Made by a program: the position numbers and the translations under genes
Notes under the pieces: model-generated
The model's database searches: none
What the model was told of the DNA's origin: nothing
Seen by the model: only the letters and a program-made list of their open reading frames with translations
From: a virus
Length of the DNA: 64,000 bases
IMG/VR virus record: IMGVR_UViG_3300007735_000797
Coordinates: 36,043-100,042 of that record
Strand: one strand, 5' to 3'
Shown here: positions 1 to 64,000 of the stretch, piece after piece
Position numbering within the stretch: position 1 is the first letter of the stretch
Layout: every line of letters starts with the position of its first letter

Positions 1-1511
1 CCTATTACATCTATGCGCTATATCAAGAAACAAGCGTTGAGAATGCGACCAAGATTTCTTCTATTGAAAATATATTAAAGGGTATTGGATATACTGCACC
101 GGGGTATAAATCTGCAACTGCAAATTTAAGATTGACCCACAAATCAGGTGCCTCCGCAACATCTGTATTTAAATTTGATGTATTTAGCGCGAGTAATGAA
201 TTTGGGAAGAAATCATTTATTTATACTGGAAACGATCAAACTCTTTCCAGCGGATATATCGATATTCCAGTAACTGAAGGTGCAATTGTAAGTGAAGTTC
301 ATTTTTTAGATGCAAATCAAACATACATTGAATTAGACGATACCAACATTGATATAGCTAATATTTTTGTTTCTGTTAGCGGAAGTTATTGGACAAATGC
401 TGCTTACTTTACAGGAACCCCCACAAGCTCTTCGCAAGTGTTCTTTGTAGAAAAGGTTGGAGGAAAGTATAGAGTTGTTTTTGGTGGCTCTAGACAGGAT
501 TCAAGGCTAAATGCCGCAGGATCAATCCCCTCAACTTCAGAACAAATAGTAGTTTACTATATTCGTTCAAGTGGTACATCTGGCAATAATTGTAAGGTAT
601 TTACATCTACGAATTCAAATTATACAATTACTACTAATATAAATTCTGCTGGTGGATTAAATCAAGTTGACATTGAATATTTGCGAGAAGTATCTCCGCT
701 TATATTTGGACTAAATCCAACAAATAAAAGAATAGTAACTATTAATGATTTGAAAGGCTATATTGGCACTCATTCTACATATGATACTACCAAGGATATT
801 GATACGAATATATCAGTTTGGAACGGTGCAAATACAAATCTAAAAGAATTTGGAACGTGCTATTTTTCAATCATTAATTCAACAACCACGATTGGTAATC
901 AGATAATTTCTGATGTTGCTGATTATAAAGCTGGAAATATAACCGTCAAGTATGTCGTTCCAAAGACTGTCAGTCTTGCAGTTACAATAGCTGCTAAATA
1001 TCTACCAAAAACAAAGAAGACTGCGGCTCAATTGAAATCGGGAATCGAATCTGCTTTAACTGTTTACGATGTCAATGAATTTTTCAATAGTGTTAATTCA
1101 GAAGATTTATTGGCCATAATGAGAACTGTGGATTCTTCTCTTTCAACCAATCAAACAACAATTTCGATGACAGCAACCTATGTTCATAGCTTGACCAGCG
1201 GAATAAATTTTGGATTTGAAAATGAAATTATCAGTTTCAATACTGAATTGTTCTCCTCAAAATATGGATCAGTAAAACTTACAAGCTCAACAGTAGCTGA
1301 CATTACTGGTTTTTACAAGATTCAAATGAAAAATTCTTCAGACGTTTTCATGGATTATGTCGGAAGATTCAATCCAAAAACAGGTGTAATTTCTCTAAAG
1401 AGTTCCTTTAATGCTACGAGTATAACATTCAACTTCGTAGTAAAGGACATAGAAGCGGTTAAGAATTTTGTTGTTGATCCTACATTTACAGTAACAACAG
1501 AAATACTATGA
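1..1511 (+). CDS. gp6: Baseplate wedge protein, gp6-like (5' end missing)
   Basis: The reading frame is open from base 3, so the gene starts upstream of the window; the TTG at 132 is internal. The visible part is about 502 residues, rich in beta-type Ser/Thr/Asn sequence. The segment near residues 220-400 (conserved PLIFGLNPTNKR, then a block with KYVVPKTVSLAVTIAAKYLP) resembles the C-terminal half of T4 gp6-type wedge proteins, which form the ring that holds the six baseplate wedges together. The stop overlaps the next start as ATGA, which suggests translational coupling. The position before neck genes fits a baseplate gene. The family call rests on resemblance and context; another baseplate wedge protein is the main alternative. 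Confidence 0.65.
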   Translation, partial: YYIYALYQETSVENATKISSIENILKGIGYTAPGYKSATANLRLTHKSGASATSVFKFDVFSASNEFGKKSFIYTGNDQTLSSGYIDIPVTEGAIVSEVHFLDANQTYIELDDTNIDIANIFVSVSGSYWTNAAYFTGTPTSSSQVFFVEKVGGKYRVVFGGSRQDSRLNAAGSIPSTSEQIVVYYIRSSGTSGNNCKVFTSTNSNYTITTNINSAGGLNQVDIEYLREVSPLIFGLNPTNKRIVTINDLKGYIGTHSTYDTTKDIDTNISVWNGANTNLKEFGTCYFSIINSTTTIGNQIISDVADYKAGNITVKYVVPKTVSLAVTIAAKYLPKTKKTAAQLKSGIESALTVYDVNEFFNSVNSEDLLAIMRTVDSSLSTNQTTISMTATYVHSLTSGINFGFENEIISFNTELFSSKYGSVKLTSSTVADITGFYKIQMKNSSDVFMDYVGRFNPKTGVISLKSSFNATSITFNFVVKDIEAVKNFVVDPTFTVTTEIL

Positions 1512-2191
1512 TTTTATTTTTTAATCCAGAAACACAAGGACTGACCGTATCTTTCGATGCGAGTTATTACATTGCTGAACTGGAAAATTACATAGCAACA
1601 ACATTTAAAAGCACTACTCCACCAACAAATAAAATTTTTGTTGAGGAGTATTTTCCCCAATGGATAAGAGAACAGCATAACAAAAATCCTGTTAGATTCG
1701 TTAGTTTTTTACAAAACTATTATGACTGGCTTTTTACTGTTGTATCCGGTGATGGATTTGGTGCTGATTACGAACTTGAAAAGTTATTAGGTATTAGAGA
1801 ATGCCCATTTGATTCGGTTGATGAATTAATTTATCTCTATGCTAATGATTTTCATGGCATATCATATACTACGACTCAAGTAGAGAATTTCAGACCTTTT
1901 ATTGAAAACATCCAAAAGAAATATCTTTCTGTAAAAGGTACAGACTCATCCTATGAATATTTTATTAAAGAAATTTACGGATTCACTGCTGGAGTTACGG
2001 CCAATTATTCTAATACTACTTTTGTACTAAATTCTACTAATATTGGACCGACTAACAAAATTCAAGACAAGACTTCTGAAAATACATATACTGTCAAAAT
2101 CGATGTCAGCTCAACAGCTGCCACTGCTGCTGACAAGAAGACAATAGAAGAATCATTCAATATTTTAGGATATAAGACATTGGTAATCTAA
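1508..2191 (+). CDS. Putative baseplate/tail structural protein
   Basis: This 227-residue protein starts on the ATGA overlap with the gp6-like gene. Its middle part (FVSFLQNYYDWL, then a leucine-rich stretch and KKYLSVKGTDSSYEYFIKEIYG) follows a pattern I know from baseplate-associated proteins of large myoviruses: a helical segment, then a KGT motif, then a short aromatic segment. In that group the motif is usually written with YRSKGTEKS. No signal peptide or membrane segment is visible. It lies between a baseplate wedge gene and another virion gene, so a structural role near the baseplate is likely. I cannot assign a T4 gene number. Confidence 0.5.
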   Translation: MILFFNPETQGLTVSFDASYYIAELENYIATTFKSTTPPTNKIFVEEYFPQWIREQHNKNPVRFVSFLQNYYDWLFTVVSGDGFGADYELEKLLGIRECPFDSVDELIYLYANDFHGISYTTTQVENFRPFIENIQKKYLSVKGTDSSYEYFIKEIYGFTAGVTANYSNTTFVLNSTNIGPTNKIQDKTSENTYTVKIDVSSTAATAADKKTIEESFNILGYKTLVI

Positions 2192-2192
2192 C

Positions 2193-2921
2193 ATGGCAAA
2201 CACCCCATTCAATTCAAATGACTTTCCGTTAAAGCAATCGCCTTACTATAGCAGAACATATGATTCTGATGTCGGTACTACTTTCGGATTTTCAAATCAT
2301 CAAATGGTAGCTTTCCAACCCGGAAATCCACTACAAGCTTCTGAATTGAATGAATTACAAGAAAAGCGTCTTCTTGACAACACTCTAAATTTTGAAATGT
2401 TGGGAGCATGGGCGAAGGAATGCTTTAGCAATAATTTAGATTTCCCTAAGTGGGATGGGGCAATTCCTCTATATCCAAAGACTGATACTATTGGATCTGA
2501 TACTAAGCTAATCGGTATTACTCAAATTGGAATAAACGCTTTACAAGTTCAATTTAGAACTGGCTGGTATCTAGTTAAGACTGATGCTGGTTTAAGAACT
2601 TGGGTTCATTACGATAATTCTCCAGCTACTGTGAGTTCCTTTGTATTAGCACCAGCTACAAATTATTACATTGGATTTTCAAAGACAGAAGGATATACCG
2701 GGGCTACGGTCAGCAATGATTTGGGAGACAATTCAGACGGGACTTCGGATCCAAGTATACCCGGAGCAGATCGTTATATCGTTGGTCTTGGTTCTGTAAT
2801 GTACAGTACAGTTTCTGGGTTTACAGGAAATTTTGAACCAGTGTTTAGTTATTATAATAGTGGTTTGACAGGTGTTACTAACAGTGCTACATATCTTAAC
2901 GGATTAACATTCCATCCGTAA
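2193..2921 (+). CDS. Putative virion structural protein (baseplate/fibre attachment)
   Basis: This is a 242-residue protein that begins 2 nt after the previous stop. The N-terminus holds the motif FQPGNPLQASELNELQE (residues about 41-57), a pattern common in phage tail and baseplate proteins that carry a short helical connector before a beta-rich body. The rest is Gly/Ser/Thr/Tyr-rich and looks beta-structured, as in fibre or spike connectors. No enzyme motif is visible. The location in the baseplate run supports a virion role; the exact part is not determinable from sequence alone. Confidence 0.5.
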   Translation: MANTPFNSNDFPLKQSPYYSRTYDSDVGTTFGFSNHQMVAFQPGNPLQASELNELQEKRLLDNTLNFEMLGAWAKECFSNNLDFPKWDGAIPLYPKTDTIGSDTKLIGITQIGINALQVQFRTGWYLVKTDAGLRTWVHYDNSPATVSSFVLAPATNYYIGFSKTEGYTGATVSNDLGDNSDGTSDPSIPGADRYIVGLGSVMYSTVSGFTGNFEPVFSYYNSGLTGVTNSATYLNGLTFHP

Positions 2922-2933
2922 TGGAGGTGAATT

Positions 2934-3515
2934 GTGAGTTGTGGTTGTAATAAAGGTAAAGATAATAATGGTAACAAAGTGAGAATTTTTAGAGATATTT
3001 CATCTGGAAAAACTGATGTAAAAAAGCTTTATACGATGATTCAAGGGTTTGCCTTAGCATATGCCTCTAGGGGATTGTCTAAAGAAAAAGCTCCAAAAGA
3101 AATCAAGCAGCTTAGAGTATTGAGTTGTTTTGGGAATGAATCTTCTGGCGGCGAATTGCCTCCATGTCAACATCTAAAGCCATCCTCAACTGAAGGTAAG
3201 TTTTATTGCGGTGGCTGTGGATGTGGAGACAAAAAGGCCACTTGGCTCAATGGAACTGCCGAGGAATATTCAAAATTAGATTTTCCTTTCTTGTCTTGCC
3301 CGTTGGCCATGCCGGGATTCTCAAATTATAAGCAGAGCAATCCAGACGAAGCAAACGAGCCTATAACAAGAAAGTTCTATATTGAAAATATGGACTTTAC
3401 AGATGTACAAGAGGTTGAAGTTACACAACATGAATTTGACCCTGCCTCTTTAGGATTGTCAAAACAAGTAACTCAAGATGAACTAAAAAACATCTTTAAG
3501 AAAAAATCCGACTGA
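2934..3515 (+). CDS. Cysteine-rich protein of unknown function
   Basis: I do not recognise this 193-residue protein. It uses a GTG start with a strong ribosome-binding site (GGAGGTGA at 2923-2930). Cysteines are clustered at the N-terminus (C3, C5) and in the middle, where FYCGGCGCGDKKATW gives a CxxCxC group, with further Cys at LSCF, PPCQH and LSCP. This spacing suggests bound metal, most likely zinc, or an iron-sulfur site. The rest is charged and probably soluble. It lies between baseplate and neck genes, where most neighbours are virion proteins, so a small structural or assembly protein is possible. No function is claimed. Confidence 0.6.
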   Translation: MSCGCNKGKDNNGNKVRIFRDISSGKTDVKKLYTMIQGFALAYASRGLSKEKAPKEIKQLRVLSCFGNESSGGELPPCQHLKPSSTEGKFYCGGCGCGDKKATWLNGTAEEYSKLDFPFLSCPLAMPGFSNYKQSNPDEANEPITRKFYIENMDFTDVQEVEVTQHEFDPASLGLSKQVTQDELKNIFKKKSD

Positions 3516-3539
3516 ATCTAATGCAGCATACATAATAGT

Positions 3540-4346
3540 ATGCCAGCATTAAATTCCAGAGAATCTTTAATAGATTACGCTTTTAGAGCTTTAGGATCAC
3601 CTGTAATCGAAATAAATGTCGATATGCAGCAAGCCTATGACAGGCTTGACGATGCGCTCCAGTTCTTTGCCGAGAGGCATTTTGACGGGGTGGATCGTTG
3701 CTATTTTGATTATGTTGTCACTCAGCAAGACGTAGATCGTAAATATATCAATACGGATGCCTTTGGTCCCATGGTCGGGGCTGATGCGTCTGGCCGTCCA
3801 GATGGGCGAGATATATTATCGATAATTAGAATTTTTCCTTTCGGTACTCATAGTTCAAATAATTTTTTTGACATTCGCTACCAGCTAGCATTGAATGACT
3901 TCTTTGGTATTAATACCAATCTTAACACAAGCGGTGCTGCTCCAGTAGCAACTTATGATATTGCCAAACGATATATCCGTCTGATCGAAATGATGTTTGA
4001 TCCGGAAAGAGCTATTCGTTTTTCCAAGGTTACAAACAAGCTTCAAATCGAAACCGATTGGACAGAAATGAAGGCTGGAACCCATTTGGCGGTTGAAGCT
4101 TATGTCCTCTTAGACCCAGAAAGATACACAGAAATCTATAACGACATTCTTCTAAAGAAGTATGTAACGGCTCTTATCAAGAGACAATGGGGCGCAAATC
4201 TTTCAAAGTTTGATGGTGTTCAGCTTCCCGGTGGCATTGTCACCAGAGGATCCTCAATTTTTGGAGAAGCAATTCAGGAAATTGCAATACTTGAAGAACA
4301 AGTAAGATCCGCTTATGAGTATCCACCTGACTTCATGACAGGATAA
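3540..4346 (+). CDS. gp13: Neck protein, gp13-like
   Basis: This is a 268-residue protein whose N-terminus (LIDYAFRALGSPVIEINVD then QQAYDRLDDALQFF) closely follows the gp13 pattern of marine T4-like phages. gp13 and gp14 form the neck that closes the filled head and accepts the tail. The C-terminal half carries conserved-looking helical sequence (LLDPERYTEIYNDILLKKYVTALIKRQWG). The gene is followed 2 nt later by the gp14-like gene, the expected partner. No convincing ribosome-binding site precedes the ATG; the upstream CATAATAGT is A+T-rich. The length is close to the roughly 260-310 residues usual for the family. Confidence 0.85.
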   Translation: MPALNSRESLIDYAFRALGSPVIEINVDMQQAYDRLDDALQFFAERHFDGVDRCYFDYVVTQQDVDRKYINTDAFGPMVGADASGRPDGRDILSIIRIFPFGTHSSNNFFDIRYQLALNDFFGINTNLNTSGAAPVATYDIAKRYIRLIEMMFDPERAIRFSKVTNKLQIETDWTEMKAGTHLAVEAYVLLDPERYTEIYNDILLKKYVTALIKRQWGANLSKFDGVQLPGGIVTRGSSIFGEAIQEIAILEEQVRSAYEYPPDFMTG

Positions 4347-4348
4347 AA

Positions 4349-5266
4349 ATGGCAACTAATCCTTACTTCAGAGACAATTATTCTGGTGAGCAGAATGTAA
4401 CCGAGTCCATCGTGATCGAAACAATCAAGATGATGGGTAAAAATTGTTTCTACATTCCTAGAGAATATAACAACATCTCTGTTCTTTATGGAGAAGATCC
4501 TTTATCTTCCTTTACAAATAAAATTGAGATAGAGATGTATCCCGCTACAGTCAATGGCTTCGGTGGTGCAGGCGATCTTGCCTCAAGATTTGGAATTGAA
4601 GTTAAGGATGACGTTACTTTAGTAGTTTCTAAAAAACGATTCACTAAAGAAGTAACTGAAAGATTCAATACAATCACACGCCCTAGAGAAGGGGATTTGA
4701 TTTACTTTCCTTTATCTAAAACATTTTTTGAAATAAATTTTGTAGAACACGAAACGCCATTCTATCAACTAGGAAAGCTTTATACATTTACTTTATTCTG
4801 CGAAACCTTCGTCTTCTCACACGAAGAATTCAATACAGATTCTCCATTGGATTCTATTATGGATCGCTCAAAGGAAACTTATTCATTGTTTATCAATGAA
4901 GCTGGTGGTACTTTCATGAATGAATTTACTATTGGCGATAAGCTTTACCAAAACGGATTTACATTTGGATCTTCGCCAAAGACTGCTGCTATTGTAAATT
5001 ATAATACCAGAGTGAAACAACTTACGCTATCTCCGATTAAAGGAACATTTGTGTCGGGTGATATCGTGGTTTCTAATGAGTTTGGAATAACTGCTTCTAT
5101 GACTGGGGCAACATCATCTAATGTTGTCACATATTTCAATACAGAAACAGACAACATTTCTGATATTGATAATCCATTTGACATGCTTGTGCAAGATTAT
5201 TACGCTGGAGTCACACCAAGTTTGATTGACTATAGTGAAGATAATCCGTTTTCAGAGGGTATTTAA
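4349..5266 (+). CDS. gp14: Neck protein, gp14-like
   Basis: This 305-residue protein begins MATNPYFRDNYSGEQNV and continues with VIETIKMMGKNCFYIPRE, a recognisable gp14 N-terminal pattern. gp14 joins gp13 in the neck between head and tail. The centre contains GDLIYFPLSKTFFEINFVEHE and FYQLGKLYTFTLFCETFVFSHE, also typical of the family. The C-terminus (NPFDMLVQDYYAGVTPSLIDYSEDNPFSEGI) is short and acidic. It lies directly downstream of the gp13-like gene and immediately before the small terminase gene, so the three are probably co-translated. Confidence 0.85.
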   Translation: MATNPYFRDNYSGEQNVTESIVIETIKMMGKNCFYIPREYNNISVLYGEDPLSSFTNKIEIEMYPATVNGFGGAGDLASRFGIEVKDDVTLVVSKKRFTKEVTERFNTITRPREGDLIYFPLSKTFFEINFVEHETPFYQLGKLYTFTLFCETFVFSHEEFNTDSPLDSIMDRSKETYSLFINEAGGTFMNEFTIGDKLYQNGFTFGSSPKTAAIVNYNTRVKQLTLSPIKGTFVSGDIVVSNEFGITASMTGATSSNVVTYFNTETDNISDIDNPFDMLVQDYYAGVTPSLIDYSEDNPFSEGI

Positions 5267-5683
5267 ATGTCTGATATAACAAACAAAGAACAACTCAATA
5301 ATTTTCTAGAAATAACTAATCCAAAAACTTTGAAGCAAGAATCTTCTATAGTGAAGAAAAATGTAGAAGATGACTATGAATATGCTAGAGATAACATTAG
5401 AGAGATTCTAGAGAAGGGCAAAATGGCTTTAGATGGCATTCTTCAGGTTGCTCAGGATGGAGACTCCCCCAGAGCATACGAAGTCGCTACAAATATGCTC
5501 AAGGCTCTCTCAGAGATCAATAAAGATCTCATGGATGTCCATGTTAAGGTCAAGGATAGTGAAAAAACCACAATTAAGCAAACCAATAACGCTATTTTTG
5601 TGGGTTCTACCTTAGATCTTCAAGACATGATAAATAAAGAAAGAAGCTCAAAGAAAGCGATAATACAGGACAACAATGTTTGA
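5267..5683 (+). CDS. gp16: Terminase small subunit, gp16-like
   Basis: This is a 138-residue, mostly helical protein. Residues about 35-100 (DDYEYARDNIREILEKGKMALDGIL, then PRAYEVATNMLKALSEINKDL) match the central coiled-coil region of T4-type small terminases. These oligomerise, recognise DNA and stimulate the gp17 packaging motor. The ATG directly follows the gp14 stop, and the end overlaps the next gene by 8 nt. In T4 the order is 15-16-17; here the small terminase gene precedes the gp15-type gene. Confidence 0.85.
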   Translation: MSDITNKEQLNNFLEITNPKTLKQESSIVKKNVEDDYEYARDNIREILEKGKMALDGILQVAQDGDSPRAYEVATNMLKALSEINKDLMDVHVKVKDSEKTTIKQTNNAIFVGSTLDLQDMINKERSSKKAIIQDNNV

Positions 5684-8600
5684 TTCATTTTATAACGATT
5701 GCATTAAAAAGAACACGATAGCATTTGCTTCGTTATTTAACAACATCTATGTGAATAGAGAGGACACAGAGGAATCTAAAAAAATAAAAGTACCTCTAGT
5801 ATATGGCGGTAAGGAAAAGTATGTAAGTCGCCTTCAAAATCCGTCTAGTATTTCTGAAAAAGATAAGCTTCAAATAACTCTTCCCATGATGAGTTTTGAT
5901 ATGTCTAATCTGCAATACGATACGCAGAGACATAGAAACAAACTTGAATTCAACAAGCTTTTTTATCAAGAAGAAGGTGAGACTAAAGCCAAAATTAAAA
6001 TAGGCGAATATCCTTGCTTGATGCAATTTAATCTTGCAATTTACACTCGTAATATTGAAGAAAATTTTCAAATTATTGAGCAAATTGCACCCTATTTCAC
6101 GCCTGAATATATTCTTACTCTAGATTTTGATAAGACTTTGACTAGAGGTATTGATATTCCGATTAATCTAGTTGCATCAAAGATCGGAAATGACTATGAA
6201 GGTGGATTTGGCAATCGTAGAGCTGTAGTAAGTACCTTACAATTTGTAATGCGTACCTATTTGTTTGGTCCTGAGCGAGAAGCAACGCCAATTCTTACAA
6301 CTGATTTTAATCTTAATACCCAAGACAGCTTTTTACAATTTATTACAGATGTTCAAGTCAATGATGACTTATATCTTAACAATCAATCTATTACAGTTAC
6401 TTGGAGGCAGGGAGGTATTTTCCCCAGAAATCCAACTATCGTAATTACAAATCTTACAAACTACACCCAAGAAATAGTCTACGATCCAGAAACATTTGAC
6501 GTTGGCGATGGAACTAATAGTGTTACATTTCCTATACCAGCTTCTGCTCCTTTGCTACAACAGTTATATGTAAGAGTATTTTTGGGCACAGTATCAGATA
6601 ATTCGCCAGCATTTGAAATTAGATCAGCTGCTGGAAATATTTCCTTGTTACGGTTGGCTAATTTTTCTGGGACAACTTTTAATGATTTGATGTCATCCAA
6701 CCACTATTTCTTTACTCAAAGTGGTGTGACACAATTTCCAAGAGGCAACAATCTTGTCTTGGCTTATAATTATGGCTCATATAGCGATCTTAACATTAAA
6801 ACGCCCGGATTACTTGAATATTATCGTGCATTTGGCTTAACATTTAGAGCAAATACAATTGACAATCCACAAATTCCATTTGGTAGCGTTATACACAACG
6901 GCATGTGGGCTGGTATAAGTTATGATCAGAACAGAGTTTTGCCTTGTTTAACAATTTACATGAGACCCGGAGCCAATGTAAATTTATATGCAAACCAAGG
7001 TGATGGGGTGTTCGGCACAACACAAGGATCATTAGCAAATAGAAGAACAAGTGAGGATATGTTCCAAGCAACATATGGTTCTCAATCTTATTATATTAAT
7101 GGATTTTGGGGATGGAATGGAACTACAAGTACTATAAGTATTGGATCATATCCAACAGCTGGCATTACAATAGAGAGTGGTTTTAGTGGATATATTTTTG
7201 ACAAAAATAATCAAAATAGATATCCCGACACCGGAAAATATTCAACTGGTGTAACTCATTCTCAAGCAGGCCCATCAATAAGAACATTATTTGATCCAAC
7301 ATTTACTCAAAAGTTATATCCAAATCGTGGGGCAACAGGTCTAAGAGCTTGGCAAATTACTGCCTTTGGTAGTAATAATCCAGCTGATTTATTTTTTGAT
7401 TCAAATGTAATTTCTGGTTCGACTCTACCGATTTTTACTGCCAATCCCAATTTGTCCGGTTCTGATTTTAATTATCTTGATAACAATGATAAGATGAGAT
7501 TTGGAACGTATATGGACTGTTATAGAATAGCCCATAATGGAAACACATATTTGATTCCATCTCCATTTACTGCAAATCTTGTTACAGATATGCTTGGGTT
7601 TACTGCATATAAATCGACTGGATTTACAGGCAGAGAAGAATTTGCTGGTAAGTTTGGAACAACCTATGTGGGAGGATGGAATAAATTATTTGATTTTGTT
7701 TATGCTGGAAAAAATATAAATGGTGTTACGTTTACCCCACCCACTCCATGCGTGGATATTATTTTCAATGATCATGAACTTAGATGGGGACTGGGTTTGG
7801 GTGCTGATGCCTTGATGATATGGAGATTCATGCTTTTGGTTGATGGGTTGACAACTGCTTGGATCAATAGAGTCAAACAAGATGAATTCTGGCCAAATCT
7901 TCAGGCCAAATATGCAGAATATCCCGGCCTGTCTTTTGACAGAATCTTTGATAATATGAAAAATTCATTTATTCAGTTTACATCAGGACCTTTATCGAGA
8001 AAAGGTCTTCATGGAGGAATTCAGTTTTCTACTGATGCATTGCCATTGAATGAATTTTATGACAATGAGGTTAGAAAATATTGGTATGGACTTCAGGAAA
8101 CAAGCGAAAGAAGAAGTCCGGGATGCAAATTTGCTCCAGTTCATGTAAACAGAATTCCTAAATTAAAATCAGCTGCTCGTTTTAATGATGTAACAATTCA
8201 GAGCTTTTCTCAAGGAGTAACATTACCATACGAATTAATATATCATTATCCTTATGGTTATCCTTATACTTTCTCAAATTATCAGGGAAGATATAGAAGA
8301 ACAGGTTATGGCCCTACACCATCTAATCCAATAGCATTACAAGGTGTAACAAATATAGTCATAAATCTAAATCCAACGGTACAACAAGTAAATATATCAT
8401 CTGATAAGCTTGTTCCTTGGTTTATTGAGGACTCCGTTGGACAAACTGGTACAGCTTTTAATGTAGGTATTTCATATAATCAAACATATTTTGAAACAAA
8501 CCAATTACCTACTACATTGGGGAACGGTACTTTTGTATCTTTCTTTGGTAAATATCAAGAACCTTCACTCTGGCCTACGGCGGGAAGATCTTTATCAGAA

Positions 8601-9746
8601 AAATATGAACCATTTTTTGCAATAAAACACGAATCAAAAGAAATTCGTGGCGTAATTGAAGAAAATATGAGTCATGGGGTTTCTGGAATATTCATCTATA
8701 ATAATATTTTATTTAATAGAGTAACATATCATGTTCCACATGGATATGAAAACAGTTGGTTTATGGATAGTTTACCTTCAGTTGCAAATAATTTTGCTAG
8801 AGGATTTACTTATAATGATCCTGCAATATTTTCAAAAACAGATTTTAGTGGGGTTGATCAAAGACAAAATCCAAATTACCAACCGATAAATTTTTATCAT
8901 TCTTATAACGAAAATATATTCATATCAAAATTATTAACACCGCTTCCACTTAATATTTTAAATCAAGCTGTAATTTTCCAAGGACCTATAACAAATGAAA
9001 ATGATTCTAGTGCTGGGTATTACGGAATTCACCCTAAATCTTGGAACAATTTTAAATACAATGATGAGATTTTATTAAATCATATTTTATGGGATATAGA
9101 AGTTGCTACCCATGGAAGAACATATGAATATCTTTCTTCATCTGATGATATTTCAATGGAAGAAGCTTTAAGATATGAGGTTGGAGGATTTAATATCTCT
9201 AAATTGAATCCGGCTTTAGTTAGCAAAGTTAGATTGTTGGGTGTTACTGGGTCTGATCAAAATTTAATCTTACACAGAATTACTCTACCAATTCCATATA
9301 TTTTAACAACTGATTATGCAAAACCAGAACAGGGTTCATATTACGATAATTGGTATAATAATCATTTTGCTCAAAATGTTTTAGCCACAAGTGTCGATCC
9401 TTCCACTGGAACAACCCTTGATAACATTAATCTTATCACGACTGGAAATAGAGATTTAGACTTCTATACTAAGTCTGTTGTAACAGAATCAAACGGTTCT
9501 CACTCATGGAGTACACTTAGAACTGATAATAACATCAGACGTTTCAGTGTTGATGTTTTTGCTGGGACTCAATTAGTTGGAAACTTAGTACCAAGCAAAT
9601 ACTATCCAATGGGTGTTTGGTTGGTTACTGATGAAGTATCAATATTACCAGACGGAACCACGTTTAATAATTACAACTTAACTTTCCAATATCGTGATGC
9701 TGGTCCAATGGTTGATGGAATTACTACTGCACCTTATAGAACATGA
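5676..9746 (+). CDS. Giant gp15-type tail terminator fusion protein
   Basis: This is a 1,356-residue protein. Residues 1 to about 200 match T4 gp15, the proximal tail terminator that caps the sheath and binds the neck: MFDSFYNDCIKKNT, KKIKVPLVYGGKEKYV, NLAIYTRNIEENFQIIEQ, IAPYFTPEYI and a YEGGFGNRRAVV segment. T4 gp15 has 272 residues, so more than 1,100 residues are extra. Residues about 210-330 look like a beta-sandwich (ITVTWRQGG to YVRVFLGTVSDNSPAFEI). The remainder is aromatic and Gly/Asn-rich and I do not recognise it. No frameshift or internal stop is seen. The gene overlaps gp16 at the start and gp17 by 4 nt at the end. I infer a decorated neck or collar, possibly whiskers or a host-binding domain. 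gp15 identity is firm for the N-terminus only. Confidence 0.75.
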   Translation: MFDSFYNDCIKKNTIAFASLFNNIYVNREDTEESKKIKVPLVYGGKEKYVSRLQNPSSISEKDKLQITLPMMSFDMSNLQYDTQRHRNKLEFNKLFYQEEGETKAKIKIGEYPCLMQFNLAIYTRNIEENFQIIEQIAPYFTPEYILTLDFDKTLTRGIDIPINLVASKIGNDYEGGFGNRRAVVSTLQFVMRTYLFGPEREATPILTTDFNLNTQDSFLQFITDVQVNDDLYLNNQSITVTWRQGGIFPRNPTIVITNLTNYTQEIVYDPETFDVGDGTNSVTFPIPASAPLLQQLYVRVFLGTVSDNSPAFEIRSAAGNISLLRLANFSGTTFNDLMSSNHYFFTQSGVTQFPRGNNLVLAYNYGSYSDLNIKTPGLLEYYRAFGLTFRANTIDNPQIPFGSVIHNGMWAGISYDQNRVLPCLTIYMRPGANVNLYANQGDGVFGTTQGSLANRRTSEDMFQATYGSQSYYINGFWGWNGTTSTISIGSYPTAGITIESGFSGYIFDKNNQNRYPDTGKYSTGVTHSQAGPSIRTLFDPTFTQKLYPNRGATGLRAWQITAFGSNNPADLFFDSNVISGSTLPIFTANPNLSGSDFNYLDNNDKMRFGTYMDCYRIAHNGNTYLIPSPFTANLVTDMLGFTAYKSTGFTGREEFAGKFGTTYVGGWNKLFDFVYAGKNINGVTFTPPTPCVDIIFNDHELRWGLGLGADALMIWRFMLLVDGLTTAWINRVKQDEFWPNLQAKYAEYPGLSFDRIFDNMKNSFIQFTSGPLSRKGLHGGIQFSTDALPLNEFYDNEVRKYWYGLQETSERRSPGCKFAPVHVNRIPKLKSAARFNDVTIQSFSQGVTLPYELIYHYPYGYPYTFSNYQGRYRRTGYGPTPSNPIALQGVTNIVINLNPTVQQVNISSDKLVPWFIEDSVGQTGTAFNVGISYNQTYFETNQLPTTLGNGTFVSFFGKYQEPSLWPTAGRSLSEKYEPFFAIKHESKEIRGVIEENMSHGVSGIFIYNNILFNRVTYHVPHGYENSWFMDSLPSVANNFARGFTYNDPAIFSKTDFSGVDQRQNPNYQPINFYHSYNENIFISKLLTPLPLNILNQAVIFQGPITNENDSSAGYYGIHPKSWNNFKYNDEILLNHILWDIEVATHGRTYEYLSSSDDISMEEALRYEVGGFNISKLNPALVSKVRLLGVTGSDQNLILHRITLPIPYILTTDYAKPEQGSYYDNWYNNHFAQNVLATSVDPSTGTTLDNINLITTGNRDLDFYTKSVVTESNGSHSWSTLRTDNNIRRFSVDVFAGTQLVGNLVPSKYYPMGVWLVTDEVSILPDGTTFNNYNLTFQYRDAGPMVDGITTAPYRT

Positions 9747-11377
9747 GTAAAAAACATAAAGGTTATTTAGGTAATTCAAACCTCAAAGAGGCTGGAATCC
9801 ATATCGATTATACCCCTGAACAAGTTCAGGAGTATATTAAATGTGCAAAAGATCCAATTTATTTCATCAAAAACTATATTAAAATCGTTTCACTTGATAA
9901 GGGTTTAGTACCTTTTGATCTTTATGATTATCAGGAAGATATTGTTCAAAAAATGCACGATAACAGATTTATCATCGCAAAGCTTCCTCGTCAGTCAGGT
10001 AAATCTACCACAATGGTATCATACATTTTACATTATATTCTGTTTAATCAGAGTATGAATGTGGCTATTCTGGCAAATAAAGGCTCAACTGCTAGAGAAA
10101 TTCTCAGTAGACTCCAATTAGCATATGAGTATCTTCCAAAGTGGTTGCAGCAAGGCGTAGTAGAATGGAATAAAGGATCGTTAAAATTAGAAAACGGATC
10201 TAAAATTATCGCATCCACTACCTCTGCCTCAGCAATTCGTGGTGGATCGTTTAACATGATCTTTTTAGACGAATTTGCTCACGTTCCAAATAATGTTGCT
10301 GAAGAATTCTTTAGTTCAGTCTTCCCAACTGTAACTTCAGGCCAAACAACCAAAGTATTAATGGTCAGTACTCCAAATGGTATGAATATGTTCTACCATT
10401 TCTGGAAGAACGCTATTAAGAAGGACGGAGAGCCGGGTAAGAACGAGTATGTGCCCATTGAAGTAAACTGGAGGCAGATACCCCTTTATCCCGGAGGACC
10501 GATGAGAGGGGCTGAATGGCGGCAGCAAATGATCGATCAGACTAGCGAGATGCAGTTTGAAAGTGAATTTGAATGTTCTTTCTTAGGTTCATCAAACACT
10601 CTTATTTCGACATATAAACTCAATACGCTAGTTTACAACCAGCCATTTGAGCGCAGACCCGGTGGCCTTAGCATTTACAAACCGCCCCATGAAGACGGTA
10701 TTTACTTCTGTGTTGTGGATACATCTAGAGGTCAGGGGCACGATTATAGTGCTTTTGTGATTATAGATGGAAACACAAAGCCATTTGAGGTGGTAGCTGT
10801 TTATAGAAATAATGTAATTTCTCCTTTCGATTTTCCTATCGAAGTTTACAACGCTTGTACAGAATATGGTAATGCCCATTGTTTAGTTGAAATTAATGAT
10901 GTTGGATCTCAGGTAACAGAAATTTTACACAGAGATTATGAATACGAAAACCTAATTTCAACCCAATATATGGGTCGAGCTGGTCAAAAAATCTCTTTAG
11001 GATTCGGTAGAGGTCAAAAACAATTTGGTGTTAGAACTAGCACAGCACTTAAAAAGATCGGGTGTGCTGCTCTTAAAAATTTAATTGAATGTGATAAATT
11101 GGTATTTTCAGATCAGGACATGGTTTCTGAGCTTTATACCTTTATCTCAAAGGCAAACTCATACCAAGCTGATGATGGCTACAACGATGACTTAGTCATG
11201 TGTTTAGTTTTATTTGGATGGCTAACAAGACAGGTTTACTTCGAAGATTTGCTGGATTTAAAGAACAAGAAAATAATAAATACAGAGGAACAACAAGAAA
11301 ATCATATGTTCGTTGCAGATATGGATGAGAGGGAAGATATGAAATTTGGTGGCGACTTATGGTTTGAGGTAAAATAA
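9743..11377 (+). CDS. gp17: Terminase large subunit, gp17-like
   Basis: This 544-residue packaging motor has a Walker A-type loop LPRQSGKSTT (residues 81-90) and a Walker B with catalytic Glu in MIFLDEFAH (D176/E177). A coupling motif follows in MVSTPNG (about 208-213). The C-terminal RNase H-like nuclease domain starts near residue 320 with VVDTSRGQGHDYSAF (D326) and has further acidic residues at LVEINDV and YNDDLV. The enzyme pumps DNA into the prohead through the portal and cuts it at headful. It overlaps the gp15-type gene by 4 nt (ATGA). The length is close to marine T4-like homologs (about 540-560). Confidence 0.95.
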   Translation: MSKKHKGYLGNSNLKEAGIHIDYTPEQVQEYIKCAKDPIYFIKNYIKIVSLDKGLVPFDLYDYQEDIVQKMHDNRFIIAKLPRQSGKSTTMVSYILHYILFNQSMNVAILANKGSTAREILSRLQLAYEYLPKWLQQGVVEWNKGSLKLENGSKIIASTTSASAIRGGSFNMIFLDEFAHVPNNVAEEFFSSVFPTVTSGQTTKVLMVSTPNGMNMFYHFWKNAIKKDGEPGKNEYVPIEVNWRQIPLYPGGPMRGAEWRQQMIDQTSEMQFESEFECSFLGSSNTLISTYKLNTLVYNQPFERRPGGLSIYKPPHEDGIYFCVVDTSRGQGHDYSAFVIIDGNTKPFEVVAVYRNNVISPFDFPIEVYNACTEYGNAHCLVEINDVGSQVTEILHRDYEYENLISTQYMGRAGQKISLGFGRGQKQFGVRTSTALKKIGCAALKNLIECDKLVFSDQDMVSELYTFISKANSYQADDGYNDDLVMCLVLFGWLTRQVYFEDLLDLKNKKIINTEEQQENHMFVADMDEREDMKFGGDLWFEVK

Positions 11378-14300
11378 ATGGCTGAATTAACACACTCACA
11401 TAACATTAGCGGAACTCTTATAGGCCTTACACCCGGAAGTGCTCCTTTAACCGTTGGATTAACCTTTTCTGTTGATGGTGTGTCATTCTCCTCTGTAAAT
11501 TTTGATCTTCGCATTGATGTAGATACTTTTGATTTAAGTGTTCCTTATACTTCTATTGATACTTTTAGAGAATTAAATGGAAGTTCAGAAGTTCTAATTG
11601 CAAATAATTCAAATGGACTTATTGTTAGTAACACTGGAACTACATGGAACCATTTTATTGGAATTACATTATATTCCCCGCAACAAAATATTTTTAATGC
11701 CGGATTAGCAAATCAAATGCTAGCTGGTGATTTACATTATCGAACAAGAGCAAATAATTTTTCTTTAAAATATGGAGCGTTTGGTCAAACAGGAAGTGGC
11801 CAAATAGCAGAAGTCGCATCATCAACAAGAGGCGAAACACTTTCATTTAGACCATTTAATATTGTTTCGGCTACAAATGGAGTTGCAGGATCCACTCTCG
11901 GATTAACTTTACAATCTGCTAATATTCAAAGATATTATGTTGGTATTGGTACTGGTGCAACATTTTTTGGTATTGTTTCATTACTAGGATGCACCAATGG
12001 TATTAATTTAAATTCTTCTAATTTAACATCTACACAAATTTCAGAAATAAATGCTGATTACTTAGATCCTAATATTTCTGGTACTGATTCAAAATTCAAT
12101 ACACTCAGAAGAATTATTGATAATTCTGGTACAACAATATTCAATACTTCTTATACAGAATTTGTAGTGCCAAAACATATTCCGACTGGAAGTTATTATT
12201 TAATGCCAATCCCAAATTCATTTTTTGGACTTCCGGCATTTAGCAATGACGAATCCTTTACAGCTTCGGGACAAAATATTAATTTATCACAAACAAATAT
12301 TAATATTACAAATAATATATCTTCTGGGTTGACTGGAGTTTATAGTTTATCATCTGGTGTAACGCATTTTACAACGGCAATATCAACAAGACTTCCAATT
12401 GTATCACAAGCCTTTTCTAATGTAGATTTTGCTGATAAAACTTTTTCGATATTTGATCCAATAACATTTAATTTAGTTACATCTCCCTATGGAATTACAA
12501 ATAATTTAACAGGAAATACGTTTCATAAGTTAGATTATGGCTTTAATAATAGAGGAACAACTAACTATGGAGGTGCTTTAACGGATAATCCTGTATCTCA
12601 TGTACCACCATTATTTGGATTTATTCCTATTGGATTAACTATTGGAAATACTCTAACTGTATTATTAGATGGTATTACATTTTACGAAAAAATTTATAAT
12701 CCATATAATGTTAATTTTAATAATACATCACTTGCACATTTTTATACAAGTGAAAGTACTATACAAAATAATAAACGTTTTATACGTTTAATAAATGAAT
12801 CTGGCGATTTAGCTGCTAAAAGAAATTTAAATCACATCAATAGAGCATTTTATAGAGTTGATTTTAATAATCATGCTAATCCTTGGGGATTTACTGGATT
12901 TACTTTTGGTCAAGGATCTACACAAAGCCAATTAAAGGTATTTTACGGTAATCCTGCAAATGGTATATCATTTATTCTACCAATAAATACAGGCTCACCA
13001 GCAGACTTTTACTCGTTAACCGGGCAAGACGTTTTTATTCCGATTCAAGGCACTGCTAGTGGATCTACATTGACCCCGGGAGCTTCTGTTGAAATACACT
13101 ATCAAAATAGACCACTTGGGTATCTAGAAAAATTAAATTTATATAATGCATCTGGTAATTTTGCTTTAGGAATTACTATTGCGGATAATAGAACCTTTAT
13201 TCCAAAAAACACAACTGAATTGGGATATATAAGAAAAAACTTTGATCAATCTAATGTTGAAACTTTTATTGTCCCAAATTTAAATAGTGTTGGATCTACT
13301 GGAACTGCAAGAATATCATTTATTAGAGGGGATGGAGTAAGTTTTGAATTTGGCTCAACTCCGATCACAACTCCATTTAGAACATTTTCACCTATACACA
13401 CGATAGGAAATATTTCTGGACTGACGTTAATCGCAACTGGGGTTACACAATCAACAAGCCCAACAAGCTTTACAAGATTTATTGCTCCTGCTGTTGATTT
13501 AATGCGAATAACTGTAAATCATGGCCTAACAAATCTTGAGTCCGGAATAATTGGAAGAAATAATATCCACAGTAGATATTATATGCAATCAAATGTTGAT
13601 AATTTTTTAACTGATGGTAGTTTCTATAGAGGTTATTTGAGTTTTATACTTGATTCTGTCGGTCCAGAAAATGTTGTAAATAATGGTATTAGTGTTACAA
13701 ATCGTACATTGCGTTCTTTTAGAGAAGCTGCTTTAGAACGTGCTAATAACATAAATGCTATAAATGGCATTTCTTTGAGTATTCCTTTGAGAAATTTTCA
13801 AGGTGTTATCACTGAAGGTTGGCCATTCGATACAATTGAAGGTAATAGTTCATTAACTCAATTGATGAACTATTTTAATGGCCCACCATTGACCGAGGCT
13901 CAATTATCAGCAGTTGCAGACACATTTAATTATCCTCAATATGATACCGGGTTTACACTTATGTTTGATCAGGGTGACAGTCCGGATGAGACTTTTAATA
14001 ACGGGGAATGGTTTCTTGCAAATCCTCAATCGTTCTTAAGATATTCCAGTGGCAGCACGTTCTTCCCATCAACTGCATTTAGTTTTGATAATACCACGAT
14101 AAGCTTTCCACACTACATTTTCTATGACTATAGAATTACTGGTGTGACTTTATCATCTACATCTTCTGTTCAATCGCAACAATCATTAACAACAACAATA
14201 ACTGTACAAGATTTACCTCACGCATCAATTTTTGATGGATTAAGACTATCAGTTCTTAATGGTACTTCTGAAGTGTTTACAAAAAATTTATTATATACAA

Positions 14301-15760
14301 CTTCTAGCAGTAATGATTATAGAATACCCGGTTATTCTGGGTTAGGTGTAACAAATTATGCTGCTTATTATACAACTACTCCAAGGGCAATAACTGGTAT
14401 TTTTGTAGGTAGTGGAGTTACGTTAGGGGGAATAACTATTAGTCCCCCAGCAACTGGTTGGCCAGCTTCTGCGACTCTTACTGTAAGAGTAAGTCCAATA
14501 TTTAAATCATTTATTAATATTACAAGTGATGTTGATGTTTTACGGACTAATTCTTATGTTAGAGATACATCATTCTCAACTGCTGCTCAACCAACAACTG
14601 GTGGGGGTGGTGGTGGATCGTCTAGTGGATCCGTAAGCGTATCAGAATCTGTTGTTACTGGTGTCGCTTTCACCTCAACCGAAAACGATTTCTATGCAGG
14701 ATTCCTCTGTGGTACTACTGCTTATAATATTATTACAAATAATAGTACTGCTTCGTATTCAGTACTAACCAGTAGCAGCACAGCCTACGCCAACGCCAAG
14801 GCTGCGTTTGATGCTGGAACTCTAACGTCAAACACTTCAACAGACATTGAAATTCATTCTTTACTTAACTATATGGATTACGGTGGAAACATAATTGTTG
14901 CCCCAACAATTGATGGATTGTTAGGAAGCAATTATGAATATGATGTAGTATTTGCTGAAGACAATAAGAGATATGGTGAATTGATGCGTATTGGTTCTGA
15001 AAAGAATCATGCAATTGTTATTGTTGGAACCTCCCTTGAAGAGGATGCAGCCTCATTTGCAGCTCCAGCATATACTAATCTCAATTCAGCAGGGCTTGTT
15101 GATGGATTGACCTATATGACAACTGCAAATAAGGGTGAATATGTGTTCTCAGTGCTAGGATACAAGAATAGAACCCGTTTCTATGGTTCCGGAACTGATA
15201 CTGTTCGCCTTTATCTGTCCTCTGATGTTGCAGGCGCATATGCTCGTTCGTATGTAGAGAATAAATACCACTTATCAAGCTCTGGTTCGATTAGAGGCGG
15301 AATCAAAACTTATTCAAATATTACTCCAACTATTGTAGATCGTGATCTCTCTGGCTATTACACCAGAGGTATCAACACAATCTACATTCCAAGCGGTACA
15401 AACAGAGCTGCTATTTGGGGAGATGCCACTGGTATTACTACAGGAAACGAAGTATATAGAAAGTCGGCTTCAATCTCCAAGAACACTAGCACAATTAAGA
15501 GAGAATTCAAGAAGATCTTTGAAGACTTCCAATTTGAACAAAATAATGCTGGTACAAGAGCACAATTCGTTTCAAGAGCAACTACTGTTCTTGATAAGTT
15601 GCAATCTGTTGGTGGCCTTGCTTCTTACACGTTAATTTGCAATGAAACAAACAATACCCCAACTGTAATTGCACAGAAGAGATTGGTTGTTGACTTGACA
15701 ATAGTACCGAATAATTCAATCGAATCTATAGTCTTGAATTTTGTTCTTAATCAAATCTAA
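11378..15760 (+). CDS. Tail sheath protein with giant N-terminal extension
   Basis: This is a 1,460-residue protein with a clear ribosome-binding site (GAGGT) before the ATG. Residues about 1087-1460 form a tail-sheath core: FYAGFLCGTTAYNII, IEIHSLLNYMDYGGNI, KRYGELMRIG, YVFSVLGYKNRTRF, FKKIFEDFQFEQNNAGTRAQF and the terminal YTLICNETNNTP..QKRLVVDLTIVPN. This core is collinear with the whole of the next gene (377 residues). The first 1,074 residues are Ser/Thr/Asn/Gly-rich beta-like sequence with no family I recognise. They are joined by a flexible linker of six Gly then SSSGS (residues 1075-1085). T4 gp18 has 659 residues, so this is far longer. I infer that the extension projects from the tail surface. 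No frameshift is visible across the junction. Confidence 0.8.
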   Translation: MAELTHSHNISGTLIGLTPGSAPLTVGLTFSVDGVSFSSVNFDLRIDVDTFDLSVPYTSIDTFRELNGSSEVLIANNSNGLIVSNTGTTWNHFIGITLYSPQQNIFNAGLANQMLAGDLHYRTRANNFSLKYGAFGQTGSGQIAEVASSTRGETLSFRPFNIVSATNGVAGSTLGLTLQSANIQRYYVGIGTGATFFGIVSLLGCTNGINLNSSNLTSTQISEINADYLDPNISGTDSKFNTLRRIIDNSGTTIFNTSYTEFVVPKHIPTGSYYLMPIPNSFFGLPAFSNDESFTASGQNINLSQTNINITNNISSGLTGVYSLSSGVTHFTTAISTRLPIVSQAFSNVDFADKTFSIFDPITFNLVTSPYGITNNLTGNTFHKLDYGFNNRGTTNYGGALTDNPVSHVPPLFGFIPIGLTIGNTLTVLLDGITFYEKIYNPYNVNFNNTSLAHFYTSESTIQNNKRFIRLINESGDLAAKRNLNHINRAFYRVDFNNHANPWGFTGFTFGQGSTQSQLKVFYGNPANGISFILPINTGSPADFYSLTGQDVFIPIQGTASGSTLTPGASVEIHYQNRPLGYLEKLNLYNASGNFALGITIADNRTFIPKNTTELGYIRKNFDQSNVETFIVPNLNSVGSTGTARISFIRGDGVSFEFGSTPITTPFRTFSPIHTIGNISGLTLIATGVTQSTSPTSFTRFIAPAVDLMRITVNHGLTNLESGIIGRNNIHSRYYMQSNVDNFLTDGSFYRGYLSFILDSVGPENVVNNGISVTNRTLRSFREAALERANNINAINGISLSIPLRNFQGVITEGWPFDTIEGNSSLTQLMNYFNGPPLTEAQLSAVADTFNYPQYDTGFTLMFDQGDSPDETFNNGEWFLANPQSFLRYSSGSTFFPSTAFSFDNTTISFPHYIFYDYRITGVTLSSTSSVQSQQSLTTTITVQDLPHASIFDGLRLSVLNGTSEVFTKNLLYTTSSSNDYRIPGYSGLGVTNYAAYYTTTPRAITGIFVGSGVTLGGITISPPATGWPASATLTVRVSPIFKSFINITSDVDVLRTNSYVRDTSFSTAAQPTTGGGGGGSSSGSVSVSESVVTGVAFTSTENDFYAGFLCGTTAYNIITNNSTASYSVLTSSSTAYANAKAAFDAGTLTSNTSTDIEIHSLLNYMDYGGNIIVAPTIDGLLGSNYEYDVVFAEDNKRYGELMRIGSEKNHAIVIVGTSLEEDAASFAAPAYTNLNSAGLVDGLTYMTTANKGEYVFSVLGYKNRTRFYGSGTDTVRLYLSSDVAGAYARSYVENKYHLSSSGSIRGGIKTYSNITPTIVDRDLSGYYTRGINTIYIPSGTNRAAIWGDATGITTGNEVYRKSASISKNTSTIKREFKKIFEDFQFEQNNAGTRAQFVSRATTVLDKLQSVGGLASYTLICNETNNTPTVIAQKRLVVDLTIVPNNSIESIVLNFVLNQI

Positions 15761-15766
15761 TAAATA
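15759..15766 (+). promoter_or_regulatory. Late-promoter-like motif before compact sheath gene
   Basis: AATAAATA overlaps the preceding stop codon and ends 4 nt before the ATG at 15771. No ribosome-binding site is seen. If active, it predicts a transcript starting at about the start codon. Confidence 0.35.
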
Positions 15767-15770
15767 GTAT

Positions 15771-16904
15771 ATGCCGATTACCACAACCACACAATCAAAC
15801 ACATTTAACATCACCCCAGTATCTGCTACAGATCACTATACTGGGTTTTTGTGTTCCACATCGACATATAATTTATTAGGAACAACTGCTGATTCATTTA
15901 CGAATCTTGAAACTATTTCAGACTCTATTTCTACATTAGCGGGAAGAACAAGCTATACCAGTATTACCACAAATAGTCTAGTTGACAGAGAAATCCATTC
16001 AATATTTAATTGCATGGAATATGGTGGTAAAATGGTTATTTCTGGGACTACTGCTGGACTAGCCTTATCGTCAGCTAAAATTTCAGAAGTTATAGCCGAG
16101 GATACCTCTAGATACAGCGACGTAATTAGTGTAGCCAAAGCTAGACTGAATTGCAATGCAATTATTGGTTCTGACAGAGATCAGAGTGGGGACTACACCA
16201 CTCCTGATCAAGCATCAATTATATCCTCAGTATCAACTCAATTGGGGTCTACTGGCACAACAGCAATTTCTTATCTCGCAGCCACAATTATTGGTTATAA
16301 GGAAAGGCCAAGATTCTACACAGGTAGTTCATCCTCTACAAGCGCAATTACAATTTTCCTTGTGTCTGATGCTGCTGGAGCAAATGCTAGAGCGTCAGCA
16401 CAATCAAAACCATATTTAACCTCTGCTGGTGTTTATAGAGGAGAACTTTTAAATTATACAAATGTTACCCCTAAGCTCTCGTTTACATCATCAACAACAC
16501 TAGCCTCAAGAGGAATTAATTATTATAATTATCTCCAATCAAAGGGTAAATATTATCTTTGGGGCGATGAAACAGGATTTAGAGATAGCACAAGTGCTAA
16601 AAGTTCTTATGGTTTCTCCAAAGCATTCCTTTATATTAACCGCGAAGTAACTTCCATATTGGATGATTATGTCTTTGAATTTAATGATGCTACCACTAGG
16701 TCAGCAATCAAATCAAAGATGCAGAATATACTTGATCCGATGATTTCAAGCGGTTCTTTGGTAAGTTATACTTTGATTTGCGACGAAACTAATAATCCAC
16801 AAACAGTAATCAATCAGAGACAGCTTAAAGTAGATCTAACAATAGTACCAAATCTACCAGTTAAGAGCATTACTTTAAGCTTTAGCATATCTCTGTTATC
16901 ATGA
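15771..16904 (+). CDS. gp18: Tail sheath protein, compact gp18-like core
   Basis: This 377-residue protein is the compact version of the sheath fold. Its segments HYTGFLCSTSTYNLL, REIHSIFNCMEYGGKMV, TSRYSDVISVAKARL, YLAATIIGYKERPRFY and the terminal YTLICDETNNPQTVINQRQL plus LKVDLTIVPN align one-to-one with the end of the preceding gene. It appears to hold the contractile core without the surface domains of T4 gp18 (659 residues). No ribosome-binding site precedes the ATG; a late-promoter-like AATAAATA ends 4 nt upstream. It overlaps the third sheath-like gene by 4 nt. It may be the main sheath subunit, since it is the least modified of the three. Confidence 0.85.
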   Translation: MPITTTTQSNTFNITPVSATDHYTGFLCSTSTYNLLGTTADSFTNLETISDSISTLAGRTSYTSITTNSLVDREIHSIFNCMEYGGKMVISGTTAGLALSSAKISEVIAEDTSRYSDVISVAKARLNCNAIIGSDRDQSGDYTTPDQASIISSVSTQLGSTGTTAISYLAATIIGYKERPRFYTGSSSSTSAITIFLVSDAAGANARASAQSKPYLTSAGVYRGELLNYTNVTPKLSFTSSTTLASRGINYYNYLQSKGKYYLWGDETGFRDSTSAKSSYGFSKAFLYINREVTSILDDYVFEFNDATTRSAIKSKMQNILDPMISSGSLVSYTLICDETNNPQTVINQRQLKVDLTIVPNLPVKSITLSFSISLLS

Positions 16905-18313
16905 ACATAGTTAACTACGGACAAACTACAGTACCAAGCGATTTTAAAATTCTCGCTTTTGTATCTCCATTAACGCAAAGTGTTTTGTCCGGAATAACTA
17001 CTTCAAGTCTTGGGTCTGATCAATTAACATATGTAGAGTCGTTAGAAGATTTTGTAGATACTTTATTTGGTTATACTGCTATAACTTTTCAAGCTGGATC
17101 AGGAGCAACTGCTGAGAAAATAACGGATGTGGAGTTACATGGCATAATGACGATGCTTGAATATGGAGCATCTGTATATGTTATGAATACTACTGGTTTA
17201 ACAGAATCAGGTGCATATACAACAAAAAATATTCAAAGCGTTATTAACTCGACAGGTGCAGGGTGCATTGTTAACAATGTATTTGATGGATTGACTGGTT
17301 CTGGGTTTACTGGAATACAAGATACTCCAATAATAATTCAAAATACAGATTTTGAACAAAGATTATTAAATTATTTTATCACAGAAGTTAATGATCCCGG
17401 AAATACAGCTGGAACCCCCTTTACATATAACGATCAGCTGGGCGAAATATATGCCAATTTTCAAGATGACATTCAGCCATCTGATACATTTACAGAATTA
17501 TTTCCTTCATTAGGTAAGTTTGCTTATGATACATTTCCATCGGCAGTTTATGGAACTTCAGAATATAATAATTTTATCGTATCCAACGGAAAATTAATCG
17601 ATCAAAATATTATAGAGCTTTTGGGTATTAAGATAAGAAATAGATGTATCAATCCAGAGACAAACCCAGAATCTACAAGTGAACTTTGGACTAAAATTCC
17701 GGTTCCGATGGTTTATGATCTAGCTGGTCAGTTTTCAAGGCTTAATTTAGCCGGAACTCCATGGAGCAGCACATCAAATTTCTTGGTAGGTCCATTGCTT
17801 AATATTGTTCAAGACGATGGTGAATATGTTTTGCCGTTTTCGGATAGCAATTCAGTGGCTGAGTTTAAAAATACCATCACCGGACTTATCAATAATAGAA
17901 TAAATTATGCAACTTTCTATAGTTTTGACGGAATTTATGGTTGCTATTTCTTAAGTGATCTGACTTGCGAATCTCAAACTGATAATTCGGCTCCATTTAC
18001 GCTGGCTCAAAGCGAAAAAAGCGTTTATTTTGTAAACATTACAAAGTATATTAAAACTAAAATTTCATCAATTTGTGAAAATTATGTGTTTGAACTAAAC
18101 AATGAGATAACTCGTTTACAGTTAACATCTGAAATATTAACCTTCATGAATGGATTGCTGTCTGACGGAGCTATTAATAACTTTAATATTGTTGCGGATG
18201 ATACAAATAACACATTTGAAGATCGTATAAATAGAAGGTTGAGGGTAGATGTATCCTATACAACTAATCCAACAAATGATTTTGTGGAGCAATCAATAAT
18301 TATCATACCTTAA
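16901..18313 (+). CDS. Third tail sheath-like paralog
   Basis: This is a 470-residue, more divergent sheath relative that starts on an ATGA overlap with the 377-residue sheath gene. Shared landmarks are FKILAFVSPLTQSVL near the N-terminus, TDVELHGIMTMLEYGASVYV (about residues 77-96), and a C-terminus in sheath order: IKTKISSICENYVFELNNEI, FNIVADDTNNTFEDRINRRL and RVDVSYTTNP. The middle holds about 100 residues that have no counterpart in the two neighbours. It could be a minor sheath subunit for one end of the tail, or a sheath-derived collar protein. Sheath ancestry is well supported; a contractile role is inferred. Confidence 0.75.
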   Translation: MNIVNYGQTTVPSDFKILAFVSPLTQSVLSGITTSSLGSDQLTYVESLEDFVDTLFGYTAITFQAGSGATAEKITDVELHGIMTMLEYGASVYVMNTTGLTESGAYTTKNIQSVINSTGAGCIVNNVFDGLTGSGFTGIQDTPIIIQNTDFEQRLLNYFITEVNDPGNTAGTPFTYNDQLGEIYANFQDDIQPSDTFTELFPSLGKFAYDTFPSAVYGTSEYNNFIVSNGKLIDQNIIELLGIKIRNRCINPETNPESTSELWTKIPVPMVYDLAGQFSRLNLAGTPWSSTSNFLVGPLLNIVQDDGEYVLPFSDSNSVAEFKNTITGLINNRINYATFYSFDGIYGCYFLSDLTCESQTDNSAPFTLAQSEKSVYFVNITKYIKTKISSICENYVFELNNEITRLQLTSEILTFMNGLLSDGAINNFNIVADDTNNTFEDRINRRLRVDVSYTTNPTNDFVEQSIIIIP

Positions 18314-18340
18314 AATACATAGATAATAGGGTAGAAAACG

Positions 18341-18874
18341 ATGAGCAACGCAAATTCACTAAGTTATTTTAAACAAAAATTCAACGGTGGTACTCGCCAA
18401 AATCGATTTGAGGTTGAGGGACAATGGCCGAATATTTCGGAAAATCCCAAAACATGCTTTCATATTGTTTCTGCAAGTATGCCACAGTCAGATGTTGGCA
18501 TAATTCAAATTCCTTACAGAGGAAGAGTTTTAAATATAGCTGGAGATAGAGAATATGAAGCTTGGAACTTAGTGATTTATGATGACACAGGTACTAATTC
18601 TTTATGGAAAGCATTTACAAGTTGGTCTAACATAATTAATAAAATTTCTGGAAATACCATAAATCCTCAAAATGTAAATTTTAGAAATGTAAAAACTAAT
18701 TGGAAAGTAAGACAACTTAATACAACTAACAATGGAACTATTCGTGAACTTGAGTTGTTGGGTTGTTGGCCAGCTTCTGTAGGAGCTTTAAATTTCAATG
18801 CTTCAAATGTTAATCCTGTTGTTTTTAATGTAACTATGAATTACGATCAATTTAGGATAACAAAATACTCATGA
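18341..18874 (+). CDS. gp19: Tail tube protein, gp19-like (copy 1)
   Basis: This 177-residue protein follows the gp19 pattern: an N-terminal FKQKFNGGTRQNRFEVEGQWP, a central FHIVSASMPQSDVGIIQIPYRGR and LNIAGDREYEAWNLVIYDDTG, and a C-terminal ELELLGCWPASVGALNF. gp19 hexamers stack to form the tail tube inside the sheath. A ribosome-binding site (AGGGTAG) lies before the ATG. Length is near the 163 residues of T4 gp19. The next gene, overlapping by 4 nt, is a paralog with the same layout. Confidence 0.9.
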   Translation: MSNANSLSYFKQKFNGGTRQNRFEVEGQWPNISENPKTCFHIVSASMPQSDVGIIQIPYRGRVLNIAGDREYEAWNLVIYDDTGTNSLWKAFTSWSNIINKISGNTINPQNVNFRNVKTNWKVRQLNTTNNGTIRELELLGCWPASVGALNFNASNVNPVVFNVTMNYDQFRITKYS

Positions 18875-19446
18875 GCTGCGATAGCAAAATTTCAACTTTC
18901 AGAGATGCATTCGCATCATTCCCAAGAGGAAACAGATATTCCATTTCAGGTCAAATTCCCAATTCAAATAATGGATGGGGTAATGATAATACTGGTGGAT
19001 TTCATATTCATGCTTTGGCATTGAATGTTCCTCCAGCAAATCTTACAACTCTTCGATACAATTATAGAGGTAGAACCCTCAAAAATCCCGGAGATAGACT
19101 ATTTCCATTTTGGAATGTCACTATTTTGGACGATACAGGGACTGATACCGTGTGGGAAGCGTTCCACAAATGGAGTAACAGTATCAATGATCATGATTCA
19201 AATTTAAGAACTACCTCCGCTTCAAGCTATGATTCTTATAAGCAGAATGGATGGATAGTTAAGCAATTAGGTCTCAACGGAGATACGATTAAAAGCGTAA
19301 CTCTTGACGGTTGCTTTCCTTACATTGTTGGACCAATTGAGCTTGATATGAATCAAAAAAATACCGTTTGTCAATTTAGCATGGTAATAGCATACGATAG
19401 CGTGGTTGATGTGTTTACAAAAGACGGAACAATTAATATTAATTAA
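18871..19446 (+). CDS. gp19: Tail tube protein, gp19-like (copy 2)
   Basis: This 191-residue protein is a diverged duplicate of the previous gene. Matching landmarks are FRDAFASFPRGNRYSISGQIP, TTLRYNYRGRTLKNPGDRLF, FWNVTILDDTGTDTVWEAFHKWS and VTLDGCFPYIVGPIELDM. It starts at an ATGA overlap, so both copies are likely made together. Two tube subunits could give a hetero-hexameric tube or different tube sections. Alternatively one copy could be a tube cap or initiator. The fold call is firm; the division of labour is unknown. Confidence 0.85.
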   Translation: MSCDSKISTFRDAFASFPRGNRYSISGQIPNSNNGWGNDNTGGFHIHALALNVPPANLTTLRYNYRGRTLKNPGDRLFPFWNVTILDDTGTDTVWEAFHKWSNSINDHDSNLRTTSASSYDSYKQNGWIVKQLGLNGDTIKSVTLDGCFPYIVGPIELDMNQKNTVCQFSMVIAYDSVVDVFTKDGTININ

Positions 19447-19457
19447 TAGGATTTATT

Positions 19458-20999
19458 ATGGCACTATCTGATATTTTAGGTTTTAGTTTTGGTAAGAAGA
19501 AAGGCAAAGAGGTTGAAGGTGATCAGTCGATTGCTTCCCCGATGCCACCAGAAGATTATGATGGCAGTTATCTAGTAGAAACTGGTGGGGTTTATGGTAC
19601 TTACATTGACTTCACTGGTAATGCGAGAGATGATGGTGCATTTATTGCCCAATATAGAAACATGTCTCTCTACCCAGAAGTTGATACGGCAATTGATGAA
19701 ATTGTAAATGAGACTATCGTATTAGGAACAGATCGTAAACCTATTAAATTACAGCTTGATAAGCTTAATCTTTCAGATAGCATCAAATCAAAGATTCACA
19801 AAGAATTCGATCACCTTTTAAAGATTTTAGATTTCAAAGGCAAGTGCTATGAAATTTTTCGTAGATGGTATATCGATGGAAAAATTTATTATTACATTGA
19901 AATCGATAACGATAATCCACAACAAGGTATAAGAAAGCTTATACCACTTGATCCAATCAAAATCAAGAAGATCAAGAATCTAAAGAAAAATCAAAAACGA
20001 GTTGGTTCTGCTATAGTTCCTCTTATTCAGGAAGTAGAGGAATATTATCTTTATACAGATACTAACAAAGATTCTTTGATATCAACAGGACCAACAGGCC
20101 TTAGATTATCTACGGATTCTATTTGCTATGCCCACTCTGGTTTAGTTGACATGAACACCAAGAGAGTTGTCGGCTACCTACAAAAGGCAATTCGAACAAT
20201 GAACATGTTGCGTCAGCTAGAAGACGCAATCGTTGTTTATAGAATTTCACGCGCACCAGAACGTCGTATCTTTTATATCGATGTCGGTAATTTGCCAAAG
20301 CAAAAGGCAGAACAATATGTCCGTGAATTGATGAATAGATATCGCAATCGAATGATCTACAATCAGGCCACTGGTGAAATCAAGGATGACCGTAATCATA
20401 TGGCCATGCTTGAAGATTACTGGATGCCAAGAAGAGAGGGTGGTAGAGGCACGGAAATCTCTACCCTTGATGGCGGTCAGAACCTCGGTGAAATGACCGA
20501 TGTTGAATATTTTAAGCGTAAACTATATCAATCATTAAATATTCCTGCATCAAGATTAGCTGGCGACAACCAGTTTAACATGGGTCGATCTGCTGAAATC
20601 ACAAGAGATGAAGTAAAATTCTTCAAGTTCATCGAAAGAATCCGTTTACGCTTCTCGGTTCTATTCTTGAATTTACTAAAGGTACAGTTGGTTCTCAAAG
20701 GAATTATTACTGTAGAAGATTGGGATGACATGTATTCTGATATTGAGTTTGAATTCAATACAGATTCATATTTTAATGATATCAAGGATGCAGAAGTTCT
20801 TGCTAGCAGATTGGATCTTGTAGCAGCCGCCGAGCAATACATTGGTAAATATTTTTCTACCGATTACATTCGTAAAAATATTTTGAAGCAATCTGATGAA
20901 GAAATTGAACTCATAAATACTCAGATGCAGTTTGATATTTTGAAGATGCAACAAGCTGCGGCAGCTCAACAACAGCAAATGCAACAGGAGCAACAATGA
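19458..20999 (+). CDS. gp20: Portal protein, gp20-like
   Basis: This 513-residue protein has the portal vertex pattern of T4-like phages: GGVYGTYIDFTGNARDDGAFIAQYR near residue 45, YPEVDTAIDEIVNETIV, the YRISRAPERRIFYIDVGNLP segment (about 260), and IPASRLAGDNQFNMGRSAEITRDEVKFFKF. Twelve copies form the channel through which gp17 loads DNA and to which the neck binds. The C-terminus ends in a Gln-rich tail (QQQQMQQEQQ). The gene begins shortly after the tube genes and overlaps the next gene by 4 nt. Length agrees with T4 gp20 (524). Confidence 0.95.
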   Translation: MALSDILGFSFGKKKGKEVEGDQSIASPMPPEDYDGSYLVETGGVYGTYIDFTGNARDDGAFIAQYRNMSLYPEVDTAIDEIVNETIVLGTDRKPIKLQLDKLNLSDSIKSKIHKEFDHLLKILDFKGKCYEIFRRWYIDGKIYYYIEIDNDNPQQGIRKLIPLDPIKIKKIKNLKKNQKRVGSAIVPLIQEVEEYYLYTDTNKDSLISTGPTGLRLSTDSICYAHSGLVDMNTKRVVGYLQKAIRTMNMLRQLEDAIVVYRISRAPERRIFYIDVGNLPKQKAEQYVRELMNRYRNRMIYNQATGEIKDDRNHMAMLEDYWMPRREGGRGTEISTLDGGQNLGEMTDVEYFKRKLYQSLNIPASRLAGDNQFNMGRSAEITRDEVKFFKFIERIRLRFSVLFLNLLKVQLVLKGIITVEDWDDMYSDIEFEFNTDSYFNDIKDAEVLASRLDLVAAAEQYIGKYFSTDYIRKNILKQSDEEIELINTQMQFDILKMQQAAAAQQQQMQQEQQ

Positions 21000-21397
21000 A
21001 GCATAGACTAAAAAAGATTGTTTTTGAGTCCTTGGACAAGAACAAACTCCAATTTAATATTAAAAATGAGCTTTCTTTTAGAGTTAGCCAATTAATAAAC
21101 GAAAAAATGCTTTTTGAGCAGAACAGAATGCTACAAAAATGCACTCCAAAAGTTTCGACCGATTCTATGGTTAGATTTGTTTCTGTAATTAAGGAATCCC
21201 TACAATCCAAATATCCTATAGACATTAAATTAAACAACGGCGAAAATATAACTATTAATAGCAAAGAAGGGCAGAAGTTGGCTATTTTGTTTGATAATCT
21301 AAATGAAAATAACCGTGTCAAAATGACTTCTTCGCTATTTGAGAATAGCAAAAACTACAAAAATATTTTAGATTTCAGCAAAAATATAAGGAAATAA
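20996..21397 (+). CDS. Unknown protein in the head-core position
   Basis: I do not recognise this 133-residue basic protein. It starts on an ATGA overlap with the portal gene and lies where T4 has the small prohead-core genes 67 and 68, between 20 and 21. It is Lys/Asn-rich and mainly helical in character, with no membrane segment. The N-terminus (KIVFESLDKNKLQFNIKNELSFRVSQLINEKM) could form an amphipathic helix like those of core proteins. A head-core or portal-associated assembly role is inferred from position only. Confidence 0.55.
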   Translation: MKHRLKKIVFESLDKNKLQFNIKNELSFRVSQLINEKMLFEQNRMLQKCTPKVSTDSMVRFVSVIKESLQSKYPIDIKLNNGENITINSKEGQKLAILFDNLNENNRVKMTSSLFENSKNYKNILDFSKNIRK

Positions 21398-21398
21398 A

Positions 21399-21707
21399 AT
21401 GTCATCAAAGAAAATTTTCAAACAAATCCTTGAAGAGAATGTAGTCGGAGCTAGAAACTCCGTCCGTGAAATGCTTTATTCTAAGCTAAAACAAAGACTC
21501 AATGAAAAGTATATTGAAGTATCAAGAACATATTTCAATGAAGGTAAAATGGAAGATGTTGATGGCGATGGTCAGGTCGGTAATGATACCGAAGACGCTA
21601 TTGCTACCAAGTTCATGAAGATGGGAATGCCTCAAGATAAAGCAGTTGCAAAGGCAAAGAGCATAACTGCTAAAAAGGGCAGCAAAGATAAGAAGAACAA
21701 AAAATGA
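21399..21707 (+). CDS. Prohead core protein, gp67/gp68-like
   Basis: This is a 102-residue protein. Residues 7-48 (KQILEENVVGARNSVREMLYSKLKQRL then NEKYIEVSRTYFNEG) resemble the helical start of T4-type small core proteins, which line the prohead and are cut by gp21. The segment DVDGDGQVGNDTED (about 54-67) looks like a calcium-binding EF-hand or dockerin-type loop. The C-terminus is strongly basic (KKGSKDKKNKK). It lies between the portal and protease genes, as expected for a core gene, and overlaps the protease start by 4 nt. Confidence 0.65.
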   Translation: MSSKKIFKQILEENVVGARNSVREMLYSKLKQRLNEKYIEVSRTYFNEGKMEDVDGDGQVGNDTEDAIATKFMKMGMPQDKAVAKAKSITAKKGSKDKKNKK

Positions 21708-22351
21708 AGTTAATCACCGAAACAATTGAAAATGTTCGTGTAATAACTGAAAGCGTCGATGGAAATAACAAGAATTATTTCATCGAAGGTATCTTCATGC
21801 AAGCTGATACCAAGAATAGAAATGGTAGAACTTACCCCAAGCCTATTCTTATGAATGAAGTTAGACGTTATATCAACGAACATGTCAATAATAAGAGAGC
21901 CTTCGGTGAACTAAACCATCCAACTGGTCCTTCTGTCAATCTAGACAGAGTCTCACATCTTATCACAGAACTCCACGAACGTGGAAATGATGTTTATGGT
22001 AAGGCTAAAATTCTTGATACCCCAACCGGAAAAATTGTTAAGAGTCTTTTAGGAGAAGGCGTTCAGCTTGGAGTTTCTTCAAGAGGAATGGGTTCTCTAA
22101 AGAAGACCAAAGAAGGTGTCAATCAAGTACAAGAAGACTTCATGCTTGCTGCGGTTGACATTGTAGCAGATCCTTCTGCTCCACATGCGTTTGTCAACGG
22201 CATAATGGAAGGTAAAGAATGGGTATGGAGTAATGGTGTTCTTAAAGAACAGACCATCTCCAACTATAAGAAAGAAATTCTAAAGACTCCAAGCAAGCAA
22301 CTTCAAGAAAAAGTTCTTAAGACATTTGAACACTTTTTAAGAAATCTATGA
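21704..22351 (+). CDS. gp21: Prohead core protease, gp21-like
   Basis: This 215-residue serine protease has the family start (VITESVDGNNKNYFIEGIFMQAD, KNRNGRTYPKPI) and the conserved block FGELNHPTGPSVNLDRVSHLI, whose His is a likely catalytic residue. The segment VQLGVSSRGMGSLKK carries the Ser that usually acts as nucleophile, and FMLAAVDIVADPSAPHAFVNGIMEG follows. The enzyme cleaves scaffold, core and capsid proteins during head maturation. It overlaps genes on both sides by 4 nt. Length matches T4 gp21 (212). Confidence 0.95.
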   Translation: MKLITETIENVRVITESVDGNNKNYFIEGIFMQADTKNRNGRTYPKPILMNEVRRYINEHVNNKRAFGELNHPTGPSVNLDRVSHLITELHERGNDVYGKAKILDTPTGKIVKSLLGEGVQLGVSSRGMGSLKKTKEGVNQVQEDFMLAAVDIVADPSAPHAFVNGIMEGKEWVWSNGVLKEQTISNYKKEILKTPSKQLQEKVLKTFEHFLRNL

Positions 22352-22839
22352 ATTACTTAGAGCAAACATATTTAAAACAAATCAATCAACTTCAAGAAGA
22401 GTTGAATGTTTTAAAACATCAAGAAAAAACATTGTCTGAACAATCTACATTTGAATCACAAGCAGATGTAGAAACTTATGCAAAAACTGCACTCGATTCT
22501 TTAAGTCCAGAAAACTTAGTTCGTGATGCCGCAAGTGCATTAGTAGGATCAATGGCAGTTAAAAATGTATTAGGTCAAGTAAATTTAAAGCAAATTCTTC
22601 AAAAAAATATGCAAGATTTTATGAGAGGAACTTTAGAATATAGTTTAGGCGATATTGGAAATTCGCTCGCAAATACTTTAGTCAACGCTGCTGGTAGGAA
22701 TCCTTTCCAACTTGCTAAGGCAATTAGCGTGACTCGTTACAATCCATATGCAATTTTTGATCCCACAGAAAGAAATGATGGTACGCGAAGAGCTAATCCA
22801 CAAAATATAGATTCATTGTTAGCTAATGAATCAGATTAA
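22348..22839 (+). CDS. Unknown protein between prohead protease and scaffold
   Basis: I do not recognise this 163-residue protein. It starts on an ATGA overlap with the gp21 gene. Residues 1-32 could form a coiled coil (NYLEQTYLKQINQLQEELNV then LKHQEKTLSEQ). The middle is alanine-rich with small amphipathic stretches (LVRDAASALVGSMAVKNVL, LANTLVNAAGRNPF). T4 has no gene between 21 and 22, although related marine phages may carry small insertions there. The context suggests a head-assembly or core component. It ends 20 nt before the scaffold start. Confidence 0.5.
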   Translation: MNYLEQTYLKQINQLQEELNVLKHQEKTLSEQSTFESQADVETYAKTALDSLSPENLVRDAASALVGSMAVKNVLGQVNLKQILQKNMQDFMRGTLEYSLGDIGNSLANTLVNAAGRNPFQLAKAISVTRYNPYAIFDPTERNDGTRRANPQNIDSLLANESD

Positions 22840-22845
22840 TAAATA
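22838..22845 (+). promoter_or_regulatory. Late-promoter-like motif before gp22
   Basis: The octamer AATAAATA resembles the T4 late promoter TATAAATA. It ends 14 nt before the gp22 ATG, with the ribosome-binding site GGAG at 22851-22854 in between. A start about 6 nt downstream would keep that site at the very 5' end of the mRNA. The motif is A+T-rich, so chance occurrence is possible. Confidence 0.4.
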
Positions 22846-22859
22846 ATTTAGGAGAAAAT

Positions 22860-23912
22860 ATGAGAAACAGAAAAAAATATATCGAAGATGAAATTCTAAG
22901 CGAAGAGATGGAAGATGAGACTGAGGAAGAAGAAATGGATGATTCCGAGGAACAAATGGATGATGATTCCGAAGATGAAGATACTTCTTCTAACCCCGGC
23001 AAAAAGGCAGCTGGATTCGTTGACTTTGATGTTAACGGAATGGGCAGCATGGATGCTAATGGCGGTAGAGTATTCATTCAAACAGATCCAAGAATGGATC
23101 CAAACATGGCCAATCTTGCTCCCTACAACCAAATGACTATTGCTACCCCCAAGGTATCACCTGTTCAGATGAAGGAAGCATTTGACGCAATCTTTGCGGA
23201 TGCTGCTCTTTCAGAAGAAGTTGTAAACAAGCTACAGACCGTATTTGTTGCTGCACTCAACGAAAAAGTTGAAGAGCACGCTAAGAACACAACCAAGATT
23301 CTTGCCGAGCAATACGAAAAGAATCTTGAAATCATGGCAGGAACATTGGCTGAAAAGCTTGATGAGTATCTTGGCTATGTCGTTGAAGAATGGATGGACG
23401 AGAACAAGGTTGAAGTAGAACGCGGCATTAAGACTCAGGTTGCTGAAAATTTCATTCGTGGTCTAAAAAATCTATTCGAAGCACATTACATTGATGTTCC
23501 AGAAGAGAAGTACAACCTTGTCGATGAACTATTTGAACAGAATGATGAATTGACAAGAACCATGAACAAGGTCATTAATGAAAACATGAACCTCAAGAAG
23601 GAAAGTGTTGCCAATAAGATCTCAAGCATCTTCCTAGAAGAATGCCATGGATTAACCGATACACAAGTCGAAAAACTAGGCTCGCTTGCTAAGGGTCTCG
23701 ATTTTGATGGAGAAAATTCATTTAGAGGTAAGCTACAATCGCTCAAGGAAGCTTATTTCTTCAGAAAACAAGAAGCCAGACCAGCTCCAGTAGCTCCAGT
23801 AGCTAGTCCAGTAATGGATCTACATGAGATGGTTCAGCCGACTGCGCCAACTATAGACAATGAAACCGTCGCTCAAGTGGCTAGAGCAATGAGTAGACAT
23901 ATTAAGAAATAA
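22860..23912 (+). CDS. gp22: Prohead scaffold protein, gp22-like
   Basis: This 350-residue protein has a very acidic N-terminus (residues about 9-42, mostly Glu/Asp with Met) followed by a helical middle and a charged end. The region around residues 100-260 (ALSEEVVNKLQTVFVAALNEKVEEHA, LAEKLDEYLGYVVEEWMDENKV, FIRGLKNLFEAHYIDVPEEK) follows the gp22 pattern of marine T4-like phages. gp22 forms the internal scaffold on which the capsid assembles, and gp21 then degrades it. The short Ala/Pro linker near residue 305 (ARPAPVAPVASPV) is flexible. The gene sits just before gp23, as in T4. Confidence 0.9.
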   Translation: MRNRKKYIEDEILSEEMEDETEEEEMDDSEEQMDDDSEDEDTSSNPGKKAAGFVDFDVNGMGSMDANGGRVFIQTDPRMDPNMANLAPYNQMTIATPKVSPVQMKEAFDAIFADAALSEEVVNKLQTVFVAALNEKVEEHAKNTTKILAEQYEKNLEIMAGTLAEKLDEYLGYVVEEWMDENKVEVERGIKTQVAENFIRGLKNLFEAHYIDVPEEKYNLVDELFEQNDELTRTMNKVINENMNLKKESVANKISSIFLEECHGLTDTQVEKLGSLAKGLDFDGENSFRGKLQSLKEAYFFRKQEARPAPVAPVASPVMDLHEMVQPTAPTIDNETVAQVARAMSRHIKK

Positions 23913-23923
23913 TAAGGATTTAA

Positions 23924-23931
23924 CCTAAATA
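23924..23931 (+). promoter_or_regulatory. Late-promoter-like motif before gp23
   Basis: CCTAAATA lies 19 nt upstream of the major capsid start, a position where a strong late promoter is expected. A ribosome-binding site (CAGGAG, 23935-23940) follows. A start about 6 nt downstream of the motif would fall inside that site. The assignment is by similarity to T4 TATAAATA. Confidence 0.45.
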
Positions 23932-23950
23932 ACACAGGAGAAAAATAAAA

Positions 23951-25354
23951 ATGTTCGAAGATTCAACACCGTATGATATTTTAACTGAAAAGTGGAACCC
24001 CGTCCTAAATCACGACGCAGTTCCCGCTATTGAAGATGTATACAAGAAGAAAGTAACCGCAGTCCTTCTTGAGAACCAAGAAGCTGCTATGCGTCAGCAG
24101 TATCTAACCGAAACTTCAGCCAATGCTATTGGTGGTGGTTTCGCTCTTAACACCAATGCCAATCCCAACACCAATCTAGCTGGTTATGACCCAATCCTAA
24201 TCAGCCTCGTTCGCCGCGCCATGCCAAACCTCATGGCCTACGACATCGCTGGTGTTCAGCCCATGACCGCTCCTACTGGACTCATTTTTGCAATGAGATC
24301 TAAGTATGACGGTCAGGGCGGAAATGAAGCTCTATTCGCTGAACCATTTGCTAAGTTCAGCGGTTCAGGTGCAACCTCAGCTGGTGCTGCAACTGATACA
24401 GATCCAACTGCTGGTGTAGCTCCAGTAAGTTTCTCTGGACTAACTGTTACTAAGGCTTCAATTTTTGGACATGAGTTCCAAGCATTAAACACAGCTAGAG
24501 CTGAAGGTTTAGGAGAATCTGCTTCTAATGTATTTAAAGAAATGGCATTTGCTATCGACCGTATTGCCGTAACTGCTAAGACTCGCGCTCTAAAGGCAGA
24601 GTATACCACTGAGCTTGCTCAGGACCTTAAGGCTGTTCACGGACTTGACGCTGAAACCGAACTCGCCAACATCCTAAGCACTGAAATTCTTGCTGAAATG
24701 AACCGCGAGCTTATCCGCAACATTTATCACGTTGCCAAGCTTGGTTGCCAGCAGTCAGATCTTTTCTACAAGTCATCATCACCCGGTACTGGTGGTGCAT
24801 ATGACCTAGCTCTCGACTCAGACGGTCGTTGGAGCGCAGAACGCTTCCGTGGCCTCATGTTCCAGATTGAACGTGAAGCTAACCTAATTGCTAAGGACAC
24901 TCGTCGCGGTAAGGGTAACTTCATCGTCTGCTCATCAGACGTTGCTTCAGCCCTCACCATGGGTGGCTTCCTCCAGTTGACCCCAGCTCCTGCTACCCAG
25001 CTTGAAGTTGATGATACTGGAAACACCTTCGCTGGTATTCTAGCTGGTAAGATGCGCGTTTACATTGACCCCTACAGCAGCGCAACCCAGAACTTTGTCT
25101 GCGTTGGCTATAGAGGTGCAAGCCCCTACGACGCTGGTCTCTTCTACTGCCCATACGTTCCACTCCAGATGGTTCGTGCAGTCGATCCTGACACCTTCCA
25201 GCCCAAGATTGGCTTCAAGACCCGCTACGGCATGGTCCAGAACCCATTCGTCCGCGTTTCTGGTTCACCAGACGGCGCAAACATGTCCGAAGGTAAGAAT
25301 CAGTACTATAGACTCTTCGCAGTCACCAACCTCCACGGTAACACTGGTAACTGA
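23951..25354 (+). CDS. gp23: Major capsid protein, gp23-like
   Basis: This 467-residue protein matches the gp23 family: PNLMAYDIAGVQPMTAPTGL (residues about 96-115), IFAMRSKYDG, GMVQNPFV near the C-terminus and the long HK97-type body. A likely gp21 cleavage site lies at LTE (52-54) followed by T55, which would remove a propeptide of 54 residues; the T4 propeptide is 65. The codon use is visibly richer in C-ending codons than the flanking genes, as expected for the most abundant virion protein. A strong terminator follows at 25381. Preceding sites are a late-type motif and a good ribosome-binding site. Confidence 0.97.
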   Translation: MFEDSTPYDILTEKWNPVLNHDAVPAIEDVYKKKVTAVLLENQEAAMRQQYLTETSANAIGGGFALNTNANPNTNLAGYDPILISLVRRAMPNLMAYDIAGVQPMTAPTGLIFAMRSKYDGQGGNEALFAEPFAKFSGSGATSAGAATDTDPTAGVAPVSFSGLTVTKASIFGHEFQALNTARAEGLGESASNVFKEMAFAIDRIAVTAKTRALKAEYTTELAQDLKAVHGLDAETELANILSTEILAEMNRELIRNIYHVAKLGCQQSDLFYKSSSPGTGGAYDLALDSDGRWSAERFRGLMFQIEREANLIAKDTRRGKGNFIVCSSDVASALTMGGFLQLTPAPATQLEVDDTGNTFAGILAGKMRVYIDPYSSATQNFVCVGYRGASPYDAGLFYCPYVPLQMVRAVDPDTFQPKIGFKTRYGMVQNPFVRVSGSPDGANMSEGKNQYYRLFAVTNLHGNTGN

Positions 25355-25380
25355 TAAGTTTCTATAAAAGGAAATGAGAA

Positions 25381-25407
25381 GGGAGAGGAGAAATCCTCTC
25401 CCTTTTT
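25381..25407 (+). terminator. Rho-independent terminator after gp23
   Basis: A perfect 9-bp stem (GGGAGAGGA pairing with TCCTCTCCC) with a GAAA tetraloop is followed by five T residues. It stands 27 nt after the capsid stop codon and would end the head operon transcript. It is the only clear intrinsic terminator I see in the window. Confidence 0.9.
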
Positions 25408-25422
25408 CATTATACATACATT

Positions 25423-25944
25423 ATGGCGCAAGCTGATTATCCAGTTAATATTAGTCAACTTAATAGAAATTTTTATACCTTTAAGTTGTCTAGAATACCT
25501 ACTACAACCTTCTTTTTACAGAAGGTTACTTTGCCGGGTATTCTATCCCCAAATTTTGATCAGCCAACCACATTAGGTGTTCCAGTAAAAAGACCACTTG
25601 GAACCTATAATTTCGCAAATCTTGATATTGAATTTATTGTAGATGAAAATATGACTAACTGGTTGGAGATTTATAGATGGATGAGAAATATAGGTAATCT
25701 TGATTCGGATTGCACTTATAATATTCCCGAAAATAAATTTACATCAACTGGAACTCTTATCATTCAGAAGAGTTCATATACAGCAAATATTACTACCACC
25801 TTCTTTGATATATTTCCTATATCATTGGGGGGAATTGGCTTTGATACTACACTTCCAGCATCCGAGCCAGCAAGAGTAAGTGCATCATTTGCCTATACAT
25901 ACTATAGCTTTAGTCCAGATCCGGGAAATACTACTTTAGATTGA
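25423..25944 (+). CDS. Tail tube-like structural protein
   Basis: This 173-residue protein has a phage tail-tube-type pattern: NISQLNRNFYTFKLSRIPTT, then LQKVTLPGILSPNFDQP, then FANLDIEFIVDENMTNWLEI followed by YRWMRNIG. This LDIEFxVDExxxNWLEI signature occurs in a family of small myovirus tail proteins in marine T4-like phages, often placed after the capsid gene. It could be a tube-end or tail-completion protein rather than the bulk tube subunit, because two gp19-like genes already exist upstream. It sits between the gp23 terminator and uvsY. The exact role is unclear. Confidence 0.6.
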   Translation: MAQADYPVNISQLNRNFYTFKLSRIPTTTFFLQKVTLPGILSPNFDQPTTLGVPVKRPLGTYNFANLDIEFIVDENMTNWLEIYRWMRNIGNLDSDCTYNIPENKFTSTGTLIIQKSSYTANITTTFFDIFPISLGGIGFDTTLPASEPARVSASFAYTYYSFSPDPGNTTLD

Positions 25945-25967
25945 TTTTATTTATATTTGTGTATACT
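25941..25967 (+). promoter_or_regulatory. Sigma70-like promoter giving a leaderless uvsY mRNA
   Basis: TTGATT and TATACT are separated by 15 nt. The -10 element ends exactly 6 nt before the uvsY ATG, so the transcript should start at or next to the A of the start codon. No ribosome-binding site is present. The same geometry recurs at four other genes in this window. Confidence 0.65.
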
Positions 25968-25973
25968 TAAATT

Positions 25974-26408
25974 ATGAATTTTGATGAACTAAAAGAACAG
26001 GTCGAAAAAGATCTTAAGATCGATATCACAGAACTTGCTCAAGAATCTGTAATAACACCGCAGATTCACAACAAGTATTTGTTATTTTTCAAAAAATACA
26101 AAGAAGAACTTTCTGCCGATGAACGAACCATGAAAGTATTAAGAAAATACAAATGGCTTTATTACATGGGAAAGTTGAGCAGAGAAGAATTACAGAATCT
26201 CAAATGGGAACCATTTGAATTAAATATTCTCAAGACAGACGTAGATAAGTTCATCGAAGCTGACGATGACATTATCAATCTTGAAGGAAAAATTGCAGAA
26301 AAGAAAGAAATGGTCAATTATCTTGATGGTGTCATTAAGATTGTAAATGGTCGCCAATGGAATATTAGATCCGCTATTGATTGGATTAAATTCACAAATG
26401 GACAATGA
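25974..26408 (+). CDS. uvsY: Recombination mediator, UvsY-like
   Basis: This 144-residue, highly charged helical protein has the layout of UvsY (T4: 137 residues). UvsY helps UvsX replace single-strand binding protein on DNA. Recognisable parts are the start MNFDELKEQVEKDLKIDITELA, the segment KYLLFFKKYKEELSADERTMKVLRK, and the end RQWNIRSAIDWIKFTNGQ. It stands directly before uvsW, as in marine T4-like phages, and overlaps its start by 11 nt. The predicted mRNA is leaderless. Confidence 0.85.
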   Translation: MNFDELKEQVEKDLKIDITELAQESVITPQIHNKYLLFFKKYKEELSADERTMKVLRKYKWLYYMGKLSREELQNLKWEPFELNILKTDVDKFIEADDDIINLEGKIAEKKEMVNYLDGVIKIVNGRQWNIRSAIDWIKFTNGQ

Positions 26409-27891
26409 AATTAAAATAGAAGCTGTTGATGATGCATTCATCAAGATACGATGTCCAAAGGATATCGCTAAAGAGCTTAATACCTATTTTACATTCACAG
26501 TTCCTAATCACAAATACAATCCATCATTTAAAAAGAGATTATGGGATGGTAAGATTCGTCTTTATAACCTTGCTAGTCAGCGAATTTACAAGGGAATGCT
26601 TCCATATGTTAAAAAGTTCTTCGATGATCGGCATTATCCTTATAAAAATGAAATCATTGAAGACACTACTTACATTGAAGAAGATCACATCCGCAAATTC
26701 ATAACCGATTATCTTAAGGTATCAAGTGGCGGAAAAATTATAACTCCCCACGATTATCAAATTAATGCAGTAACTCATGGAATTAGAAACAAGAGAGCAT
26801 TACTTCTTTCTCCAACTGGTTCCGGCAAATCATTAATAATTTATTCATTAATTCGATACTTTATTGATAATATGCCAAAGGATAAAAGTATCTTAATTGT
26901 TGTGCCTACCACAAGTCTGGTTGCTCAATTATATAATGACTTTGCAGACTACTCTAAATTAAATGGCTGGGATGTTAAGGCAAATGTTAAAAAGATATAT
27001 GCTGGGGAGTCTAAAGTTATTGACAAAAAAGTAATTATCTCTACATGGCAAAGTATCTTCAGAGAGAATGAAAAATTTTTTGATAACTTTCATGCTGTCA
27101 TAGGCGACGAATGTCATTTATTCAAAGCAAAATCTCTTTCCATGATTATGGAAAAGATGAAAAACTGCCCAGTTCGTTTTGGTCTTTCGGGAACACTTGA
27201 TAACACTAAAGTTCATAAATTTATAATCGAAGGGCTATTTGGACCTCTTTATAGAGTTACTACTACTAAGTCTCTAATTGAGAAGGATGTATTAAGTAAT
27301 ATTAATATCAATTGCTTAATCTTTAAGTATCCTCTTGAAGAATGTAATAAGGTAAAAAGAGTAGATTACAGAGATGAATTAGATTTTATATTTTCAAGTG
27401 AAAAAAGATACAACATGATACATCAGCTATGTAAATCCTTAAAGGGAAATACATTGGTACTTTTCAGTCATGTAGAAACGCATGGAAAAAAATTGTACGA
27501 TATGATGAAGGATTTTGATAAGAGTGTTTTCTATATTTCAGGAGAAGTTCCTCTTGATGAGAGAGAATTTATACGACAAAAGATTGATACTCTTGAAGAT
27601 AGCATTCTAATAGCATCATATGGTACATGTTCTACTGGCATTAATATTAAGAACATTCATAACATTGTTTTCTCGTCCCCATCGAAATCTGTTGTTCGTG
27701 TTCTTCAGTCTATTGGCCGAGGATTGAGAAAAGCTGATAATAAAACACATATGACTTTATATGATTTGGTAGATGATTTGAGATATAAGAAATATACAAA
27801 TCATACATTCAACCATTTCATTGAACGATTGAAGATTTATGAAAATGAAAAATTTCCTTTCAAGCTCATAAATCTCAATCAAGATTCATAA
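26398..27891 (+). CDS. uvsW: Recombination helicase, UvsW-like
   Basis: This superfamily 2 helicase has 497 residues from the ATG at 26398, which lies inside the uvsY end; a start further upstream would overlap uvsY much more. The N-terminus (NPSFKKRLWDGKIRLYN) matches the UvsW DNA-binding domain. Walker A is SPTGSGKS (138-145), Walker B is DECH (237-240), followed by FGLSGTLDN and the motif VI region SIGRGLRKAD. In T4, UvsW remodels branched DNA and R-loops and helps end origin-dependent replication. The next gene has its own ribosome-binding site. Confidence 0.95.
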   Translation: MDNEIKIEAVDDAFIKIRCPKDIAKELNTYFTFTVPNHKYNPSFKKRLWDGKIRLYNLASQRIYKGMLPYVKKFFDDRHYPYKNEIIEDTTYIEEDHIRKFITDYLKVSSGGKIITPHDYQINAVTHGIRNKRALLLSPTGSGKSLIIYSLIRYFIDNMPKDKSILIVVPTTSLVAQLYNDFADYSKLNGWDVKANVKKIYAGESKVIDKKVIISTWQSIFRENEKFFDNFHAVIGDECHLFKAKSLSMIMEKMKNCPVRFGLSGTLDNTKVHKFIIEGLFGPLYRVTTTKSLIEKDVLSNININCLIFKYPLEECNKVKRVDYRDELDFIFSSEKRYNMIHQLCKSLKGNTLVLFSHVETHGKKLYDMMKDFDKSVFYISGEVPLDEREFIRQKIDTLEDSILIASYGTCSTGINIKNIHNIVFSSPSKSVVRVLQSIGRGLRKADNKTHMTLYDLVDDLRYKKYTNHTFNHFIERLKIYENEKFPFKLINLNQDS

Positions 27892-27894
27892 ATA
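27887..27894 (+). promoter_or_regulatory. Late-promoter-like motif before the Sm-like gene
   Basis: CATAAATA lies at the 3' end of uvsW. A start about 6 nt downstream (near 27900) would place the ribosome-binding site GGAGGT at the mRNA 5' end, followed by the ATG at 27910. The motif may be a chance A+T-rich match. Confidence 0.35.
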
Positions 27895-27909
27895 CTAATG
27901 GAGGTCATT

Positions 27910-28626
27910 ATGGATTTAGACTACAAGATCTTTAAGTTGAAAAGTGGTGAAGAAATAATTGGCTTGATCGATAGTCAGGATGATATGACCATAAAAATCA
28001 GTAGACCAATGGTGGTAAAGTCAGTTTTGATGGTTGATAAATCTGGCTATCCAAAAGAAGTTATGATTATGCGTAATTGGCTTGAATTAACAAATGAATT
28101 AGATGTTAAATTGCCAAAAGATCACATTGCAACTACTTTAAATCCTGCAAAGGAAACTGTTTTTCTATACGAAAAGCAAAAAATACGCGAGGATCAAGAA
28201 TATCTCTACAAGCAAATGATGGAAGATATTACTCCTCAACTTCCAAGTGATTTAGGATTTTCTGGAATGAATCCACAGATGATGAATATGATTCAAAAGA
28301 AAATGGAAGAAGAGCTTTTTGGCAAACAGCAAAAAAACGAAGAAGGAGATACTGCAACTCCAGAACAACCAGAAAAAAAACCAAATATGGTTGGAATGTT
28401 CTTGTTCTTTCCTCCCGATATTATTGCAGATCTGATTGACACTGGAGTTTTAGATCCTGAGATGTTTGCTGAACTCGCTGAAGATGATGCTTTAATTCCT
28501 GAAATGGAAAGACTTTCAGAGAAAGAACTCAAAGAAATTGATTTGAGTGATTGGCCTGATGATCCAAGTAAGCTCATTCAGGATAGCTCTGAAGATAACT
28601 CTGAAGAAGACTCAGAGGATACTTAA
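27910..28626 (+). CDS. Sm-like domain protein with acidic C-terminus
   Basis: The strong ribosome-binding site GGAGGT (27900-27905) selects the ATG at 27910 over the one at 27898, giving 238 residues. The N-terminal 60 residues (DYKIFKLKSGEEIIGLID, then MTIKISRPMVVKSV) match a small Sm-like beta-barrel family described from a crystal structure of a putative cyanophage protein. The middle is helical with Met/Gln-rich sequence, and a conserved-looking MVGMFLFFPPDIIADLIDTG follows. The C-terminus (last 30 residues) is almost all Asp, Glu and Ser. An RNA-binding or regulatory role is possible by analogy with Sm/Hfq proteins, but unproven. Confidence 0.65.
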   Translation: MDLDYKIFKLKSGEEIIGLIDSQDDMTIKISRPMVVKSVLMVDKSGYPKEVMIMRNWLELTNELDVKLPKDHIATTLNPAKETVFLYEKQKIREDQEYLYKQMMEDITPQLPSDLGFSGMNPQMMNMIQKKMEEELFGKQQKNEEGDTATPEQPEKKPNMVGMFLFFPPDIIADLIDTGVLDPEMFAELAEDDALIPEMERLSEKELKEIDLSDWPDDPSKLIQDSSEDNSEEDSEDT

Positions 28627-28751
28627 AGTACTCTATAGTATCTAATAAGTATAATTTCCCTTGTCCATCGCGTACACGCTCATTGTAGCAAGGAAAACAA
28701 TTCTGTCAATACCCCCCTTGCTCTTATGTTATTTGGACGTATAATGTAATT
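28627..28751 (+). promoter_or_regulatory. Intergenic region with sigma70-like promoter for gp55
   Basis: This 125-nt gap holds TTGCTC (28718-28723) and a perfect TATAAT (28740-28745) with 16 nt between them. TATAAT ends exactly 6 nt before the gp55 ATG, which predicts a leaderless transcript. The rest contains imperfect inverted sequence (GCGTACACGC, and CCTTG with CAAGG flanking it) but no T-tract, so no terminator is claimed. Confidence 0.7.
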
Positions 28752-29408
28752 ATGAAGAAAACTAAACAAAAGAAGAAAAAAATCGAATTAGAAGAAGATG
28801 AAGATGATTTAGGGTTTGATGATTTTGCTATTGAAATAGAACCAGAAGTCATAAAGCCTGCCACAAAAGGACATTACATCGATAACTCAAAGTTTAATGA
28901 TGAAATGACAAAGTGGATCAAGAAAGTCAGAACGGCTGAAAAAAATGGTAAGGATAGACCTCCTGTAACTGACTATATTGCAGAATGTTTTTTAAAAATT
29001 GCGGAACATCTGTCCTACAGACCAAATTTTATGAACTACCCCTATAGAGAAGAGATGGTGGGTGATGGAATTGAAAATTGTTTGATGTACGCACATAATT
29101 TCAACCCAGATAAGTCATCAAACCCCTTTTCTTATTTTACCCAGATTATATACTATGCATTCCTTAGACGAATAGAGAAGGAAAAGAAGCAATCGTATGT
29201 AAAGTTTAAGATAATGGAAGAAAATGCCGATGATAAATTCTATAAGTGGTTTAAGGAAAACTACTTTGAGAAGGACGGTAAGCCAGAACTAGCTGATGTT
29301 TTTAATCTCACAGAACGAGATGTAGAAAGATTTGAAGAAAAAGCTGGTGGCGGAACCAAGAAAAAGACCAGAAAAAAGAAAAAGGTTATTAAAAGAGGTT
29401 TAATGTGA
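28752..29408 (+). CDS. gp55: Late-transcription sigma factor, gp55-like
   Basis: This 218-residue protein has the gp55 core: DYIAECFLKIAEHLSYRPNF (about 77-96), then MVGDGIENCLMYAHNFNPDKSSNPFSYF in two adjoining stretches, followed by TQIIYYAFLRRIEKEKKQSY. This is the region that resembles sigma region 2 and recognises the late TATAAATA element. The N-terminus is Lys-rich then acidic, and the C-terminus is very basic (KKKTRKKKKVIKRG). It has its own promoter and begins the gp55-47-46 run. The stop overlaps the GTG of gp47. Confidence 0.93.
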   Translation: MKKTKQKKKKIELEEDEDDLGFDDFAIEIEPEVIKPATKGHYIDNSKFNDEMTKWIKKVRTAEKNGKDRPPVTDYIAECFLKIAEHLSYRPNFMNYPYREEMVGDGIENCLMYAHNFNPDKSSNPFSYFTQIIYYAFLRRIEKEKKQSYVKFKIMEENADDKFYKWFKENYFEKDGKPELADVFNLTERDVERFEEKAGGGTKKKTRKKKKVIKRGLM

Positions 29409-30454
29409 AAATAGCAGTCATTAATGACACCCACTTCGGAATCAGAAATGATTCCGAATTGTTTTTAAATTACTTCATAGATTTTTTTAAAGAACAATTC
29501 TTTCCATATCTCAAAGATAATAATATCGATACGGTAATTCATCTTGGAGATTTCTTCGATAGAAGAAAATATATCAATTTTAACACATTAAACCGAGTTA
29601 CTAATGAAATCCTTGTTCCCCTGAAAGAGATGGGAATTCAAGTACATTGTCTAGTCGGTAATCACGACACTTATTATAAAAATACTAATAGAGTAAATTC
29701 TGTATGTCAGCTACTTCCAGCGTTTGATAATATCAAAACTTATGGTGAATTCGATATTATCAATATCGATGGAACCGAAATCGCTATGGTTCCTTGGATC
29801 AACGATTCAAATGAAAAAGATATAGTCAAGCAACTCAAGAAGTGCAAAGCAACGATTGCATGTGGCCACTTTGAACTAACAGGATATGAAGTTCTTCGTG
29901 GTGTAAAGTTTGATGGTGGAATGTCAGATGAAGTTCTTGCCAAGTTTGAAATTGTTCTTTCTGGCCATTTTCATCTGAAATCATCCCATAAAAATATTTA
30001 CTACTTGGGTACTCAATACCAAATGCTTTTCTCCGATATTAATGAAGCAAAGGGCTTCCATGTCTTTGATCTAAAGTCTAGAGAATTGGAATATATCCAG
30101 AACAGAAATTGCATTTTTCATAGAATTTTTTACGATGACAGTGCAACACCCAAGATCGATAAGATGGATTTCTCTCAGTACGAGAATAAGCTCGTAAAGA
30201 TTATAGTCCAAAGAAAAACTAATCCTGCTACTTATGAAAAGTTTATTGATGGCATCAATTCTGCAAATGCTCATGAGATTTCTATAGTTGATGAGACATT
30301 TGTACCAGATGATTCAAACGATGTTGCTGATTTGAGTGTTGATACACTTTCATTCATCGAAAAAGAAATCGATCAATTGATTGATGTCAAAAATAAAGAC
30401 GAACTCAAGAAAATGGTTCATGATATTTACTTTGAAAGTCTAGATAATGATTAA
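29405..30454 (+). CDS. gp47: Recombination endonuclease subunit, gp47-like (Mre11/SbcD)
   Basis: This is a 349-residue metallophosphoesterase. It starts at GTG (29405), the frame fixed by the motif sequence IAVINDTHFG (D-x-H, residues 3-12). Further metal-binding motifs follow: VIHLGDFFDRR (GDxxD), LVGNHDTYYK (GNHD), ACGHFE and LSGHFHLKS (GHxH). With gp46 it forms the Mre11-Rad50-type nuclease that processes DNA ends for recombination-dependent replication. It overlaps gp46 by 8 nt. Confidence 0.95.
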   Translation: MKIAVINDTHFGIRNDSELFLNYFIDFFKEQFFPYLKDNNIDTVIHLGDFFDRRKYINFNTLNRVTNEILVPLKEMGIQVHCLVGNHDTYYKNTNRVNSVCQLLPAFDNIKTYGEFDIINIDGTEIAMVPWINDSNEKDIVKQLKKCKATIACGHFELTGYEVLRGVKFDGGMSDEVLAKFEIVLSGHFHLKSSHKNIYYLGTQYQMLFSDINEAKGFHVFDLKSRELEYIQNRNCIFHRIFYDDSATPKIDKMDFSQYENKLVKIIVQRKTNPATYEKFIDGINSANAHEISIVDETFVPDDSNDVADLSVDTLSFIEKEIDQLIDVKNKDELKKMVHDIYFESLDND

Positions 30455-32156
30455 GTTTACCCAACTAAGATTCAAGAATTTTGGTTCATTCGGCAATAAT
30501 TTTACTGAAATCGATTTTGGTAAAAAGGGAAATTATCTAGTTTCAGGCAAAAACGGAGATGGAAAGTCCTTTGCCTTTCTAGATGCTATTACTTTTGGTT
30601 TGTTTGGTGTTCCTTTTAGAAATATCAATATTCCACAACTAGTCAATAGTGTAAATAAGAAAAACTGTGTGGTAGAGGTAGAATTTGATATTGGGTTGAC
30701 CAAATACATGGTTAGGCGTGGCCTAGCCCCCAAGATCTTTGAAATTTACAAAGATGGCAAGTTGATAGAACAAGCCGCCAAGACTAAGGAATATCAGGAA
30801 TATTTGGAAAAGAATATCCTTAAAATGGGATATAAGTCTTTTACTCAGGTTGTTATTCTTGGAAAGTCTTCTTTTGTCCCGTTTATGCAACTTACTGCGG
30901 CTGACAGACGAGAAGTCATTGAAAATGTTTTGGATATCGGTATTTTTAGCTCTATGAATTTAGTATTAAAGGGCAAGATTTCTCAGCAGAAAGAGTTTAT
31001 TAAGCAAAAAAAGACCGATTTATCCACAATTCAGGGCAAGGTAGATGTTTTGGATCGTAATCGCCAAGAATTGGAGAAGAAAAAGCAGGATATTGAAACT
31101 AAGCTACAAAATAGGCTTAACGAAATTGATGTTAGTATCACCCAATATAGAGATCCAATTGCCTCATTAGAGGCAGAACTAGCCGCCAAGGAGGCTGTTC
31201 TAGCCACTTTTGCCGAAACCAAGTATACGGGTATGCTTGAACTGAGGTCGAGCTTAAAAGCCAACCTAGAGTCATTAAAGGAAGACATTCAGTTTTATCA
31301 GGAAAATGAAGTGTGTCCTGCATGTAAGCAGGCTATAACGGATAACCACAGGAACGAAATCTGTGCGACTAAGAATACCAAAAAAGACGAAATTGATACA
31401 GCCATTCAAAAATTGAATGAGATGATCGAAGAACAAAAAAATAATGACAACTCCAAAAAGAATTTGGAAAGAGAAATATCAAATATTAAGAATGATATAA
31501 GACAAGCAAACCAAAAAATTGCCAATCTAGAAGAACAAAAGAAAATTTATGAAAAAGAAGCCAAAATTGATCTGGTGGATACTATCGAAAAAATTACAAA
31601 CGACATTGCTACTTTTAAGAAGGAAGCTAAGGCACATCAACGAAGCTTGGATACACTTTACAATGAGAACGAAGATCTAGAAATACTTTCTGGGCTTCTG
31701 AAGGATAGTGGTATTAAAACCAAAATTATTCGCCATTATCTTCCATTGATGAATCAGATTGTGAATAAGTATCTTTCCAACATGAATTTCTTCGTCCATT
31801 TTTACTTGGATGACGAATTCAAGGAAACGATCAAAAGTCGCCACCGAGATGACTTTTCCTACATGAGCTTTAGTGAAGGTGAAAAGCTTAGGATTGACTT
31901 AGCATTGCTTTTAGCATGGAGAGAAGTCGCTAAACAGAAGAATAGTGTCAGTTGTAATCTATTGATTTTGGATGAAGTATTTGATTCTTCGCTAGATTCC
32001 GTGGGTACGGATGAATTGATGAAAATCCTAAATATATTAGGTAAGGAAACTAATGTGATTGTAATCAGTCACAAAACGGATCAGCTTACCGATAAGTTTA
32101 AGTACATTTACACGCTGGAGAAGAAGAATAACTTTAGCAAAATAAGCCTTACATAA
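30447..32156 (+). CDS. gp46: Recombination endonuclease subunit, gp46-like (Rad50/SbcC)
   Basis: This is a 569-residue SMC-type ATPase. Walker A is GKNGDGKS (34-41). Two coiled-coil arms flank a zinc hook with CPAC at residues 290-293. The ABC signature is FSEGEKLRIDLALLLAWRE near residue 476, followed by Walker B LLILDEVFD and the His-switch VIVISHK. Together with gp47 it resects double-strand ends. Length is close to T4 gp46 (560). It overlaps gp47 and ends 0 nt before the next ATG. Confidence 0.96.
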   Translation: MIKFTQLRFKNFGSFGNNFTEIDFGKKGNYLVSGKNGDGKSFAFLDAITFGLFGVPFRNINIPQLVNSVNKKNCVVEVEFDIGLTKYMVRRGLAPKIFEIYKDGKLIEQAAKTKEYQEYLEKNILKMGYKSFTQVVILGKSSFVPFMQLTAADRREVIENVLDIGIFSSMNLVLKGKISQQKEFIKQKKTDLSTIQGKVDVLDRNRQELEKKKQDIETKLQNRLNEIDVSITQYRDPIASLEAELAAKEAVLATFAETKYTGMLELRSSLKANLESLKEDIQFYQENEVCPACKQAITDNHRNEICATKNTKKDEIDTAIQKLNEMIEEQKNNDNSKKNLEREISNIKNDIRQANQKIANLEEQKKIYEKEAKIDLVDTIEKITNDIATFKKEAKAHQRSLDTLYNENEDLEILSGLLKDSGIKTKIIRHYLPLMNQIVNKYLSNMNFFVHFYLDDEFKETIKSRHRDDFSYMSFSEGEKLRIDLALLLAWREVAKQKNSVSCNLLILDEVFDSSLDSVGTDELMKILNILGKETNVIVISHKTDQLTDKFKYIYTLEKKNNFSKISLT

Positions 32157-32459
32157 ATGTACAACTACCGAGGAAAATTTCGAATACTACAGCCAGATGG
32201 CAATATGACCGTCTATTCTCAATATGATGTTGTCGAGAAGGAAGGCAAGCATTATATGGCTGTGTTTGATACCTATGGTTTCTCCCCCGAACACGGAGAA
32301 CTTCGCGGTTGGAAAAAAATAAACGGAACTGTTCCTGTTACCAGTAGCAGTGCCCCATCCAATCCCGATGTCGGACAGCAATGGCTCGATACTGTTTCTG
32401 GAATTCTATTCGAATATGTTGACGATGGAAATTCTAAACAGTGGTTAGCCATTAGCTAG
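32157..32459 (+). CDS. Small protein with fibre/carbohydrate-binding-like modules
   Basis: This 100-residue protein starts immediately after the gp46 stop. Residues about 20-54 (TVYSQYDVVEKEGKHYMAVF to GWKKI) follow the layout of small carbohydrate-binding modules of the CBM5/12 type: a GDVV-like turn, then a Y..A strand and a closing Trp. Residues about 65-100 (APSNPDVGQQWLDTVSGILF, then EYVDDGNSKQWLAIS) match a short repeat seen at the ends of phage fibres, and resemble the end of the collagen-like protein at 47481-49208. A virion-type protein among replication genes is unexpected. The function is not known. Confidence 0.55.
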   Translation: MYNYRGKFRILQPDGNMTVYSQYDVVEKEGKHYMAVFDTYGFSPEHGELRGWKKINGTVPVTSSSAPSNPDVGQQWLDTVSGILFEYVDDGNSKQWLAIS

Positions 32460-32466
32460 GAGACTT

Positions 32467-32652
32467 ATGGGATACTATTATGAAAAGAAGAAGAATAATA
32501 GTTGGAGAAGAAAATTTTACAGAGAATTGGCAAAGAAACAAAGGCGTTCTACGCGACATTATTTGAATAAACTTGTTCAAGATGTTTGCTCAGGAGCTAT
32601 TGACTTTGATGAGTTCTTGGATATGATGCGTAGAAGAGGTAATATATTATGA
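32467..32652 (+). CDS. Small basic protein of unknown function
   Basis: This 61-residue protein has a good ribosome-binding site (TAGGAG) 6 nt before its ATG. It is very basic in its first half (YEKKKNNSWRRKFYRELAKK, then QRRSTRHYLNKLV) and then has an acidic helix (DFDEFLDMMRRRG). It overlaps the clamp gene by 4 nt, which argues that it is translated. It may bind nucleic acid, but I recognise no family. Confidence 0.55.
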   Translation: MGYYYEKKKNNSWRRKFYRELAKKQRRSTRHYLNKLVQDVCSGAIDFDEFLDMMRRRGNIL

Positions 32653-33347
32653 AGACTAAAAGTGCCACTAAGCTAAGTAAAGAGACTCTGCAAATTCTGA
32701 AGAACTTTGCATCCCTCAATTCCAATCTCCTTGTCAAGCCCGGTAATCGTCTTGTTACGGTTACTCCCTACAAGAATGTGATGGCCGAAGCCATTATTCA
32801 GGAGGAGTTTGATACTGAATTCGCTATCTGGGATCTGTCCAAGTTCCTTGGCATCGTGTCGATGTTCGAAGATCCTGACTTTATTTTCCACGACAAGTAT
32901 GTGGAGATTGAAGGTAGCAATCATTCTACCGTAAAGTATTTCTACTGTGATCCGAAGCTTATCACTTCTTATCCAACTAAGAATCTTGTCATGCCCCGTA
33001 TTGTCCTAGAACTTGAGTTCTCGGAGCGTAAACTGACCGAACTGCAAAAGGCAGCATCGATTCTACAGATTCAGGATCTCAAGATCTTCTGTGACAGCGG
33101 TAGTATTATGGGTGAGATGTTCGATTCTAAGGACAGCACTACAAACACCTATAGCGTAGAGTTCCCATACGACGGCGAACTTGAGACTGATGAGTTTGAG
33201 TTCCACTTCAAGATTGAGAATCTGAAGTTTATTCCGGGAGCCTATAAGGCTCAATTCTCGGAAAATATTGTGTCTAAGTTTGTTTGCAATAATACTCCAA
33301 TTTCTTATTGGGTTGCAATGGAACCGTCTTCCAACTACGGAAAGTAA
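32649..33347 (+). CDS. gp45: Sliding clamp, gp45-like
   Basis: This 232-residue protein matches the T4 gp45 processivity clamp: LSKETLQILKNFASLNSNLLVKPGN near the start, AEAIIQEEFDTEFAIWDLSKFLG (about 47-69), FEDPDFIFHDKYVEIEG, and LKFIPGAYKAQFSENIVSKFVC near the end. The ring holds the gp43 polymerase on DNA and, in T4, also activates late transcription with gp55. T4 gp45 has 228 residues. It lies in the conserved 45-44-62-regA order. Confidence 0.93.
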   Translation: MKTKSATKLSKETLQILKNFASLNSNLLVKPGNRLVTVTPYKNVMAEAIIQEEFDTEFAIWDLSKFLGIVSMFEDPDFIFHDKYVEIEGSNHSTVKYFYCDPKLITSYPTKNLVMPRIVLELEFSERKLTELQKAASILQIQDLKIFCDSGSIMGEMFDSKDSTTNTYSVEFPYDGELETDEFEFHFKIENLKFIPGAYKAQFSENIVSKFVCNNTPISYWVAMEPSSNYGK

Positions 33348-33351
33348 GTAA

Positions 33352-34299
33352 ATGAATATTGATCACTTTGTATGGGCGGAAAAATACCGCCCATCATCCA
33401 TTTCTGAATGCATTCTTTCTAAGGAGAATGCAAATACATTCAATAGCATGGTGAAGCAAGGAGAGCCACAAAATCTTATGCTATCCGGCCCAGCCGGATG
33501 CGGTAAGACTACGGTTGCTAAGGCTCTTTGCAAGGATCTTGGATGCGATTACATTCTGATCAACTGCTCTGAAGATGGCAATATTGATACTCTTCGCACA
33601 AAGATTCGTGGATTTGCTAGCACTGTATCATTGACTAGTGCCAAGAAGGTAGTTATTCTTGATGAATTTGATTATAGCAATGCAAATAGCATTCAACCCG
33701 CTCTGCGCGGGGCTATCGAAGAGTTTTCTTCTAATTGCAGATTCATTATGACTTGCAATTGGCCAAGTCGCATCATTGATCCTCTTCATTCCCGGTGTAC
33801 GCACATCTCATTTGTGATTCCTTATGAGGAAAGATCTACGCTTGCGACTAATATGTTTAAGCGTGTGAAGCACATTCTTGATACCGAAAAGGTAAAGTAT
33901 AACGATAGTGCTCTTGCTACTCTAGTAAACACCCATTTCCCAGACTTTAGGCGCATTATTAATGAATTGCAGAGATATTCTGTCTCTGGCGAGATTGACG
34001 TTGGTATTCTAAGCCAATGCAAGGAGATCGATCTCAAGAAGCTGGCTGGATATATGTCCAGTAAGAATTTTGCCGAGGTTCGGAAATGGGTCGTCAACAA
34101 TCTTGAGAATAACAATACAGATATTTTTCGAAGGATCTATGATAATCTGACTGATATGCTACAGCCAGCCAGCATCCCACAAGCAGTCATGATTATTGCA
34201 GAATACCAATATAAGGCAGCATTTGTCGCAGATCAAGAGATCAATATGACTGCATTCTTGGTAGAAATCATGATGCAATGTGAGTTTAAGAAGAAATGA
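33352..34299 (+). CDS. gp44: Clamp loader large subunit, gp44-like
   Basis: This 315-residue AAA+ ATPase begins with the conserved VWAEKYRPSSISECIL. Walker A is SGPAGCGKTT (45-54) and Walker B is VVILDEFDY (D104/E105). The arginine-finger region HSRCTHISF follows near residue 148. With gp62 it opens and loads the gp45 ring. Length is close to T4 gp44 (319). It overlaps gp62 by 4 nt. Confidence 0.96.
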   Translation: MNIDHFVWAEKYRPSSISECILSKENANTFNSMVKQGEPQNLMLSGPAGCGKTTVAKALCKDLGCDYILINCSEDGNIDTLRTKIRGFASTVSLTSAKKVVILDEFDYSNANSIQPALRGAIEEFSSNCRFIMTCNWPSRIIDPLHSRCTHISFVIPYEERSTLATNMFKRVKHILDTEKVKYNDSALATLVNTHFPDFRRIINELQRYSVSGEIDVGILSQCKEIDLKKLAGYMSSKNFAEVRKWVVNNLENNNTDIFRRIYDNLTDMLQPASIPQAVMIIAEYQYKAAFVADQEINMTAFLVEIMMQCEFKKK

Positions 34300-34667
34300 A
34301 CCTATCCAAGGTATTAGAAAGCATCAACTATACAAAGGAAGATGCCCTTGTTGACAACGACAAGGATTATGTTCCATTTGTCGTAAATAGATCATTATCA
34401 TATTTCATTGATACTATAGCCTACGCCAATCAGATGAATCTATACCCTCATCTGAACAAGCGTCTTCAATATGATTATCTTAGAAATGCTATTCGCAAGA
34501 AGCGCAGATTCAGTAAATGGGCTAAGAAAGCCGAATACGACTGCCTAGAAGCTGTGTGCTTTTACTATGGATGTTCTAAGGTAAAGGCAATAGAAATCAT
34601 CAACCTACTCTCCCAAGAGCAAAAATCACATATACAGTCAGAATACGAAAAACTCCAAAAAACCTAA
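34296..34667 (+). CDS. gp62: Clamp loader small subunit, gp62-like
   Basis: This 123-residue protein starts on the ATGA overlap with gp44. The segment YVPFVVNRSLSYFIDTIAYA (about 25-44), followed by NLYPHLNKRLQYDYL and KKRRFSKWAKK, is typical of gp62 in marine T4-like phages, where it is shorter than in T4 (187). It completes the clamp-loader complex. Position directly after gp44 supports the call. Confidence 0.88.
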   Translation: MNLSKVLESINYTKEDALVDNDKDYVPFVVNRSLSYFIDTIAYANQMNLYPHLNKRLQYDYLRNAIRKKRRFSKWAKKAEYDCLEAVCFYYGCSKVKAIEIINLLSQEQKSHIQSEYEKLQKT

Positions 34668-34670
34668 ATA
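34663..34670 (+). promoter_or_regulatory. Late-promoter-like motif before regA
   Basis: CCTAAATA overlaps the end of gp62 and lies 21 nt before the regA ATG, with a ribosome-binding site (ATGGAG) between. Identical in sequence to the motif before gp23. Function is inferred from similarity and spacing only. Confidence 0.35.
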
Positions 34671-34691
34671 ATTTGGTATTATGGAGTTTTT

Positions 34692-35096
34692 ATGGATAAT
34701 AATGACATATTTGATGGTTTAGGTGTTGAAGTAACATTAAAAGATAAAGACGCATTCTTGAAGGTCCGAGAGACCCTAACAAGAATCGGCGTTTCTTCCA
34801 ATCCAAACAAAAAGCTATATCAATCTTGCCATATCTTGCACAAGAAGGGCAGATATGCTATAATGCATTTTAAAGAATTATTTGTTTTAGACGGATTGGA
34901 TAGTGATATGGACGAAACCGACTTGGCAAGAAGAAATACTATTGTAAAGCTTCTTGTCGAATGGGGTTTAGTCGATCCAGTAGATGAGAATAGATATAAG
35001 GGGCCTCAGCTTCCGCTGAACAAGCTCAAGATCATTCCCTTTAAGGAGAAGGGTGATTGGAATCTAGTTCCTAAGTACCATATTGGAAAGAAATAA
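34692..35096 (+). CDS. regA: Translational repressor RegA
   Basis: This 134-residue protein matches RegA over nearly its whole length: VEVTLKDKDAFLKVRETLTR (about 12-31), KLYQSCHILHKKGRYAIMHF with KELFVLDG, and the C-terminal GDWNLVPKYHIGKK. RegA binds the start regions of early mRNAs and represses their translation, including its own and the clamp-loader genes in T4. T4 RegA has 122 residues. It is the last T4 core gene before the inserted glycan and fibre region. Confidence 0.95.
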   Translation: MDNNDIFDGLGVEVTLKDKDAFLKVRETLTRIGVSSNPNKKLYQSCHILHKKGRYAIMHFKELFVLDGLDSDMDETDLARRNTIVKLLVEWGLVDPVDENRYKGPQLPLNKLKIIPFKEKGDWNLVPKYHIGKK

Positions 35097-35386
35097 TGAA
35101 TATTGTTAATGATTATGATTTGTATGATAAAGCAAGAAATATGCTTTATGAAGGTCTTGCTAAGTACGATATCAAAAAACCAATCTTCATTTATGTTGAC
35201 AATGAAATTGGCGATGCAGTCTTTAATATAAAAAAAAATAAACAGAATTTTGAATTAGCTATTATTCTTAGTAATGAAGCTGTAAGTTTTGCTAAAGAAA
35301 ATCTAATTGAAATTTTTAATAGATTTGATATGATTATTACCGATGATCCAGTAATAAGTGAATATTCATTCTTTAGTAAAAAATAA
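35096..35386 (+). CDS. Unknown small protein at the edge of the glycan island
   Basis: I do not recognise this 96-residue protein. Its start overlaps the last base of the regA stop (TAATG). The sequence is Asn/Ile/Asp-rich with alternating hydrophobic stretches (KPIFIYVDNEIGDAVFNI, LAIILSNEAVSFAKENLIEI, DMIITDDPV), which suggests a compact alpha/beta fold. Base composition shifts to the A+T-rich type of the following glycosyltransferase genes, so it may belong to that cassette. Confidence 0.5.
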   Translation: MNIVNDYDLYDKARNMLYEGLAKYDIKKPIFIYVDNEIGDAVFNIKKNKQNFELAIILSNEAVSFAKENLIEIFNRFDMIITDDPVISEYSFFSKK

Positions 35387-35392
35387 TTTATT

Positions 35393-36007
35393 ATGATACC
35401 AAAAATTATACACCAAATATGGTTGGGGGATCAATCAAAACGTCCTTCCAACCTTATAGAAACATGGAAAAGTAAAAATCCATCATGGCAACATAAATTG
35501 TGGACCGATGATAATTTACCCACATTGATATGCAAAAAACAATTTGAAGAATGTCCTTCGCTTCCCGGAAAAGCTGATATTTTAAGATATCAACTTCTTT
35601 ACCAGCAAGGTGGGTTTTTTATTGATGCAGATTCTGAATGTATTAATTCTTTAGATGATTGTTTATTGAATAATCATTGTTTTTGTTGCTGGGAAAACGA
35701 AACAGTCCGTAAAGGGCTTATGGCAAATGGATATTTAGCAGCAGAACGAGAGTGCGAATTGATGAAATTGATTATGAATAAGATTGATTCATATCCACAT
35801 ATGAATTATCCTCCTCTAGCCACATGGGAAATAACGGGACCTTTATTACTAACTAATACAGCTTATCTCAATAAGTATCCAATCACAGTGTATCCTAGTT
35901 GGTATTTTATACCAAGACATTACACTGGATTGGAATATAAGGGTGATGGTAAAATATACGCAAAACAATATTGGGGAACCACTCCAAACAGTGGTTATGA
36001 TTATTAA
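35393..36007 (+). CDS. Glycosyltransferase, GT32/OCH1-like with DXD motif
   Basis: This 204-residue protein has the two signatures of the DXD-sugar family: IPKIIHQIWLG at the start and SLPGKADILRYQLLYQQGG followed by FFIDADSE, where D78-x-D80 would bind metal and the nucleotide-sugar. It is shorter than many members but keeps the catalytic region. It starts 6 nt after the previous stop, with no clear ribosome-binding site, and overlaps the next glycosyltransferase by 1 nt. The acceptor and the sugar are unknown. Confidence 0.85.
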   Translation: MIPKIIHQIWLGDQSKRPSNLIETWKSKNPSWQHKLWTDDNLPTLICKKQFEECPSLPGKADILRYQLLYQQGGFFIDADSECINSLDDCLLNNHCFCCWENETVRKGLMANGYLAAERECELMKLIMNKIDSYPHMNYPPLATWEITGPLLLTNTAYLNKYPITVYPSWYFIPRHYTGLEYKGDGKIYAKQYWGTTPNSGYDY

Positions 36008-36762
36008 TGGAAACCGTATCTATAGTTTTAAATTCATATCGAAGAACCAGATGGTTTATGGAACAATACCAAGCGATCAAAAATCAATCTGTTCCTATAA
36101 ATGAAATCTATGTGTGGCAAAATAAATCTGATTCCGAGCCAATAGACGCATCATATAAAAACGATGTAATATTTGCAGACTGCAATCAAAATTTAGGTGT
36201 TTGGGCAAGATTTGCATTAGCTTTAAATTGTAGATCAGATTACATTGCAATTTTTGACGATGACACAATTCCCGGATCAAAATGGATAGAGAATTGCTTG
36301 AACACACACAAAACTCATCCCGGATTGCTTGGTACTGTTGGTGTTATATTTGGTGACAAGTATTATACTTGGAACAAAGTGGAGCGTCTAGGTTGGTGTA
36401 ACTCAAACGAAACAGTGAAACAAGTTGATATAGTAGGTCATTGTTGGTTTTTTCATAGAGATCTTCTTTCTGTTTTTTGGAGAGAACTTCCGAGCAAAAA
36501 TCAAATACCAATTGTTGGCGAGGATATTCATTTTGCTAAAATGATACAAAAATATACTAATCAAGGGGTGTATGTTCCCCCCCATCCAACAAATGACAAG
36601 GAAATGTGGGGTAGTATAAAGGGAGAATCTTATGGACATAGTCAAGAGGCTATATCCATGAATTTGTATCAAGTTGGAAATATGAAACTTGCTGGTGGGC
36701 AGATGATGGCTATGGAACTTTCAAAAGCCGTTGATAATGGATTTAAATTACTAAGAGCATAA
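36007..36762 (+). CDS. Glycosyltransferase, GT2-type (GT-A fold)
   Basis: This 251-residue protein has a GT-A pattern: VSIVLNSYRRTRWFMEQYQA at the start, a DNA-sized spacer, and DYIAIFDDDTIPGSKWIEN (about 78-96), where DDD is the metal and nucleotide-sugar site. WFFHRDLLSVFWRELPSKN and GEDIHFAKMIQKY (about 174-187) correspond to the acceptor side; the ED pair may be the catalytic base region. It is located between a GT32-like gene and a WecB-like epimerase gene. Confidence 0.8.
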   Translation: METVSIVLNSYRRTRWFMEQYQAIKNQSVPINEIYVWQNKSDSEPIDASYKNDVIFADCNQNLGVWARFALALNCRSDYIAIFDDDTIPGSKWIENCLNTHKTHPGLLGTVGVIFGDKYYTWNKVERLGWCNSNETVKQVDIVGHCWFFHRDLLSVFWRELPSKNQIPIVGEDIHFAKMIQKYTNQGVYVPPHPTNDKEMWGSIKGESYGHSQEAISMNLYQVGNMKLAGGQMMAMELSKAVDNGFKLLRA

Positions 36763-36763
36763 G

Positions 36764-37759
36764 ATGATATCAATTTTTTATGGAACAAGACCAGAATATA
36801 TAAAACTGTATAAACTTTATACAGAAATGAAAAATAAAAATTTTAATTGTGAACTAGTAAAAGTAAATCAACACACTACATTAATTGAAGATTGTTTTTC
36901 CGATAGATCAGTAGATATTTTAACTACTGATAATAATAGACTGAATTCAATTATCCAACAAGCTTTAAATAGTAAATTGTTTGGCTCAGATACAACACAT
37001 GTAATTGTTCAGGGAGATACTGCAACTAGTTTTGGAATAGCTTTAAATGCATTTCATAATAAAATAAAAATAATACACATAGAAGCTGGCTTGAGAACTT
37101 GGGATAAAGAAAATCCATATCCAGAAGAAACATATAGAAAATGCATTTCTAGTATGGCTGATGTGCATTTTTGTGTTTCAACATTAAATAAAGAATGTTT
37201 ACAAAACGAAAGAGTAAACGGTAAATTATATGTTGTCGGAAATACTGTTTTGGATAATTTAGATAATGAAAATATTTATTATGGAAATATTATTCCTATA
37301 ACTCTTCATAGAAGAGAGAATAAAGATAGAATTGAAAAAGTATTAAGGGCAATAGATAATGCAGCTTTAAATTTCAATCATTTAAACTTTGTATATCTAA
37401 AACATCCATCTGTAAACATTAATAATGAATTTAAAAATATCTTTGTTATGCCACCACAAACCTATTCAAGCATGATAAATATGTTAAAACAATCAAGGTT
37501 TGTTATAACTGATAGTGGTGGAATTCAAGAAGAAGCATCTTTCTTTAAAAAAAGAACAATAGTTGTAAGAAAAGAAACAGAAAGAAAAGAGGGTCTTGGG
37601 GTATTTTCTGTTTTGGCTTTTGAGCCAATTAGTATAATAGAATCTATTAGAGAGTTTGATGAACATTATGAAATAAATGAACCTTGTCCATATGGCGATG
37701 GCAAAGCTGTTGAAAAAATTGTTACAGTGTTGGAGCAATATATAAATGAAATTATTTAA
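36764..37759 (+). CDS. wecB: UDP-N-acetylglucosamine 2-epimerase, WecB-like
   Basis: This 331-residue protein matches the UDP-GlcNAc 2-epimerase family: FYGTRPEYIKLYKLY at the N-terminus, VIVQGDTATSFGIALNAFHN (about 81-100), HIEAGLRTWDKENPYPEE (about 107-124) with the conserved His-Glu pair, HRRENKDRIEKVL and DSGGIQEEASFF in the C-terminal lobe. It would turn UDP-GlcNAc into UDP-ManNAc or a related sugar for the island. It overlaps the next gene by 14 nt. Confidence 0.9.
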   Translation: MISIFYGTRPEYIKLYKLYTEMKNKNFNCELVKVNQHTTLIEDCFSDRSVDILTTDNNRLNSIIQQALNSKLFGSDTTHVIVQGDTATSFGIALNAFHNKIKIIHIEAGLRTWDKENPYPEETYRKCISSMADVHFCVSTLNKECLQNERVNGKLYVVGNTVLDNLDNENIYYGNIIPITLHRRENKDRIEKVLRAIDNAALNFNHLNFVYLKHPSVNINNEFKNIFVMPPQTYSSMINMLKQSRFVITDSGGIQEEASFFKKRTIVVRKETERKEGLGVFSVLAFEPISIIESIREFDEHYEINEPCPYGDGKAVEKIVTVLEQYINEII

Positions 37760-38441
37760 AACTGAAATTGAAAAGTTATTTACACGATTAATTTCAAGAA
37801 AACCTTTTGCATTTAGCAAATATGCAGATGGTGAATGGATGGCAATGAATCAATTTCCGGTGTTTAATGGGGAATTTAAATCGGATTCATCGGAAAAAAC
37901 CTTAAACTCAATTAAACTTTTAAAAGAATCATTTGTTTATAGAGATCCTAATTATATTGTAGGAATCAGCTGTCCATGCTGCCAAGGCCAAGCACATGAA
38001 CACATGAAAAAAGTTTCTGGTCAAGATGAAGAAAATCTTACATATGCAAATATATTTGTAAATTCAAATTATCAATATTATAAAGATAACTTTATCCCAG
38101 AGTATAAAAATTGGAATGTAAATTTAGTAGCAAATGAAAATTCTAATATAGAAAAATTACCTTTTAATATAAAAAGGTTTTATCCAATCAAAGTTAATGC
38201 TTGGGTAGAAAATCTTGATTTAATTGAAACATTAAAAGAACTTAATACCCATGATGAATTGTATTTATTCGCCGCAGGACCTTTTGGCAATATATTGACA
38301 TATAAAATGTGGCAACATAATAAAAATAATACTTATATGGATATTGGTTCTACATTAAATCCTTGGCTTGGCTTTGAAGGATTTAAACGTGGTTACTTAT
38401 ACGGATCAGAAGATTTAAGCAAAGTTTGTATTTGGGGTTAA
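37746..38441 (+). CDS. Putative GT-D-type glycosyltransferase
   Basis: This 231-residue protein begins with KPFAFSKYADGEWMAMN (residues 19-35), which resembles the R/KYGDGE signature of GT-D fold glycosyltransferases (former DUF1792), where the acidic DxE group binds metal. The later LYLFAAGPFGNILTYKMW and MDIGSTLNPWLG segments fit the C-terminal part of that fold. CPCCQG near residue 77 adds a local Cys cluster. It overlaps wecB. The assignment is by motif only. Confidence 0.55.
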   Translation: MKLFKTEIEKLFTRLISRKPFAFSKYADGEWMAMNQFPVFNGEFKSDSSEKTLNSIKLLKESFVYRDPNYIVGISCPCCQGQAHEHMKKVSGQDEENLTYANIFVNSNYQYYKDNFIPEYKNWNVNLVANENSNIEKLPFNIKRFYPIKVNAWVENLDLIETLKELNTHDELYLFAAGPFGNILTYKMWQHNKNNTYMDIGSTLNPWLGFEGFKRGYLYGSEDLSKVCIWG

Positions 38442-38459
38442 ATATAAAATTAATTTATT

Positions 38460-39182
38460 ATGAATAATATTACATTATTTACATATACACATACTAACTG
38501 TAAAGATTTGTGGCCAATATATTTTGATTTATTGGATAAACACGCTCCTTCATTTGACAGTATTGTGGCATCAAATCAAGTTTTTAATAGCTATAAAAAT
38601 CATAAATTTGTAGAATATAAAGATGAAAATTATTGCCAAGAAATTGCAAACATTGTTGAAAACAACATACAAACAGAATATATGATTTATATGCAAGAAG
38701 ATTTTTTCTTGTATGATAATATTAATACCGAAGAATTAAAATACATCACTGATTTTTTGGATGAAAATATAGTTTCGTGTGTTCGATTAATTAAATGTGG
38801 TCAAGTGACAGAAATTCCAATCAAAGAAAAAATTTATTGGATTCAAGAACCAAATACACTACACGATTCAGTAACATCAGTATCTTTCCAACCAACTATT
38901 TGGAAAACCAAGGATTACGTTGAACTTTATAGAAATACTGCTTACACTAAATTCCAAGAAGGAATTGAGTTTGCAAAAACCATGAATAAACTTAATTATC
39001 GTGCGGCATATTACTATAACAAAGAACCCAAAAGAGGTGGTATGCATTGGGATTCTTCCATATTTCCATACATAGCAACCGCTGTTGTCAAAGGAAAATG
39101 GAATTTCAGAGAATATACATCTGAACTTGATTTAATATTAAATCAATATAAAATAGATGCTGATGTCAGGGGCAAATGTTAA
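38460..39182 (+). CDS. Putative glycosyltransferase (GT-A-like)
   Basis: This 240-residue protein carries a GT-A-type layout: an N-terminal strand NITLFTYTHTNCKDLWPIYF, then YMIYMQEDFFLYDNI (about 74-88) in which the QED replaces the usual DXD. A tail with SVSFQPTIWKTKDYVELYR and GGMHWDSSIFPYIATA follows. The family is not one I can name with confidence. It sits among glycosyltransferases and shares their A+T-rich composition. Its stop codon shares a base with the next start. Confidence 0.5.
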   Translation: MNNITLFTYTHTNCKDLWPIYFDLLDKHAPSFDSIVASNQVFNSYKNHKFVEYKDENYCQEIANIVENNIQTEYMIYMQEDFFLYDNINTEELKYITDFLDENIVSCVRLIKCGQVTEIPIKEKIYWIQEPNTLHDSVTSVSFQPTIWKTKDYVELYRNTAYTKFQEGIEFAKTMNKLNYRAAYYYNKEPKRGGMHWDSSIFPYIATAVVKGKWNFREYTSELDLILNQYKIDADVRGKC

Positions 39183-39982
39183 TGAATGCTGCAATTGTTT
39201 ACTTAACACGACGACAAGATATAAGTTTTCTTGTTAAAAGTTTAAATTTACTCAATGTTTTTTTTATAGACAAATTTCAATACCCAGTTATTATTTTAGA
39301 AGACGATTTAAATAATGTGGATAAAGAGCAAATAAAATTATGTTTAAATAATTTAAAAATTAAAAATTTTATTCAATTTGAAAAGATTTCATTTAGTTTA
39401 CCAGAATCTTTGTCTTTGGATTCAAATCGATATAATCCACCATTAGATGGTTTTAAGATGGGATACCGAAGCATGTGTCAGTTTTTTTCTGGAGAAATAT
39501 TTAATTGTAAATTTTTAGAAAAATATGATTGGATTTGGAGATTGGATTCTGATTCTTATATATTGAAACCTATAAACTACGATCCTTTTGCATATATGAA
39601 GGAAAATAACAAAGTTTATGCTTACATATCAGAATATATGAAAGATCAACCTTATGTAGTTGAAGGTCTTTTTGAAACGACAAAGCAGTTTATTGATCAA
39701 AATAAAATTAAACCTAATTTAATTTTACAACAATCATTAATAAATGGTTGGAATTGTGAAATGTTTTACACAAATTTTGAAATTATGAATATTAAATTTA
39801 TGAAAGAATCTGGATATATTGACTATTATGAATTTTTAAATTCAACAAATAATATTTTTTATAAAAGATGGGGCGATGCTCCAATTCGCTGGCTCGGTGT
39901 AAATATGTTTGCACAAGAAAATGACATATATTGCATAAAAGACATATCATATCAACACCAACATTGGATTAAAAACACATGA
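39182..39982 (+). CDS. GT15 (KRE2/MNT1-like) mannosyltransferase
   Basis: The ATG at 39182 has a better-spaced ribosome-binding site than the one at 39176, giving 266 residues. The signatures of fungal-type alpha-1,2-mannosyltransferases are all present in order: MGYRSMCQFFSGEIF (93-107), KYDWIWRLDSDSYI (114-127), YDPFAYMKENNKVYAY (133-148), TNFEIMNIKF (197-206) and FYKRWGDAPIRWLGVNMF (226-243). GT15 enzymes transfer mannose from GDP-mannose; in fungi they are Golgi membrane proteins, but here no signal anchor is present. The gene overlaps both neighbours. The family call is strong, but substrate use is inferred. Confidence 0.85.
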   Translation: MNAAIVYLTRRQDISFLVKSLNLLNVFFIDKFQYPVIILEDDLNNVDKEQIKLCLNNLKIKNFIQFEKISFSLPESLSLDSNRYNPPLDGFKMGYRSMCQFFSGEIFNCKFLEKYDWIWRLDSDSYILKPINYDPFAYMKENNKVYAYISEYMKDQPYVVEGLFETTKQFIDQNKIKPNLILQQSLINGWNCEMFYTNFEIMNIKFMKESGYIDYYEFLNSTNNIFYKRWGDAPIRWLGVNMFAQENDIYCIKDISYQHQHWIKNT

Positions 39983-40884
39983 GTTGTGTAGTTTTATGCC
40001 AGCTCGGATCAAAATGCTTTGATCCAAAATTGCAAAAATATTACGATCCTTGGGCATCACACATATGGAATGTTGCTCATCAAATAAGAAAATGGGATAC
40101 TAATATTCCATTTTATTTTATAGTCGATGAACAAATTAAAAATATTTCAAACTATGAAAATTTTAATCTACTAAAAATTAATCCAGTCGAAACAAAAGAT
40201 CTAGATCTGGAATTTGATCTACAAAATTTAAATTATTTTCAGTCTCATCATGATCCATTGTGGAAAAATTCTTTACATAGATTTTTTTACATAAATTCTT
40301 TATTAAAAAATAAAAAGCTCGAAAACTGCATTACATTTGATAATGATGTTTTAGTTTATAACAATCTTACAGAGTTAAGCAATAAATTTAATGTTTTATA
40401 CAAAAATTCATGTATAACACCAGTAATGTCGAATGAACTAGTATGTGGATTTTTTTGGATAAAAAATTCAAATGTTTTAAGTCGAATTAATGAAGGTTTA
40501 ATTCATTATGCTAAAAATCCATTTGATCATCATCCAACCGAAATGAAAATGCTGTATATGATACAGCAATCAAATCCAAATTTAATTGAAAATCTTCCAA
40601 TTTGGCCGGATGGGAACAATTCTGAACATGCGGATTTAATTGGGGGTATCTTTGATCCATGCACGATTAGTCAATTTCTAGCAGGCTGCAATAATGGACA
40701 ACCACCCGGTACAATTCTAATGCATCATCTTCTAGGTTCGGAATTACAAAAACATAAGTACACCATACGAGAGACAATTACAGATAATAAAAAAATATTT
40801 TACCTTATGGACAAAGAAGGTATTATGACTCGTATAAATAACTTGCATATGCACAAAAAAAGTGCTATAAAAAACTATATTTAA
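39979..40884 (+). CDS. Putative glycosyltransferase (GT-A-like)
   Basis: This 301-residue protein begins on an ATGA overlap with the GT15 gene. It has a nucleotide-sugar-transferase outline: a long N-terminal alpha/beta part (VVLCQLGSKCF, PFYFIVDEQIKN), then NSLHRFFYINSLLKNKKLEN and CITFDNDVLVYNNL (about 114-127), where D-x-D forms the likely metal site. VCGFFWIKNSNVLSRINEGL and a terminal MHHLLGSELQKHKY follow, with the terminal His a possible metal ligand. Donor and acceptor are unknown. Confidence 0.6.
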   Translation: MSCVVLCQLGSKCFDPKLQKYYDPWASHIWNVAHQIRKWDTNIPFYFIVDEQIKNISNYENFNLLKINPVETKDLDLEFDLQNLNYFQSHHDPLWKNSLHRFFYINSLLKNKKLENCITFDNDVLVYNNLTELSNKFNVLYKNSCITPVMSNELVCGFFWIKNSNVLSRINEGLIHYAKNPFDHHPTEMKMLYMIQQSNPNLIENLPIWPDGNNSEHADLIGGIFDPCTISQFLAGCNNGQPPGTILMHHLLGSELQKHKYTIRETITDNKKIFYLMDKEGIMTRINNLHMHKKSAIKNYI

Positions 40885-40886
40885 AA

Positions 40887-41648
40887 ATGAATTCTATATG
40901 TATCACAACTTTTTGTAATAAAAATTTCTTAAGTAGAACCGAAGAAACAATTCGGCAATTGAGAACAAATGGAAAATATTCGGGAACTATTGTCTTATTG
41001 GTGGGAGATGATCTAAAATATTATAAAAATAATGATTCTAATTTAATAGTAAAATATTTTCCAACAATCGACAGATCTAAAGTATTACAACAACTTAATG
41101 GCGTTTCAACTTCTGATGGGAGAGATTTAAACAAACCTTTTCAATGGCATAAAATTTATACCTTCCATGATTATTTTCGCCAATGGAATAGCTGCATGTT
41201 GATTGATGGTGGAATGAAAATATACAACCCAATACAAAAAATGCTGGATTTAGATTGTAGAAATACTTTTTTGGCTCACTGCGATGGCTATCCAACATAT
41301 GAGTGGAAATTATCAGGACAATTTGAATCAGAGCGATTTAAACATCTTTATAAAGAATTGTCTTCTTTGTACGATTTAAACATAGATTATTTTCAAACAG
41401 GAATGTATTTATTTGATACTTCTCTAATAGAAGATCAGACAATAAATCGGCTGTTGGAATTGGGAAACCGTTACATTAATACTAGAACAAATGAACAGGC
41501 AATAATGAATTTGTTATTTAATTGTGAAAAACAAGTATGGAAACAGATTCAAATAAAAGATGACCAATTGCATTATTATGATTGTATGGAACGAAATGGG
41601 TTAAACTGTAAAAATTACATAATGTTGAAGATGCCACAGACTTTATAA
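40887..41648 (+). CDS. Glycosyltransferase, GT8-like
   Basis: This 253-residue protein resembles GT8-type retaining transferases: ICITTFCNKNFLSRTEETIRQ at the start, PFQWHKIYTFHDYFRQWN, then SCMLIDGGMKIYNPI (about 101-115) with D-G-G in the place of the DXD motif, and NIDYFQTGMYLFDTSLIEDQ (about 167-186) and RTNEQAIMNLLF. The replaced DXD may mean altered metal use or an inactive enzyme. It lies 2 nt after the previous stop. Confidence 0.6.
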   Translation: MNSICITTFCNKNFLSRTEETIRQLRTNGKYSGTIVLLVGDDLKYYKNNDSNLIVKYFPTIDRSKVLQQLNGVSTSDGRDLNKPFQWHKIYTFHDYFRQWNSCMLIDGGMKIYNPIQKMLDLDCRNTFLAHCDGYPTYEWKLSGQFESERFKHLYKELSSLYDLNIDYFQTGMYLFDTSLIEDQTINRLLELGNRYINTRTNEQAIMNLLFNCEKQVWKQIQIKDDQLHYYDCMERNGLNCKNYIMLKMPQTL

Positions 41649-41649
41649 T

Positions 41650-42417
41650 ATGAATTACATTCAAGGTGAAAAATTTATTTGTTTGGCTGATGGAATACAG
41701 ATTCATTACCAAGACACAGAAAATGTAGATCGTTTTTTTGAAAATGAGGCACCAAACTATCCATTCATTTTAATAAGTCATAATGGAGATGGTGCAGTCC
41801 GGATGGAACGAGACTCGGCTTATGATGCAAGTTTGTCTAAAGCACCACCAACTTTAATAAAGTGGTTTGCGCAAAATGTTTGCGTAAGAGATTCCAGAAT
41901 GCAATCTATTCCAATAGGATTGGAAAATTCTAAATGGTTTCCAGAATTACAAAAGATAGAAAAATTAAAACAAATAATCAAAAATAATAAATGCAGATAC
42001 AATAAAATTTATTGCAATTTTAATATCGAAACAAATCCAACAGAAAGAATAAAAGCACATGCAATCGCATCTAATCTTTCTTATTGCACGACGAATTTAG
42101 GAAAAAATGGATTTGGTTATAATGAATATGTTTCAAACTTATATCATCATGATTTTGTATTGTGTCCTGCTGGTAATGGAGAGGACACACATAGGTTATG
42201 GGAAACTCTTTATATTGGATCTATTCCTATTGTAAAGAGATCCATAAATACAATGTATTACACAGACTTGCCTATTTGTTATGTCGATGATTGGGAAGAA
42301 ATCAAGAATGAAAAATTTTTAAATGACGAATATGAAAGAATTTTAGATAATAATTCTTGGAATATGGATAAATTAAATTTTAATTATTGGTCTAATTTTA
42401 TACTTAAGGCGAAATAA
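41650..42417 (+). CDS. Putative exostosin/GT47-like glycosyltransferase
   Basis: This 255-residue protein has the GT-B C-terminal signature seen in exostosin-type enzymes: YHHDFVLCPAGNGEDTHRLW followed by ETLYIGSIPIVKRSINTMYY (about 164-205) and LPICYVDDWEEI. The N-terminal half includes VRDSRMQSIPIGLENSKWFP, also common in that group. It would use a nucleotide-sugar without a DXD metal site. It starts 1 nt after the GT8-like gene and precedes a small ORF. Confidence 0.65.
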   Translation: MNYIQGEKFICLADGIQIHYQDTENVDRFFENEAPNYPFILISHNGDGAVRMERDSAYDASLSKAPPTLIKWFAQNVCVRDSRMQSIPIGLENSKWFPELQKIEKLKQIIKNNKCRYNKIYCNFNIETNPTERIKAHAIASNLSYCTTNLGKNGFGYNEYVSNLYHHDFVLCPAGNGEDTHRLWETLYIGSIPIVKRSINTMYYTDLPICYVDDWEEIKNEKFLNDEYERILDNNSWNMDKLNFNYWSNFILKAK

Positions 42418-42507
42418 ATGCTTAATAATGAGGAAATAGAAGAAATTTTTAATAAATTTGTTAAAATAAATTATACTCATGAGTACGACACACGATATCA
42501 CAAATAA
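42418..42507 (+). CDS. 29-residue ORF, possible gene remnant
   Basis: An ATG immediately follows the previous stop (TAAATG) and opens a 29-codon frame, MLNNEEIEEIFNKFVKINYT followed by HEYDTRYHK. It ends 13 nt before the next confident start at 42521. The acidic helical start could be a small coupled peptide or the remains of a deleted gene. It is not supported by any motif. Confidence 0.3.
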   Translation: MLNNEEIEEIFNKFVKINYTHEYDTRYHK

Positions 42508-42520
42508 AAAAGGTCTAAAA

Positions 42521-43150
42521 ATGAAAAGAACTGAACAATTAGTAAATATATTAGAAGATTCCGATAAAAATTATTTATTTTCTAAATTACCTGAATCTAT
42601 TTTTAAAATTCAAGGCATGTCTGGAAAATATTTTAAAAATGTTTTAAACAATATTTTATCTAACACCTTTATTAAAGAATATCTTGAAATAGGCGTATGG
42701 AAAGGTTCAACCTGTGTTGCAGGATTGTATGAAAATCAAAATAGATTAAATTACCATATTATTGATAATTTTTGTTCTTTCGGTGGACCAAAAGAAGAAT
42801 TTGAAAAAAATTTTCAAACATTTTTGAATAAACCGTCAAATATAATTGATGCAGATTGTTTTTCAATTAAACCAAGTGAGCATGGAATAAAAAATATAGA
42901 TGTGTATTTTTTTGATGGTCCACATGAAAAAATAGATCAATATAATGCTCTCAAATATTATTATGAATATTTAAACGAATCATTTATTTTTATTGTAGAT
43001 GATTGGAATTGGGAAATGGTTAGACAAGGCACATGGGATGCTATTAAAGATTTAAATTTAAATGTTCATAAAAATATAGAACATTTTACCGAAACACAGG
43101 ATTCAAATACTTGGTGGAACGGGTGCAGTTTTTTTGTTTTGGAAAAATAA
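42521..43150 (+). CDS. Class I methyltransferase-like protein
   Basis: I chose the ATG at 42521 (209 residues) because a ribosome-binding-site-like AAAAAGG precedes it and the first 14 codons of the longer frame from 42479 overlap the 29-residue ORF. IKEYLEIGVWKGSTCVAGLY (about 52-71) is a motif I SAM-binding loop (E-x-G-x-x-x-G), followed by YHIIDNFCSFGG (acidic D) and NIDVYFFDGPHEKIDQYNALKY, as in the Methyltransf_24-type family. FIFIVDDWNWEMVRQGTWDA follows. It likely modifies a sugar or peptide-linked glycan in the island. Confidence 0.7.
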   Translation: MKRTEQLVNILEDSDKNYLFSKLPESIFKIQGMSGKYFKNVLNNILSNTFIKEYLEIGVWKGSTCVAGLYENQNRLNYHIIDNFCSFGGPKEEFEKNFQTFLNKPSNIIDADCFSIKPSEHGIKNIDVYFFDGPHEKIDQYNALKYYYEYLNESFIFIVDDWNWEMVRQGTWDAIKDLNLNVHKNIEHFTETQDSNTWWNGCSFFVLEK

Positions 43151-43152
43151 AC

Positions 43153-43824
43153 ATGAACTTAGATATTTCAAATATTTTTATTTATATTATTCATTATAAA
43201 GGCGCAGTTGACAGAAAAACATATTTATCTGAATGGTTAGATCGCAACAGCTTAAAAGCAACATGGATGACAGATCCAGATCGTAACGATCTTACACAAG
43301 AAGTAATATCGCAATATTATAATCAACATTGTACAAAAGAATGGTCTGATTATCCTCATCTCAATAGATCTTTGACCAAAGGCGAAATAGCATGTTCCAT
43401 TGCCCACTTGAATGTTTATAAGGATGCAATAGAAAAAAATTATTCTAATATATTAGTTTTAGAAGATGACTGTACATTCGTACCAAATTTTATTTTAAAG
43501 TTTAATAAATTGATGGAAAAAATTCCAGATGATTATGACGTTATCTCTTTAGGATCATGTTGTAATTTAAAACACGAAAAAGCCCATCTAGTAACAGAAC
43601 CAACTTTATTTAAAAAAATACCGCCAGTTGGCAGATGTGCTTTTTCAAACCTTTTAAGTTTAAAAGGTTGTAAAAAAATCGTTGAAAGATGCATTCCATT
43701 TAGTTATCCAATGGATTGGCAAGCATTTGTGATAGCATCACAACATAATGAAGATCCGTTCAATTTTTATTGGGTAGAACCACCTATAACGATAGATGGT
43801 CAAAGTCCAACCACAGTAGGATAA
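43153..43824 (+). CDS. Glycosyltransferase family 25
   Basis: The first ATG after the preceding stop (43153) gives 223 residues. The GT25 order is clear: IFIYIIHYKGAVDRKTYLSE at the start, LTKGEIACSIAHLNVYKDAI (about 77-96), NILVLEDDCTFVPNFI (about 100-115) with the EDD metal site, and YDVISLGSC. GT25 includes LPS galactosyltransferases and eukaryotic collagen galactosyltransferases. This is relevant because a collagen-like fibre gene lies about 3.7 kb downstream. The real acceptor is unknown. Confidence 0.85.
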   Translation: MNLDISNIFIYIIHYKGAVDRKTYLSEWLDRNSLKATWMTDPDRNDLTQEVISQYYNQHCTKEWSDYPHLNRSLTKGEIACSIAHLNVYKDAIEKNYSNILVLEDDCTFVPNFILKFNKLMEKIPDDYDVISLGSCCNLKHEKAHLVTEPTLFKKIPPVGRCAFSNLLSLKGCKKIVERCIPFSYPMDWQAFVIASQHNEDPFNFYWVEPPITIDGQSPTTVG

Positions 43825-43826
43825 AT

Positions 43827-44414
43827 ATGAACCAAAATTACTTAACTAATTTAATCGAAGATTGTTTATATGGCAAAACTGATATAAGCCAACATAGGCT
43901 GTTCTTATTTTCATTGGTGTGTGCAATGAAACCAAAAAAAATATTAGAACTTGGCGTCAGGGGTGGCCACTCAACGAGTGCGTTGTTATATGCATGTGAC
44001 CTCATTGATTCGCAGCTAACATCGGTCGATATATCAGACCACCATTTTAGTTGTCCCGAGGAATTGAAGCATAGGTGGTGGTTTACAAAAAGTGATGCAA
44101 TAAAATTTTTAGAAACAACTTCCGAAACATATGATATGATTTTTATAGATGATTGGCACGCCGAGGAACACGTTTACAAAGAATTGACTTTACTAAAAGA
44201 TAAAGTAAAGCCAAATAATCTTATATTACTTCATGATCTCATGCATAGTTTTTCCCATCCAAACTATACAACACAGGTTTATCCGTCAGGGCATGAATTT
44301 GAGGGATTAGGTCCCTATGGTGGCGTTCTTAAATTTGTTAAAGAAAATGTAAATTTTGAGTTTGCCACCGTACCCACTAATCACGGAATGACCATTTTGA
44401 GAAAAACAATATGA
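43827..44414 (+). CDS. Class I SAM-dependent methyltransferase
   Basis: The start at 43827 follows the GT25 stop by 2 nt and gives 195 residues; a longer frame from 43770 would overlap that gene. KKILELGVRGGHSTSALLYA (about 38-57) is a motif I (E-x-G-x-x-x-G), LTSVDIS holds the acidic motif II residue, and YDMIFIDDWHAEEHVYKEL with NNLILLHDLMHSFSHP corresponds to the later strands. It resembles the cephalosporin hydroxylase/Methyltransf_24 type. A glycan O-methylation role is inferred from context. Confidence 0.75.
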   Translation: MNQNYLTNLIEDCLYGKTDISQHRLFLFSLVCAMKPKKILELGVRGGHSTSALLYACDLIDSQLTSVDISDHHFSCPEELKHRWWFTKSDAIKFLETTSETYDMIFIDDWHAEEHVYKELTLLKDKVKPNNLILLHDLMHSFSHPNYTTQVYPSGHEFEGLGPYGGVLKFVKENVNFEFATVPTNHGMTILRKTI

Positions 44415-45238
44415 GACATTTAATATTAGGTTCAAGTGGACAGATAGGCTCACATTTAGTTCCTTATTTAAAAACTAAAAACATTCAATCTATTGAATTT
44501 GACCTTGTCAACTCACCGTATCAAGATCTTAGAATAAATAATAATACTTTTCTTGAAAAATGTATAGATGAATCGGATTTTGTATATTTTTTGGCTTTTG
44601 ATGTTGGTGGCTCACGATATCTCAAAACCTATCAAAATAGCTATTCTTTTATAGAAAATAATACAAAGTTGATGGACCAAACATTTGGGTTATTGAAAAA
44701 ATACAATAAGCCGTTTCTATTTACTTCCTCACAAATGTCAAATATGGACTATTCACCATACGGAACATTAAAACGATTGGGTGAATACTATACAAATTCT
44801 TTAAATGGTTTAGTTGTTAAATTTTGGAATGTATATGGGATTGAACATGACGAAAATAAATCTCATGTGATAACTGATTTTATTAAAAAAGCATTAAAAA
44901 ATAAAAAAATAGACATGCTTACTGATGGTTCGGAGGAAAGACAATTTTTATACGCTGATGATTGCTCTGAGTGTCTTTTGACTTTGTCTCAAAAGCTTAA
45001 TATTTTGGATAGAACAAAAGAATATCACATTACAAATTTTAAATGGTCAAAAGTTATTGATGTGGCTAAAATTATTCAAAAAAATATCGATTGCGATATT
45101 GTACCAGCAACAACAAAAGACTCAATTCAATTGAATAAAAAAAATGAACCGGATACACACATATTGCAATATTGGAAACCAAGAACCACGTTAGAAGAAG
45201 GTATAAATAAAATGTGTTTTTATTATAAGAAATTGTGA
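44411..45238 (+). CDS. NAD-dependent sugar epimerase/dehydratase (extended SDR)
   Basis: This 275-residue protein starts on an ATGA overlap. The Rossmann loop is LGSSGQIGSHL (residues 6-16, G-x-x-G-x-x-G). FTSSQMSNMDYSPYGTLKRL (about 97-116) carries the active-site Y-x-x-x-K. The C-terminal sugar-binding half includes RQFLYADDCSECLLTL, common in nucleotide-sugar epimerases. Substrate is not predictable. It precedes the GME-like gene and probably acts on the same sugar pool. Confidence 0.8.
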   Translation: MRHLILGSSGQIGSHLVPYLKTKNIQSIEFDLVNSPYQDLRINNNTFLEKCIDESDFVYFLAFDVGGSRYLKTYQNSYSFIENNTKLMDQTFGLLKKYNKPFLFTSSQMSNMDYSPYGTLKRLGEYYTNSLNGLVVKFWNVYGIEHDENKSHVITDFIKKALKNKKIDMLTDGSEERQFLYADDCSECLLTLSQKLNILDRTKEYHITNFKWSKVIDVAKIIQKNIDCDIVPATTKDSIQLNKKNEPDTHILQYWKPRTTLEEGINKMCFYYKKL

Positions 45239-45250
45239 AAGGAATAAAAA

Positions 45251-46228
45251 ATGAAAAAAGCTCTTGTGCTGGGTGCTGGTGGATTTATCGGAGGTCATTT
45301 AGTAACTCGTCTAAAGAATGAAGGCTATTGGGTTCGTGGCGTTGATATAAAAGAACACGAATACAAAAAAACAGATGCGGATGAGTTTTTTGTATTGGAT
45401 CTGAGGATTCAAGAAAATGTTGCAAAATCACTTGCACTCACAAGTAATTCTGGATTTGATGAAATATATCAGTTAGCCGCAGATATGGGTGGTGCTGGTT
45501 ACATTTTTACCGGTGATCACGATGCAGATGTTATGCACAATTCAGCGTTGATTAATTTGCACGTTACACAGGAAGCAATAAAATATGCTAAACTACCTAA
45601 AGTATTCTATTCATCTTCAGCATGCATGTATCCAGAATACAATCAACTAGATCCAGATAATCCAAAATGCTCAGAGGATTCTGCATACCCTGCTGCCCCC
45701 GATAGTGAATATGGCTGGGAAAAATTATTCAGCGAACGGTTATATTTGGCATATAATCGAAATTATGGTCTTCCTGTTCGTATTGGTCGTTTTCACAATA
45801 TTTTTGGTCCATATGGATCATGGAATAATGGTAAGGAAAAAGCTCCAGCCGCAATATGCAGAAAAGTTGCTTTTTCTGAAAATGGTACAATAGAAATTTG
45901 GGGCGATGGAAAGCAAACAAGATCGTTTTTATATATCGATGATTGTGTAGAAATAGTAAGACGATTTATGGAATCAGATTTTAATGGTCCTATGAATATA
46001 GGTTCAGAAGAAATGATATCTATAAATGGTTTAGCTGAATTAGTAATGCATTTGGCAAATAAAAAATTAATAATCAAAAATATTTCTGGCCCTCAAGGAG
46101 TGCGTGGAAGAAATTCAGACAACAAATTGATGCGCGATAAACTTAATTGGGAACCAAATCAACCATTATCCATCGGTTTAAAGAAAACTTATGACTGGAT
46201 TTATAGCTTAAAAACTTGTCAATATTAA
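45251..46228 (+). CDS. GDP-mannose 3,5-epimerase-like SDR
   Basis: This 325-residue protein has the NAD loop LGAGGFIG (7-14), the family-specific QLAADMGGAGYI (74-85), SSSACMYPEYNQL (121-133), the Y-x-x-x-K at YGWEK (154-158), RFHNIFGPYGSW, EKAPAAICRKV, EIWGDGKQTRSFLYIDD and GPQGVRGRNSDN. This series is characteristic of GDP-mannose 3,5-epimerases, which make GDP-L-galactose and GDP-L-gulose. A ribosome-binding site (GAAAGGA) precedes it. A mannose-derived donor would fit the GT15 gene upstream. The reaction is inferred from motifs. Confidence 0.88.
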   Translation: MKKALVLGAGGFIGGHLVTRLKNEGYWVRGVDIKEHEYKKTDADEFFVLDLRIQENVAKSLALTSNSGFDEIYQLAADMGGAGYIFTGDHDADVMHNSALINLHVTQEAIKYAKLPKVFYSSSACMYPEYNQLDPDNPKCSEDSAYPAAPDSEYGWEKLFSERLYLAYNRNYGLPVRIGRFHNIFGPYGSWNNGKEKAPAAICRKVAFSENGTIEIWGDGKQTRSFLYIDDCVEIVRRFMESDFNGPMNIGSEEMISINGLAELVMHLANKKLIIKNISGPQGVRGRNSDNKLMRDKLNWEPNQPLSIGLKKTYDWIYSLKTCQY

Positions 46229-46243
46229 ATTAATTGGTATAAT
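46216..46243 (+). promoter_or_regulatory. Consensus sigma70-like promoter for the GT2-TPR gene
   Basis: TTGTCA and TATAAT, 16 nt apart, form a near-consensus promoter. TATAAT ends exactly 6 nt before the ATG at 46250, predicting a leaderless transcript. -35 and part of the spacer overlap the end of the GME-like coding sequence. Confidence 0.75.
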
Positions 46244-46249
46244 AAAATT

Positions 46250-47479
46250 ATGAACCCTACAATAACATTATGCATGATCGTTAAAAATGAATCCGCAGTG
46301 ATTCTCCAGTGCCTTGAATCGATGTACAAGTATGTTGATCGATACGACATCACGGATACTGGTTCTACTGACGGAACCCAAGACATTATCCGCAAGTTCT
46401 TTGCAGAAAAGGGAATCCCCGGTGAGATCTACCAGTCAGATTGGAAGGGATTCGGTGACCATGCTGGCCGCATTGGTTCTAGAACCGAGGCTTTCCGAAA
46501 CTGCGACGGCAAGGCTGACTATGTTTGGGTAATTGATGCAGATGATTATCTTGAAGGCGATTTCAAGTATCCCCCAAACATGAATGCTGCGGCCTATGCT
46601 CTTACATTTAAGAGAGATGATTTCACTTGGTGGAGAACTCAGATCTTCAAGAATGAACTTCTTTGGAGATATGTTGGTGTTCTTCATGAATATCCAGATA
46701 CTGATAAGAAGCCATATGCTGTTGAAAAGATTCATGGCAATTATCATGTCACAGCCAGAACTGCTGGATTCGAAAGAAACGCAAACAAAACACTTGTTGA
46801 AAAGTATTCCAAGGATGCAGAAACCCTTGTCAAGGCTCTGGAAGAAGATCCAACGAATGTTCGATATATGTTCTATCTTGGACAAAGCTATTTTGATTCG
46901 CAGCAATGGGGAAAGGCTGAAGATGCTTACCTAAAGCGTTCCAAGATGGGTGATTGGGGTGAAGAAGTATTCTTTTCTCTTTACCGAGCGGCAATCTGCA
47001 AGATTCTACAAGCAAAGGCATGGCCAGAAATTTATGATGCCTTCCTTAACGCTTACGAATCACGCCCAACAAGAGCAGAACCATTATATCAACTCGCTAG
47101 GCTAAATCGCCTACATAATAGACCAAGAACAGGATTTATCTATGCACAAATGGCAGCACAAATTCCATACCCTCAAGAAGACCTTCTTTTCGTTGATCAC
47201 GGTATTTACAAGTGGGGTATTTTGGACGAAATTTCGTCAACTGCTTGGTATGCGGGTAAGCCCCACATCGGCTTTGAAGCCAGCCGCGTGCTGCTGCAAG
47301 AGAAAAGGTTGCCGCAAGACCAAACAGACAGAGTCACGAAGAACTTCTTAACTTATAAGGATCTGCTAGAAAAACTCCACACTCAGCAGCAGATGAATGT
47401 GGAAGCAGAAAAGGAGAAGGCAAAGCAACAAAAGAAACAGCAGAAAAAGATGAAAAGGATGCAAAAGTTAAGAAGGTGA
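46250..47479 (+). CDS. Glycosyltransferase GT2 with TPR-like repeats
   Basis: This 409-residue protein has a GT2 catalytic domain: [20 protein letters not shown] (5-24), [13 protein letters not shown] (35-47) and [13 protein letters not shown] (91-103) with D-x-D-D. A helical-repeat region follows (about 190-340: [40 protein letters not shown]), like TPR. The C-terminus is a highly basic, Gln/Lys-rich coil. It has its own promoter and visibly higher G+C than the island upstream, so it may have a separate origin. Similar proteins are common in large marine phages. Confidence 0.85.
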
Positions 47480-47480
47480 C

Positions 47481-49208
47481 ATGAAATTCTCAGATATCTT
47501 TAAAAAAGAACAAAAAATAAATCTTGCTGGCCTAACCAAGCAAGATGTTCTTTTATTAAAAGAAGATATTTCAGAATTTAAGACTGGTACTAAGTTTACT
47601 GTCAATCCCAAAAACAAGAGTGATAAGTCCGTAGAAATAGGCGATGGTCTTACCGAATTGCATCTAGTTGATGAAAAAGGTAAAACTGTCCTATTTTCGG
47701 GAAATTACTCAAAAATTGCGTCATTATTCACAATTTTAGAGGAAAAGACCCCCGAACCACAAATCATAGTTGTAGAAAAAACTATTGTCAATGAGATAAA
47801 AAAGAAACAAGTAATAGAAGGCAAAGAAGGTCCGATAGGGCCACAAGGCCCAAGAGGTGATATTGGAGCCAGAGGGGAACTAGGACCTGTTGGGGCTAAG
47901 GGAGAGCGCGGAGAACAGGGTGAGGTGGGCGAACAGGGTCCACAGGGCATTGCTGGCCCAATCGGGCCTAAAGGTCCAGTAGGACCGCAGGGGCCAAAGG
48001 GAGACAAGGGAGATAAAGGCGATCAGGGAGTTCCCGGAGAACGAGGTCCTATAGGCCCAGAAGGTCCAAAGGGAGATCGCGGAGAAGCTGGAGAGCCGGG
48101 ACTTGATGGATTGCAGGGAGAACGAGGGCTAATTGGTCCGCAGGGTCCAAAGGGAGATATGGGAGAACCGGGTCTTCCCGGACCAAGAGGCCTAATGGGT
48201 CCACAAGGACCAAAGGGAGAGCGCGGAGAACCCGGAGAACAGGGTCCAGAAGGTCCTCAAGGTCCAATAGGACAAGACGGCCTTCCCGGTGAAAAGGGCG
48301 ACAAGGGCGATCCCGGTGTCGTTTCTGCCAGTTTTCCATTAATCTACGACAAAAAATCGGCAAATCTAAGTTTTGACACTAAATTTTTGGACGATAAGAT
48401 CACCAAGATAGCTGTAGATCCACTTTTGGCTAGCGGTGGCAGTGGTCTGGGTGTCAAAGAAAACGGATCAATACTTGTCAAAACGGGTGTTGATTATTTG
48501 GATTTTAGAGGTTCTATTGATCTTACCAGACAAGGTAGAACTGTTATCGTTACAGGAACATCTTCAGGATCTGGTACTGGCATAACTGGCCCTACAGGTC
48601 CAACTGGTCCAGCGGGTGCAACTGGTGCTGACGGATCGATTGGTCCTGTGGGTCCGACTGGTGTTACGGGAGTTACTGGTGCTGATGGTTCAATTGGCCC
48701 TATTGGTCCAACAGGTGCTACAGGCGTTACAGGAGCAGACGGTTCAATCGGCCCTATTGGTCCAACAGGTGCAACTGGAGTTACTGGTCCTATTGGACCT
48801 ACTGGAGCTACAGGACCATCTGGTATAACCAATATTAATGGTATTACTTTATCCCCTGTAACTATAAGAGATGGAACTGGAATTTTAATAGCAAATAATA
48901 TTCCAAATAGAGAAATAAGTATTGAAAACGCTTGGGGAGAATTAGCAGATTCGAATTCAACCCTTGAACCGTATATTTTAGTTAGTTTAAATGGATTAAT
49001 AGGTGCTCCATCATTATTTGCCGGAACAGGAATAACTCTCTCTGTCGGAACTCAAGGTATTACAATTTCATCCACTTTACCCAAGTTCACGGAAGGGACA
49101 ACTGCCCCAGCAAATCCAATTGCAGGAGATAGGTGGTACAATACAGACGATGGTGTGATATACACATCAGTTACTAAATCAGGATCACAAATTTGGATAG
49201 TTGGATGA
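47481..49208 (+). CDS. Collagen-like fibre protein
   Basis: This 575-residue protein has two collagen-like blocks of uninterrupted Gly-X-Y. Block 1 (residues 114-281, 56 triplets) is charged with many GPK, GDK, GER and GEP triplets. Block 2 (367-450, 28 triplets) is Thr-rich (GPT, GAT, GVT). The N-terminal 110 residues are non-repetitive and may anchor it. A short beta-like domain between the blocks and a C-terminal fibre-type repeat ([20 protein letters not shown]) complete the chain. It probably forms a trimeric virion fibre. It lies directly after the glycosyltransferases, and Thr in GXT repeats can be glycosylated in some bacterial proteins. Confidence 0.85.
48615..48776. repeat. 54-bp tandem repeat, three copies, in collagen-like gene
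   Basis: Three consecutive 54-nt units (48615-48668, 48669-48722, 48723-48776) encode an 18-residue unit of the type [18 protein letters not shown]. The second and third units are identical at the protein level; the first differs at three residues. Such repeats can change copy number and so alter fibre length. Confidence 0.85.
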
Positions 49209-49209
49209 G

Positions 49210-49217
49210 GATAAATA
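49210..49217 (+). promoter_or_regulatory. Late-promoter-like motif before the large fibre gene
   Basis: GATAAATA ends 4 nt before the ATG at 49222. If used like a T4 late promoter, the mRNA would start at about the ATG. The GAGG at 49207-49210, a possible ribosome-binding site for the same gene, overlaps the motif, so either reading is possible. Confidence 0.35.
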
Positions 49218-49221
49218 GAGT

Positions 49222-51777
49222 ATGCCGATAAATTTTCCCAATTCACCAAGCATTGGAGCTACCTACGACTACGAAGGTATTCATTATATTTACAATGGTA
49301 TAGGCTGGGTCAACAAAAGCATTTTTGGTATTTCAGCTGGAACTAATATTAGCTTTACTAATTATAATGGCACTGGTCCTCTAATTATTTCAGCGATAGA
49401 TACTACTGGTATAACCAGCGCAGTAACATCATTCAATGGTAAAACAGGTGCGGTTCAGGGAGTATCTAGTTTTGCTGGGCTAACAGGAACAGTTGGTTCT
49501 GGAATAACCACAAACGGAATTTTATATTTTGATGGTTCTGACGTTCAAGGATCAGCACTCCTGACATTTAATGGTTCTGATATAGTTCTTGATACATCTG
49601 GTCATTTTGATGGGAATATACTTGGTAGATCTGAAGTCTATATTAAAGCAGATGAAGCAATAAACGAAGGAGATCCAGTTTATGTTACTGGTTCTGTTGG
49701 TGCGTCTGAGCGATTGACTGTTGCAAAAGCCGATTCAGCAATTTCTGCAAAAATGCCTGCTGCTGGTATAGCCGCTCAAAGTTTAGCTTCGAATGGTGAA
49801 GGAGTAATGATTATTAATGGCTGGGTCCGGAATTACGATACGACGGGGCTAACAGCAAATCAAATACTATTTGTTGCTTCTGGTGGTGGTTTGACCGCTA
49901 CAAGACCAACATCTGCTGGAGTATTGGTTCAGAACATAGCAAGAGTTGGCAGACCAAACCACGCAAACGGCTCAATCATTGTAACTGGAGCAAGTAGAGC
50001 AAATGATGTACCAAACACTATTCGCGTATATCAGTACATTGAGATGCCAGATGGATTTACGTTCAATACTGTTGTTTCTAGTTTCAATGGAAACACGGGA
50101 GCTGTTCAAGGAATATCAGCAGCTGTTGCGGGATCTGGTATCAGTGTTTCTGGTGCTACTGGATCTGTTACTATTACCAATACTGGTGTCTTGAGTTTTA
50201 ATGGTAATACTGGAGCAATCCAAGGTGTATCTTCCATCAATGGAGCAACTGGTGCAATTACAAGTGTTGCGTTTACAAATGCAGCACAGACTTTTAGTGC
50301 TTTACAGAGTTTTAGTTCTGGTATTTCTGCTAGTAGTGGGATTACTTTTGGAAATAATTTAACAATTAAAACTGGATCAGGGGATTTAACGATTGGTTCT
50401 AATTCAGGACCATTAAATACTCTTGTAATTGGGAATGCATCGTTAGCATCAAATAATACTATAGCTAACTCTATTATCATTGGCAAAAATGCAATGTCAT
50501 CTTCTGGTGTAAATTCTGCTGATTCTTTTGCAATAGGTTTAGGAGCGTTGAATTCCAATGATGCTACTTCAAATTTTGGTATTGGGGTAGCAGCAGGATA
50601 TAGCACTACTTTAGGTGGTGAAAATTTCTTTATTGGAAATAATGCTGGTTATGATTGTGTTGAAGGTTCTGGAAATGTCGCCATAGGTCCAGCAGTATTA
50701 CAAAATATTAATAATGGAACAGAAAATACAGGTATTGGATATTCGTGTTTATTTAGTTCTGTTGACACTAATTTCAATACTGCTGTTGGATCTGCTTCTT
50801 TACAAAATACATCATCTGGATCCGAAAATACTGCTATCGGATATGCATCTTTAGCAACTAACCTTACAGGAGCAGGAAACGTAGCACTTGGATATAATGC
50901 TGGTTTATATAGAGGCACAGCATCATTATCAAGAACTACTGGTACTGGTGGAATTTATATTGGATATCAAGCAAGAGCATCAGCTAATGCAATGACCGAT
51001 GAAATCGTCATCGGTAGAAATGCAGTTGGTCTTGGATCAAATACAGCAGTCATTGGTGCAACTGCACAATCATCTGCCACGATTTATGGAGTAATGAATC
51101 TTCCGGGTGGATTGAGTGCTTCTGGTGGAATTACTTTCAATAGTAACATACAAATCAATAATAAAGCAATTCTTGGATCTGCTGCTTTAGGAGCAGCAAC
51201 TCCCGGTTGTATTGAATTTGATGGAAATGTGGTTTATGCAGGAACTACCGCTGGTAGAGGAGTTGTAAGTACTCAACAAATATCAGTAATGACTGCGGCT
51301 ACTAAATCTTTATTAAATGCTACGGGAGATCAAAATATTTTTGATACTCCACAAGATGTAATAACATTGGCTGCAAATACGACATATCAGATTGAAGGTT
51401 ATATTCTCCTTTCAACAGGTACAACTACCCTTAGACATTTATCTTTGAGATTTACTCAAGGTATTGTTGCTAATCCTCCAACAATACATTTTGCGACAAT
51501 AGGCGTTCCTACCACTAGTGGCGGAGCAGTAAGAGCACAAGACACAGCATTCTTCAACACTACCACTGGAGGAGTGATCACCCAAACTACTTTTAATACT
51601 AATAGCTACAATGTATTTATTAGAGGTTTAATAAAAACTGTAGATTCTGTTACTATAACACCACAAATAGCATTCAGTGCAGCACCGGGAGTCACAAATA
51701 CTGTTAATTTCGGTACATATATTTCATTCATTCCGATTGGAAATGGATCGATGGCATCTGTAGGGCCTTGGGCATAA
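49222..51777 (+). CDS. Large fibre/adhesin-like virion protein
   Basis: This 851-residue protein starts with a fibre-type repeat (FPNSPSIGATYDYEGIHYIY). The unit FNGxTGAxQGxS recurs (near residues 71, 292, 331). Residues about 185-275 look like a beta-barrel domain (EAINEGDPVYVTGSVGASER, IINGWVRNYDTTGLTANQIL). Residues about 398-563 are a series of YadA-head-like repeats (IIIGKNAMSSSGVN, FAIGLGALNSNDATS, NTAVGSASLQNTSSGSENTA), suggesting a trimeric left-handed beta-roll. The C-terminal domain is unrecognised. It is likely a tail fibre or head fibre that binds the host. Confidence 0.8.
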   Translation: MPINFPNSPSIGATYDYEGIHYIYNGIGWVNKSIFGISAGTNISFTNYNGTGPLIISAIDTTGITSAVTSFNGKTGAVQGVSSFAGLTGTVGSGITTNGILYFDGSDVQGSALLTFNGSDIVLDTSGHFDGNILGRSEVYIKADEAINEGDPVYVTGSVGASERLTVAKADSAISAKMPAAGIAAQSLASNGEGVMIINGWVRNYDTTGLTANQILFVASGGGLTATRPTSAGVLVQNIARVGRPNHANGSIIVTGASRANDVPNTIRVYQYIEMPDGFTFNTVVSSFNGNTGAVQGISAAVAGSGISVSGATGSVTITNTGVLSFNGNTGAIQGVSSINGATGAITSVAFTNAAQTFSALQSFSSGISASSGITFGNNLTIKTGSGDLTIGSNSGPLNTLVIGNASLASNNTIANSIIIGKNAMSSSGVNSADSFAIGLGALNSNDATSNFGIGVAAGYSTTLGGENFFIGNNAGYDCVEGSGNVAIGPAVLQNINNGTENTGIGYSCLFSSVDTNFNTAVGSASLQNTSSGSENTAIGYASLATNLTGAGNVALGYNAGLYRGTASLSRTTGTGGIYIGYQARASANAMTDEIVIGRNAVGLGSNTAVIGATAQSSATIYGVMNLPGGLSASGGITFNSNIQINNKAILGSAALGAATPGCIEFDGNVVYAGTTAGRGVVSTQQISVMTAATKSLLNATGDQNIFDTPQDVITLAANTTYQIEGYILLSTGTTTLRHLSLRFTQGIVANPPTIHFATIGVPTTSGGAVRAQDTAFFNTTTGGVITQTTFNTNSYNVFIRGLIKTVDSVTITPQIAFSAAPGVTNTVNFGTYISFIPIGNGSMASVGPWA

Positions 51778-51789
51778 TAGGAGATTAAT

Positions 51790-52089
51790 ATGGCATTAAT
51801 AAAATCATTTCAAGCAGTCAATGGCAACACATACACTTATTGGAGAATCGAAAAAATAGATCTTCAGCCAAAGCAAAACATTTGTGTAATTCGTGCTGTG
51901 GGTTACGCAGATCAAGCAGCAAGCACACAAGAAATGGCTCAAAGATATAACAAAATATTTGCAGTTGGTGATGATTACTCTACTTACTTTGATTATTCTA
52001 TACTTGATATGTTAGGAGAAAATCAGACACATCAAGCATATGAATTCTTAAAAACTCAATCATTCTTTTCCGGTTCTACAAACGCATAA
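51790..52089 (+). CDS. Small putative structural protein
   Basis: This 99-residue protein has a ribosome-binding site (AGGAG) upstream. Its middle (IEKIDLQPKQNICVIRAVGYADQA) alternates polar and hydrophobic residues like a beta-sheet, and the end is helical (QAYEFLKTQSFF). It lies between two virion-type genes and might be a fibre chaperone or baseplate attachment subunit. No family is recognised. Confidence 0.5.
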   Translation: MALIKSFQAVNGNTYTYWRIEKIDLQPKQNICVIRAVGYADQAASTQEMAQRYNKIFAVGDDYSTYFDYSILDMLGENQTHQAYEFLKTQSFFSGSTNA

Positions 52090-52095
52090 TAAATA
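52088..52095 (+). promoter_or_regulatory. Late-promoter-like motif before the 52101 gene
   Basis: AATAAATA ends 5 nt before the ATG at 52101, and no ribosome-binding site is visible. Its placement matches that of the motif before the compact sheath gene at 15771. Confidence 0.35.
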
Positions 52096-52100
52096 ATCAT

Positions 52101-52541
52101 ATGCCAGCAGGAAGATATGACATCATCGCAGAACAAGGAGCCTCCTTCAAGATCCAATTTGATTATTTGTATGCTGGAGTCGGAGGAACTGGAATAAGCT
52201 TGAGTAATTATACTTGCAGAATGCAAGTTAGAAAGTCTGCGTTAGACGAAAAAATTCTAATGGATCTTTCTATTTCTGGATTGACTTATGGCGGAACTAC
52301 TGGTTTTTATCAACCCGGAGTCATAACTGGATCTACAGGAGTTGGTGGAATTACTCTTAATAGAGATATAAATGGTTCTGTTAAGAATGGCGGTATTTTG
52401 ATAACAGCATCTTCTACTGTAACTAAATCGTTACCAGTAGGAAGACATCATTATGATCTTGAATTGACTAATACTGTCTCTGGTGATGTTTTAAGATTAC
52501 TTGAAGGTACATTCGAAGTTAATAGAGAGGTAACACGATAA
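52101..52541 (+). CDS. Putative virion protein (beta-structured)
   Basis: This 146-residue protein begins PAGRYDIIAEQGASFKIQFDYL, a start shared by small beta-rich phage structural proteins found near fibres. SNYTCRMQVRKSALDEKI and LPVGRHHYDLELTNTVSGDV continue an Ig-like strand pattern. A baseplate or fibre-associated role is likely from context. The stop shares one base with the next ORF start (TAATG). Confidence 0.5.
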   Translation: MPAGRYDIIAEQGASFKIQFDYLYAGVGGTGISLSNYTCRMQVRKSALDEKILMDLSISGLTYGGTTGFYQPGVITGSTGVGGITLNRDINGSVKNGGILITASSTVTKSLPVGRHHYDLELTNTVSGDVLRLLEGTFEVNREVTR

Positions 52542-52693
52542 TGCAGCTTGTTAATCTATACGGAGACATGGCAAGTACGGTATTGGTGGTAACTCCCACA
52601 AATTATTCTGCTGTAATAAAAGTAAACTATCCAGATTATCTAAATTATGCTACAGTACTAGTACCCGGACCATTCCTCTCCGATACAATTTAA
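52541..52693 (+). CDS. 50-residue small ORF
   Basis: The ATG overlaps the preceding stop (TAATG) and opens 50 codons: MQLVNLYGDMASTVLVVTPT continuing to VLVPGPFLSDTI. The sequence is hydrophobic in parts with Tyr/Asn, beta-like, and has no motif. The tight coupling to the gene before it suggests that it is translated. Its end leaves 38 nt before dut, which contain the dut promoter. Confidence 0.45.
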   Translation: MQLVNLYGDMASTVLVVTPTNYSAVIKVNYPDYLNYATVLVPGPFLSDTI

Positions 52694-52697
52694 TTTC

Positions 52698-52725
52698 TTG
52701 ACTTTTACGCAATTTAGTGTAAACT
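52698..52725 (+). promoter_or_regulatory. Sigma70-like promoter giving a leaderless dut mRNA
   Basis: TTGACT and TAAACT are 16 nt apart, and the -10 ends exactly 6 nt before the dut ATG. There is no ribosome-binding site in the gap. Confidence 0.65.
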
Positions 52726-52731
52726 TTTACT

Positions 52732-53238
52732 ATGGAATCACTAGGAATTTATAAGCTTCATCCGACAGTACAATCACCAAGTCTTCAAACAGATAATTCG
52801 GCCTGTGCTGATGTATTTGCATTCATTCAAGGCAAAGAAATTACTGTTTATGATCGATACAACAGCAAGAGTACCATCAAGACTGATGCGAATTCTGTTT
52901 CGATTCGAATCGGACCAAAGGAAAGAATTCTAGTTCCTACAGGAATCATTCTAGACATTCCAAAGCACTTCTCAGTGCGTATGCACCCTCGCTCTGGTCT
53001 TGCGATCAAGAAGGGCCTTGCTCTAGTCAACTGTGAAGGCGTAATCGACTCTGACTATGTGGAAGAACTCATGATTCCATTGGTCAACACAAGCGATATT
53101 TCGTATGATATCGGTCATCAAGAACGAGTTGCCCAAATGGAACTTGTTCGTACTGAACATTTTGTTTATAATCACATTTTTGAAAGACCTACACAGAAAA
53201 CAAATAGAAGCGGTGGCTTCGGGAGCACAGGAGAATAG
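52732..53238 (+). CDS. dut: dUTP pyrophosphatase
   Basis: This 168-residue trimeric-type dUTPase holds all five motifs in order: motif 1 SACADVFA (23-30), motif 2 PRSGLAI (86-92), motif 3 NCEGVIDSDYVEEL (100-113), motif 4 ERVAQM (131-136) and motif 5 RSGGFGSTG (159-167). It hydrolyses dUTP to dUMP, keeping uracil out of phage DNA and feeding dTMP synthesis by ThyX. Motif 1 has Ala-Cys-Ala before Asp instead of the common AGYD. It has its own leaderless-type promoter. Confidence 0.93.
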   Translation: MESLGIYKLHPTVQSPSLQTDNSACADVFAFIQGKEITVYDRYNSKSTIKTDANSVSIRIGPKERILVPTGIILDIPKHFSVRMHPRSGLAIKKGLALVNCEGVIDSDYVEELMIPLVNTSDISYDIGHQERVAQMELVRTEHFVYNHIFERPTQKTNRSGGFGSTGE

Positions 53239-53250
53239 TTGTCGAATATT

Positions 53251-53269
53251 CTAACTAATATATAGTTAG
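53251..53269 (+). promoter_or_regulatory. Hairpin directly before the HNH start codon
   Basis: CTAACTA (53251-53257) and TAGTTAG (53263-53269) are perfect inverted repeats with the loop ATATA, and the stem abuts the ATG at 53270. No ribosome-binding site is visible between them. A TTGTCG and a TATAGT 16 nt apart also overlap this stem, so it could serve as a promoter element instead. An attenuating hairpin before a homing-endonuclease gene has precedent in T4 introns. Confidence 0.45.
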
Positions 53270-53863
53270 ATGAAAAAAAGAATACAATCAAGAGTTTACA
53301 GAAAAATATACGAAAACTATTATGGGGTAAAAATTCCTAAAGGAATGCATATACACCATATAGACGGAAATAGAGAAAACAACGATCCTTTAAATTTAAA
53401 GTTGTTAACTCCAAAAGAACATTTTGCTATACATTTAGAACAAGGCGATCCTATTTGTCAACATGGAAAATTTTTACAAGGAGCATCTGAAGCGGGTAAA
53501 AAAGGAGGAAGATCTACCTCGTTAAAAAAAGTAAAATGTTGTGCTGATAATATGAAAAAAAATAGAAGAGCCGATTTAGGAGCAAAAGCTTCTGTGGAGG
53601 CAAGAAAAAAAGCAAAAACATTTTTCTTTTCCGAAGACTATCAAAAACAACTCCAAAAAAGATTAAAAGAACAAAAAATTGGACCCTATTCAGATGAACA
53701 TAAAGAAATGGTAAGCAAATTAGGTAAATCAAAAGGAAAAAAACCAATTTACGGAGATAAAACATGGGTTAGTTCTTACGAAGCTTCCGTAGAAACTAAG
53801 TTACCAGCAAGTACAATTAGATATCGTTGTAGAAATAATATTAAAGGATGGAGATATGAATAA
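53270..53863 (+). CDS. HNH homing endonuclease
   Basis: This 197-residue protein has an HNH motif near the N-terminus: HIHHIDGNRENNDPLNLKLL (residues about 27-46), followed by TPKEHFAIH. The middle is Lys-rich and helical, with GGRSTS and SVEARKKAKT-like DNA-contact segments. The C-terminus (DKTWVSSYEASVETKLPAST) is an IENR1/NUMOD-like helix-turn-helix. It lies between dut and a nucleotide-modification-type gene, near gp43. No intron boundaries are seen, so it appears to be a free-standing mobile gene. It overlaps the next gene by 8 nt. Confidence 0.85.
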   Translation: MKKRIQSRVYRKIYENYYGVKIPKGMHIHHIDGNRENNDPLNLKLLTPKEHFAIHLEQGDPICQHGKFLQGASEAGKKGGRSTSLKKVKCCADNMKKNRRADLGAKASVEARKKAKTFFFSEDYQKQLQKRLKEQKIGPYSDEHKEMVSKLGKSKGKKPIYGDKTWVSSYEASVETKLPASTIRYRCRNNIKGWRYE

Positions 53864-54179
53864 TATGAATAGAGAAGAACTTTTTAAGCATCATAGCGAA
53901 TTATGTGAGAAAGCATTTGATATTCTTGTTGCAAAAAATAACGATTATGCTTCAGGAAAAGATCCCTTTTCCAATTTCAGAAAAGGTGAAATATTTAATC
54001 TATGTTCGACGGAAGTTGGTATTCTTTTAAGAATTACTGATAAGATGTCTCGTTTATCTACATTTGCCAAAGAAGGAAAACTTTCCGTAGAAAACGAAGG
54101 TTATCAGGACGCAATTCTAGACATCATGAACTATTGCGTTCTATTTTCGGCTTATGTAAAGTCTAAGGATGATGCTTGA
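53856..54179 (+). CDS. Nucleotide-modification-associated domain protein (DUF1599-like)
   Basis: This 107-residue helical protein carries KNNDYASGKDPFSNFRKGEI (residues about 27-46), then LLRITDKMSRLSTF and ENEGYQDAILDIMNYCVLFS. This order of a DY-acidic patch and a DKxxRL helix fits the MazG-like all-alpha nucleotide family often labelled nucleotide-modification-associated domain 1. It may act on nucleotides, but the substrate is unknown. The start could also be the ATG at 53865. It lies directly before the gp43 promoter. Confidence 0.7.
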   Translation: MNNMNREELFKHHSELCEKAFDILVAKNNDYASGKDPFSNFRKGEIFNLCSTEVGILLRITDKMSRLSTFAKEGKLSVENEGYQDAILDIMNYCVLFSAYVKSKDDA

Positions 54180-54203
54180 TTTGTGATCAACTGCCAGTAT
54201 AAT
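54176..54203 (+). promoter_or_regulatory. Sigma70-like promoter giving a leaderless gp43 mRNA
   Basis: TTGATT and a perfect TATAAT are 16 nt apart; TATAAT ends exactly 6 nt before the ATG at 54210. This spacing decides the gp43 start, because earlier in-frame start candidates lie inside the promoter. Confidence 0.75.
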
Positions 54204-54209
54204 TCACAC

Positions 54210-56759
54210 ATGAACTTTTACACATGTGTTGAGATTCGTGGCAACAAGATTCTTTATAGAGGGGTGGAAGATGGGAGTCGGGTCTGTAGGGAAATTCCTT
54301 ACAGGCCCACTCTTTATTCTTATACCCACAAACCATCCGATTGGAAGACTCTTGATGGTAGGGCTGTAGAGCCAATCAAGCCCGGTACAATCACAGAGAC
54401 TAGAGACTTTCTAGATCAGTACGCCAATATTTCTGGTTTCTCTATCTTTGGGCAAACTGACTTCATCTACCAGTTTATTGGTGAAGAATTTCCCAATGAC
54501 ATTGATTATAAGGTAGATCAAATTGTTACTGCCTTTATTGATATTGAAACCAAGTGTGAGGCTGGGTTTCCGAACATTGAAACTGCCAATGAACAGGTGA
54601 TTGCGATCACCGTGCGGATCAAGAACAAGTCTTATGTCTATGGCTTAGGTACTTTCCACATTGACAATCCGAATGTTAGCTGTCATCAGTATGACAACGA
54701 AAATCAAATGCTTAAGGACTTTATTGAGTTCTGGGAGCAGCAAAAGCCTGACATTGTAACTGGATGGAACGTCAGATTCTTCGATATTCCATATCTTTAT
54801 AATCGAATTTCTTACCTGTTTGGAGAAGATACGGCCAATCGCCTATCTCCTTGGAAGAAAGTAATTAAGAAGAAGATCGACACCAAGTCATCTCGCGGAG
54901 AGCAAACCGCCTGTGATATTATTGGCGTATCTACTCTAGACTACTACGAGTTGTATAAGAAGTTTACTTACACCAATCAGGAATCTTACCGATTGGATTA
55001 TATTGCTTCTGTTGAACTCGGTGAAAAGAAACTGTCTTATGATGAATATGACAGCCTGAGAGAATTCTACAAGCAGGACTTCAATAAGTTCATTCACTAT
55101 AACTTCCATGACGTAGAACTGGTCTTCAAATTGGATCAGAAGATGAAGTTGATTGAACTTGTTCTTGCTGTTGCATATTCAGCAAAGGTGAATCACGAAG
55201 ATGTTTATAGCCAAGTTAGGACTTGGGACACCATCATTTACCACGAACTCAGTAAGAAGAATATTGTTATTCCTCCAAAGAAGGAAGCAATTAAAGAGGC
55301 ACAATATGCTGGGGCGTATGTAAAGGATCCAATTGTAGGGATGCATGAATGGGTAGTTTCATTTGACTTGAACAGTCTGTACCCACACTTGATCATGCAA
55401 TATAACATCTCTCCAGAGACAAAGGCGGACTGTGGATCTTTGTTTGGCCGTGGTGTTGTAACCCCAGATATGATTTTGGATGATACCAACGATGCCAAGA
55501 AATTCACAGGACTTGCGAAGAAAGAAAACGTAAGTCTCGCCGCCAATGGTGTAGCATTTACCAAGAAGTTTCAGGGCTTTCTACCGAAGCTTATGGAGCA
55601 GATGTACGAAGAGCGAAGCCTGTACAAGAAGAAGATGATTGAGGCTCAGAAGACTCTTGAAAAGCTAGATCCTGATGCTCCGCAGAGCGTTAAGGAAGAG
55701 CTTGAATTCTTGATTGCCAAGTACAATAATTTCCAGATGGCGCGTAAGATTCAGTTGAACTCTGCTTACGGTGCGATTGGAAACGAATACTTTCGGTACT
55801 ATGACGAAGCCAACGCGGAAGCAATTACTATTTCAGGACAGCTTTCCATTCGCTGGATTCAGGGTAAGATCAATGTCTTGCTAAATGGAATGCTTAAGAC
55901 TGATGACGATTATGTGATCGCAAGCGATACTGATTCAGTATATGTGAACATGGGTCCTATTGTTGACAAGTTCTGCGAAGGAAAGACCAAGGAACAGACA
56001 GTAGATTTCTTGGACAAGTCTTGCAAGGAACTGGTCGAGCCTTTCATCAAGAAGTGCTACGAAGAACTCGCCAACAAGATGAATGCTTATGGAAATAAAA
56101 TGAGCATGAAGCGAGAATCTATCGCGTCGAAGGGTATTTGGACAGCCAAGAAGCGATATGTGCTCCTAGTACACGATTCAGAAGGTGTTAGATACGCAAA
56201 GCCCAAGATTAAGATCATGGGCATTGAAACTACTCGTTCATCCACACCACAAGTAGTCCGCGATGAACTGAAGAAGTGTATTGAAATCATTATGTTGCTC
56301 GACAACAATACTCTGCTCAATTATATCGATGAATTTAGGAAGCGATTCAAGAAGCTTCCGGCTGAGGATGTTGCATTCCCCAGATCAGTCAATGGTATGA
56401 AAGACTATACTGATTCCCTGAATATCTACAAGAAGGGAACCCCCATTGCCGTTAAGGGAGCACTGATTTACAACCATTATATCAAGAAGAACAAACTGGA
56501 GAAAAAGTATCAGTTGATTCGTGATGCTGACAAGATTAAGTTTGTATATCTAAAGACTCCGAATCCGATTGCTGGTTGCTTTGGCAAGGATCAGGTTATC
56601 TCCTTCTATTCGTCTTTGCCGAAAGAACTTGATTTATCGTCTTATATCGACTATGATACTCAGTTTGAGAAAGCGTTCTTGGATCCACTCAAGAGCATAA
56701 TCGAAGCTATCGGGTGGAAGACAGAAAACAGAAATACTCTGGAGTCATTATTTGCATAA
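54210..56759 (+). CDS. gp43: Family B DNA polymerase, gp43-like
   Basis: The start at 54210 gives 849 residues and the family-like beginning MNFYTCVEIRGNKILYRGVE. The 3'-5' exonuclease motifs are AFIDIETK (D111/E113), TGWNVRFFDIPYLYNR and YNFHDVELV. Polymerase motif A is DLNSLYPHLIMQYNISPE (D386), motif B is KIQLNSAYGAIGNEYFRYYD, and motif C is ASDTDSVYV (D573/D575). KKRYVLLVHD and KIMGIETTRSSTP follow in the thumb. It is the replicative polymerase, tethered by gp45. Length is slightly below T4 gp43 (898). No intein or intron is seen in it. Confidence 0.97.
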   Translation: MNFYTCVEIRGNKILYRGVEDGSRVCREIPYRPTLYSYTHKPSDWKTLDGRAVEPIKPGTITETRDFLDQYANISGFSIFGQTDFIYQFIGEEFPNDIDYKVDQIVTAFIDIETKCEAGFPNIETANEQVIAITVRIKNKSYVYGLGTFHIDNPNVSCHQYDNENQMLKDFIEFWEQQKPDIVTGWNVRFFDIPYLYNRISYLFGEDTANRLSPWKKVIKKKIDTKSSRGEQTACDIIGVSTLDYYELYKKFTYTNQESYRLDYIASVELGEKKLSYDEYDSLREFYKQDFNKFIHYNFHDVELVFKLDQKMKLIELVLAVAYSAKVNHEDVYSQVRTWDTIIYHELSKKNIVIPPKKEAIKEAQYAGAYVKDPIVGMHEWVVSFDLNSLYPHLIMQYNISPETKADCGSLFGRGVVTPDMILDDTNDAKKFTGLAKKENVSLAANGVAFTKKFQGFLPKLMEQMYEERSLYKKKMIEAQKTLEKLDPDAPQSVKEELEFLIAKYNNFQMARKIQLNSAYGAIGNEYFRYYDEANAEAITISGQLSIRWIQGKINVLLNGMLKTDDDYVIASDTDSVYVNMGPIVDKFCEGKTKEQTVDFLDKSCKELVEPFIKKCYEELANKMNAYGNKMSMKRESIASKGIWTAKKRYVLLVHDSEGVRYAKPKIKIMGIETTRSSTPQVVRDELKKCIEIIMLLDNNTLLNYIDEFRKRFKKLPAEDVAFPRSVNGMKDYTDSLNIYKKGTPIAVKGALIYNHYIKKNKLEKKYQLIRDADKIKFVYLKTPNPIAGCFGKDQVISFYSSLPKELDLSSYIDYDTQFEKAFLDPLKSIIEAIGWKTENRNTLESLFA

Positions 56760-56802
56760 TCTAAACATTAGTCAATTTTATTGCTTTCTTCGTAAGGAAC
56801 AT

Positions 56803-57369
56803 ATGTACCAGCACCAAGACCATATTGGTGAATTTGATAAGGTAATGGTATTTGGAATTCAATCTTGCTCAGGAAGCGCGATGACTTTCCATGTCATGAC
56901 TGACTATGGATTGGTTAGAAGTAGAGTCCCAATCCACATGTTGTGCTGGAAACAAGATGCACCTCCTATGCCTCTGGATTATCTACAGCTGTGGGATTGC
57001 TTTCATGAAAATGTTTCTGTTGTAGAATATGATGCTTTATTTGATACAAGAGCAAAGGTTATTCTGAAAGATAAGTCAGAGCATTGGGGGGAATACGTTA
57101 TGACATTTGATTGGTATCGAAATTCTTATTCCGATGAACCATCTCAGTATAAATGTCTTCATATGATTGCTTTGGACAATGGCAACTACACTCTACAACC
57201 AAATAATAGAATCTATTGGAAGAATATGTCATTTGTAACTAAACCTTTTCCTACAAACCCGGATTTCAAGGTTGACAACAAGAGTTGGAGATGCGAGGGA
57301 GAAAGTGATCGCTGGATCATTGACGGACACGACGATAATTACTATTATGATATCAAGGAGAATAAATAA
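56803..57369 (+). CDS. Conserved marine T4-like phage protein of unknown function
   Basis: The ATG at 56803 has the ribosome-binding site AAGGA (56794-56798); a TTG-started longer frame would overlap gp43. It gives 188 residues starting [20 protein letters not shown], with [20 protein letters not shown] and a W-rich later half. I recall this pattern from marine T4-like phages, between gp43 and uvsX, without a known function. The aromatic-rich middle suggests a folded, soluble protein. It overlaps uvsX by 1 nt. Confidence 0.6.
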
Positions 57370-58274
57370 TGGATTTTTTAAAGGAAATGATTAATGCGTC
57401 TGGTAACAAATTTGCTAGCAAAGTCGAAGACGGTCTTGACGGATCTGATGTTGGTGGGTATGTTGATACTGGGTCTTATGCTTTTAATGCTCTTCTTTCT
57501 GGCAGTCTTTTTGACGGTTTACCTAATAACAAGATTACCTGTTTGGCTGGTGAGTCTGCTACTGGCAAGACTTACTTCAGCCTTGGTATCGTTGCACAGT
57601 TTCTTGCAGCCAACCCCGAAGGCGTAGTACTATACTTTGATACCGAACAGGCAGTAACTAGCGACATGTTTACAGAGCGCGGTGTGGATCCTACTCGCGT
57701 TGCTGTTTTCCCAGTAGAAACAGTTGAAGAGTTCCGCCACCAGTGCCTGACAATCGTTGACAAGGTTCTTGCGACAGACGAATCTGAGCGCAAGCCGATG
57801 ATGATTGTCCTTGACTCACTGGGCATGTTGAGCACTGCCAAGGAAATGAATGATGTCGCTGAAGGTAAGAATACCCGCGACATGACACGCGCACAAGTCA
57901 TCAAGGGAACCTTCCGTGTTCTTACGCTGAAGCTTGGCAAGGCCAAGATTCCCATGGTTATGACAAACCATACTTATGATGTCGTTGGTTGCCTATCAGA
58001 CGATGTCAATGTCCTAATGGAAGATGGAACGGTGAAGAATATCTCTGATGTTGTGGTTGGAGACAGAGTGGAAACAATGGGCGGATCATCCTCAGTTACC
58101 AAACTATTTTCGTATGATGTGAATGAAGTTATTGAAGTTGAACTAAGTGATGGTACAACTTTCTTTGCTACCCCAAATCACAAGTTTATGACAAGAGATG
58201 GTTCTTGGAAACCTATCTCAGACATCGGGGAGGGTGAGGATATTCTTGCTGTCGAGGAGTTTGCGAAGTCGTGA
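57369..58274 (+). CDS. uvsX: UvsX recombinase N-terminal part fused to intein N-half
   Basis: This is a 301-residue ORF with a good ribosome-binding site (AAGGAG). Residues 1-207 are UvsX/RecA: Walker [10 protein letters not shown] (61-69), [24 protein letters not shown] (Walker B) and [11 protein letters not shown]. At residue 208 the recombinase sequence stops and an intein begins with Cys: [20 protein letters not shown] and later [18 protein letters not shown] (block B, T-x-x-H). The ORF ends at codon 301. Joined to the downstream part, UvsX would be 336 residues, close to marine homologs. The protein would be inactive unless it is trans-spliced. Confidence 0.95.
57990..58271 (+). other. 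Split intein, N-terminal half (IntN)
   Basis: Codons 208-301 (94 residues) of the UvsX N-terminal ORF. Block A starts at the catalytic Cys (C1) after the extein sequence DVVG; block B is [10 protein letters not shown] with the conserved Thr and His. It ends where endonuclease domains are usually inserted in full inteins. Confidence 0.92.
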
Positions 58275-58856
58275 ATAAGGAATACCAATACTCTTCGCTG
58301 CCCATCGAATGCTTGGATATGAAACTCCATTCACGACAACTTCCTTTGATCTTGGATCACATAGGGACTTCTTTAGTTTGTATGAATCTGATGTTACCGA
58401 TTCCTTCCATTTTGTGGAGTTTCGTCTACCTTCAGATAATGCCTCTCCATCGTAGTTTTTTCGCAAAATGTCGGGGTCTATTGTCTTATATGTTCTACGA
58501 CCTTCTGCATATGCTTGCTTCAAAGAAATGGATCTTTTGGTACGGGATTGTTCTGAATGGATTTTTCCCTTCAGAGAATCTGAAATGTTTTTCTTCCAAT
58601 CAACCGAAGAGTCAGATTTTATGAACTTTTGGAATCCATCTTTGGCTAGTTCTATTCGTGTCACTTCTGCTTCTTCGGTCTTTCCGGAAAGCATTTTCCA
58701 AGCCACAAAGTCTTCTTGTTTGCCGTGTTTCTCATATAGGAGTCTGTGTGCTTCTGCGTGTTCTTTAACAGAAAGAAGAACAAGATTTGATGGGTCATCA
58801 GTTCCACCCATGTGTCTTGGTATTATATGATGTTTATGTTTTAAATTAATTTGCAT
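58218..58856 (-). CDS. HNH endonuclease inserted between the uvsX intein halves
   Basis: This 212-residue protein is on the opposite strand to all neighbours. [20 protein letters not shown] (residues about 7-26) is an HNH core, followed by [16 protein letters not shown] Ser/Lys-rich helical middle leads to a C-terminal IENR1-type helix-turn-helix ([20 protein letters not shown]). Its 3' end overlaps the end of the uvsX N-part by 57 nt tail to tail. It replaces the position of the endonuclease domain in standard inteins, so it probably drives homing of the split-intein cassette into intact uvsX genes. No clear promoter is seen. Confidence 0.9.
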
Positions 58857-58889
58857 TACCCCATATGTATGGTTTAGGAGATTTAAACA

Positions 58890-59009
58890 ATGAGTATTCT
58901 ACAAATAGTAAAAAAGACGGTACACACTAATCGTCCAACCAAGGTTTATGATTTTACTGTCGAAAACGACCACCACTATATTCTTTCCAACGGAGTTATT
59001 TCCCACAAC
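58890..59009 (+). other. Split intein, C-terminal half (IntC)
   Basis: Residues 1-40 of the second ORF. Block F ([17 protein letters not shown]) and block G (GVISHN followed by Ser) are present, with the penultimate His and terminal Asn needed for cleavage. The first 12 residues ([12 protein letters not shown]) serve only as its start. Confidence 0.92.
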
Positions 59010-59399
59010 TCTTATGTTCCAATGAAAGAACTAGGTGGTGGATCTGGTCTAAAATATGCGGCTTCTACTATCGTAACATTGTCCAAGAAGAAGGACAAGC
59101 AGGATGATGAAGTTGTAGGTAATATCATTACTTGCAAGCTTTACAAGAGCCGACTAACCAAGGAAAACAAGATCGTTCAGGTTCAACTGAATTTCGATAG
59201 CGGTCTGAACCGTTACTACGGTCTTGTTGACCTTGCCTTGGATTACGGTATCTTCAAGAAGAACTCTACCAAGATTGAGCTTCCTGATGGTACAAAGGTG
59301 TTTGAGAAGCATATCAACGAAGAACCTGAGAAGTATTTCACTCAGGAGATTCTAAAGCAAATTGATGAGCGCGTTCAGGAGGATTTCAAGTATGGCTGA
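58890..59399 (+). CDS. uvsX: Intein C-half fused to UvsX C-terminal part
   Basis: This is a 169-residue ORF with its own ribosome-binding site (AGGAG, 58876-58880) 9 nt before the ATG. Residues 1-40 are the intein C-half, with [20 protein letters not shown] then HN. The UvsX sequence resumes at S41: [20 protein letters not shown], which contains the L2-type DNA-binding loop, and runs to the normal C-terminus (129 residues). The +1 residue is Ser, so splicing would go through an ester at Ser. The insertion is just before the L2 loop, a highly conserved site. Confidence 0.95.
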
Positions 59400-59664
59400 T
59401 GTATTATTCTGTGACGGACATGACAATGCATTTATGGGTCTTATGTGGAGATTCGGACATACTGCTCCAATCGCTGCATATAGTAGACCAACAATAATAA
59501 AGAATCTAATGTCAGAAGGTATGACCCACGATGATGCTGAAGAATTTTTTGAATTCAATATAATCGGTGCATGGGTTGGAGAGGGTACTCCATGTTTCAT
59601 TGAAACTATAGGAATTGATGAGGCAAAAGAAGTTGTAAAGGACTACAGCGATGAAGAAGTATAA
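59392..59664 (+). CDS. Small conserved-type phage protein of unknown function
   Basis: The start at 59392 is set by the strong AGGAGG (59378-59383) inside the UvsX C-part and gives 90 residues. The sequence [20 protein letters not shown], then [20 protein letters not shown] and [11 protein letters not shown], looks like a compact folded protein. It overlaps the UvsX end by 8 nt and the next gene by 14 nt. I do not know its role; its place between uvsX and gp41 suggests a replication accessory protein. Confidence 0.55.
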
Positions 59665-59959
59665 CTTACGCCCCGACATGAATGCGGAGACCATGCCATT
59701 AGAAGTTGCTGATGGTAAATTTAAAGGTTACGTCTTCACTCTTGGTAAAATTCACATCAAGGAAGACAATGACCAGTTGCTTTTGGACTTCACTTATGAT
59801 ATTCTAGAGGGAGATATCACAGGCATTCCAAAGAAAGAATTTGATGTCATTGTAGGTGATATTGTTGTCCAATTACTTGAGGAAGAAGAAGCCCGTATAG
59901 GCAAGGAGCCAATTGATGTCGATGGAGAAAATTATATTGAAGAATCTAGCGACGAATGA
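59651..59959 (+). CDS. Acidic protein of unknown function before gp41
   Basis: This 102-residue protein is acidic at its C-terminus (VQLLEEEEARIGKEPIDVDG, ESSDE) with a beta-like first half (GYVFTLGKIHIKEDNDQLLL, DFTYDILEG). It overlaps both neighbours, and the gp41 ribosome-binding site lies within it. The family is not recognised. A small gene at this place is common in marine T4-like phages. Confidence 0.5.
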   Translation: MKKYNLRPDMNAETMPLEVADGKFKGYVFTLGKIHIKEDNDQLLLDFTYDILEGDITGIPKKEFDVIVGDIVVQLLEEEEARIGKEPIDVDGENYIEESSDE

Positions 59960-61310
59960 GACTTACGCCAGAAAGGTTCATCCGTTCCTCAAGCAAGAAT
60001 ATTTTGGCAGCACTACTACAAAGACTGTCTTTGATCTAATCAATAACTTCATTTCGAAGTACAATAGCCTCCCCTCAAGGGAGGCTATGATTATTTCTCT
60101 TAACGAGATGGACATTGTTTCCGAGGATCAATACAAGGAAACACATGAATGTATCGAAGAAATTTTTTCTAATTCTGAGTCAAGTGAACTTACTTGGCTC
60201 GTAGAACAAACTGAAAACCATGTTAAGGACAAGGCTGTTTACAACGCAATCATGGATTCAATTCATATCATTGAAGGTAAGTCCAAGACATACACAAAGA
60301 ACGCCATTCCTAGTATTCTTTCTAATGCATTGTCAGTATCCTTTGATAATCATATCGGCCACGATTATATTGATGATGCAGAGCGACGATTTGCCTTCTA
60401 CCACCAAGTAGAAAAGCGGGTTCCATTTGATCTTGAGTTTTTCAATGCCATTACTGGTGGTGGTGTGCCATCCAAAACACTTAATATTGTCATGGCGGGT
60501 ACAGGTGTAGGTAAATCACTATTCCTTTGCCATCACGCAGCCAATTGCTTGATGCAGAATCTAAATGTACTTTACATTACATGCGAAATGGCTGAAGAGC
60601 GGATTGCAGAACGCATTGACGCAAATCTACTGGATATCACGATTGACGATCTCAAGACCCTGCCTAAGTCCATCTACGACAAGAAGATTGCAGATCTTCA
60701 ATCTACGATCAAGTCCAAACTTATTGTCAAGGAATATCCAACAGCATCAGCATCAGTCACTAACTTCAAACATCTACTGGATGAATTGAAGATTAAAAAG
60801 CGATTTGTGCCTGATGTTATTTTCATTGATTATTTGAATATCTGTGCATCTGCTCGGCTCAAGGCTGGTGCGAATGTGGGTAGCTATTACTACATTAAGG
60901 CTATTGCCGAAGAGATTCGTGGGTTGGCAGTGGAATACAATGTGCCAATCTTCTCTGCTACCCAAGTCAATCGTTCGGGATTTGCCAATAGTGATTTTGG
61001 TCTTGAGGACACATCTGAATCATTCGGTCTACCAGCAACTGCGGATTTCTTTGTTGCACTTATCGCCACGGAAGAACTCGATGAACTTGACCAAATTATG
61101 GTCAAGCAGTTGAAGAATCGCTATAATAGCGCAACGGTAAACAAGAAGTTCGTCCTTGGCATCAATCGGGCAAAGATGAAGCTCTTTGATGTCAAGCGCG
61201 AAGAACAGCAGAATATTTCTGAGTCAAATCAGAACAATCCTCATGGGTATGGGGATGGATTTGACGGTAAGAAGTTTAGCCGTGACTTTAGCGACTGGAC
61301 GATTGAATGA
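59916..61310 (+). CDS. gp41: Replicative DNA helicase, gp41-like
   Basis: The ribosome-binding site AAGGAG (59903-59908) favours the ATG at 59916 over the TTG at 59913 or the ATG at 59922, giving 464 residues. The RecA-like motor has Walker A MAGTGVGKS (about 193-201), a helicase segment YITCEMAEERIAERIDANLL, Walker B DVIFIDYLNICASARLKAG, and VPIFSATQVNRSGF. It is a DnaB-type hexameric helicase that unwinds DNA ahead of gp43 and binds gp61 primase. No intein is found here, although gp41 is a known split-intein site in environmental phage sequences. It overlaps gp61 by 4 nt. Confidence 0.95.
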   Translation: MSMEKIILKNLATNETYARKVHPFLKQEYFGSTTTKTVFDLINNFISKYNSLPSREAMIISLNEMDIVSEDQYKETHECIEEIFSNSESSELTWLVEQTENHVKDKAVYNAIMDSIHIIEGKSKTYTKNAIPSILSNALSVSFDNHIGHDYIDDAERRFAFYHQVEKRVPFDLEFFNAITGGGVPSKTLNIVMAGTGVGKSLFLCHHAANCLMQNLNVLYITCEMAEERIAERIDANLLDITIDDLKTLPKSIYDKKIADLQSTIKSKLIVKEYPTASASVTNFKHLLDELKIKKRFVPDVIFIDYLNICASARLKAGANVGSYYYIKAIAEEIRGLAVEYNVPIFSATQVNRSGFANSDFGLEDTSESFGLPATADFFVALIATEELDELDQIMVKQLKNRYNSATVNKKFVLGINRAKMKLFDVKREEQQNISESNQNNPHGYGDGFDGKKFSRDFSDWTIE

Positions 61311-62314
61311 GCGCATACATTGACAAGATGTTCATTAACATGGTTTCCGACAACCTGAAAAGGTTTAAATGGAAGAAAGACAATCTTGCTAATTGTCGCT
61401 GTCCATTCTGCGGAGATTCCAAGAAGCGTAAGAACATTGCCCGGGGGTATTTCTACCAAAAGGGCAATGATTTCTTTTTCCGTTGCCATAACTGTGGATA
61501 CGGCACTAATCTTTACAATTTCTTGGACAACATGAACCCAAATCTTGCCAAAGAATACGCTTTGCGTAGATTTACCTGTGGAGAAAATGGAAGATCCAAT
61601 TACAAGAAACCAAAGAATGAAGAACTTTTTACCCCAAGCAAGAAAGTTGCTATATTCGAAAAGCCGATCAATAGCGTCAATGTTTGTGACCTTAGTCCTG
61701 ATGATAAAGTCGTTCAGTATCTTGAAAGTCGTAAGATTCCCGATGAATCGCTGTGCTATTTTTATTACACCGAGGACTTCTCACAACTCGCCAAATACTT
61801 TGATCCCGAGCACAATCTCAAACCAGAGCCGAGACTCGTCATTCCATTCTATAATGACTCAAAGGAACTCATTGGAGTCCAAGGTCGTGCGTTGGAAGCA
61901 GATTCCAAAATCCGCTATATTACTCTCAAGAAGGATTCGGTGGAGAAATTATGGTATGGACTTTGGAGAGTGAATCCAGAGGAACCAATCTATATCACAG
62001 AAGGACCGATTGACAGCATCTTCCTACCTAACTCTCTTGCAATGGTTGGTGCTGCTGGGGACATGAAGCTTCCTGAGAAGATTGCAAAGAGTGAGGTAAT
62101 CTATGTCTTTGATAACGAGAAGCGCAACAAACAGATATGTGCGTTTATGGAAACTGTCATTGAGAAAGGCCATAAGATTCTTATTTGGCCAGATGTTAAG
62201 GTCAAGGATATTAACGACTATGTTCTTGCGTTTGGTGATCCGATGGCTATGATACGCTCCAATACGCATTCAGGTCTTGAAGCAAAATTGAGGTTTATGA
62301 AATGGAAAAAGTAA
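61307..62314 (+). CDS. gp61: DNA primase, gp61-like
   Basis: This 335-residue primase starts at an ATGA overlap with gp41. The zinc ribbon uses C32, C35, C60 and C63 (RCPFCGDSKK, FFRCHNCGYGTNLYNF). The TOPRIM-type catalytic part has YITEGPIDSIFLPN and VIYVFDNEKRNKQ, with DVKVKDINDYV. It makes primers for lagging strands together with gp41. Its end overlaps the ThyX start by 13 nt. Confidence 0.92.
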   Translation: MSAYIDKMFINMVSDNLKRFKWKKDNLANCRCPFCGDSKKRKNIARGYFYQKGNDFFFRCHNCGYGTNLYNFLDNMNPNLAKEYALRRFTCGENGRSNYKKPKNEELFTPSKKVAIFEKPINSVNVCDLSPDDKVVQYLESRKIPDESLCYFYYTEDFSQLAKYFDPEHNLKPEPRLVIPFYNDSKELIGVQGRALEADSKIRYITLKKDSVEKLWYGLWRVNPEEPIYITEGPIDSIFLPNSLAMVGAAGDMKLPEKIAKSEVIYVFDNEKRNKQICAFMETVIEKGHKILIWPDVKVKDINDYVLAFGDPMAMIRSNTHSGLEAKLRFMKWKK

Positions 62315-63006
62315 ATGTACTTGATAAGGGTTTCGTTCGACTCATTGAAGTGATGGGTTCTGATTTGACTGTTGTAAATGCGGCCAGAGTCTCGTTCCAC
62401 AAGGAATCATCTTGGGACGGAGAACAGCACTGGACCGGATCAATTACTGGTAAGACCCTACCAGACAAGGACAAGAAGCTTATTTCGTATCTGGCCAAGC
62501 ACAAGCATTGGACCCCCTTTGCCCATCCCCAGATCATGCTCCATATCAAGGCCCCTATTTCGATTCGTACTCAGCTTTTTAAGCACAAGGTCGGATTCGT
62601 TGAAAATGAAATTTCTCGTCGGTATGTAACCGAAGAACCCGAAATTTACACTCCAAAATGGCGCACAAAGCCCACAAATGGGGCCAAACAGGGGTCAGAA
62701 GACTTTCTTACCAATGAAGACACACTAGCGGCTGCTGAGGCCATGTATTTTGAGGTGGCTAGCGATGCCCTAAAGACCTACCAATGGCTCATTGGGGCGG
62801 GAATTGCCCCAGAACAGGCTCGGTTTGCCCTACCACAGGGTACATACACCGAATGGTACTGGACGGGTTCTCTGGCCGCTTATGCCCGTGTTTTTAAGCA
62901 AAGAATTGACCCCCACGCTCAATGGGAGGTTCGGGAATACGCAAATGCCATGGGTAGTCTAATTCAACCTAATTTCCCAGTCTGTTGGGCAGAACTTACC
63001 AAGTAA
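62302..63006 (+). CDS. thyX: Flavin-dependent thymidylate synthase ThyX
   Basis: This 234-residue enzyme makes dTMP from dUMP with FAD. The ThyX motif (usually RHRxxSxNExSxRY) is changed to KHKVGFVENEISRRY (residues 94-108), preceded by PISIRTQLF; the FAD-binding Arg/His pair is partly replaced by Lys and His. WTPFAHPQIMLHIKAP (70-85) and FALPQGTYTEWYWTGSLAA are also typical. Related marine phages appear to carry a similar Lys variant. It begins inside the gp61 end. Confidence 0.92.
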   Translation: MEKVNVLDKGFVRLIEVMGSDLTVVNAARVSFHKESSWDGEQHWTGSITGKTLPDKDKKLISYLAKHKHWTPFAHPQIMLHIKAPISIRTQLFKHKVGFVENEISRRYVTEEPEIYTPKWRTKPTNGAKQGSEDFLTNEDTLAAAEAMYFEVASDALKTYQWLIGAGIAPEQARFALPQGTYTEWYWTGSLAAYARVFKQRIDPHAQWEVREYANAMGSLIQPNFPVCWAELTK

Positions 63007-63012
63007 ATATTG

Positions 63013-63020
63013 ACTAAATA
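63013..63020 (+). promoter_or_regulatory. Late-promoter-like motif before nrdJ
   Basis: ACTAAATA lies 40 nt before the nrdJ ATG; a ribosome-binding site AAGGA (about 63050) lies closer to the start. A start just downstream would leave a normal leader. The motif may be chance. Confidence 0.25.
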
Positions 63021-63060
63021 CCCAACACGGCTAGAATGCCACAACAATAAGGAAAATTTA

Positions 63061-64000
63061 ATGCAATTACCGACCCCATACCAGAGTTTTATCCATTCTT
63101 CGCGTTATGCTCGTTGGATAGAGGCAGAATCGCGCAGAGAATCGTGGTCAGAGACTGTTTCTCGTTATTTTAATTTCTTCGAAGAACATTTGAAGAATAA
63201 CTGCAACTACAAACTTCCCAAGGAACTACGAAAGGAACTTGAAGCTGCCGTGCTCAATCTAGAAGTCATGCCATCCATGCGTTGTCTCATGACCGCAGGA
63301 GAGGCACTTGAGCGCGATCATGTGGCTGGATATAATTGCTCATACGTTTCTACAAACAAAGTTCGTTCTTTTGATGAAATTTTATATATCCTTATGTGCG
63401 GAACCGGTGTCGGGTTTTCCGTAGAAAGGGAATTCGTTGAAAAACTTCCTACTATTGCTGAAGAATTTACAGATAGCGATTCACTCATTGTGGTTGAAGA
63501 TTCTAAGATCGGTTGGGCTAAAGCCTACAAAGAACTATTCTCGCTACTTATTGGTGGTCAGATACCGCGATGGGACATTTCAAAAATTCGCCCTGCGGGA
63601 GCGAGACTTAAGACCTTTGGTGGACGAGCGTCAGGACCTGAACCTCTGGAAGACCTTTTCCGCTTTACCGTTGAAACCTTCCGTAAGGCAGCTGGTCGTA
63701 AACTCACGACGGTCGAATGCCACGATATCGTATGCAAAATTGCTGAAATCGTCGTTGTAGGTGGCGTTCGTCGTTCTGCTCTCATCTCTCTATCGTCACT
63801 TGACGATGACCGTATGCGTAATGCAAAGAGCGGTGCATGGTGGGAGAACAATGGTCAACGCGCACTAGCAAACAACTCTGCCTCATACAAGAGCAAGCCA
63901 GACATGGAAACCTTCATGGACGAATGGGTTGCACTTGTCAAGAGCAAGAGCGGTGAGCGTGGTATCTTCAATCGTCAGGCCGCAAAGAACCAGATCAAGC
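63061..64000 (+). CDS. nrdJ: Class II ribonucleotide reductase, NrdJ-like (3' end missing)
   Basis: The frame is open from the ATG at 63061 to the window end (313 residues). The start YQSFIHSSRYARWIEAESRR followed by ESWSETVSRY is typical of vitamin B12-dependent class II ribonucleotide reductases. YNCSYVSTNK (with a redox Cys), LCGTGVGFSVE, VVVGGVRRSALISLSSLDDD and GERGIFNRQAA are also conserved in that class. It would reduce ribonucleotides without oxygen, using adenosylcobalamin. The radical Cys and C-terminal sites lie beyond the window. No intein is visible so far. Confidence 0.92.
   Translation, partial: MQLPTPYQSFIHSSRYARWIEAESRRESWSETVSRYFNFFEEHLKNNCNYKLPKELRKELEAAVLNLEVMPSMRCLMTAGEALERDHVAGYNCSYVSTNKVRSFDEILYILMCGTGVGFSVEREFVEKLPTIAEEFTDSDSLIVVEDSKIGWAKAYKELFSLLIGGQIPRWDISKIRPAGARLKTFGGRASGPEPLEDLFRFTVETFRKAAGRKLTTVECHDIVCKIAEIVVVGGVRRSALISLSSLDDDRMRNAKSGAWWENNGQRALANNSASYKSKPDMETFMDEWVALVKSKSGERGIFNRQAAKNQIK

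Follow-up and report, generated by a model that had tools for sequence, protein, structure and literature searches.

We found that the tail terminator gp15 of a T4-like phage carries a giant C-terminal extension and that this extension, judged from sequence comparison, is a cassette swapped between related phages by homologous recombination. We give a probability of roughly one half to the reading that the extension is an auxiliary adhesin, anchored by the terminator and displayed at the neck toward the host surface. The region analysed, hereafter called the window, is a stretch of 64,000 nucleotides taken from a 100-kb virus record of this phage. The initial annotation of the window had proposed a gp15-type terminator with a huge C-terminal extension, and that part was right; the cassette exchange, and a second giant extension that we found on the sheath protein nearby, were not in it.

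A T4-type tail terminator with a giant extension

The terminator is encoded by a single open reading frame (ORF; 5676-9746, plus strand), which starts with ATG and specifies 1,356 aa with zero internal stops. It lies in a tightly packed cluster, sharing 8 bases with the small-terminase ORF upstream and 4 bases with the large-terminase ORF downstream. The order of genes is gp13, gp14, small terminase, gp15 fusion, large terminase, sheath, tube, portal and gp23-type capsid protein, which is the neighbourhood expected of a T4 gp15 except that gp15 and gp16 are swapped: the window has gp16 before gp15 (5267-9746), and the relatives examined have gp15 before gp16. A further ORF, listed at 132-1511, is truncated by the start of the window; the complete gene in the full record encodes 561 aa and begins with a baseplate-wedge match. 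The parts of the fusion protein and the two terminase genes that flank it are as follows.

5267..5683, plus strand: gp16 small terminase (profile matches; 8-base overlap with the gp15 start)
5676..6350, plus strand: gp15 tail-terminator core, residues 1-225, well-modelled fold 5-203 (PF16724 and 4huh superposition)
6387..6656, plus strand: small beta-rich domain, residues 238-327, seven predicted strands, low confidence (AlphaFold pLDDT ~50; breakpoints on both sides)
6681..9743, plus strand: orphan extension, residues 336-1356, aromatic-rich, exchanged between phages (alignment, codon comparison, profile searches, trees)
8226..8675, plus strand: most variable stretch of the extension, residues 851-1000 (41-68% identity, highest dN)
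9276..9743, plus strand: relatively conserved C-terminal stretch, residues 1201-1356 (65-80% identity in contig L011)
9743..11377, plus strand: gp17 large terminase (profile matches; 4-base overlap with the gp15 end)

Over its first 200 residues or so the protein is clearly gp15, as had been claimed. The Pfam profile PF16724 (T4-gp15) matches residues 5-225 (E 1.4e-51), PHROG 227 matches residues 2-230 (E 1.7e-54), and a profile of the clade matched T4 gp15 chains in the PDB at ~1e-23. In an AlphaFold model of residues 1-600, the confident part spans about 5-203, and this modelled core superposes on the T4 gp15 crystal structure 4huh with a Z of 17.6 (rmsd 2.9, 167 aligned residues, 28% identity), a value well above the Z of ~11 obtained with other tail terminators. 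Because of these profile matches and the superposition on the T4 crystal structure, membership of the modelled core in the T4 gp15 tail-terminator family can be regarded as safe.

The fusion itself is genuine. All or part of it is encoded, in one open frame, by 19 IMG/VR contigs (L002-L020), 11 of which have it at full length, and besides the window's allele there are six distinct full-length alleles, all of them open. The fusion of one contig (L016) is identical to the window's, and this contig probably represents the same phage; that of another (L011) has 65% overall identity to it. Since the sequences of the clade are metagenomic contigs throughout, a single chimeric assembly is possible; a frameshift or misjoin near residue 200, the artefact of which the initial annotation had warned, is ruled out as the origin of the fusion by the open frame common to the 19 contigs. 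The dN/dS ratios across the fusion alleles, mostly 0.01-0.4, show that the extension is functional and kept by purifying selection. An internal ATG at residue 719 is preceded by GGAG.

The extension is a family without recognised relatives

A beta-sandwich-like domain had been suggested at about residues 210-330. Such a domain is plausible, since seven strands are predicted at 238-327, and unproven, since the pLDDT of the model is about 50 there; its profile gave only chance-level matches in the PDB (best E 0.085) and no match worth naming among phage records. The description of the remainder as a long aromatic region is fair: F, W and Y together make up 14.7% of residues 336-1356. The mean for 24 other window proteins is 10.6%, although two of them are equally high (16.3% and 14.1%), and the gp15 core has 12.9%.

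Structure prediction and remote-homology searching, the check recommended at the outset, gave the extension neither a fold nor a relative. With an alignment of 10 rows AlphaFold reached a pLDDT of 27.9, and in the model of residues 1-600 the pLDDT was near or below 30 beyond about residue 330. The profile of the extension had no match outside the clade in the PDB, and none among PHROGs and Pfam profiles; tblastn against annotated phage records and a scan of genome contigs found no relative, and two further scans of viral contigs returned only contigs of the same clade. All matches by foldseek and VIA were to the gp15 core and hence uninformative on the extension. No carbohydrate-binding, adhesin or enzyme family was matched by sequence anywhere in the extension, nor was a catalytic domain or a beta-helix of the tail-spike depolymerase type, and the model (pLDDT 28) is too poor to support a fold claim. 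A TIM-barrel reading of the sequence was dropped for want of evidence. On these searches, the extension is a sizeable protein family without recognised relative, and no published description of such a terminator was found in open-licence papers. Against cyanophage and pelagiphage records, the terminase and capsid proteins reach an identity of no more than about 56%, and a scan of genome contigs with the window's terminase found no relative.

We also analysed 79 other gp15 relatives with 34-46% core identity. Their lengths are 213-454 residues (three run off the end of a contig), and none of them contains sequence similar to the extension. Nor do relatives keep the extension as a neighbouring gene, as the initial annotation had considered: BLAST against all ORFs of 80 loci matched only the same clade, and the synteny table contained none. 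The C-terminal tails of the relatives vary widely in length and content, and the gp15 of the pelagiphage Mosig EXVC030M, a Pelagibacter phage, reaches 532 aa; appending after the core is thus a known habit, and by these comparisons T4-like phages have a hotspot for added sequence behind the gp15 core, with the window clade as the extreme case.

The extension is exchanged as a cassette

Over residues 1-250 the alleles are 92-100% identical to the window protein, and past residue 250 they are 41-97% identical. Identity is lowest at residues 851-1000, with 41-68% in every allele except the two nearest, and dN is highest there. In L011, residues 1201-1356 are 65-80% identical to the window's, against 41-67% in the middle part.

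Codons were compared by the Nei-Gojobori method with Jukes-Cantor correction, which is rough where dS exceeds 1. Between contigs L017 and L010, dS is 0.05-0.16 for gp14, gp16 and the gp15 core and, in that rough range, 1.1-1.4 for the extension (dN 0.13-0.46); a near-identical core joined to a diverged extension indicates that the extension was replaced, with a breakpoint near residue 225. The window and L002 differ with a dS of 0.86 in the core and 0.56 in gp17, and with a dS of only 0.06-0.17 in the extension past residue 335, which points to two diverged backbones that came to share one extension recently. A breakpoint near residue 335 is indicated by L010 and L012, because they have the beta domain in common (dS 0.03) and not the rest (dS > 1.1). 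In AU tests, the core data reject the extension tree (p 8.2e-7) and the extension data reject the core tree (p 6.8e-44). These comparisons place the breakpoints of the recombining cassette near residues 225-335. Sequence appended after the gp15 core was already known in relatives; that the extension is an exchangeable cassette is, on this evidence, new here.

The sheath carries a second extension exchanged independently

The sheath gene (11378-15760), two genes downstream of the gp15 fusion, encodes 1,460 residues in two parts.

11378..14599, plus strand: tail-sheath N-terminal extension, residues 1-1074, hypervariable, exchanged independently (contig alignment, codon comparison, trees)
14600..15760, plus strand: Gly/Ser linker (GGGGGGSSSG at residue 1075) and conserved sheath core (PF17482 and PHROG 23 at the C-terminal end)

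Residues 1-1074 are 35-89% identical between contigs, and the first 100 residues past the linker are 86-96% identical. Between L003 and L013, dS is 0.13-0.14 for gp17 and the sheath core and 1.0-1.5 for the sheath extension (dN 0.43-0.65). With trees of five taxa, the sheath-extension data reject both the sheath-core and the terminase trees (AU p about 1e-5), and the gp15 extension did not discriminate between trees in this set. The codon data argue that the gp15 and sheath extensions are exchanged independently of each other, because two pairs show opposite sharing: the window and L002 have the gp15 extension in common and not the sheath extension, whereas between L002 and L011 the gp15 extension differs (dN 0.32-0.55 past residue 335) and the sheath is closer (dN 0.21). 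No similarity between the two extensions was found by BLAST or by hhalign with shallow profiles, and annotated phage records contained nothing that matched the sheath extension.

Genes of the sheath type (three, of 1460, 377 and 470 aa) and of the tube type (two, of 177 and 191 aa) lie consecutively at 11378-19446; the tabulated relatives have one of each. Several sheath and tube paralogues are reminiscent of extracellular contractile injection systems.

Other genes with low identity between the window and its relative G002 are those for a tail-type beta-propeller protein and a sugar-transferase cassette. The cassette at 35393-47479, which is mostly not in common with G002, encodes glycosyltransferases, a UDP-GlcNAc 2-epimerase and NAD-dependent epimerases, including GT15-type and RXYLT1-like matches, and could decorate the virion or alter host glycans. 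At 49222-51777 lies a gene for an 851-aa virion or tail-spike-like protein, about 11% of which is matched in G002, as another variable surface candidate. Outside the window, a large variable tail-type protein with RCC1/beta-propeller matches (L134:2929-8106, minus strand; counterpart G000:C1:18318-22532) has 40% identity between the two phages.

Discussion

In the mechanism that we propose, residues 1-225, whose model has the ordinary gp15 fold, would form the ring at the end of the sheath, through which tail and neck are connected. The gp15 hexamer, a ring between gp14 and the last sheath disc, is known from T4, and by this analogy six copies are expected at the neck. From the C-terminal end of the core, the chain would run through the small beta-rich domain into about 1,020 further residues, and the ring would carry six copies of ~120 kDa around the collar, probably exposed outward. 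In phage 812, the C-terminal strand of the terminator complements the first sheath disc (PMC12886913), so a chain continuing there should, by analogy, emerge near the outer neck. Kept by purifying selection and swapped among related phages, as the codon and tree comparisons indicate, the extension would bind the host surface from the neck, probably a glycan, in addition to the tail fibres and the variable extension of the sheath. We favour adhesion because a diversified, exchanged region facing outward is most simply explained by a variable partner, which is usually the host surface; the exchange of alleles fits any diversifying surface function, not adhesion alone. The neck collar protein of lactococcal 936 phages and the tail sheath of N4, both compared below, are precedents for this reading; the sequence searches, in which the extension matched no adhesin or carbohydrate-binding family, count against it.

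The whiskers of T4, made of fibritin, hold retracted tail fibres, and an extension located at the neck might similarly reinforce the neck or hold retracted fibres, with its alleles matching the variable fibres and not the host. The neck decoration proteins of phage 812 are thought to reinforce the neck and attach whiskers (PMC12886913), and the fibre-type genes of the window clade likewise vary. However, about 1,020 residues is a great length for a collar part, and the neighbouring genes do not recombine along with the extension, and we consider a collar or whisker analogue unlikely. A depolymerase or glycosidase displayed at the neck and degrading a surface polymer of the host would suit the length of the extension, its richness in aromatic residues and its invariant polar and aromatic motifs, such as D699-H-E701, W729-I-N-x-V-K-Q-D-x-F-W739, H1022-G-x-E-N-x-W-F1029 and H1200-R-I-T-L-P1205; the profile searches returned no enzyme family, however, and there is no usable fold, and such an enzyme seems improbable to us. 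Least probable is that the extension is cleaved off at assembly to leave a terminator of normal size in the virion: T4-like phages do encode a prohead protease, but a T4 gp21-type site ([LIF]xE followed by A, G or S) is absent from the whole fusion protein, and the diversification and exchange of the extension suggest that it is exposed in the particle.

Beyond the neck-displayed adhesin that we prefer, we raise tentatively the broader idea that the tail shaft is a main variable recognition surface of the window's phage clade, on which the terminator ring and the giant sheath subunits would carry two unrelated, independently exchanged adhesive regions with undescribed folds. The virion would then meet the cell along its length and at the neck, not at the tip alone. 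In contractile-tailed phages, the fibres and the baseplate are where one usually looks for host recognition; here, the fastest-changing, exchanged sequence of the neck-to-sheath cluster sits on the terminator and the sheath, which are normally deemed conserved mechanical parts. If virions carry both extensions, a host-range prediction made from fibres only would miss them in the window's group, and the use of an ordinary ring protein as a platform for very large displayed domains becomes testable.

Comparison with known systems

The window protein shares with T4 gp15 (PF16724; 4hud, 4huh, 9mkb) the fold of its core, its sequence family and its place in the neck-terminase-sheath-portal cluster. 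It differs in size, as the T4 protein has 272 residues and the window protein adds ~1,130 residues after the core, and in that the T4 gene precedes gp16 whereas the window gene comes after it. The Mosig gp15 likewise has a core followed by ~300 extra residues, in which a LamG-like stretch and a short beta repeat can be made out by eye, but it is well under half the size of the window protein, and a sequence relation between the two is undetected past residue 289 of the latter.

The tail sheath of N4 (gp65), described as receptor-interacting and highly variable, is similarly a variable protein of the tail shaft tied to receptor binding (PMC8669472), although N4 is a short-tailed podophage and we claim no homology between gp65 and the window proteins. 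The neck collar protein of lactococcal 936 phages has ~180 near-identical N-terminal residues followed by one of seven C-terminal sequence groups, and when fused to GFP, a carbohydrate-binding module (CBM) taken from this protein attached weakly to host cells (PMC6669499). It is a separate protein on a siphophage, whereas the extension in the window is fused to the terminator of a contractile tail; the 936 proteins of the NPS type are anchored by a BppU-type N-terminal domain, and the anchor in the window is the gp15 terminator itself; and carbohydrate-binding folds are recognisable there, unlike in the window extension, which has no recognised fold. The lactococcal collar proteins are thus analogous to, not homologous with, the gp15 extension, and what the window clade has in common with the NPS type is a near-identical anchor followed by a variable distal part, an arrangement that serves in the latter for display at the neck or along the tail.

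Follow-up and report, generated by a model that had tools for sequence, protein, structure and literature searches.

The first sheath gene of this virus raises the question of whether a contractile-sheath subunit can carry, ahead of its core, an extension of more than a thousand residues, and what such an extension would do on the tail. The window, i.e., the whole 64,000-nucleotide stretch analysed here (positions 36,043 to 100,042 of IMG/VR record IMGVR_UViG_3300007735_000797), comes from an uncultured virus of bacteria. The first-pass annotation had described in this gene an unrecognised 1,074-residue stretch, a GGGGGGSSSGS linker and a sheath core. All three are present as claimed in the gene that we call sheath A, and the span given for the extension (11378-14635) covers the arm and runs on through the hinge to the first core residue. 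The gene has the following parts:

11378-15760, plus strand: sheath A, 1,460 aa; arm (1,074 residues), GGGGGGSSSGS hinge and complete minimal contractile-sheath core
11378-14599, plus strand: arm, sheath A residues 1-1074; exchangeable cassette of no recognised family
14126-14584, plus strand: predicted Ig-like beta-sandwich, a probable stalk, residues ~917-1069, just before the hinge (AlphaFold and fold matches)
14600-14632, plus strand: hinge GGGGGGSSSGS, residues 1075-1085; 6-8 Gly among relatives
14633-15757, plus strand: sheath A core, residues 1086-1460 (PF17482, PHROG_23, solved-sheath fold matches)

Arm and core belong to one gene. Their junction lies in a single open frame in all contigs where it is visible (13/13), across several lineages that carry different arms, which refutes chance or a misassembly that fused two genes; such an artefact is next to impossible. 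The evidence supports a sheath subunit to which a flexible hinge joins a large arm. An armless core made from an internal start is excluded in the window because no in-frame ATG, GTG or TTG occurs from the linker to +70 codons. The same check turned up lone GTGs, at differing places, in L004, L006, L031 and L021.

Sheath A is indeed the first of three sheath genes in tandem, each above the PF17482 cut-off, and the sole one of them with an arm. It adjoins terminase, tube and portal genes in a T4-like arrangement:

5676-9746, plus strand: gp15-like sheath terminator/stabiliser (PF16724, 1.4e-51, on residues 5-225)
9743-11377, plus strand: terminase large subunit (gp17), immediately before sheath A; marker for the conserved backbone
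15771-16904, plus strand: sheath B, 377 aa, without arm (Pfam, PHROGs); shares ~35% identity with the core of sheath A
16901-18313, plus strand: sheath C, 470 aa, divergent, without arm (Pfam, PHROGs, tree)
18341-18874, plus strand: tail tube paralog A (PHROG_45, 4.7e-32)
18871-19446, plus strand: tail tube paralog B (PHROG_45, 3.5e-25); 34% identical to tube A

Since two paralogs lack the arm, the earlier suggestion that each or some subunits bear it holds only for some, in the sense of sheath genes. Each of the three paralogs forms one group in the sheath tree; A and B are joined at just 86/85, and several long branches meet.

The core that follows the hinge is complete and unbroken, as seen from its fold and from alignment with sheath B and the sister-clade sheath, and the addition is wholly N-terminal. 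The PF17482 cut-off (26.9 bits) is narrowly passed by the whole protein (27.1 bits) and by the hinge plus core alone (29.5 bits), and the core also matches PHROG_23 (1e-22) and T4 gp18 (1.7e-12). Residues 900-1460 of the model match solved sheaths with Z up to 28.4 over 318 residues (rmsd 3.5), and the best Foldseek E value for the same segment is 8.9e-14. In position the hinge corresponds to the start methionine of the paralogous sheaths, and residue 5 of a PVC sheath aligns with sheath A residue 1079 (Z 26.0), so that the hinge coincides with the point at which a full core naturally begins. The N-terminal handshake-strand segment after the hinge is alignable to PVC sheath residues 5 onward, at pLDDT below 50; the hinge itself is also modelled at pLDDT below 50. 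Among relatives, the hinge varies in length and sequence, with 6-8 Gly followed by SSSGS or SAGGS.

The arm resembles no family in the collections searched. Residues 1-1074 gave insignificant matches only against Pfam and PHROGs, and a PHROGs scan of ten arms returned nothing better than E 0.1 for any of them, with no homology to tail fibre or spike families. The arm profile had no match at E<=5 among PDB sequences, and none turned up by tblastn in 50,697 phage records. Queries consisting of four different arms, an alignment of arms and one of the hinge region recovered only this clade. In bacterial and archaeal genomes, 127 pattern matches included no relative, at a sensitivity confined to close relatives by the short exact patterns. 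The arm could also have occurred as a separate gene in related phages, and it was absent as such from 15 related records without the sheath arm; the remaining 4 of the 19 records searched belong to the window clade and carry it on the sheath. No internal repeats were detected within it by blastp.

Structure prediction of residues 1-1074 was informative for the part next to the hinge, which is also the best-conserved part of the arm. The whole-arm AlphaFold model has a mean pLDDT of 35 and is confident only at ~917-1069, where the strands of the Ig-like stalk mostly reach 70-80 in two models. The description of the arm as beta-like is well founded for this segment alone, nearly all pLDDT values elsewhere being below 50. 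Its supposed richness in Ser, Thr and Asn does not distinguish it from the sheath core (31.6% vs 29.3%). The stalk matches common Ig-like sandwiches (best Z 9.8), including those of dextranases, glucanotransferases and complement proteins; no function was read from these matches to so common a sandwich. The arm is a maintained protein: 17 of its 18 segment comparisons give a dN/dS of 0.10-0.65, mostly well below 1.

The arm behaves as an exchangeable cassette between close relatives, and the rest of the tail is nearly identical. Relatives with terminases 97-99% identical have arms only 39-47% identical. Between the window and L028, the terminase is 99% and the core 97% identical, vs 40, 41 and 56% for successive thirds of the arm. 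The DNA is ~96% identical over the terminase gene, drops at the start of the sheath A gene to ~40-65% over 11.4-14.1 kb, and rises again at the hinge, reaching 97% from 14,663. The corresponding dS is 1.09-1.37 in the arm, a jump of about five-fold over the core (0.22) and gp17 (0.27). L005 and L006 show the reverse pattern, with dS 0.03 in the arm (residues 1-700) and 0.18 in the core. Four arm types were counted, and window-type arms are present on both backbone clades. In the nearest sister clade, the first sheath has 389 aa and no arm in all six complete copies.

Exchange of the arm on a near-constant tail suggests, from sequence comparison, that the tail shaft bears an exposed contact module. 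Phage receptor-binding proteins and tail fibres pair a constant anchor with a fast-diverging outer part that can be exchanged, and sheath A shows the same organisation. Unlike tail fibres, the arm is anchored in a sheath gene and not at the baseplate, and it has no detectable homology to tail-fibre families. The surface exposure and host or glycan binding proposed by the first-pass annotation gain indirect backing from cassette exchange and faster divergence, and both stay at the level of a plausible reading. Exchange and fast divergence would also fit phage-phage competition, shielding or neutral drift.

We propose that sheath A is a minimal contractile-sheath subunit whose N-terminus tethers the 1,074-residue arm by a Gly/Ser hinge. 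Its core probably co-assembles with the armless sheath B (and C), so that the protein would enter the virion at a stoichiometry and at sheath positions that make the arm project from only some sites of the tail shaft. There, the arm would be exposed and replaceable and would make contact, most likely with host surface structures as its putative ligands, which it would recognise or reversibly adhere to; recombination between the start of the gene and the hinge region, both of them conserved, may renew it. In our judgement, there is about an even chance that some sheath subunits carry the arm in this way, as a tethered and swappable module displayed on the surface for adhesion or recognition. 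Sheath N-termini normally lie in an inner handshake mesh, according to the accessible parts of two structural reports (PMC9700779, PMC10811340), and the main problem for display is therefore the arm's route to the outside.

This problem would be eased if sheath A were a minor subunit confined to one ring, e.g., by the baseplate, where no further sheath subunit lies below to pair with the N-termini; six arms would then form a fibre-like collar, with sheath B as the main polymer. The encoding of three sheath and two tube paralogs is in line with such specialisation, and the available texts describe both a baseplate wedge 1 that holds the N-terminus of the bottom-ring sheath in phage 7-7-1 (PMC12796354) and tail spikes attached at the sheath-baseplate junction in phage Milano (PMC10811340). 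However, the branches leading to the A and B cores in the sheath tree are of similar length and the divergent paralog is C, so no sequence mark singles out A as minor, and we regard a single-ring collar as somewhat unlikely.

The arm could also stabilise or shield the shaft with no specific ligand, its variation coming from drift and recombination. Extra sheath domains have been proposed as virion stabilisers (PMC9230969, in the part available), and an arm dN/dS mostly well below 1 suits this role, but block exchange beside a 97%-constant core is not expected of a purely structural shield, which leaves a non-adhesive decoration distinctly improbable. An assembly or chaperone domain that is cut off before or during tail assembly would find a natural cleavage place in the flexible hinge. 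The hinge, however, varies among relatives unlike a specific site, and swapping with a constant core is not expected of an assembly factor; we consider removal of the arm very unlikely.

The gp15-like protein bears a second large variable extension, in that its residues 1-225 are conserved and ~226-1356 (~1,130 aa) are variable by segment identities. Homology of this extension to the sheath arm was rejected (hhalign probability 0.2%), and weak blastp pairs between them (E 0.04 and above) were attributed to composition. A bolder reading, which we hold only tentatively and think doubtful as a whole, is that of a second, shaft-mounted recognition system: a mixed three-paralog sheath in which hinge-tethered arms leave the handshake mesh through the wall, are swapped as cassettes between gene start and hinge, and are repositioned on contraction, with gp15 as a second, unrelated variable appendage of the same logic. 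Fibres and spikes of the baseplate are credited with host recognition in contractile phages; if the display model is true, a swappable sheath arm would add the tail shaft as a second such surface.

Sheaths with added domains are already known. The type 2 and 3 sheaths of Evseev et al. 2022 share with sheath A a conserved core and large extra beta-rich or Ig-like domains with proposed roles in stability or adhesion, as far as the available text goes (PMC9230969). Their additions split the core, lying between an N-terminal and a C-terminal part of it, whereas in sheath A a complete core of type-1 size follows the entire addition and a Gly hinge, which sets it apart from described large sheaths. 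Another very large sheath, of 1,283 aa, is listed in a table of the same paper. The S-CBWM1 sheath (1,492 aa) is also very large, and it differs in having an ordinary-looking sheath N-terminus (by eye) and a C-terminal sheath match at 1267-1484. No N-terminal hinge-linked sheath arm was found in the literature as represented by titles and the openings of abstracts, a scope that mostly excludes subscription papers. The diverged paralogs recall the two-component sheath of Pseudomonas phage PaBG (38% identity, vs ~35% between the A core and B here), for which the accessible part of the report mentions no such arm (PMC7412058); the present phage has three paralogs, one of them with an arm.

In phages with tail hairs, such as CBB and Y3, appendages that may serve host contact line a contractile shaft (PMC5259590, PMC13282480, in the parts available); in our case the putative appendage is read from genes. 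The CBB hairs are ~119 nm long and, in the same accessible texts, their encoding genes are unknown (PMC5259590, PMC13282480). By our estimate, this length probably exceeds the reach of a 1,074-residue chain of compact domains. If displayed, the arm would nevertheless offer a possible genetic basis for unexplained 'hairy tails'.

The extracellular contractile injection systems PVC and AFP have more than one tube protein, as this phage does, and we know of no arm on their sheaths. Their sheaths are among the best fold matches of the sheath A core. Unlike them, this virus carries genes for a portal, a terminase and a capsid, as a T4-like phage. A minimal sheath core and three sheath paralogs are common to both, going by the sheath lengths in the table of PMC9230969. 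If the arm is carried into the tail as proposed, the inner N-terminal sheath strand would be able to bear a cargo of >110 kDa, which bears on the engineering of contractile nanotubes.

The fusion of a long N-terminal arm to sheath A, the first sheath protein in the window, is genuine. The source record is an uncultured virus of 100,042 bases with a recognizable T4-like myophage gene set (terminase, portal, capsid, gp15 sheath terminator, tube, and sheath), and the best isolate relatives of its terminase are marine Synechococcus phages (~55–57% identity). The tail proteins concerned are as follows.

5676–9746: gp15 sheath terminator, a conserved 225-residue domain plus a ~1,130-residue variable C-terminal extension
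11378–15760 (+): sheath A, 1,460 residues, starting immediately after the terminase stop
15771–16904: sheath B, 377 aa, without arm
16901–18313: sheath C, 470 aa, without arm

The first-pass annotation had read an unrecognized arm, a glycine hinge, and a sheath core on one gene, and this is confirmed: the connector GGGGGGSSSGS leads into the core (residues 1086–1460), and arm residues 1–1074 had no match in Pfam, PHROGs, PDB sequences, or 50,697 phage records. Complete single ORFs of 1,433–1,460 aa occur in the window and the related contigs L001–L007, L028, and L033, and the arm–core junction is also uninterrupted in partial contigs L031, L021, and L024. The junction is continuous in all 13 contigs, which represent ~8 lineages (L001 nearly duplicates the window; L002–L004 are one lineage and L006–L007 another), and 6–8 hinge glycines are kept across relatives. 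The unbroken junction rules out a misassembly of two genes, an artefact whose probability is now negligible.

As modelled, sheath A has a complete, minimal core. The model (residues 900–1460) has pLDDT mostly 60–95 in the core except for one poor loop and <50 in the hinge, and the core matches solved sheaths with Z up to 28.4. Residue 5 of a PVC sheath aligns structurally with sheath A residue 1079, and a count backward from the common FLC motif places the initial methionines of sheath B and the sister-clade sheath at 1082–1084; thus, the arm joins the core where the N-terminus would naturally lie. The size of sheath A is not new by itself, since the longest sheath in one survey table has at least 1,283 aa (PMC9230969) and that of S-CBWM1 has 1,492 aa. 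Sheath A belongs to the contractile sheaths by its core; the position of the addition sets it apart from described multi-domain sheaths. The arm differs from tail fibres by its anchor. The tandem of three sheath and two tube paralogs (sheath B to tubes, 15771–19446) in a T4-like phage resembles PVC/AFP injection systems; the sister clade encodes two of each.

Sequence comparisons suggest that the arm was acquired late. Among 74 complete sheath ORFs in loci fetched by terminase similarity, five, confined to the window clade, have 1,433–1,460 aa; the other 69, including armless B and C paralogs, have ≤708 aa. In the nearest sister clade (terminase 67–68%), the first sheath has 389 aa in 6/6 complete copies; a second sheath gene comes next and, on contigs long enough, two tube genes. 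The proposed search for the arm as a separate gene gave nothing: its profile hit 0 of 15 armless related records, many of them fragments. Less probably, the arm was instead lost in all other lineages.

Segment identities indicate cassette exchange of the arm. Compared with the window, L028 has 99% identity in gp17 (terminase large subunit), 40, 41, and 56% in the arm thirds, and 97% in the core; L033 has 91% in gp17, 44, 49, and 65% in the arm, and 91% in the core. L031 retains 93–94% in the gp15 extension and 98% in gp17 with an arm at 44–45%, and L029 retains 95% and 98% with 38% at the start of the arm. Window–L028 DNA identity is ~96% in the terminase gene, ~40–65% over 11.4–14.1 kb, 70–85% beyond, and 97% from 14,663. 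Because dS (Nei–Gojobori, custom script, also used for dN/dS) between L028 and the window is 1.09–1.37 in the arm, far above the core (0.22) and gp17 (0.27), replacement rather than just fast protein change is confirmed. The opposite pattern occurs in window–L004 (arm 0.40–0.64, core 0.83) and L005–L006 (0.03 in arm residues 1–700, core 0.18). There are four arm types, and type 1 occurs in both terminase clades.

Arm types among the window and related contigs
Type 1: window, L004, L008, L005, L006; 72–92%
Type 2: L028, L029, L021; 72–73%, partial rows (L029 and L021 come from the same sample and may be one phage)
Type 3: L031
Type 4: L033; 53–59% to type 1

The gp15 extension offers a parallel. 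Its identity between L028 and the window is 57–66%, against 97% in the gp15 core. By profile comparison, this extension is unrelated to the arm, and the two vary separately, since the extension stays at 93–95% in L029 and L031 while the arm diverged. That two proteins of the tail shaft bear large, variable appendages supports a decorated shaft, though by analogy only. Shorter gp15 extensions of various length occur in relatives (gp15 of 532 aa in Pelagibacter phage Mosig, 666 aa in L084, and 714 aa in L050).

There is about an even chance that the arm is a displayed adhesion or recognition module. The earlier proposal of a host-binding module on the tail surface is partly supported: the hinge-tethered arm stands, and no ligand can be named. 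Several results tell against adhesion. Structure prediction is usable at ~917–1069, an Ig-like stalk whose common fold points to no particular ligand, and fails elsewhere; the Ser/Thr/Asn richness once taken as distinctive is near that of the core. Arm dN/dS lies at 0.10–0.65 in all but one of 18 segment comparisons; the exception (1.59, L005–L006, residues 1–350) has few changes behind it. Nor is change constant, as the window, L004, L005, and others have one arm type in common. Non-adhesive decoration is improbable in our judgement, and a cleaved-off assembly domain is very unlikely.

Topology bears on where such a module could sit. The N-terminal extension of the sheath is described as linking neighbouring subunits in an inner handshake mesh in phiKp24, Milano, and 7-7-1 (PMC9700779, PMC10811340, PMC12796354), so an arm on that strand must exit between subunits. 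The hinge and its Ser/Thr-rich neighbours, if extended, could span an estimated ~5–6 nm. Either the arm gets to the surface between subunits or sheath A is limited to a ring with a free N-terminus; a ring-specific collar would ease the topology problem in this way, and we consider it somewhat unlikely. Truncated RaK2 sheaths carrying fusions are described as still forming tubes (PMC8618960), with cargo meant to sit inside the empty tube, unlike the outward arm proposed here.

Elsewhere in the window, a small ORF between gp14 and gp15 (5267–5683) has 36% identity to the annotated HTVC008M terminase small subunit. A glycosyltransferase-like gene (46250–47479, PHROG_13126) lies immediately upstream of a collagen-like tail fibre gene (47481–49208; 89% in the related record G002). 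Downstream lies a mosaic tail-spike-like or structural protein (49222–51777), 80% identical to G002 over its first 99 residues, with scattered patches of 51–64% elsewhere.

What the first reader, a model, noticed from the sequence alone, without database searches (positions are those of the whole stretch)
57369..59399. Fractured uvsX: a split intein with an antisense HNH gene between the halves
The recombinase is encoded by two ORFs. The first ends with an intein N-half (C208, block B T-x-x-H), the second begins with an intein C-half ending HN followed by Ser. A 212-residue HNH gene runs on the opposite strand in the gap. Both halves have their own ribosome-binding site. Exteins add to 207 + 129 = 336 residues, the size of an intact marine-phage UvsX. 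The arrangement is of the fractured-gene type reported from environmental phage-like DNA, here in the central recombinase and with an HNH enzyme. The insertion just before the L2 DNA-binding loop means no active UvsX without splicing.
Basis: partly seen in the sequence, partly recalled or inferred. Interest (0 to 1): 0.92.

Follow-up and report, generated by a model that had tools for sequence, protein, structure and literature searches.

The report
Split-intein uvsX with self-targeting endonuclease
A marine phage's DNA-recombination gene is cut in two by a split intein whose built-in homing gene, read on the opposite strand, carries in front of it a copy of the very DNA site the element inserts into, which looks like a self-control switch for a selfish gene.

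Summary
uvsX is two ORFs (57369-58274, 58890-59399) carrying intein halves (C1, TxxH, HN, +1 Ser), with a 212-aa HNH gene antisense between them. Joined, the exteins give a 336-aa UvsX that aligns without a gap to many intact relatives. The arrangement recurs: I found 23 distinct loci split at this site in IMG/VR; 20 have the antisense HNH, one keeps a scar of it, two have none. Intein halves and HNH are under purifying selection, travel together and conflict with the uvsX tree; close intein-free relatives all have Ala instead of Ser at +1, with a divergent ±45 bp tract at the joint. So this is a mobile element of the known 'fractured gene' kind; uvsX fractured at a second site also occurs, unrecognised, in cultured Straboviridae. 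What looks new: the HNH leader repeats the 20-22 nt just upstream of the insertion site (family mean 14/20; motif in 21/21 uvsX-linked HNH genes, 0/39 others), in some members next to a late promoter, matching the I-TevI autorepressor design. The same HNH lineage also occurs free-standing beside intact uvsX genes with an altered site. Splicing, cleavage and repression are inferred, not shown.

The parts
57369..58274 (+). UvsX-N ORF: N-extein (207 aa) + IntN (94 aa)
   Evidence: RBS-like AAGGAG 57356-57360
57990..58271 (+). Intein N-half, Cys1, block B TPNH
   Evidence: conserved C1, T and H in 7 diverse members; nearest solved relative gp41-1 split intein 6qaz
57966..57989 (+). Inferred left half of the homing site (uvsX codons NHTYDVVG), ending at the insertion point
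58218..58856 (-). HNH homing endonuclease gene, antisense; C-terminal part related to I-TevI/I-HmuI type DNA-binding modules in family members
58218..58274 (.). 57-bp antisense overlap of HNH 3' end and IntN ORF 3' end
   Evidence: an overlap of this kind recurs in other site-A loci
58853..58874 (-). HNH leader: near copy of the homing-site left half (AACCATACATATGGGGTAATGC; runs into the HNH start codon), proposed operator
58876..58880 (+). Ribosome-binding-site-like AGGAG of UvsX-C ORF
58890..59399 (+). UvsX-C ORF: IntC (40 aa incl. Met, ends HN at 59009) + C-extein (129 aa, starts Ser)
59010..59012 (+). +1 Ser codon (TCT); Ala (GCC/GCT) in all 29 close intein-free relatives

Best explanation
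A composite homing element sits in uvsX at ...[12 protein letters not shown].... The two uvsX polypeptides are made separately; their intein halves associate and trans-splice into intact UvsX (inferred from conserved catalytic residues, purifying selection and family conservation). The antisense HNH protein is a homing endonuclease that recognises the uninterrupted uvsX site around NHTYDVVG; the break is repaired from the element-bearing copy, which copies the element plus short flanks, including the +1 Ser codon needed for splicing, into the recipient (supported by tree conflict, flank tract and the +1 Ser/Ala pattern; cleavage not shown). The HNH leader holds a second copy of the recognition half-site, so the protein probably also binds there and limits its own expression, as I-TevI does (inferred). 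Because homing in T-even phages needs UvsX or RecA, the element sits in a gene whose product its own spread uses.
For: Intein halves with the key residues in 23 distinct loci. Intact, gapless relatives. Window vs L083: exteins 68%, intein 88%, HNH 82%; window vs L104: 95%, 69%, 62%; the HNH data reject window+L104 (p-AU 1.75e-5) and the exteins reject window+L083 (p-AU 0.015). dN/dS about 0.03-0.2 for IntN, IntC and HNH in nearly all pairs where it could be computed. All 29 close intein-free alleles have +1 Ala, intein-bearing loci Ser; the joint +-45 bp is more diverged than 45-200 bp (p 9e-5 vs L002). Intein-free L027, from the same metagenome as the identical record L082, is 77.5% identical left of the insertion and 97.1% right of it over 4.4 kb. 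Leader-vs-uvsX scan: the best of 81,316 window pairs is uvsX -24, mean identity 0.70 vs background 0.25, sd 0.05. Motif in 21/21 uvsX-linked HNH leaders, 0/39 others; exactly two copies in 64 kb, 0.04 expected. I-TevI precedent 15/20 (PMC2988022); homing needs UvsX or RecA (PMC2988022).
Against: No experiment. In the window itself no TATAAATA precedes the HNH gene; it does in 8 of 21 uvsX-linked relatives. The leader motif pattern was defined after seeing the leaders, and the loci share ancestry, so per-locus tests are not independent and several single-locus p values are not significant. The fold match of the HNH model to I-TevI/I-HmuI is top-ranked but not significant (E 0.58 and 0.8). The left/right identity step with L027 could also come from ordinary recombination.
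Confidence: 0.85

Rival explanations
1. Split-intein homing element as above, but the leader copy is a functionless relic of uvsX flank carried when the HNH gene moved, not an operator.
For: The HNH lineage also lives beside uvsX, so it has had chances to pick up uvsX sequence; no binding data.
Against: Similarity persists between HNH genes only about 42-60% identical, where unselected DNA should be randomised; it is kept in both free-standing and intein settings. A motif copy also remains in L160 after HNH deletion, though a recent deletion would leave it there anyway.
Confidence: 0.25
2. The halves work as a non-covalent two-chain UvsX (genes-in-pieces, as Aeh1 NrdA/MobE) and the intein halves are vestigial.
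For: A split NrdA of phage Aeh1 gives a functional enzyme (PMC2988022).
Against: Catalytic residues are invariant in the aligned members and dN/dS is low; +1 Ser is acquired with the element although close relatives have Ala.
Confidence: 0.05
3. The HNH is a passenger that does not act at this site; the intein half-genes are immobile or are moved by ordinary recombination only.
For: L110 and L161 keep the split intein without HNH.
Against: Intein and HNH divergence are correlated (r 0.84), both conflict with the extein tree, the leader mimics the site, and free-standing relatives lie next to uvsX genes with altered sites.
Confidence: 0.07
4. Assembly chimera or decayed gene.
For: The window and L082 are identical over 8.6 kb, so that record is not an independent confirmation.
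Against: About 20 other diverged loci have the same architecture; the right flank is 97%, not 100%, identical to L027; all three ORFs are open.
Confidence: 0.03

Closest known systems
Fractured genes with split inteins and free-standing endonuclease (Dassa et al. 2009, NAR; paper not held, known from memory and citations)
   Same: Conserved phage enzyme broken by a split intein with an endonuclease gene between the halves.
   Different: Here the gene is uvsX at [12 protein letters not shown], the enzyme is an HNH on the opposite strand in all 20 site-A loci that have it, and its leader mimics the homing site. Whether uvsX or antisense genes were in the 2009 set could not be checked.
Split-intein uvsX with GIY-YIG genes in cultured Straboviridae (Salmonella SEA1, Yersinia TG1, Vibrio EniLVp02, Enterobacter UFV01, Proteus Pm5461, Klebsiella Lion_ER11)
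   Same: uvsX in two ORFs, IntN/IntC, endonuclease between.
   Different: Insertion further downstream (GG|TG.MYSA), GIY-YIG-type gene on the sense strand, no leader mimicry seen in a small control; annotated only as two uvsX/recombinase genes.
PolB split intein with HNH gene in Pseudomonas phage MIJ3 (PMC6892783)
   Same: Split intein plus HNH endonuclease gene in a phage replication gene.
   Different: Different host gene; its leader was not examined here.
I-TevI / I-TevII / I-TevIII autoregulated intron endonucleases of T4 (PMC2988022)
   Same: A leader sequence similar to the homing site (I-TevI 15/20) overlapping a late or middle promoter.
   Different: Those are intron endonucleases (I-TevI is GIY-YIG, I-TevIII is HNH); here an HNH gene lies inside a split intein, with no consensus late promoter in the window itself.
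T4 SegA, free-standing GIY-YIG endonuclease cutting uvsX (PMC2988022)
   Same: Homing endonuclease targeting uvsX from an adjacent position.
   Different: Different nuclease family; the HNH here occurs both adjacent to uvsX and inside the intein.

Membership tests
Fractured gene (split intein + free-standing endonuclease) | Conserved enzyme encoded by two ORFs that join exactly into an intact homologue | tested here: met
Fractured gene (split intein + free-standing endonuclease) | ORF 1 ends in IntN, ORF 2 begins with IntC, with catalytic residues | tested here: met
Fractured gene (split intein + free-standing endonuclease) | Separate endonuclease gene between the halves | tested here: met
Canonically split class 1 intein | Cys1, TxxH, C-terminal HN, +1 nucleophile; long IntN and short IntC | tested here: met
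   94 + 40 aa
Canonically split class 1 intein | Trans-splicing activity | not testable with these tools
   needs expression of both halves
HNH homing endonuclease | HNH motif and DNA-binding modules | tested here: met
   HNH in 22/24 family members; I-TevI_DNA-bd in 8, I-HmuI-like NUMOD, NUMOD1 and NUMOD3 in 4 each; the window's own protein reaches only HNH
HNH homing endonuclease | Horizontal movement with flank co-conversion | tested here: met
   (historical inference from sequences)
HNH homing endonuclease | Cleavage of intein-free uvsX | not testable with these tools
   needs purified protein
I-TevI-type autorepressor | Leader sequence similar to homing site | tested here: met
I-TevI-type autorepressor | Site overlaps or abuts a late/middle promoter | tested here: inconclusive
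   TATAAATA in 8 of 21 uvsX-linked leaders, absent in the window
I-TevI-type autorepressor | Binding and repression | not testable with these tools
   needs binding and reporter assays
Collaborative homing (free-standing endonuclease pre-adapted to an intervening-sequence site) | Same endonuclease lineage found free-standing next to the target gene | tested here: met
   L236, L239, L254; monophyly of in-intein HNH rejected, p-AU 2.5e-4
Collaborative homing (free-standing endonuclease pre-adapted to an intervening-sequence site) | Free-standing enzyme cuts the intein insertion site | not testable with these tools
   only indirect: altered uvsX site in those phages and leader motif

The most novel reading that the evidence does not exclude
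The HNH leader is a true operator: an HNH homing endonuclease inside a split intein represses its own gene, and perhaps the divergent UvsX-C half with which it shares the leader, by binding a decoy of its homing site. It would be an I-TevI-like circuit in a split-intein element, tied to supply of the recombinase that homing needs, with the HNH module switching between free-standing and intein-borne states while keeping the operator.
Probability: 0.55. Interest if true: 0.75.

Novelty: new variant of a known kind. Interest (0 to 1): 0.62.

Why it matters
Fractured genes have been proposed as a route by which split inteins arise. This family shows many states at one site: intein-free, split with endonuclease, split with only an endonuclease scar, split without it, and the same endonuclease lineage free beside intact uvsX. 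The homing-site copy in the leader points to the bases the enzyme should read, so recognition, cleavage and self-control become directly testable. It also supplies over 20 new candidate split inteins and suggests that uvsX fragments in cultured phage records are unrecognised intein-bearing halves.

Tried and rejected
(1) Coincidence of two unrelated half-genes: rejected by the gapless joint and the conserved family. (2) Assembly chimera: not supported (and independent loci). (3) LAGLIDADG endonuclease remnant in the intein: none reported by Pfam; only HNH. (4) Leader similarity by chance: single-locus shuffles are mixed (p 0.002 for the window's element, not significant in several others), but the family-level scans are clear. 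(5) Leader mimicry as a general rule for uvsX endonucleases: sense-strand endonucleases at the second site show no consistent match. (6) Fold search of the HNH model ranked the I-TevI DNA-binding domain and I-HmuI first, but at non-significant E-values, so it is not used as proof. (7) Papers: Dassa 2009 and Bachmann & Mootz 2015 are not held; no held paper contains both 'split intein' and 'uvsX'.

Full report
What is there. The window is the end of a 100,042-base virus record. uvsX is encoded by two ORFs, 57369-58274 and 58890-59399, separated by an HNH gene on the opposite strand, 58856-58218. ORF 1 carries 207 residues of UvsX and a 94-residue intein N-half; ORF 2 a 40-residue C-half and 129 residues of UvsX. 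Pfam and PHROGs agree with these assignments. The intein N-half is nearest, among solved structures, to the gp41-1 split intein. It is the only intein match and the only HNH match in the record.

The joint is right. Intact UvsX proteins 94-97% identical to the joined 336 residues align end to end without a gap, and the solved phage UvsX 9gbg is intact through ...[15 protein letters not shown].... One other record, L082, is identical to the window over 8.6 kb and is not counted as independent.

It is a family. Searches with the HNH and both intein halves, parsed, give 23 distinct loci with a split intein at exactly this site (called site A). Twenty have an HNH gene, always antisense; L160 keeps a C-terminal scar of it plus the leader motif, and L110 and L161 have none. 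The HNH 3' end usually overlaps the IntN 3' end. Conserved positions include C1, the T and H of TxxH, HN and +1 Ser.

It moves. The window's element is closer to that of L083 (intein 88%, HNH 82%, exteins 68%) than to that of L104 (intein 69%, HNH 62%, exteins 95%); L104's element is in turn close to that of L155. HNH data reject pairing the window with L104 (p-AU 1.75e-5); extein data reject pairing it with L083 (p-AU 0.015). Intein and HNH distances correlate best (r 0.84, against 0.71 and 0.80 with exteins), as expected if they travel together. Intein halves and HNH are under purifying selection.

Flank evidence. All 29 intein-free alleles above 90% identity have Ala at +1, whereas the intein-bearing loci have Ser, the nucleophile that splicing needs there; over all 102 uvsX alleles read without an intein at this site, 51 have Ala, 47 Ser, 4 Met. 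The 45 bp on either side of the joint differ more than the next 155 bp on each side (p 9e-5 against L002; same direction against ten others, p 7e-5 to 0.04). Against L027 the identity jumps from 77.5% left of the insertion to 97.1% right of it. I read this as co-conversion and a recombination boundary; the paper on nuclease genes at boundaries of genetic exchange (PMC10448857) gives the general precedent.

The leader. In the 19 site-A loci where it could be read, the DNA just upstream of the HNH start resembles the uvsX sequence just upstream of the insertion. With leaders aligned on their own and every leader window compared with every uvsX window on both strands, the top twelve of 81,316 pairs are one diagonal, uvsX -24 onward, at 0.70 identity against a background of 0.25. 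In the anchored version the next best of 1518 windows reaches 0.46 against 0.67. Own-leader matches exceed swapped ones (p 0.003, not corrected for kinship). The motif is in 21 of 21 uvsX-linked HNH leaders and 0 of 39 leaders of relatives elsewhere. In the window the 13-base motif occurs only at the homing site and in the leader (0.04 expected). Eight leaders have the T4-type late promoter TATAAATA next to the motif; the window does not. [quoted passage not shown] I therefore infer an operator, at a probability of about 0.55.

Free-standing relatives. L236, L239/L240 and L254 carry the same kind of HNH gene, antisense, immediately upstream of an intact uvsX, with the same leader motif. Their uvsX genes read NHVYASMGMFP, NHVYSSMGMFP and NHTYKEIGMFP at the site, as expected if the host allele must resist its own enzyme. 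These genes nest among the intein-borne ones, and a single clade of intein-borne HNH is rejected (p-AU 2.5e-4). So the HNH has probably changed state more than once; the direction is not settled. This fits the collaborative-homing idea (PMC2988022).

What is known. Fractured genes, HNH genes between split-intein halves (MIJ3 PolB) and free-standing enzymes that cut uvsX (SegA) are all known kinds. uvsX fractured at a second site with GIY-YIG-type genes is present in cultured phages, though I found no held paper that says so. The parts that look new are the site, the constant antisense HNH, the leader mimicry and the movement between two genomic states. The 2009 fractured-gene paper could not be read here, so part of this may already be in it.

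Limits. All mechanism is inferred from sequence. Related loci are not independent observations. The HNH structure model is confident (pLDDT 89) but its fold matches are not significant.

Noticed in passing
L195:1854-4317: uvsX in three ORFs: two split inteins flank a middle piece whose extein is only about 13 residues (TQDLFSKQVGGGG), so two trans-splicing events would be needed.
   Followed up: partly
L178:2935-3861 and L179:2989-3939: C-half of a site-A fractured uvsX additionally carries a contiguous intein about 11 residues downstream; one UvsX would need a trans and a cis splicing event.
   Followed up: partly
L181:1360-3603: uvsX interrupted at the P-loop by what looks like an atypically split intein with a very short N-half (about 20 residues), plus a second split intein after TNHVY.
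   Followed up: partly
L144-L149 (cultured Straboviridae): uvsX annotated as two genes with a homing-endonuclease or hypothetical gene between; the pieces carry IntN and IntC and are very probably unrecognised split inteins.
   Followed up: partly
window:57369-59399: PHROG families 8337 (DNA repair protein) and 18112 (recombinase) match the uvsX halves through intein residues, so they may be built from fractured uvsX.
   Followed up: no
L160:1960-3516: HNH gene deleted leaving a C-terminal scar and the leader motif, while both intein halves stay open: a natural endonuclease-loss derivative of the L158 type.
   Followed up: partly
L107, L108, L171, L172 leaders: TATAAATATTTATA is palindromic and would place a late-promoter box on both strands between HNH and UvsX-C.
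   Followed up: no
L167/L248: uvsX also interrupted by about 1.5 kb at residue 64/65 (P-loop) besides the site-A element.
   Followed up: no

What the first reader, a model, noticed from the sequence alone, without database searches (positions are those of the whole stretch)
58218..58856. HNH enzyme takes the place of the intein endonuclease domain but on the other strand
Full inteins usually carry a LAGLIDADG or HNH domain within the protein. Here the enzyme is a separate antisense gene with an IENR1-type C-terminus, overlapping the 3' end of IntN by 57 nt. This suggests capture of a free-standing homing endonuclease, which freed the intein halves to become a split intein. Convergent overlap could also make antisense RNA to the IntN end.
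Basis: partly seen in the sequence, partly recalled or inferred. Interest (0 to 1): 0.7.

Follow-up and report, generated by a model that had tools for sequence, protein, structure and literature searches.

The report
Mobile split intein with antisense endonuclease
A phage recombinase gene is broken in two by a split intein, and the DNA-cutting enzyme that appears to spread this insertion sits between the halves on the opposite strand, next to a look-alike of its own predicted target site.

Summary
In detail: uvsX is cut by a split intein, and a 212-aa HNH gene lies between the halves on the other strand, overlapping IntN by 57 nt. It is not a one-off: 17 distinct loci carry this antisense HNH at the same uvsX site, and all near-full-length relatives found sit at uvsX. 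Intein and HNH move as one unit (W vs L158: UvsX 69%, intein 88%, HNH 82% identical). Homing footprints are visible: an occupied and an empty allele (L006/L088) differ over about 4.2 kb only by the cassette plus 6 SNPs at -55..+12, changing +1 Ala to the Ser needed for splicing. Two lineages carry the HNH free-standing just upstream of an uninterrupted uvsX. Every HNH copy has a conserved 14-nt element before its start; a matrix built without the window's clade ranks the uvsX flank as best other match among 200,058 genome positions. This resembles the I-TevI homing-site operator, so I infer autorepression (untested). One locus keeps the DNA-binding tail but swaps HNH for GIY-YIG. General kind known ('fractured genes', from memory); the antisense arrangement and operator mimic look new. 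All evidence is computational.

The parts
57369..57989 (+). UvsX N-extein (207 aa, ends ...TNHTYDVVG)
   Evidence: phrog_97 UvsX-like recombinase E=2e-60 over residues 1-207; contiguous with the C-extein in empty alleles, gap 0
57964..57983 (+). predicted HNH binding element in uvsX, -26..-6 from the intein insertion
   Evidence: best match in the 100-kb genome, after the HNH's own upstream, of a matrix built from HNH upstream regions of other clades
57990..58274 (+). IntN (94 aa, Cys1) plus stop codon
   Evidence: TIGR01445 intein_Nterm above cut-off; homologous in the other cassette loci
58218..58274 (.). 57-nt convergent overlap: IntN 3' end on +, HNH C-terminal tail on -
   Evidence: the extra tail is missing from free-standing HNHs and disordered in the model at residues 205-212
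58218..58856 (-). HNH homing endonuclease, 212 aa: HNH head, helical middle, beta-hairpin plus helix-turn-helix tail
   Evidence: Pfam HNH, phrog_655; alignment and model
58857..58876 (-). putative operator upstream of the HNH start, mimic of the uvsX site (TAAACCATACATATGGGGTA)
   Evidence: de novo conserved motif in 20 loci; 16/22 identical to the uvsX flank; 86 uvsX upstream regions without an HNH reach at most 8.7 bits against 13.7-20.4
58890..59009 (+). IntC (40 aa, own GGAG-type ribosome-binding site and ATG; ends HN)
   Evidence: TIGR01443 intein_Cterm E=3e-9; sequence
59010..59399 (+). UvsX C-extein starting with Ser+1, plus stop codon
   Evidence: phrog_97; W-clade empty alleles have Ala at +1

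Best explanation
A mobile cassette. The uvsX gene is interrupted by a split intein (IntN and IntC as two proteins that would trans-splice UvsX), and an HNH homing endonuclease gene with its own upstream control region sits between the halves on the opposite strand. The HNH tail is inferred to bind a sequence about 6-26 nt upstream of the insertion point in cassette-free uvsX and the head to cut or nick near the insertion point; repair from the occupied copy inserts the cassette together with a short flank that carries the +1 Ser codon needed for splicing. Shown by sequence: the anatomy, recurrence, unit mobility, footprints and the motif match. Inferred: binding, cleavage, splicing, and autorepression through the mimic site upstream of the HNH start (as for I-TevI).
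For: Same cassette at the same codon in 17 distinct loci, and a clean uninterrupted site (gap 0) in 97 distinct empty alleles. Intein and HNH similarity disagree with host-gene similarity in the same direction: W-L158 UvsX 69 / intein 88 / HNH 82%; W-L163 95/69/62; L161-L163 67/86/82. L006 vs L088: 3 mismatches in 3,848 nt upstream (-1, -33, -55) and 3 in 386 nt downstream (+0, +2, +11); Ala+1 to Ser. W patch -16..+24: 12/40 mismatches to the nearest empty allele vs 7/284 in the flanks, Fisher 7e-8; empty-empty control 7.8% vs 6.7%. HNH purifying selection. The matrix puts the uvsX flank first after self in 200,058 positions and at rank 1-4 of about 8,500-17,000 positions in each of the other loci (14-nt matrix). 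A GIY-YIG enzyme with the same tail sits in the same antisense slot in L242.
Against: No biochemistry: cleavage, binding and trans-splicing are untested. The uvsX element is also protein-coding (NHTY), and its rank-1-4 results in other loci are not independent because uvsX is homologous among them. The window's own phage has no T4-type late promoter at the HNH (TATAAATA not enriched) and no sigma70-like promoter was found there, so how the HNH is transcribed here is unknown. The -16..+24 patch limits were chosen after seeing the mismatches.
Confidence: 0.88

Rival explanations
1. The HNH is a free-standing homing endonuclease that lodged in an already split, otherwise immobile intein and is a passenger; the intein halves do not depend on it to move.
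For: Free-standing relatives exist next to uninterrupted uvsX; one locus (L245) keeps the split halves after losing the HNH.
Against: Intein and HNH change hosts together, the before/after pair L006/L088 differs by both at once, and all near-full-length HNH relatives found are at uvsX.
Confidence: 0.07
2. The conserved element before the HNH start is only a promoter or RNA signal, and its likeness to uvsX is chance or a relic of past recombination.
For: It is AT-rich and in several clades abuts TATAAATA; no binding data.
Against: A matrix built without the window's clade picks the uvsX flank as top non-self site of the genome. The element is kept upstream of HNHs only 41-62% identical to this one, with spacing of 0-21 nt and in more than one frame relative to the HNH, so it is not coding and not a decaying relic. 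It is absent from 86 uvsX upstream regions lacking an HNH.
Confidence: 0.3
3. The antisense overlap serves to make antisense RNA that controls IntN.
For: Overlap of 33-105 nt in the five lineages measured.
Against: Overlap length varies with how far the HNH tail runs into IntN antisense; free-standing HNHs stop earlier, so a by-product of insertion suffices. No transcript data.
Confidence: 0.05

Closest known systems
'Fractured genes' of Dassa et al. 2009 (NAR 37:2560; paper not held here, content from memory)
   Same: A conserved phage enzyme broken by a split intein with a free-standing endonuclease gene between the halves.
   Different: Here the endonuclease is an HNH enzyme with a NUMOD-like tail on the opposite strand, in uvsX, with free-standing relatives beside uninterrupted uvsX and a homing-site mimic before its start. 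I cannot check whether any 2009 locus is antisense.
Split uvsX of cultured T4-like phages (Shewanella Thanatos-1, Yersinia TG1, Vibrio EniLVp02)
   Same: uvsX split by an intein with a homing endonuclease gene between the halves.
   Different: Insertion is at a second site about 11 residues further on (GG|C...HN|T); the endonuclease is a sense-strand gene (GIY-YIG as annotated in Thanatos-1 and TG1).
I-TevI (T4 td intron endonuclease)
   Same: Operator upstream of its own gene resembles its homing site (15/20 identical, overlapping a late promoter; PMC2988022); DNA-binding domain weakly similar to this tail (non-significant Foldseek top hit 1i3j).
   Different: I-TevI is GIY-YIG, sense, inside a group I intron; here it is HNH, antisense, between split-intein halves, and autorepression is inferred only.
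Free-standing phage endonucleases MobE and SegA
   Same: SegA lies next to uvsX and targets it; Mob enzymes are HNH nickases (PMC2988022); Aeh1 MobE is a 29% identical hit.
   Different: They are not part of a protein-splicing element.
Antisense endonuclease genes in nuclear group I introns (I-DsqI, PMC9548176)
   Same: Endonuclease gene on the strand opposite to the interrupted gene.
   Different: RNA intron and His-Cys enzyme; no intein.

Membership tests
Split intein | IntN and IntC on separate ORFs with splicing motifs (Cys1, TxxH-type block B, HHY...HN, Ser/Thr/Cys at +1) | tested here: met
   stop after IntN and a separate IntC start in the loci examined
Split intein | trans-splicing activity | not testable with these tools
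   needs protein assay
HNH homing endonuclease (phrog_655 kind, NUMOD/IENR1 tail) | HNH motif and DNA-binding tail | tested here: met
   tail only weakly matched to NUMOD1 / I-TevI DNA-binding
HNH homing endonuclease (phrog_655 kind, NUMOD/IENR1 tail) | site-specific cleavage or nicking of the cognate empty allele | not testable with these tools
   indirect footprint only
Fractured gene (split intein plus free-standing endonuclease) | conserved enzyme gene broken by a split intein with an endonuclease ORF between | tested here: met
Fractured gene (split intein plus free-standing endonuclease) | precise empty site in relatives | tested here: met
   gap 0 in 97 distinct empty alleles
I-TevI-type autorepressor | operator like the homing site upstream of the endonuclease gene | tested here: met
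I-TevI-type autorepressor | operator overlaps a promoter | tested here: inconclusive
   TATAAATA abuts the element in several other clades but not in the window
I-TevI-type autorepressor | repression by endonuclease binding | not testable with these tools
   needs binding or reporter assay
Contiguous (cis-splicing) endonuclease intein | endonuclease domain in frame inside the intein | tested here: not met
   HNH is on the other strand and IntN ends in a stop

The most novel reading that the evidence does not exclude
An intein-associated homing endonuclease, encoded antisense between split-intein halves, controls its own expression by binding a mimic of its homing site upstream of its start, an I-TevI-like solution in a different enzyme class and a protein-splicing element. 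The same gene switches between a free-standing state beside uvsX and the captured state, carrying this element with it, and its DNA-binding tail is also found with a GIY-YIG head.
Probability: 0.6. Interest if true: 0.82.

Novelty: new variant of a known kind. Interest (0 to 1): 0.72.

Why it matters
It gives naturally matched before/after alleles of a split-intein homing event, free-standing and captured forms of one endonuclease, and a predicted binding site within about 20 nt. That makes an open question, how endonucleases join protein-splicing elements and how split inteins stay mobile, directly testable. The coconverted +1 Ser shows how an intein can enter hosts whose own residue at that position (Ala) would not support splicing. 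If the operator holds, homing-site mimicry as autoregulation would extend from group I introns to an intein cassette.

Tried and rejected
Rfam over 56-61 kb: nothing, so no sign of an intron there. Sigma70-like promoter and terminator scans were at chance level, and TATAAATA is not enriched in the window, so I make no promoter claim for the window's HNH. The first ungapped comparison of uvsX flank and HNH upstream against shuffles was significant in only some loci; the leave-clade-out matrix test replaced it. Free-standing carriers having a changed half-site as self-immunity is suggestive (L162, L165) but rests on few lineages, and L176 does not show it. The one genome-contig scan returned a single locus matching only HNH residues 5-68. 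Distant tail relatives (L282-L292) show no uvsX hit. Foldseek hits are not significant. The 3.3-kb identical tract between W and G001 could partly be an assembly effect, so it is not used as main evidence. Dassa 2009 could not be read.

Full report
What is there. The window is part of a 100-kb virus record with a T4-like gene set; its DNA is identical to IMG/VR contig 3300011113_000396 over the stretches compared. Downstream of a DNA polymerase gene, uvsX is split: UvsX-N plus IntN at 57369-58274 (+), then an HNH gene at 58218-58856 (-), then IntC plus UvsX-C at 58890-59399 (+). The overlap is 57 nt, as reported. IntC has its own ATG and a GGAG-type ribosome-binding site.

It recurs. Searches of IMG/VR with the HNH, intein and UvsX sequences and tblastn mapping give 17 distinct loci with the same order and strands at the same uvsX codon (in the window ...NHTYDVVG|C ... 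HN|SYVP...). All near-full-length HNH relatives found lie at uvsX. Relatives sharing only the HNH head have other tails; two checked (L180, L182) show no uvsX nearby, and the Synechococcus phage S-H34 relative lies among structural genes. I found no contiguous intein at this site. In L245 the HNH is gone but the split remains.

Mobile unit. Pairwise comparison shows that intein and HNH travel together: W-L158 are 69% identical in UvsX but 88% in intein and 82% in HNH; W-L163 are 95% in UvsX but 69 and 62% in intein and HNH. HNH and IntN are under purifying selection (dN/dS about 0.1 and 0.06).

Homing footprints. L006 (occupied) and L088 (empty), from different metagenomes, match over 3,848 nt upstream and 386 nt downstream except for six SNPs at -55, -33, -1, +0, +2 and +11. 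Around the window's insertion, -16..+24 differs at 12 of 40 positions from the nearest empty allele while the flanks differ at 7 of 284 (Fisher 7e-8). The 20 closest distinct empty alleles all have Ala at +1; the window has Ser, and the cassette loci I read start the C-extein with Ser. So homing seems to bring the splicing residue with it. An empty-allele contig from the same metagenome as 3300011113_000396 (G001) is 73.6% identical to W upstream of the insertion but identical for 3.3 kb beginning 24 nt downstream, a recombination junction at the homing site; contig chimerism cannot be excluded there.

Free-standing relatives and capture. In L162, L165/L166/L179 and L176 the same HNH stands alone, divergent from and tens of nucleotides upstream of an uninterrupted uvsX. 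On the HNH tree L162/L165 branch apart from the captured clades, while L176 sits with L177/L181 (100/98): at least two switches between states. Cassette HNHs carry extra C-terminal residues read from IntN antisense that free-standing ones lack, and residues 205-212 are disordered in the model. This favours capture of a free-standing gene, but whether capture caused the splitting is not shown.

Homing-site mimic. A motif search on HNH upstream regions alone, with no uvsX input, finds AATCATACATATTA 0-21 nt before the HNH start in 20 of 20 loci. I had already noticed the likeness to uvsX, so the fair test is a matrix built without the window's clade and scanned over both strands of the whole 100 kb: rank 1 is the HNH's own upstream, rank 2 of 200,058 is the uvsX flank at 57966. 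A third site at G000 position about 15,040 scores close behind with the 14-nt matrix (14.0 vs 14.4 bits) and less close with the 20-nt one (15.0 vs 16.4). In the other loci the uvsX site ranks 1-4 with the 14-nt matrix; with the 20-nt matrix L162 and L165 fall to 10 and 33. The 86 distinct uvsX upstream regions without an HNH reach at most 8.7 bits against 13.7-20.4. I-TevI has just such an operator, 15/20 identical to its homing site, and represses itself from it (PMC2988022). Autorepression here is inferred.

Catalytic swap. In L242 the same antisense slot holds a 274-aa protein with a SegE-type GIY-YIG head (E=2e-4, just under the curated cut-off) on a tail homologous to the HNH family's (hhalign probability 99.3). 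That fits a tail that sets the address while heads are exchangeable. L242 lacks the upstream element found in the HNH loci.

Known versus new. An endonuclease gene between split-intein halves is, from memory, the 'fractured genes' arrangement of Dassa et al. 2009, which I could not read. Cultured phages with split uvsX use a second site and sense-strand endonucleases. Antisense endonuclease genes are known in group I introns (PMC9548176). I found no paper in the library on an antisense endonuclease in a split intein, but the library holds only part of the literature. I therefore rate it a new variant of a known kind.

Noticed in passing
L242 4235-5059 (-): Same antisense slot at the same uvsX site holds a protein with a GIY-YIG head on a tail homologous to the HNH family's tail: an exchange of catalytic heads.
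   Followed up: partly
L174 (reverse complement 4659-5570) and L242 5161-6099: uvsX carries two inteins: the split one at this site and a second, contiguous mini-intein about 11 residues further on, inside the C-terminal ORF.
   Followed up: partly
L245 930-2386: Split intein at the same uvsX site without any HNH; only a short stretch lies between the halves, while the IntN stop and a separate IntC start remain.
   Followed up: partly
L035 3094-5262: At the second uvsX site, a split intein with a sense-strand HNH of another type (NUMOD3 motifs) between the halves.
   Followed up: partly
window 59034-62345: 3.3 kb identical to a co-occurring empty-allele contig (G001) whose DNA upstream of the uvsX insertion site is only about 74% identical: a junction at the homing site, assembly chimerism not excluded.
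   Followed up: partly
G000 about 15,040 (before the window): A third good match to the HNH-upstream motif, AACCATACTTACGA; what lies there was not examined.
   Followed up: no
window 56752-57369: 205-aa ORF between the DNA polymerase gene and uvsX with no Pfam match.
   Followed up: no
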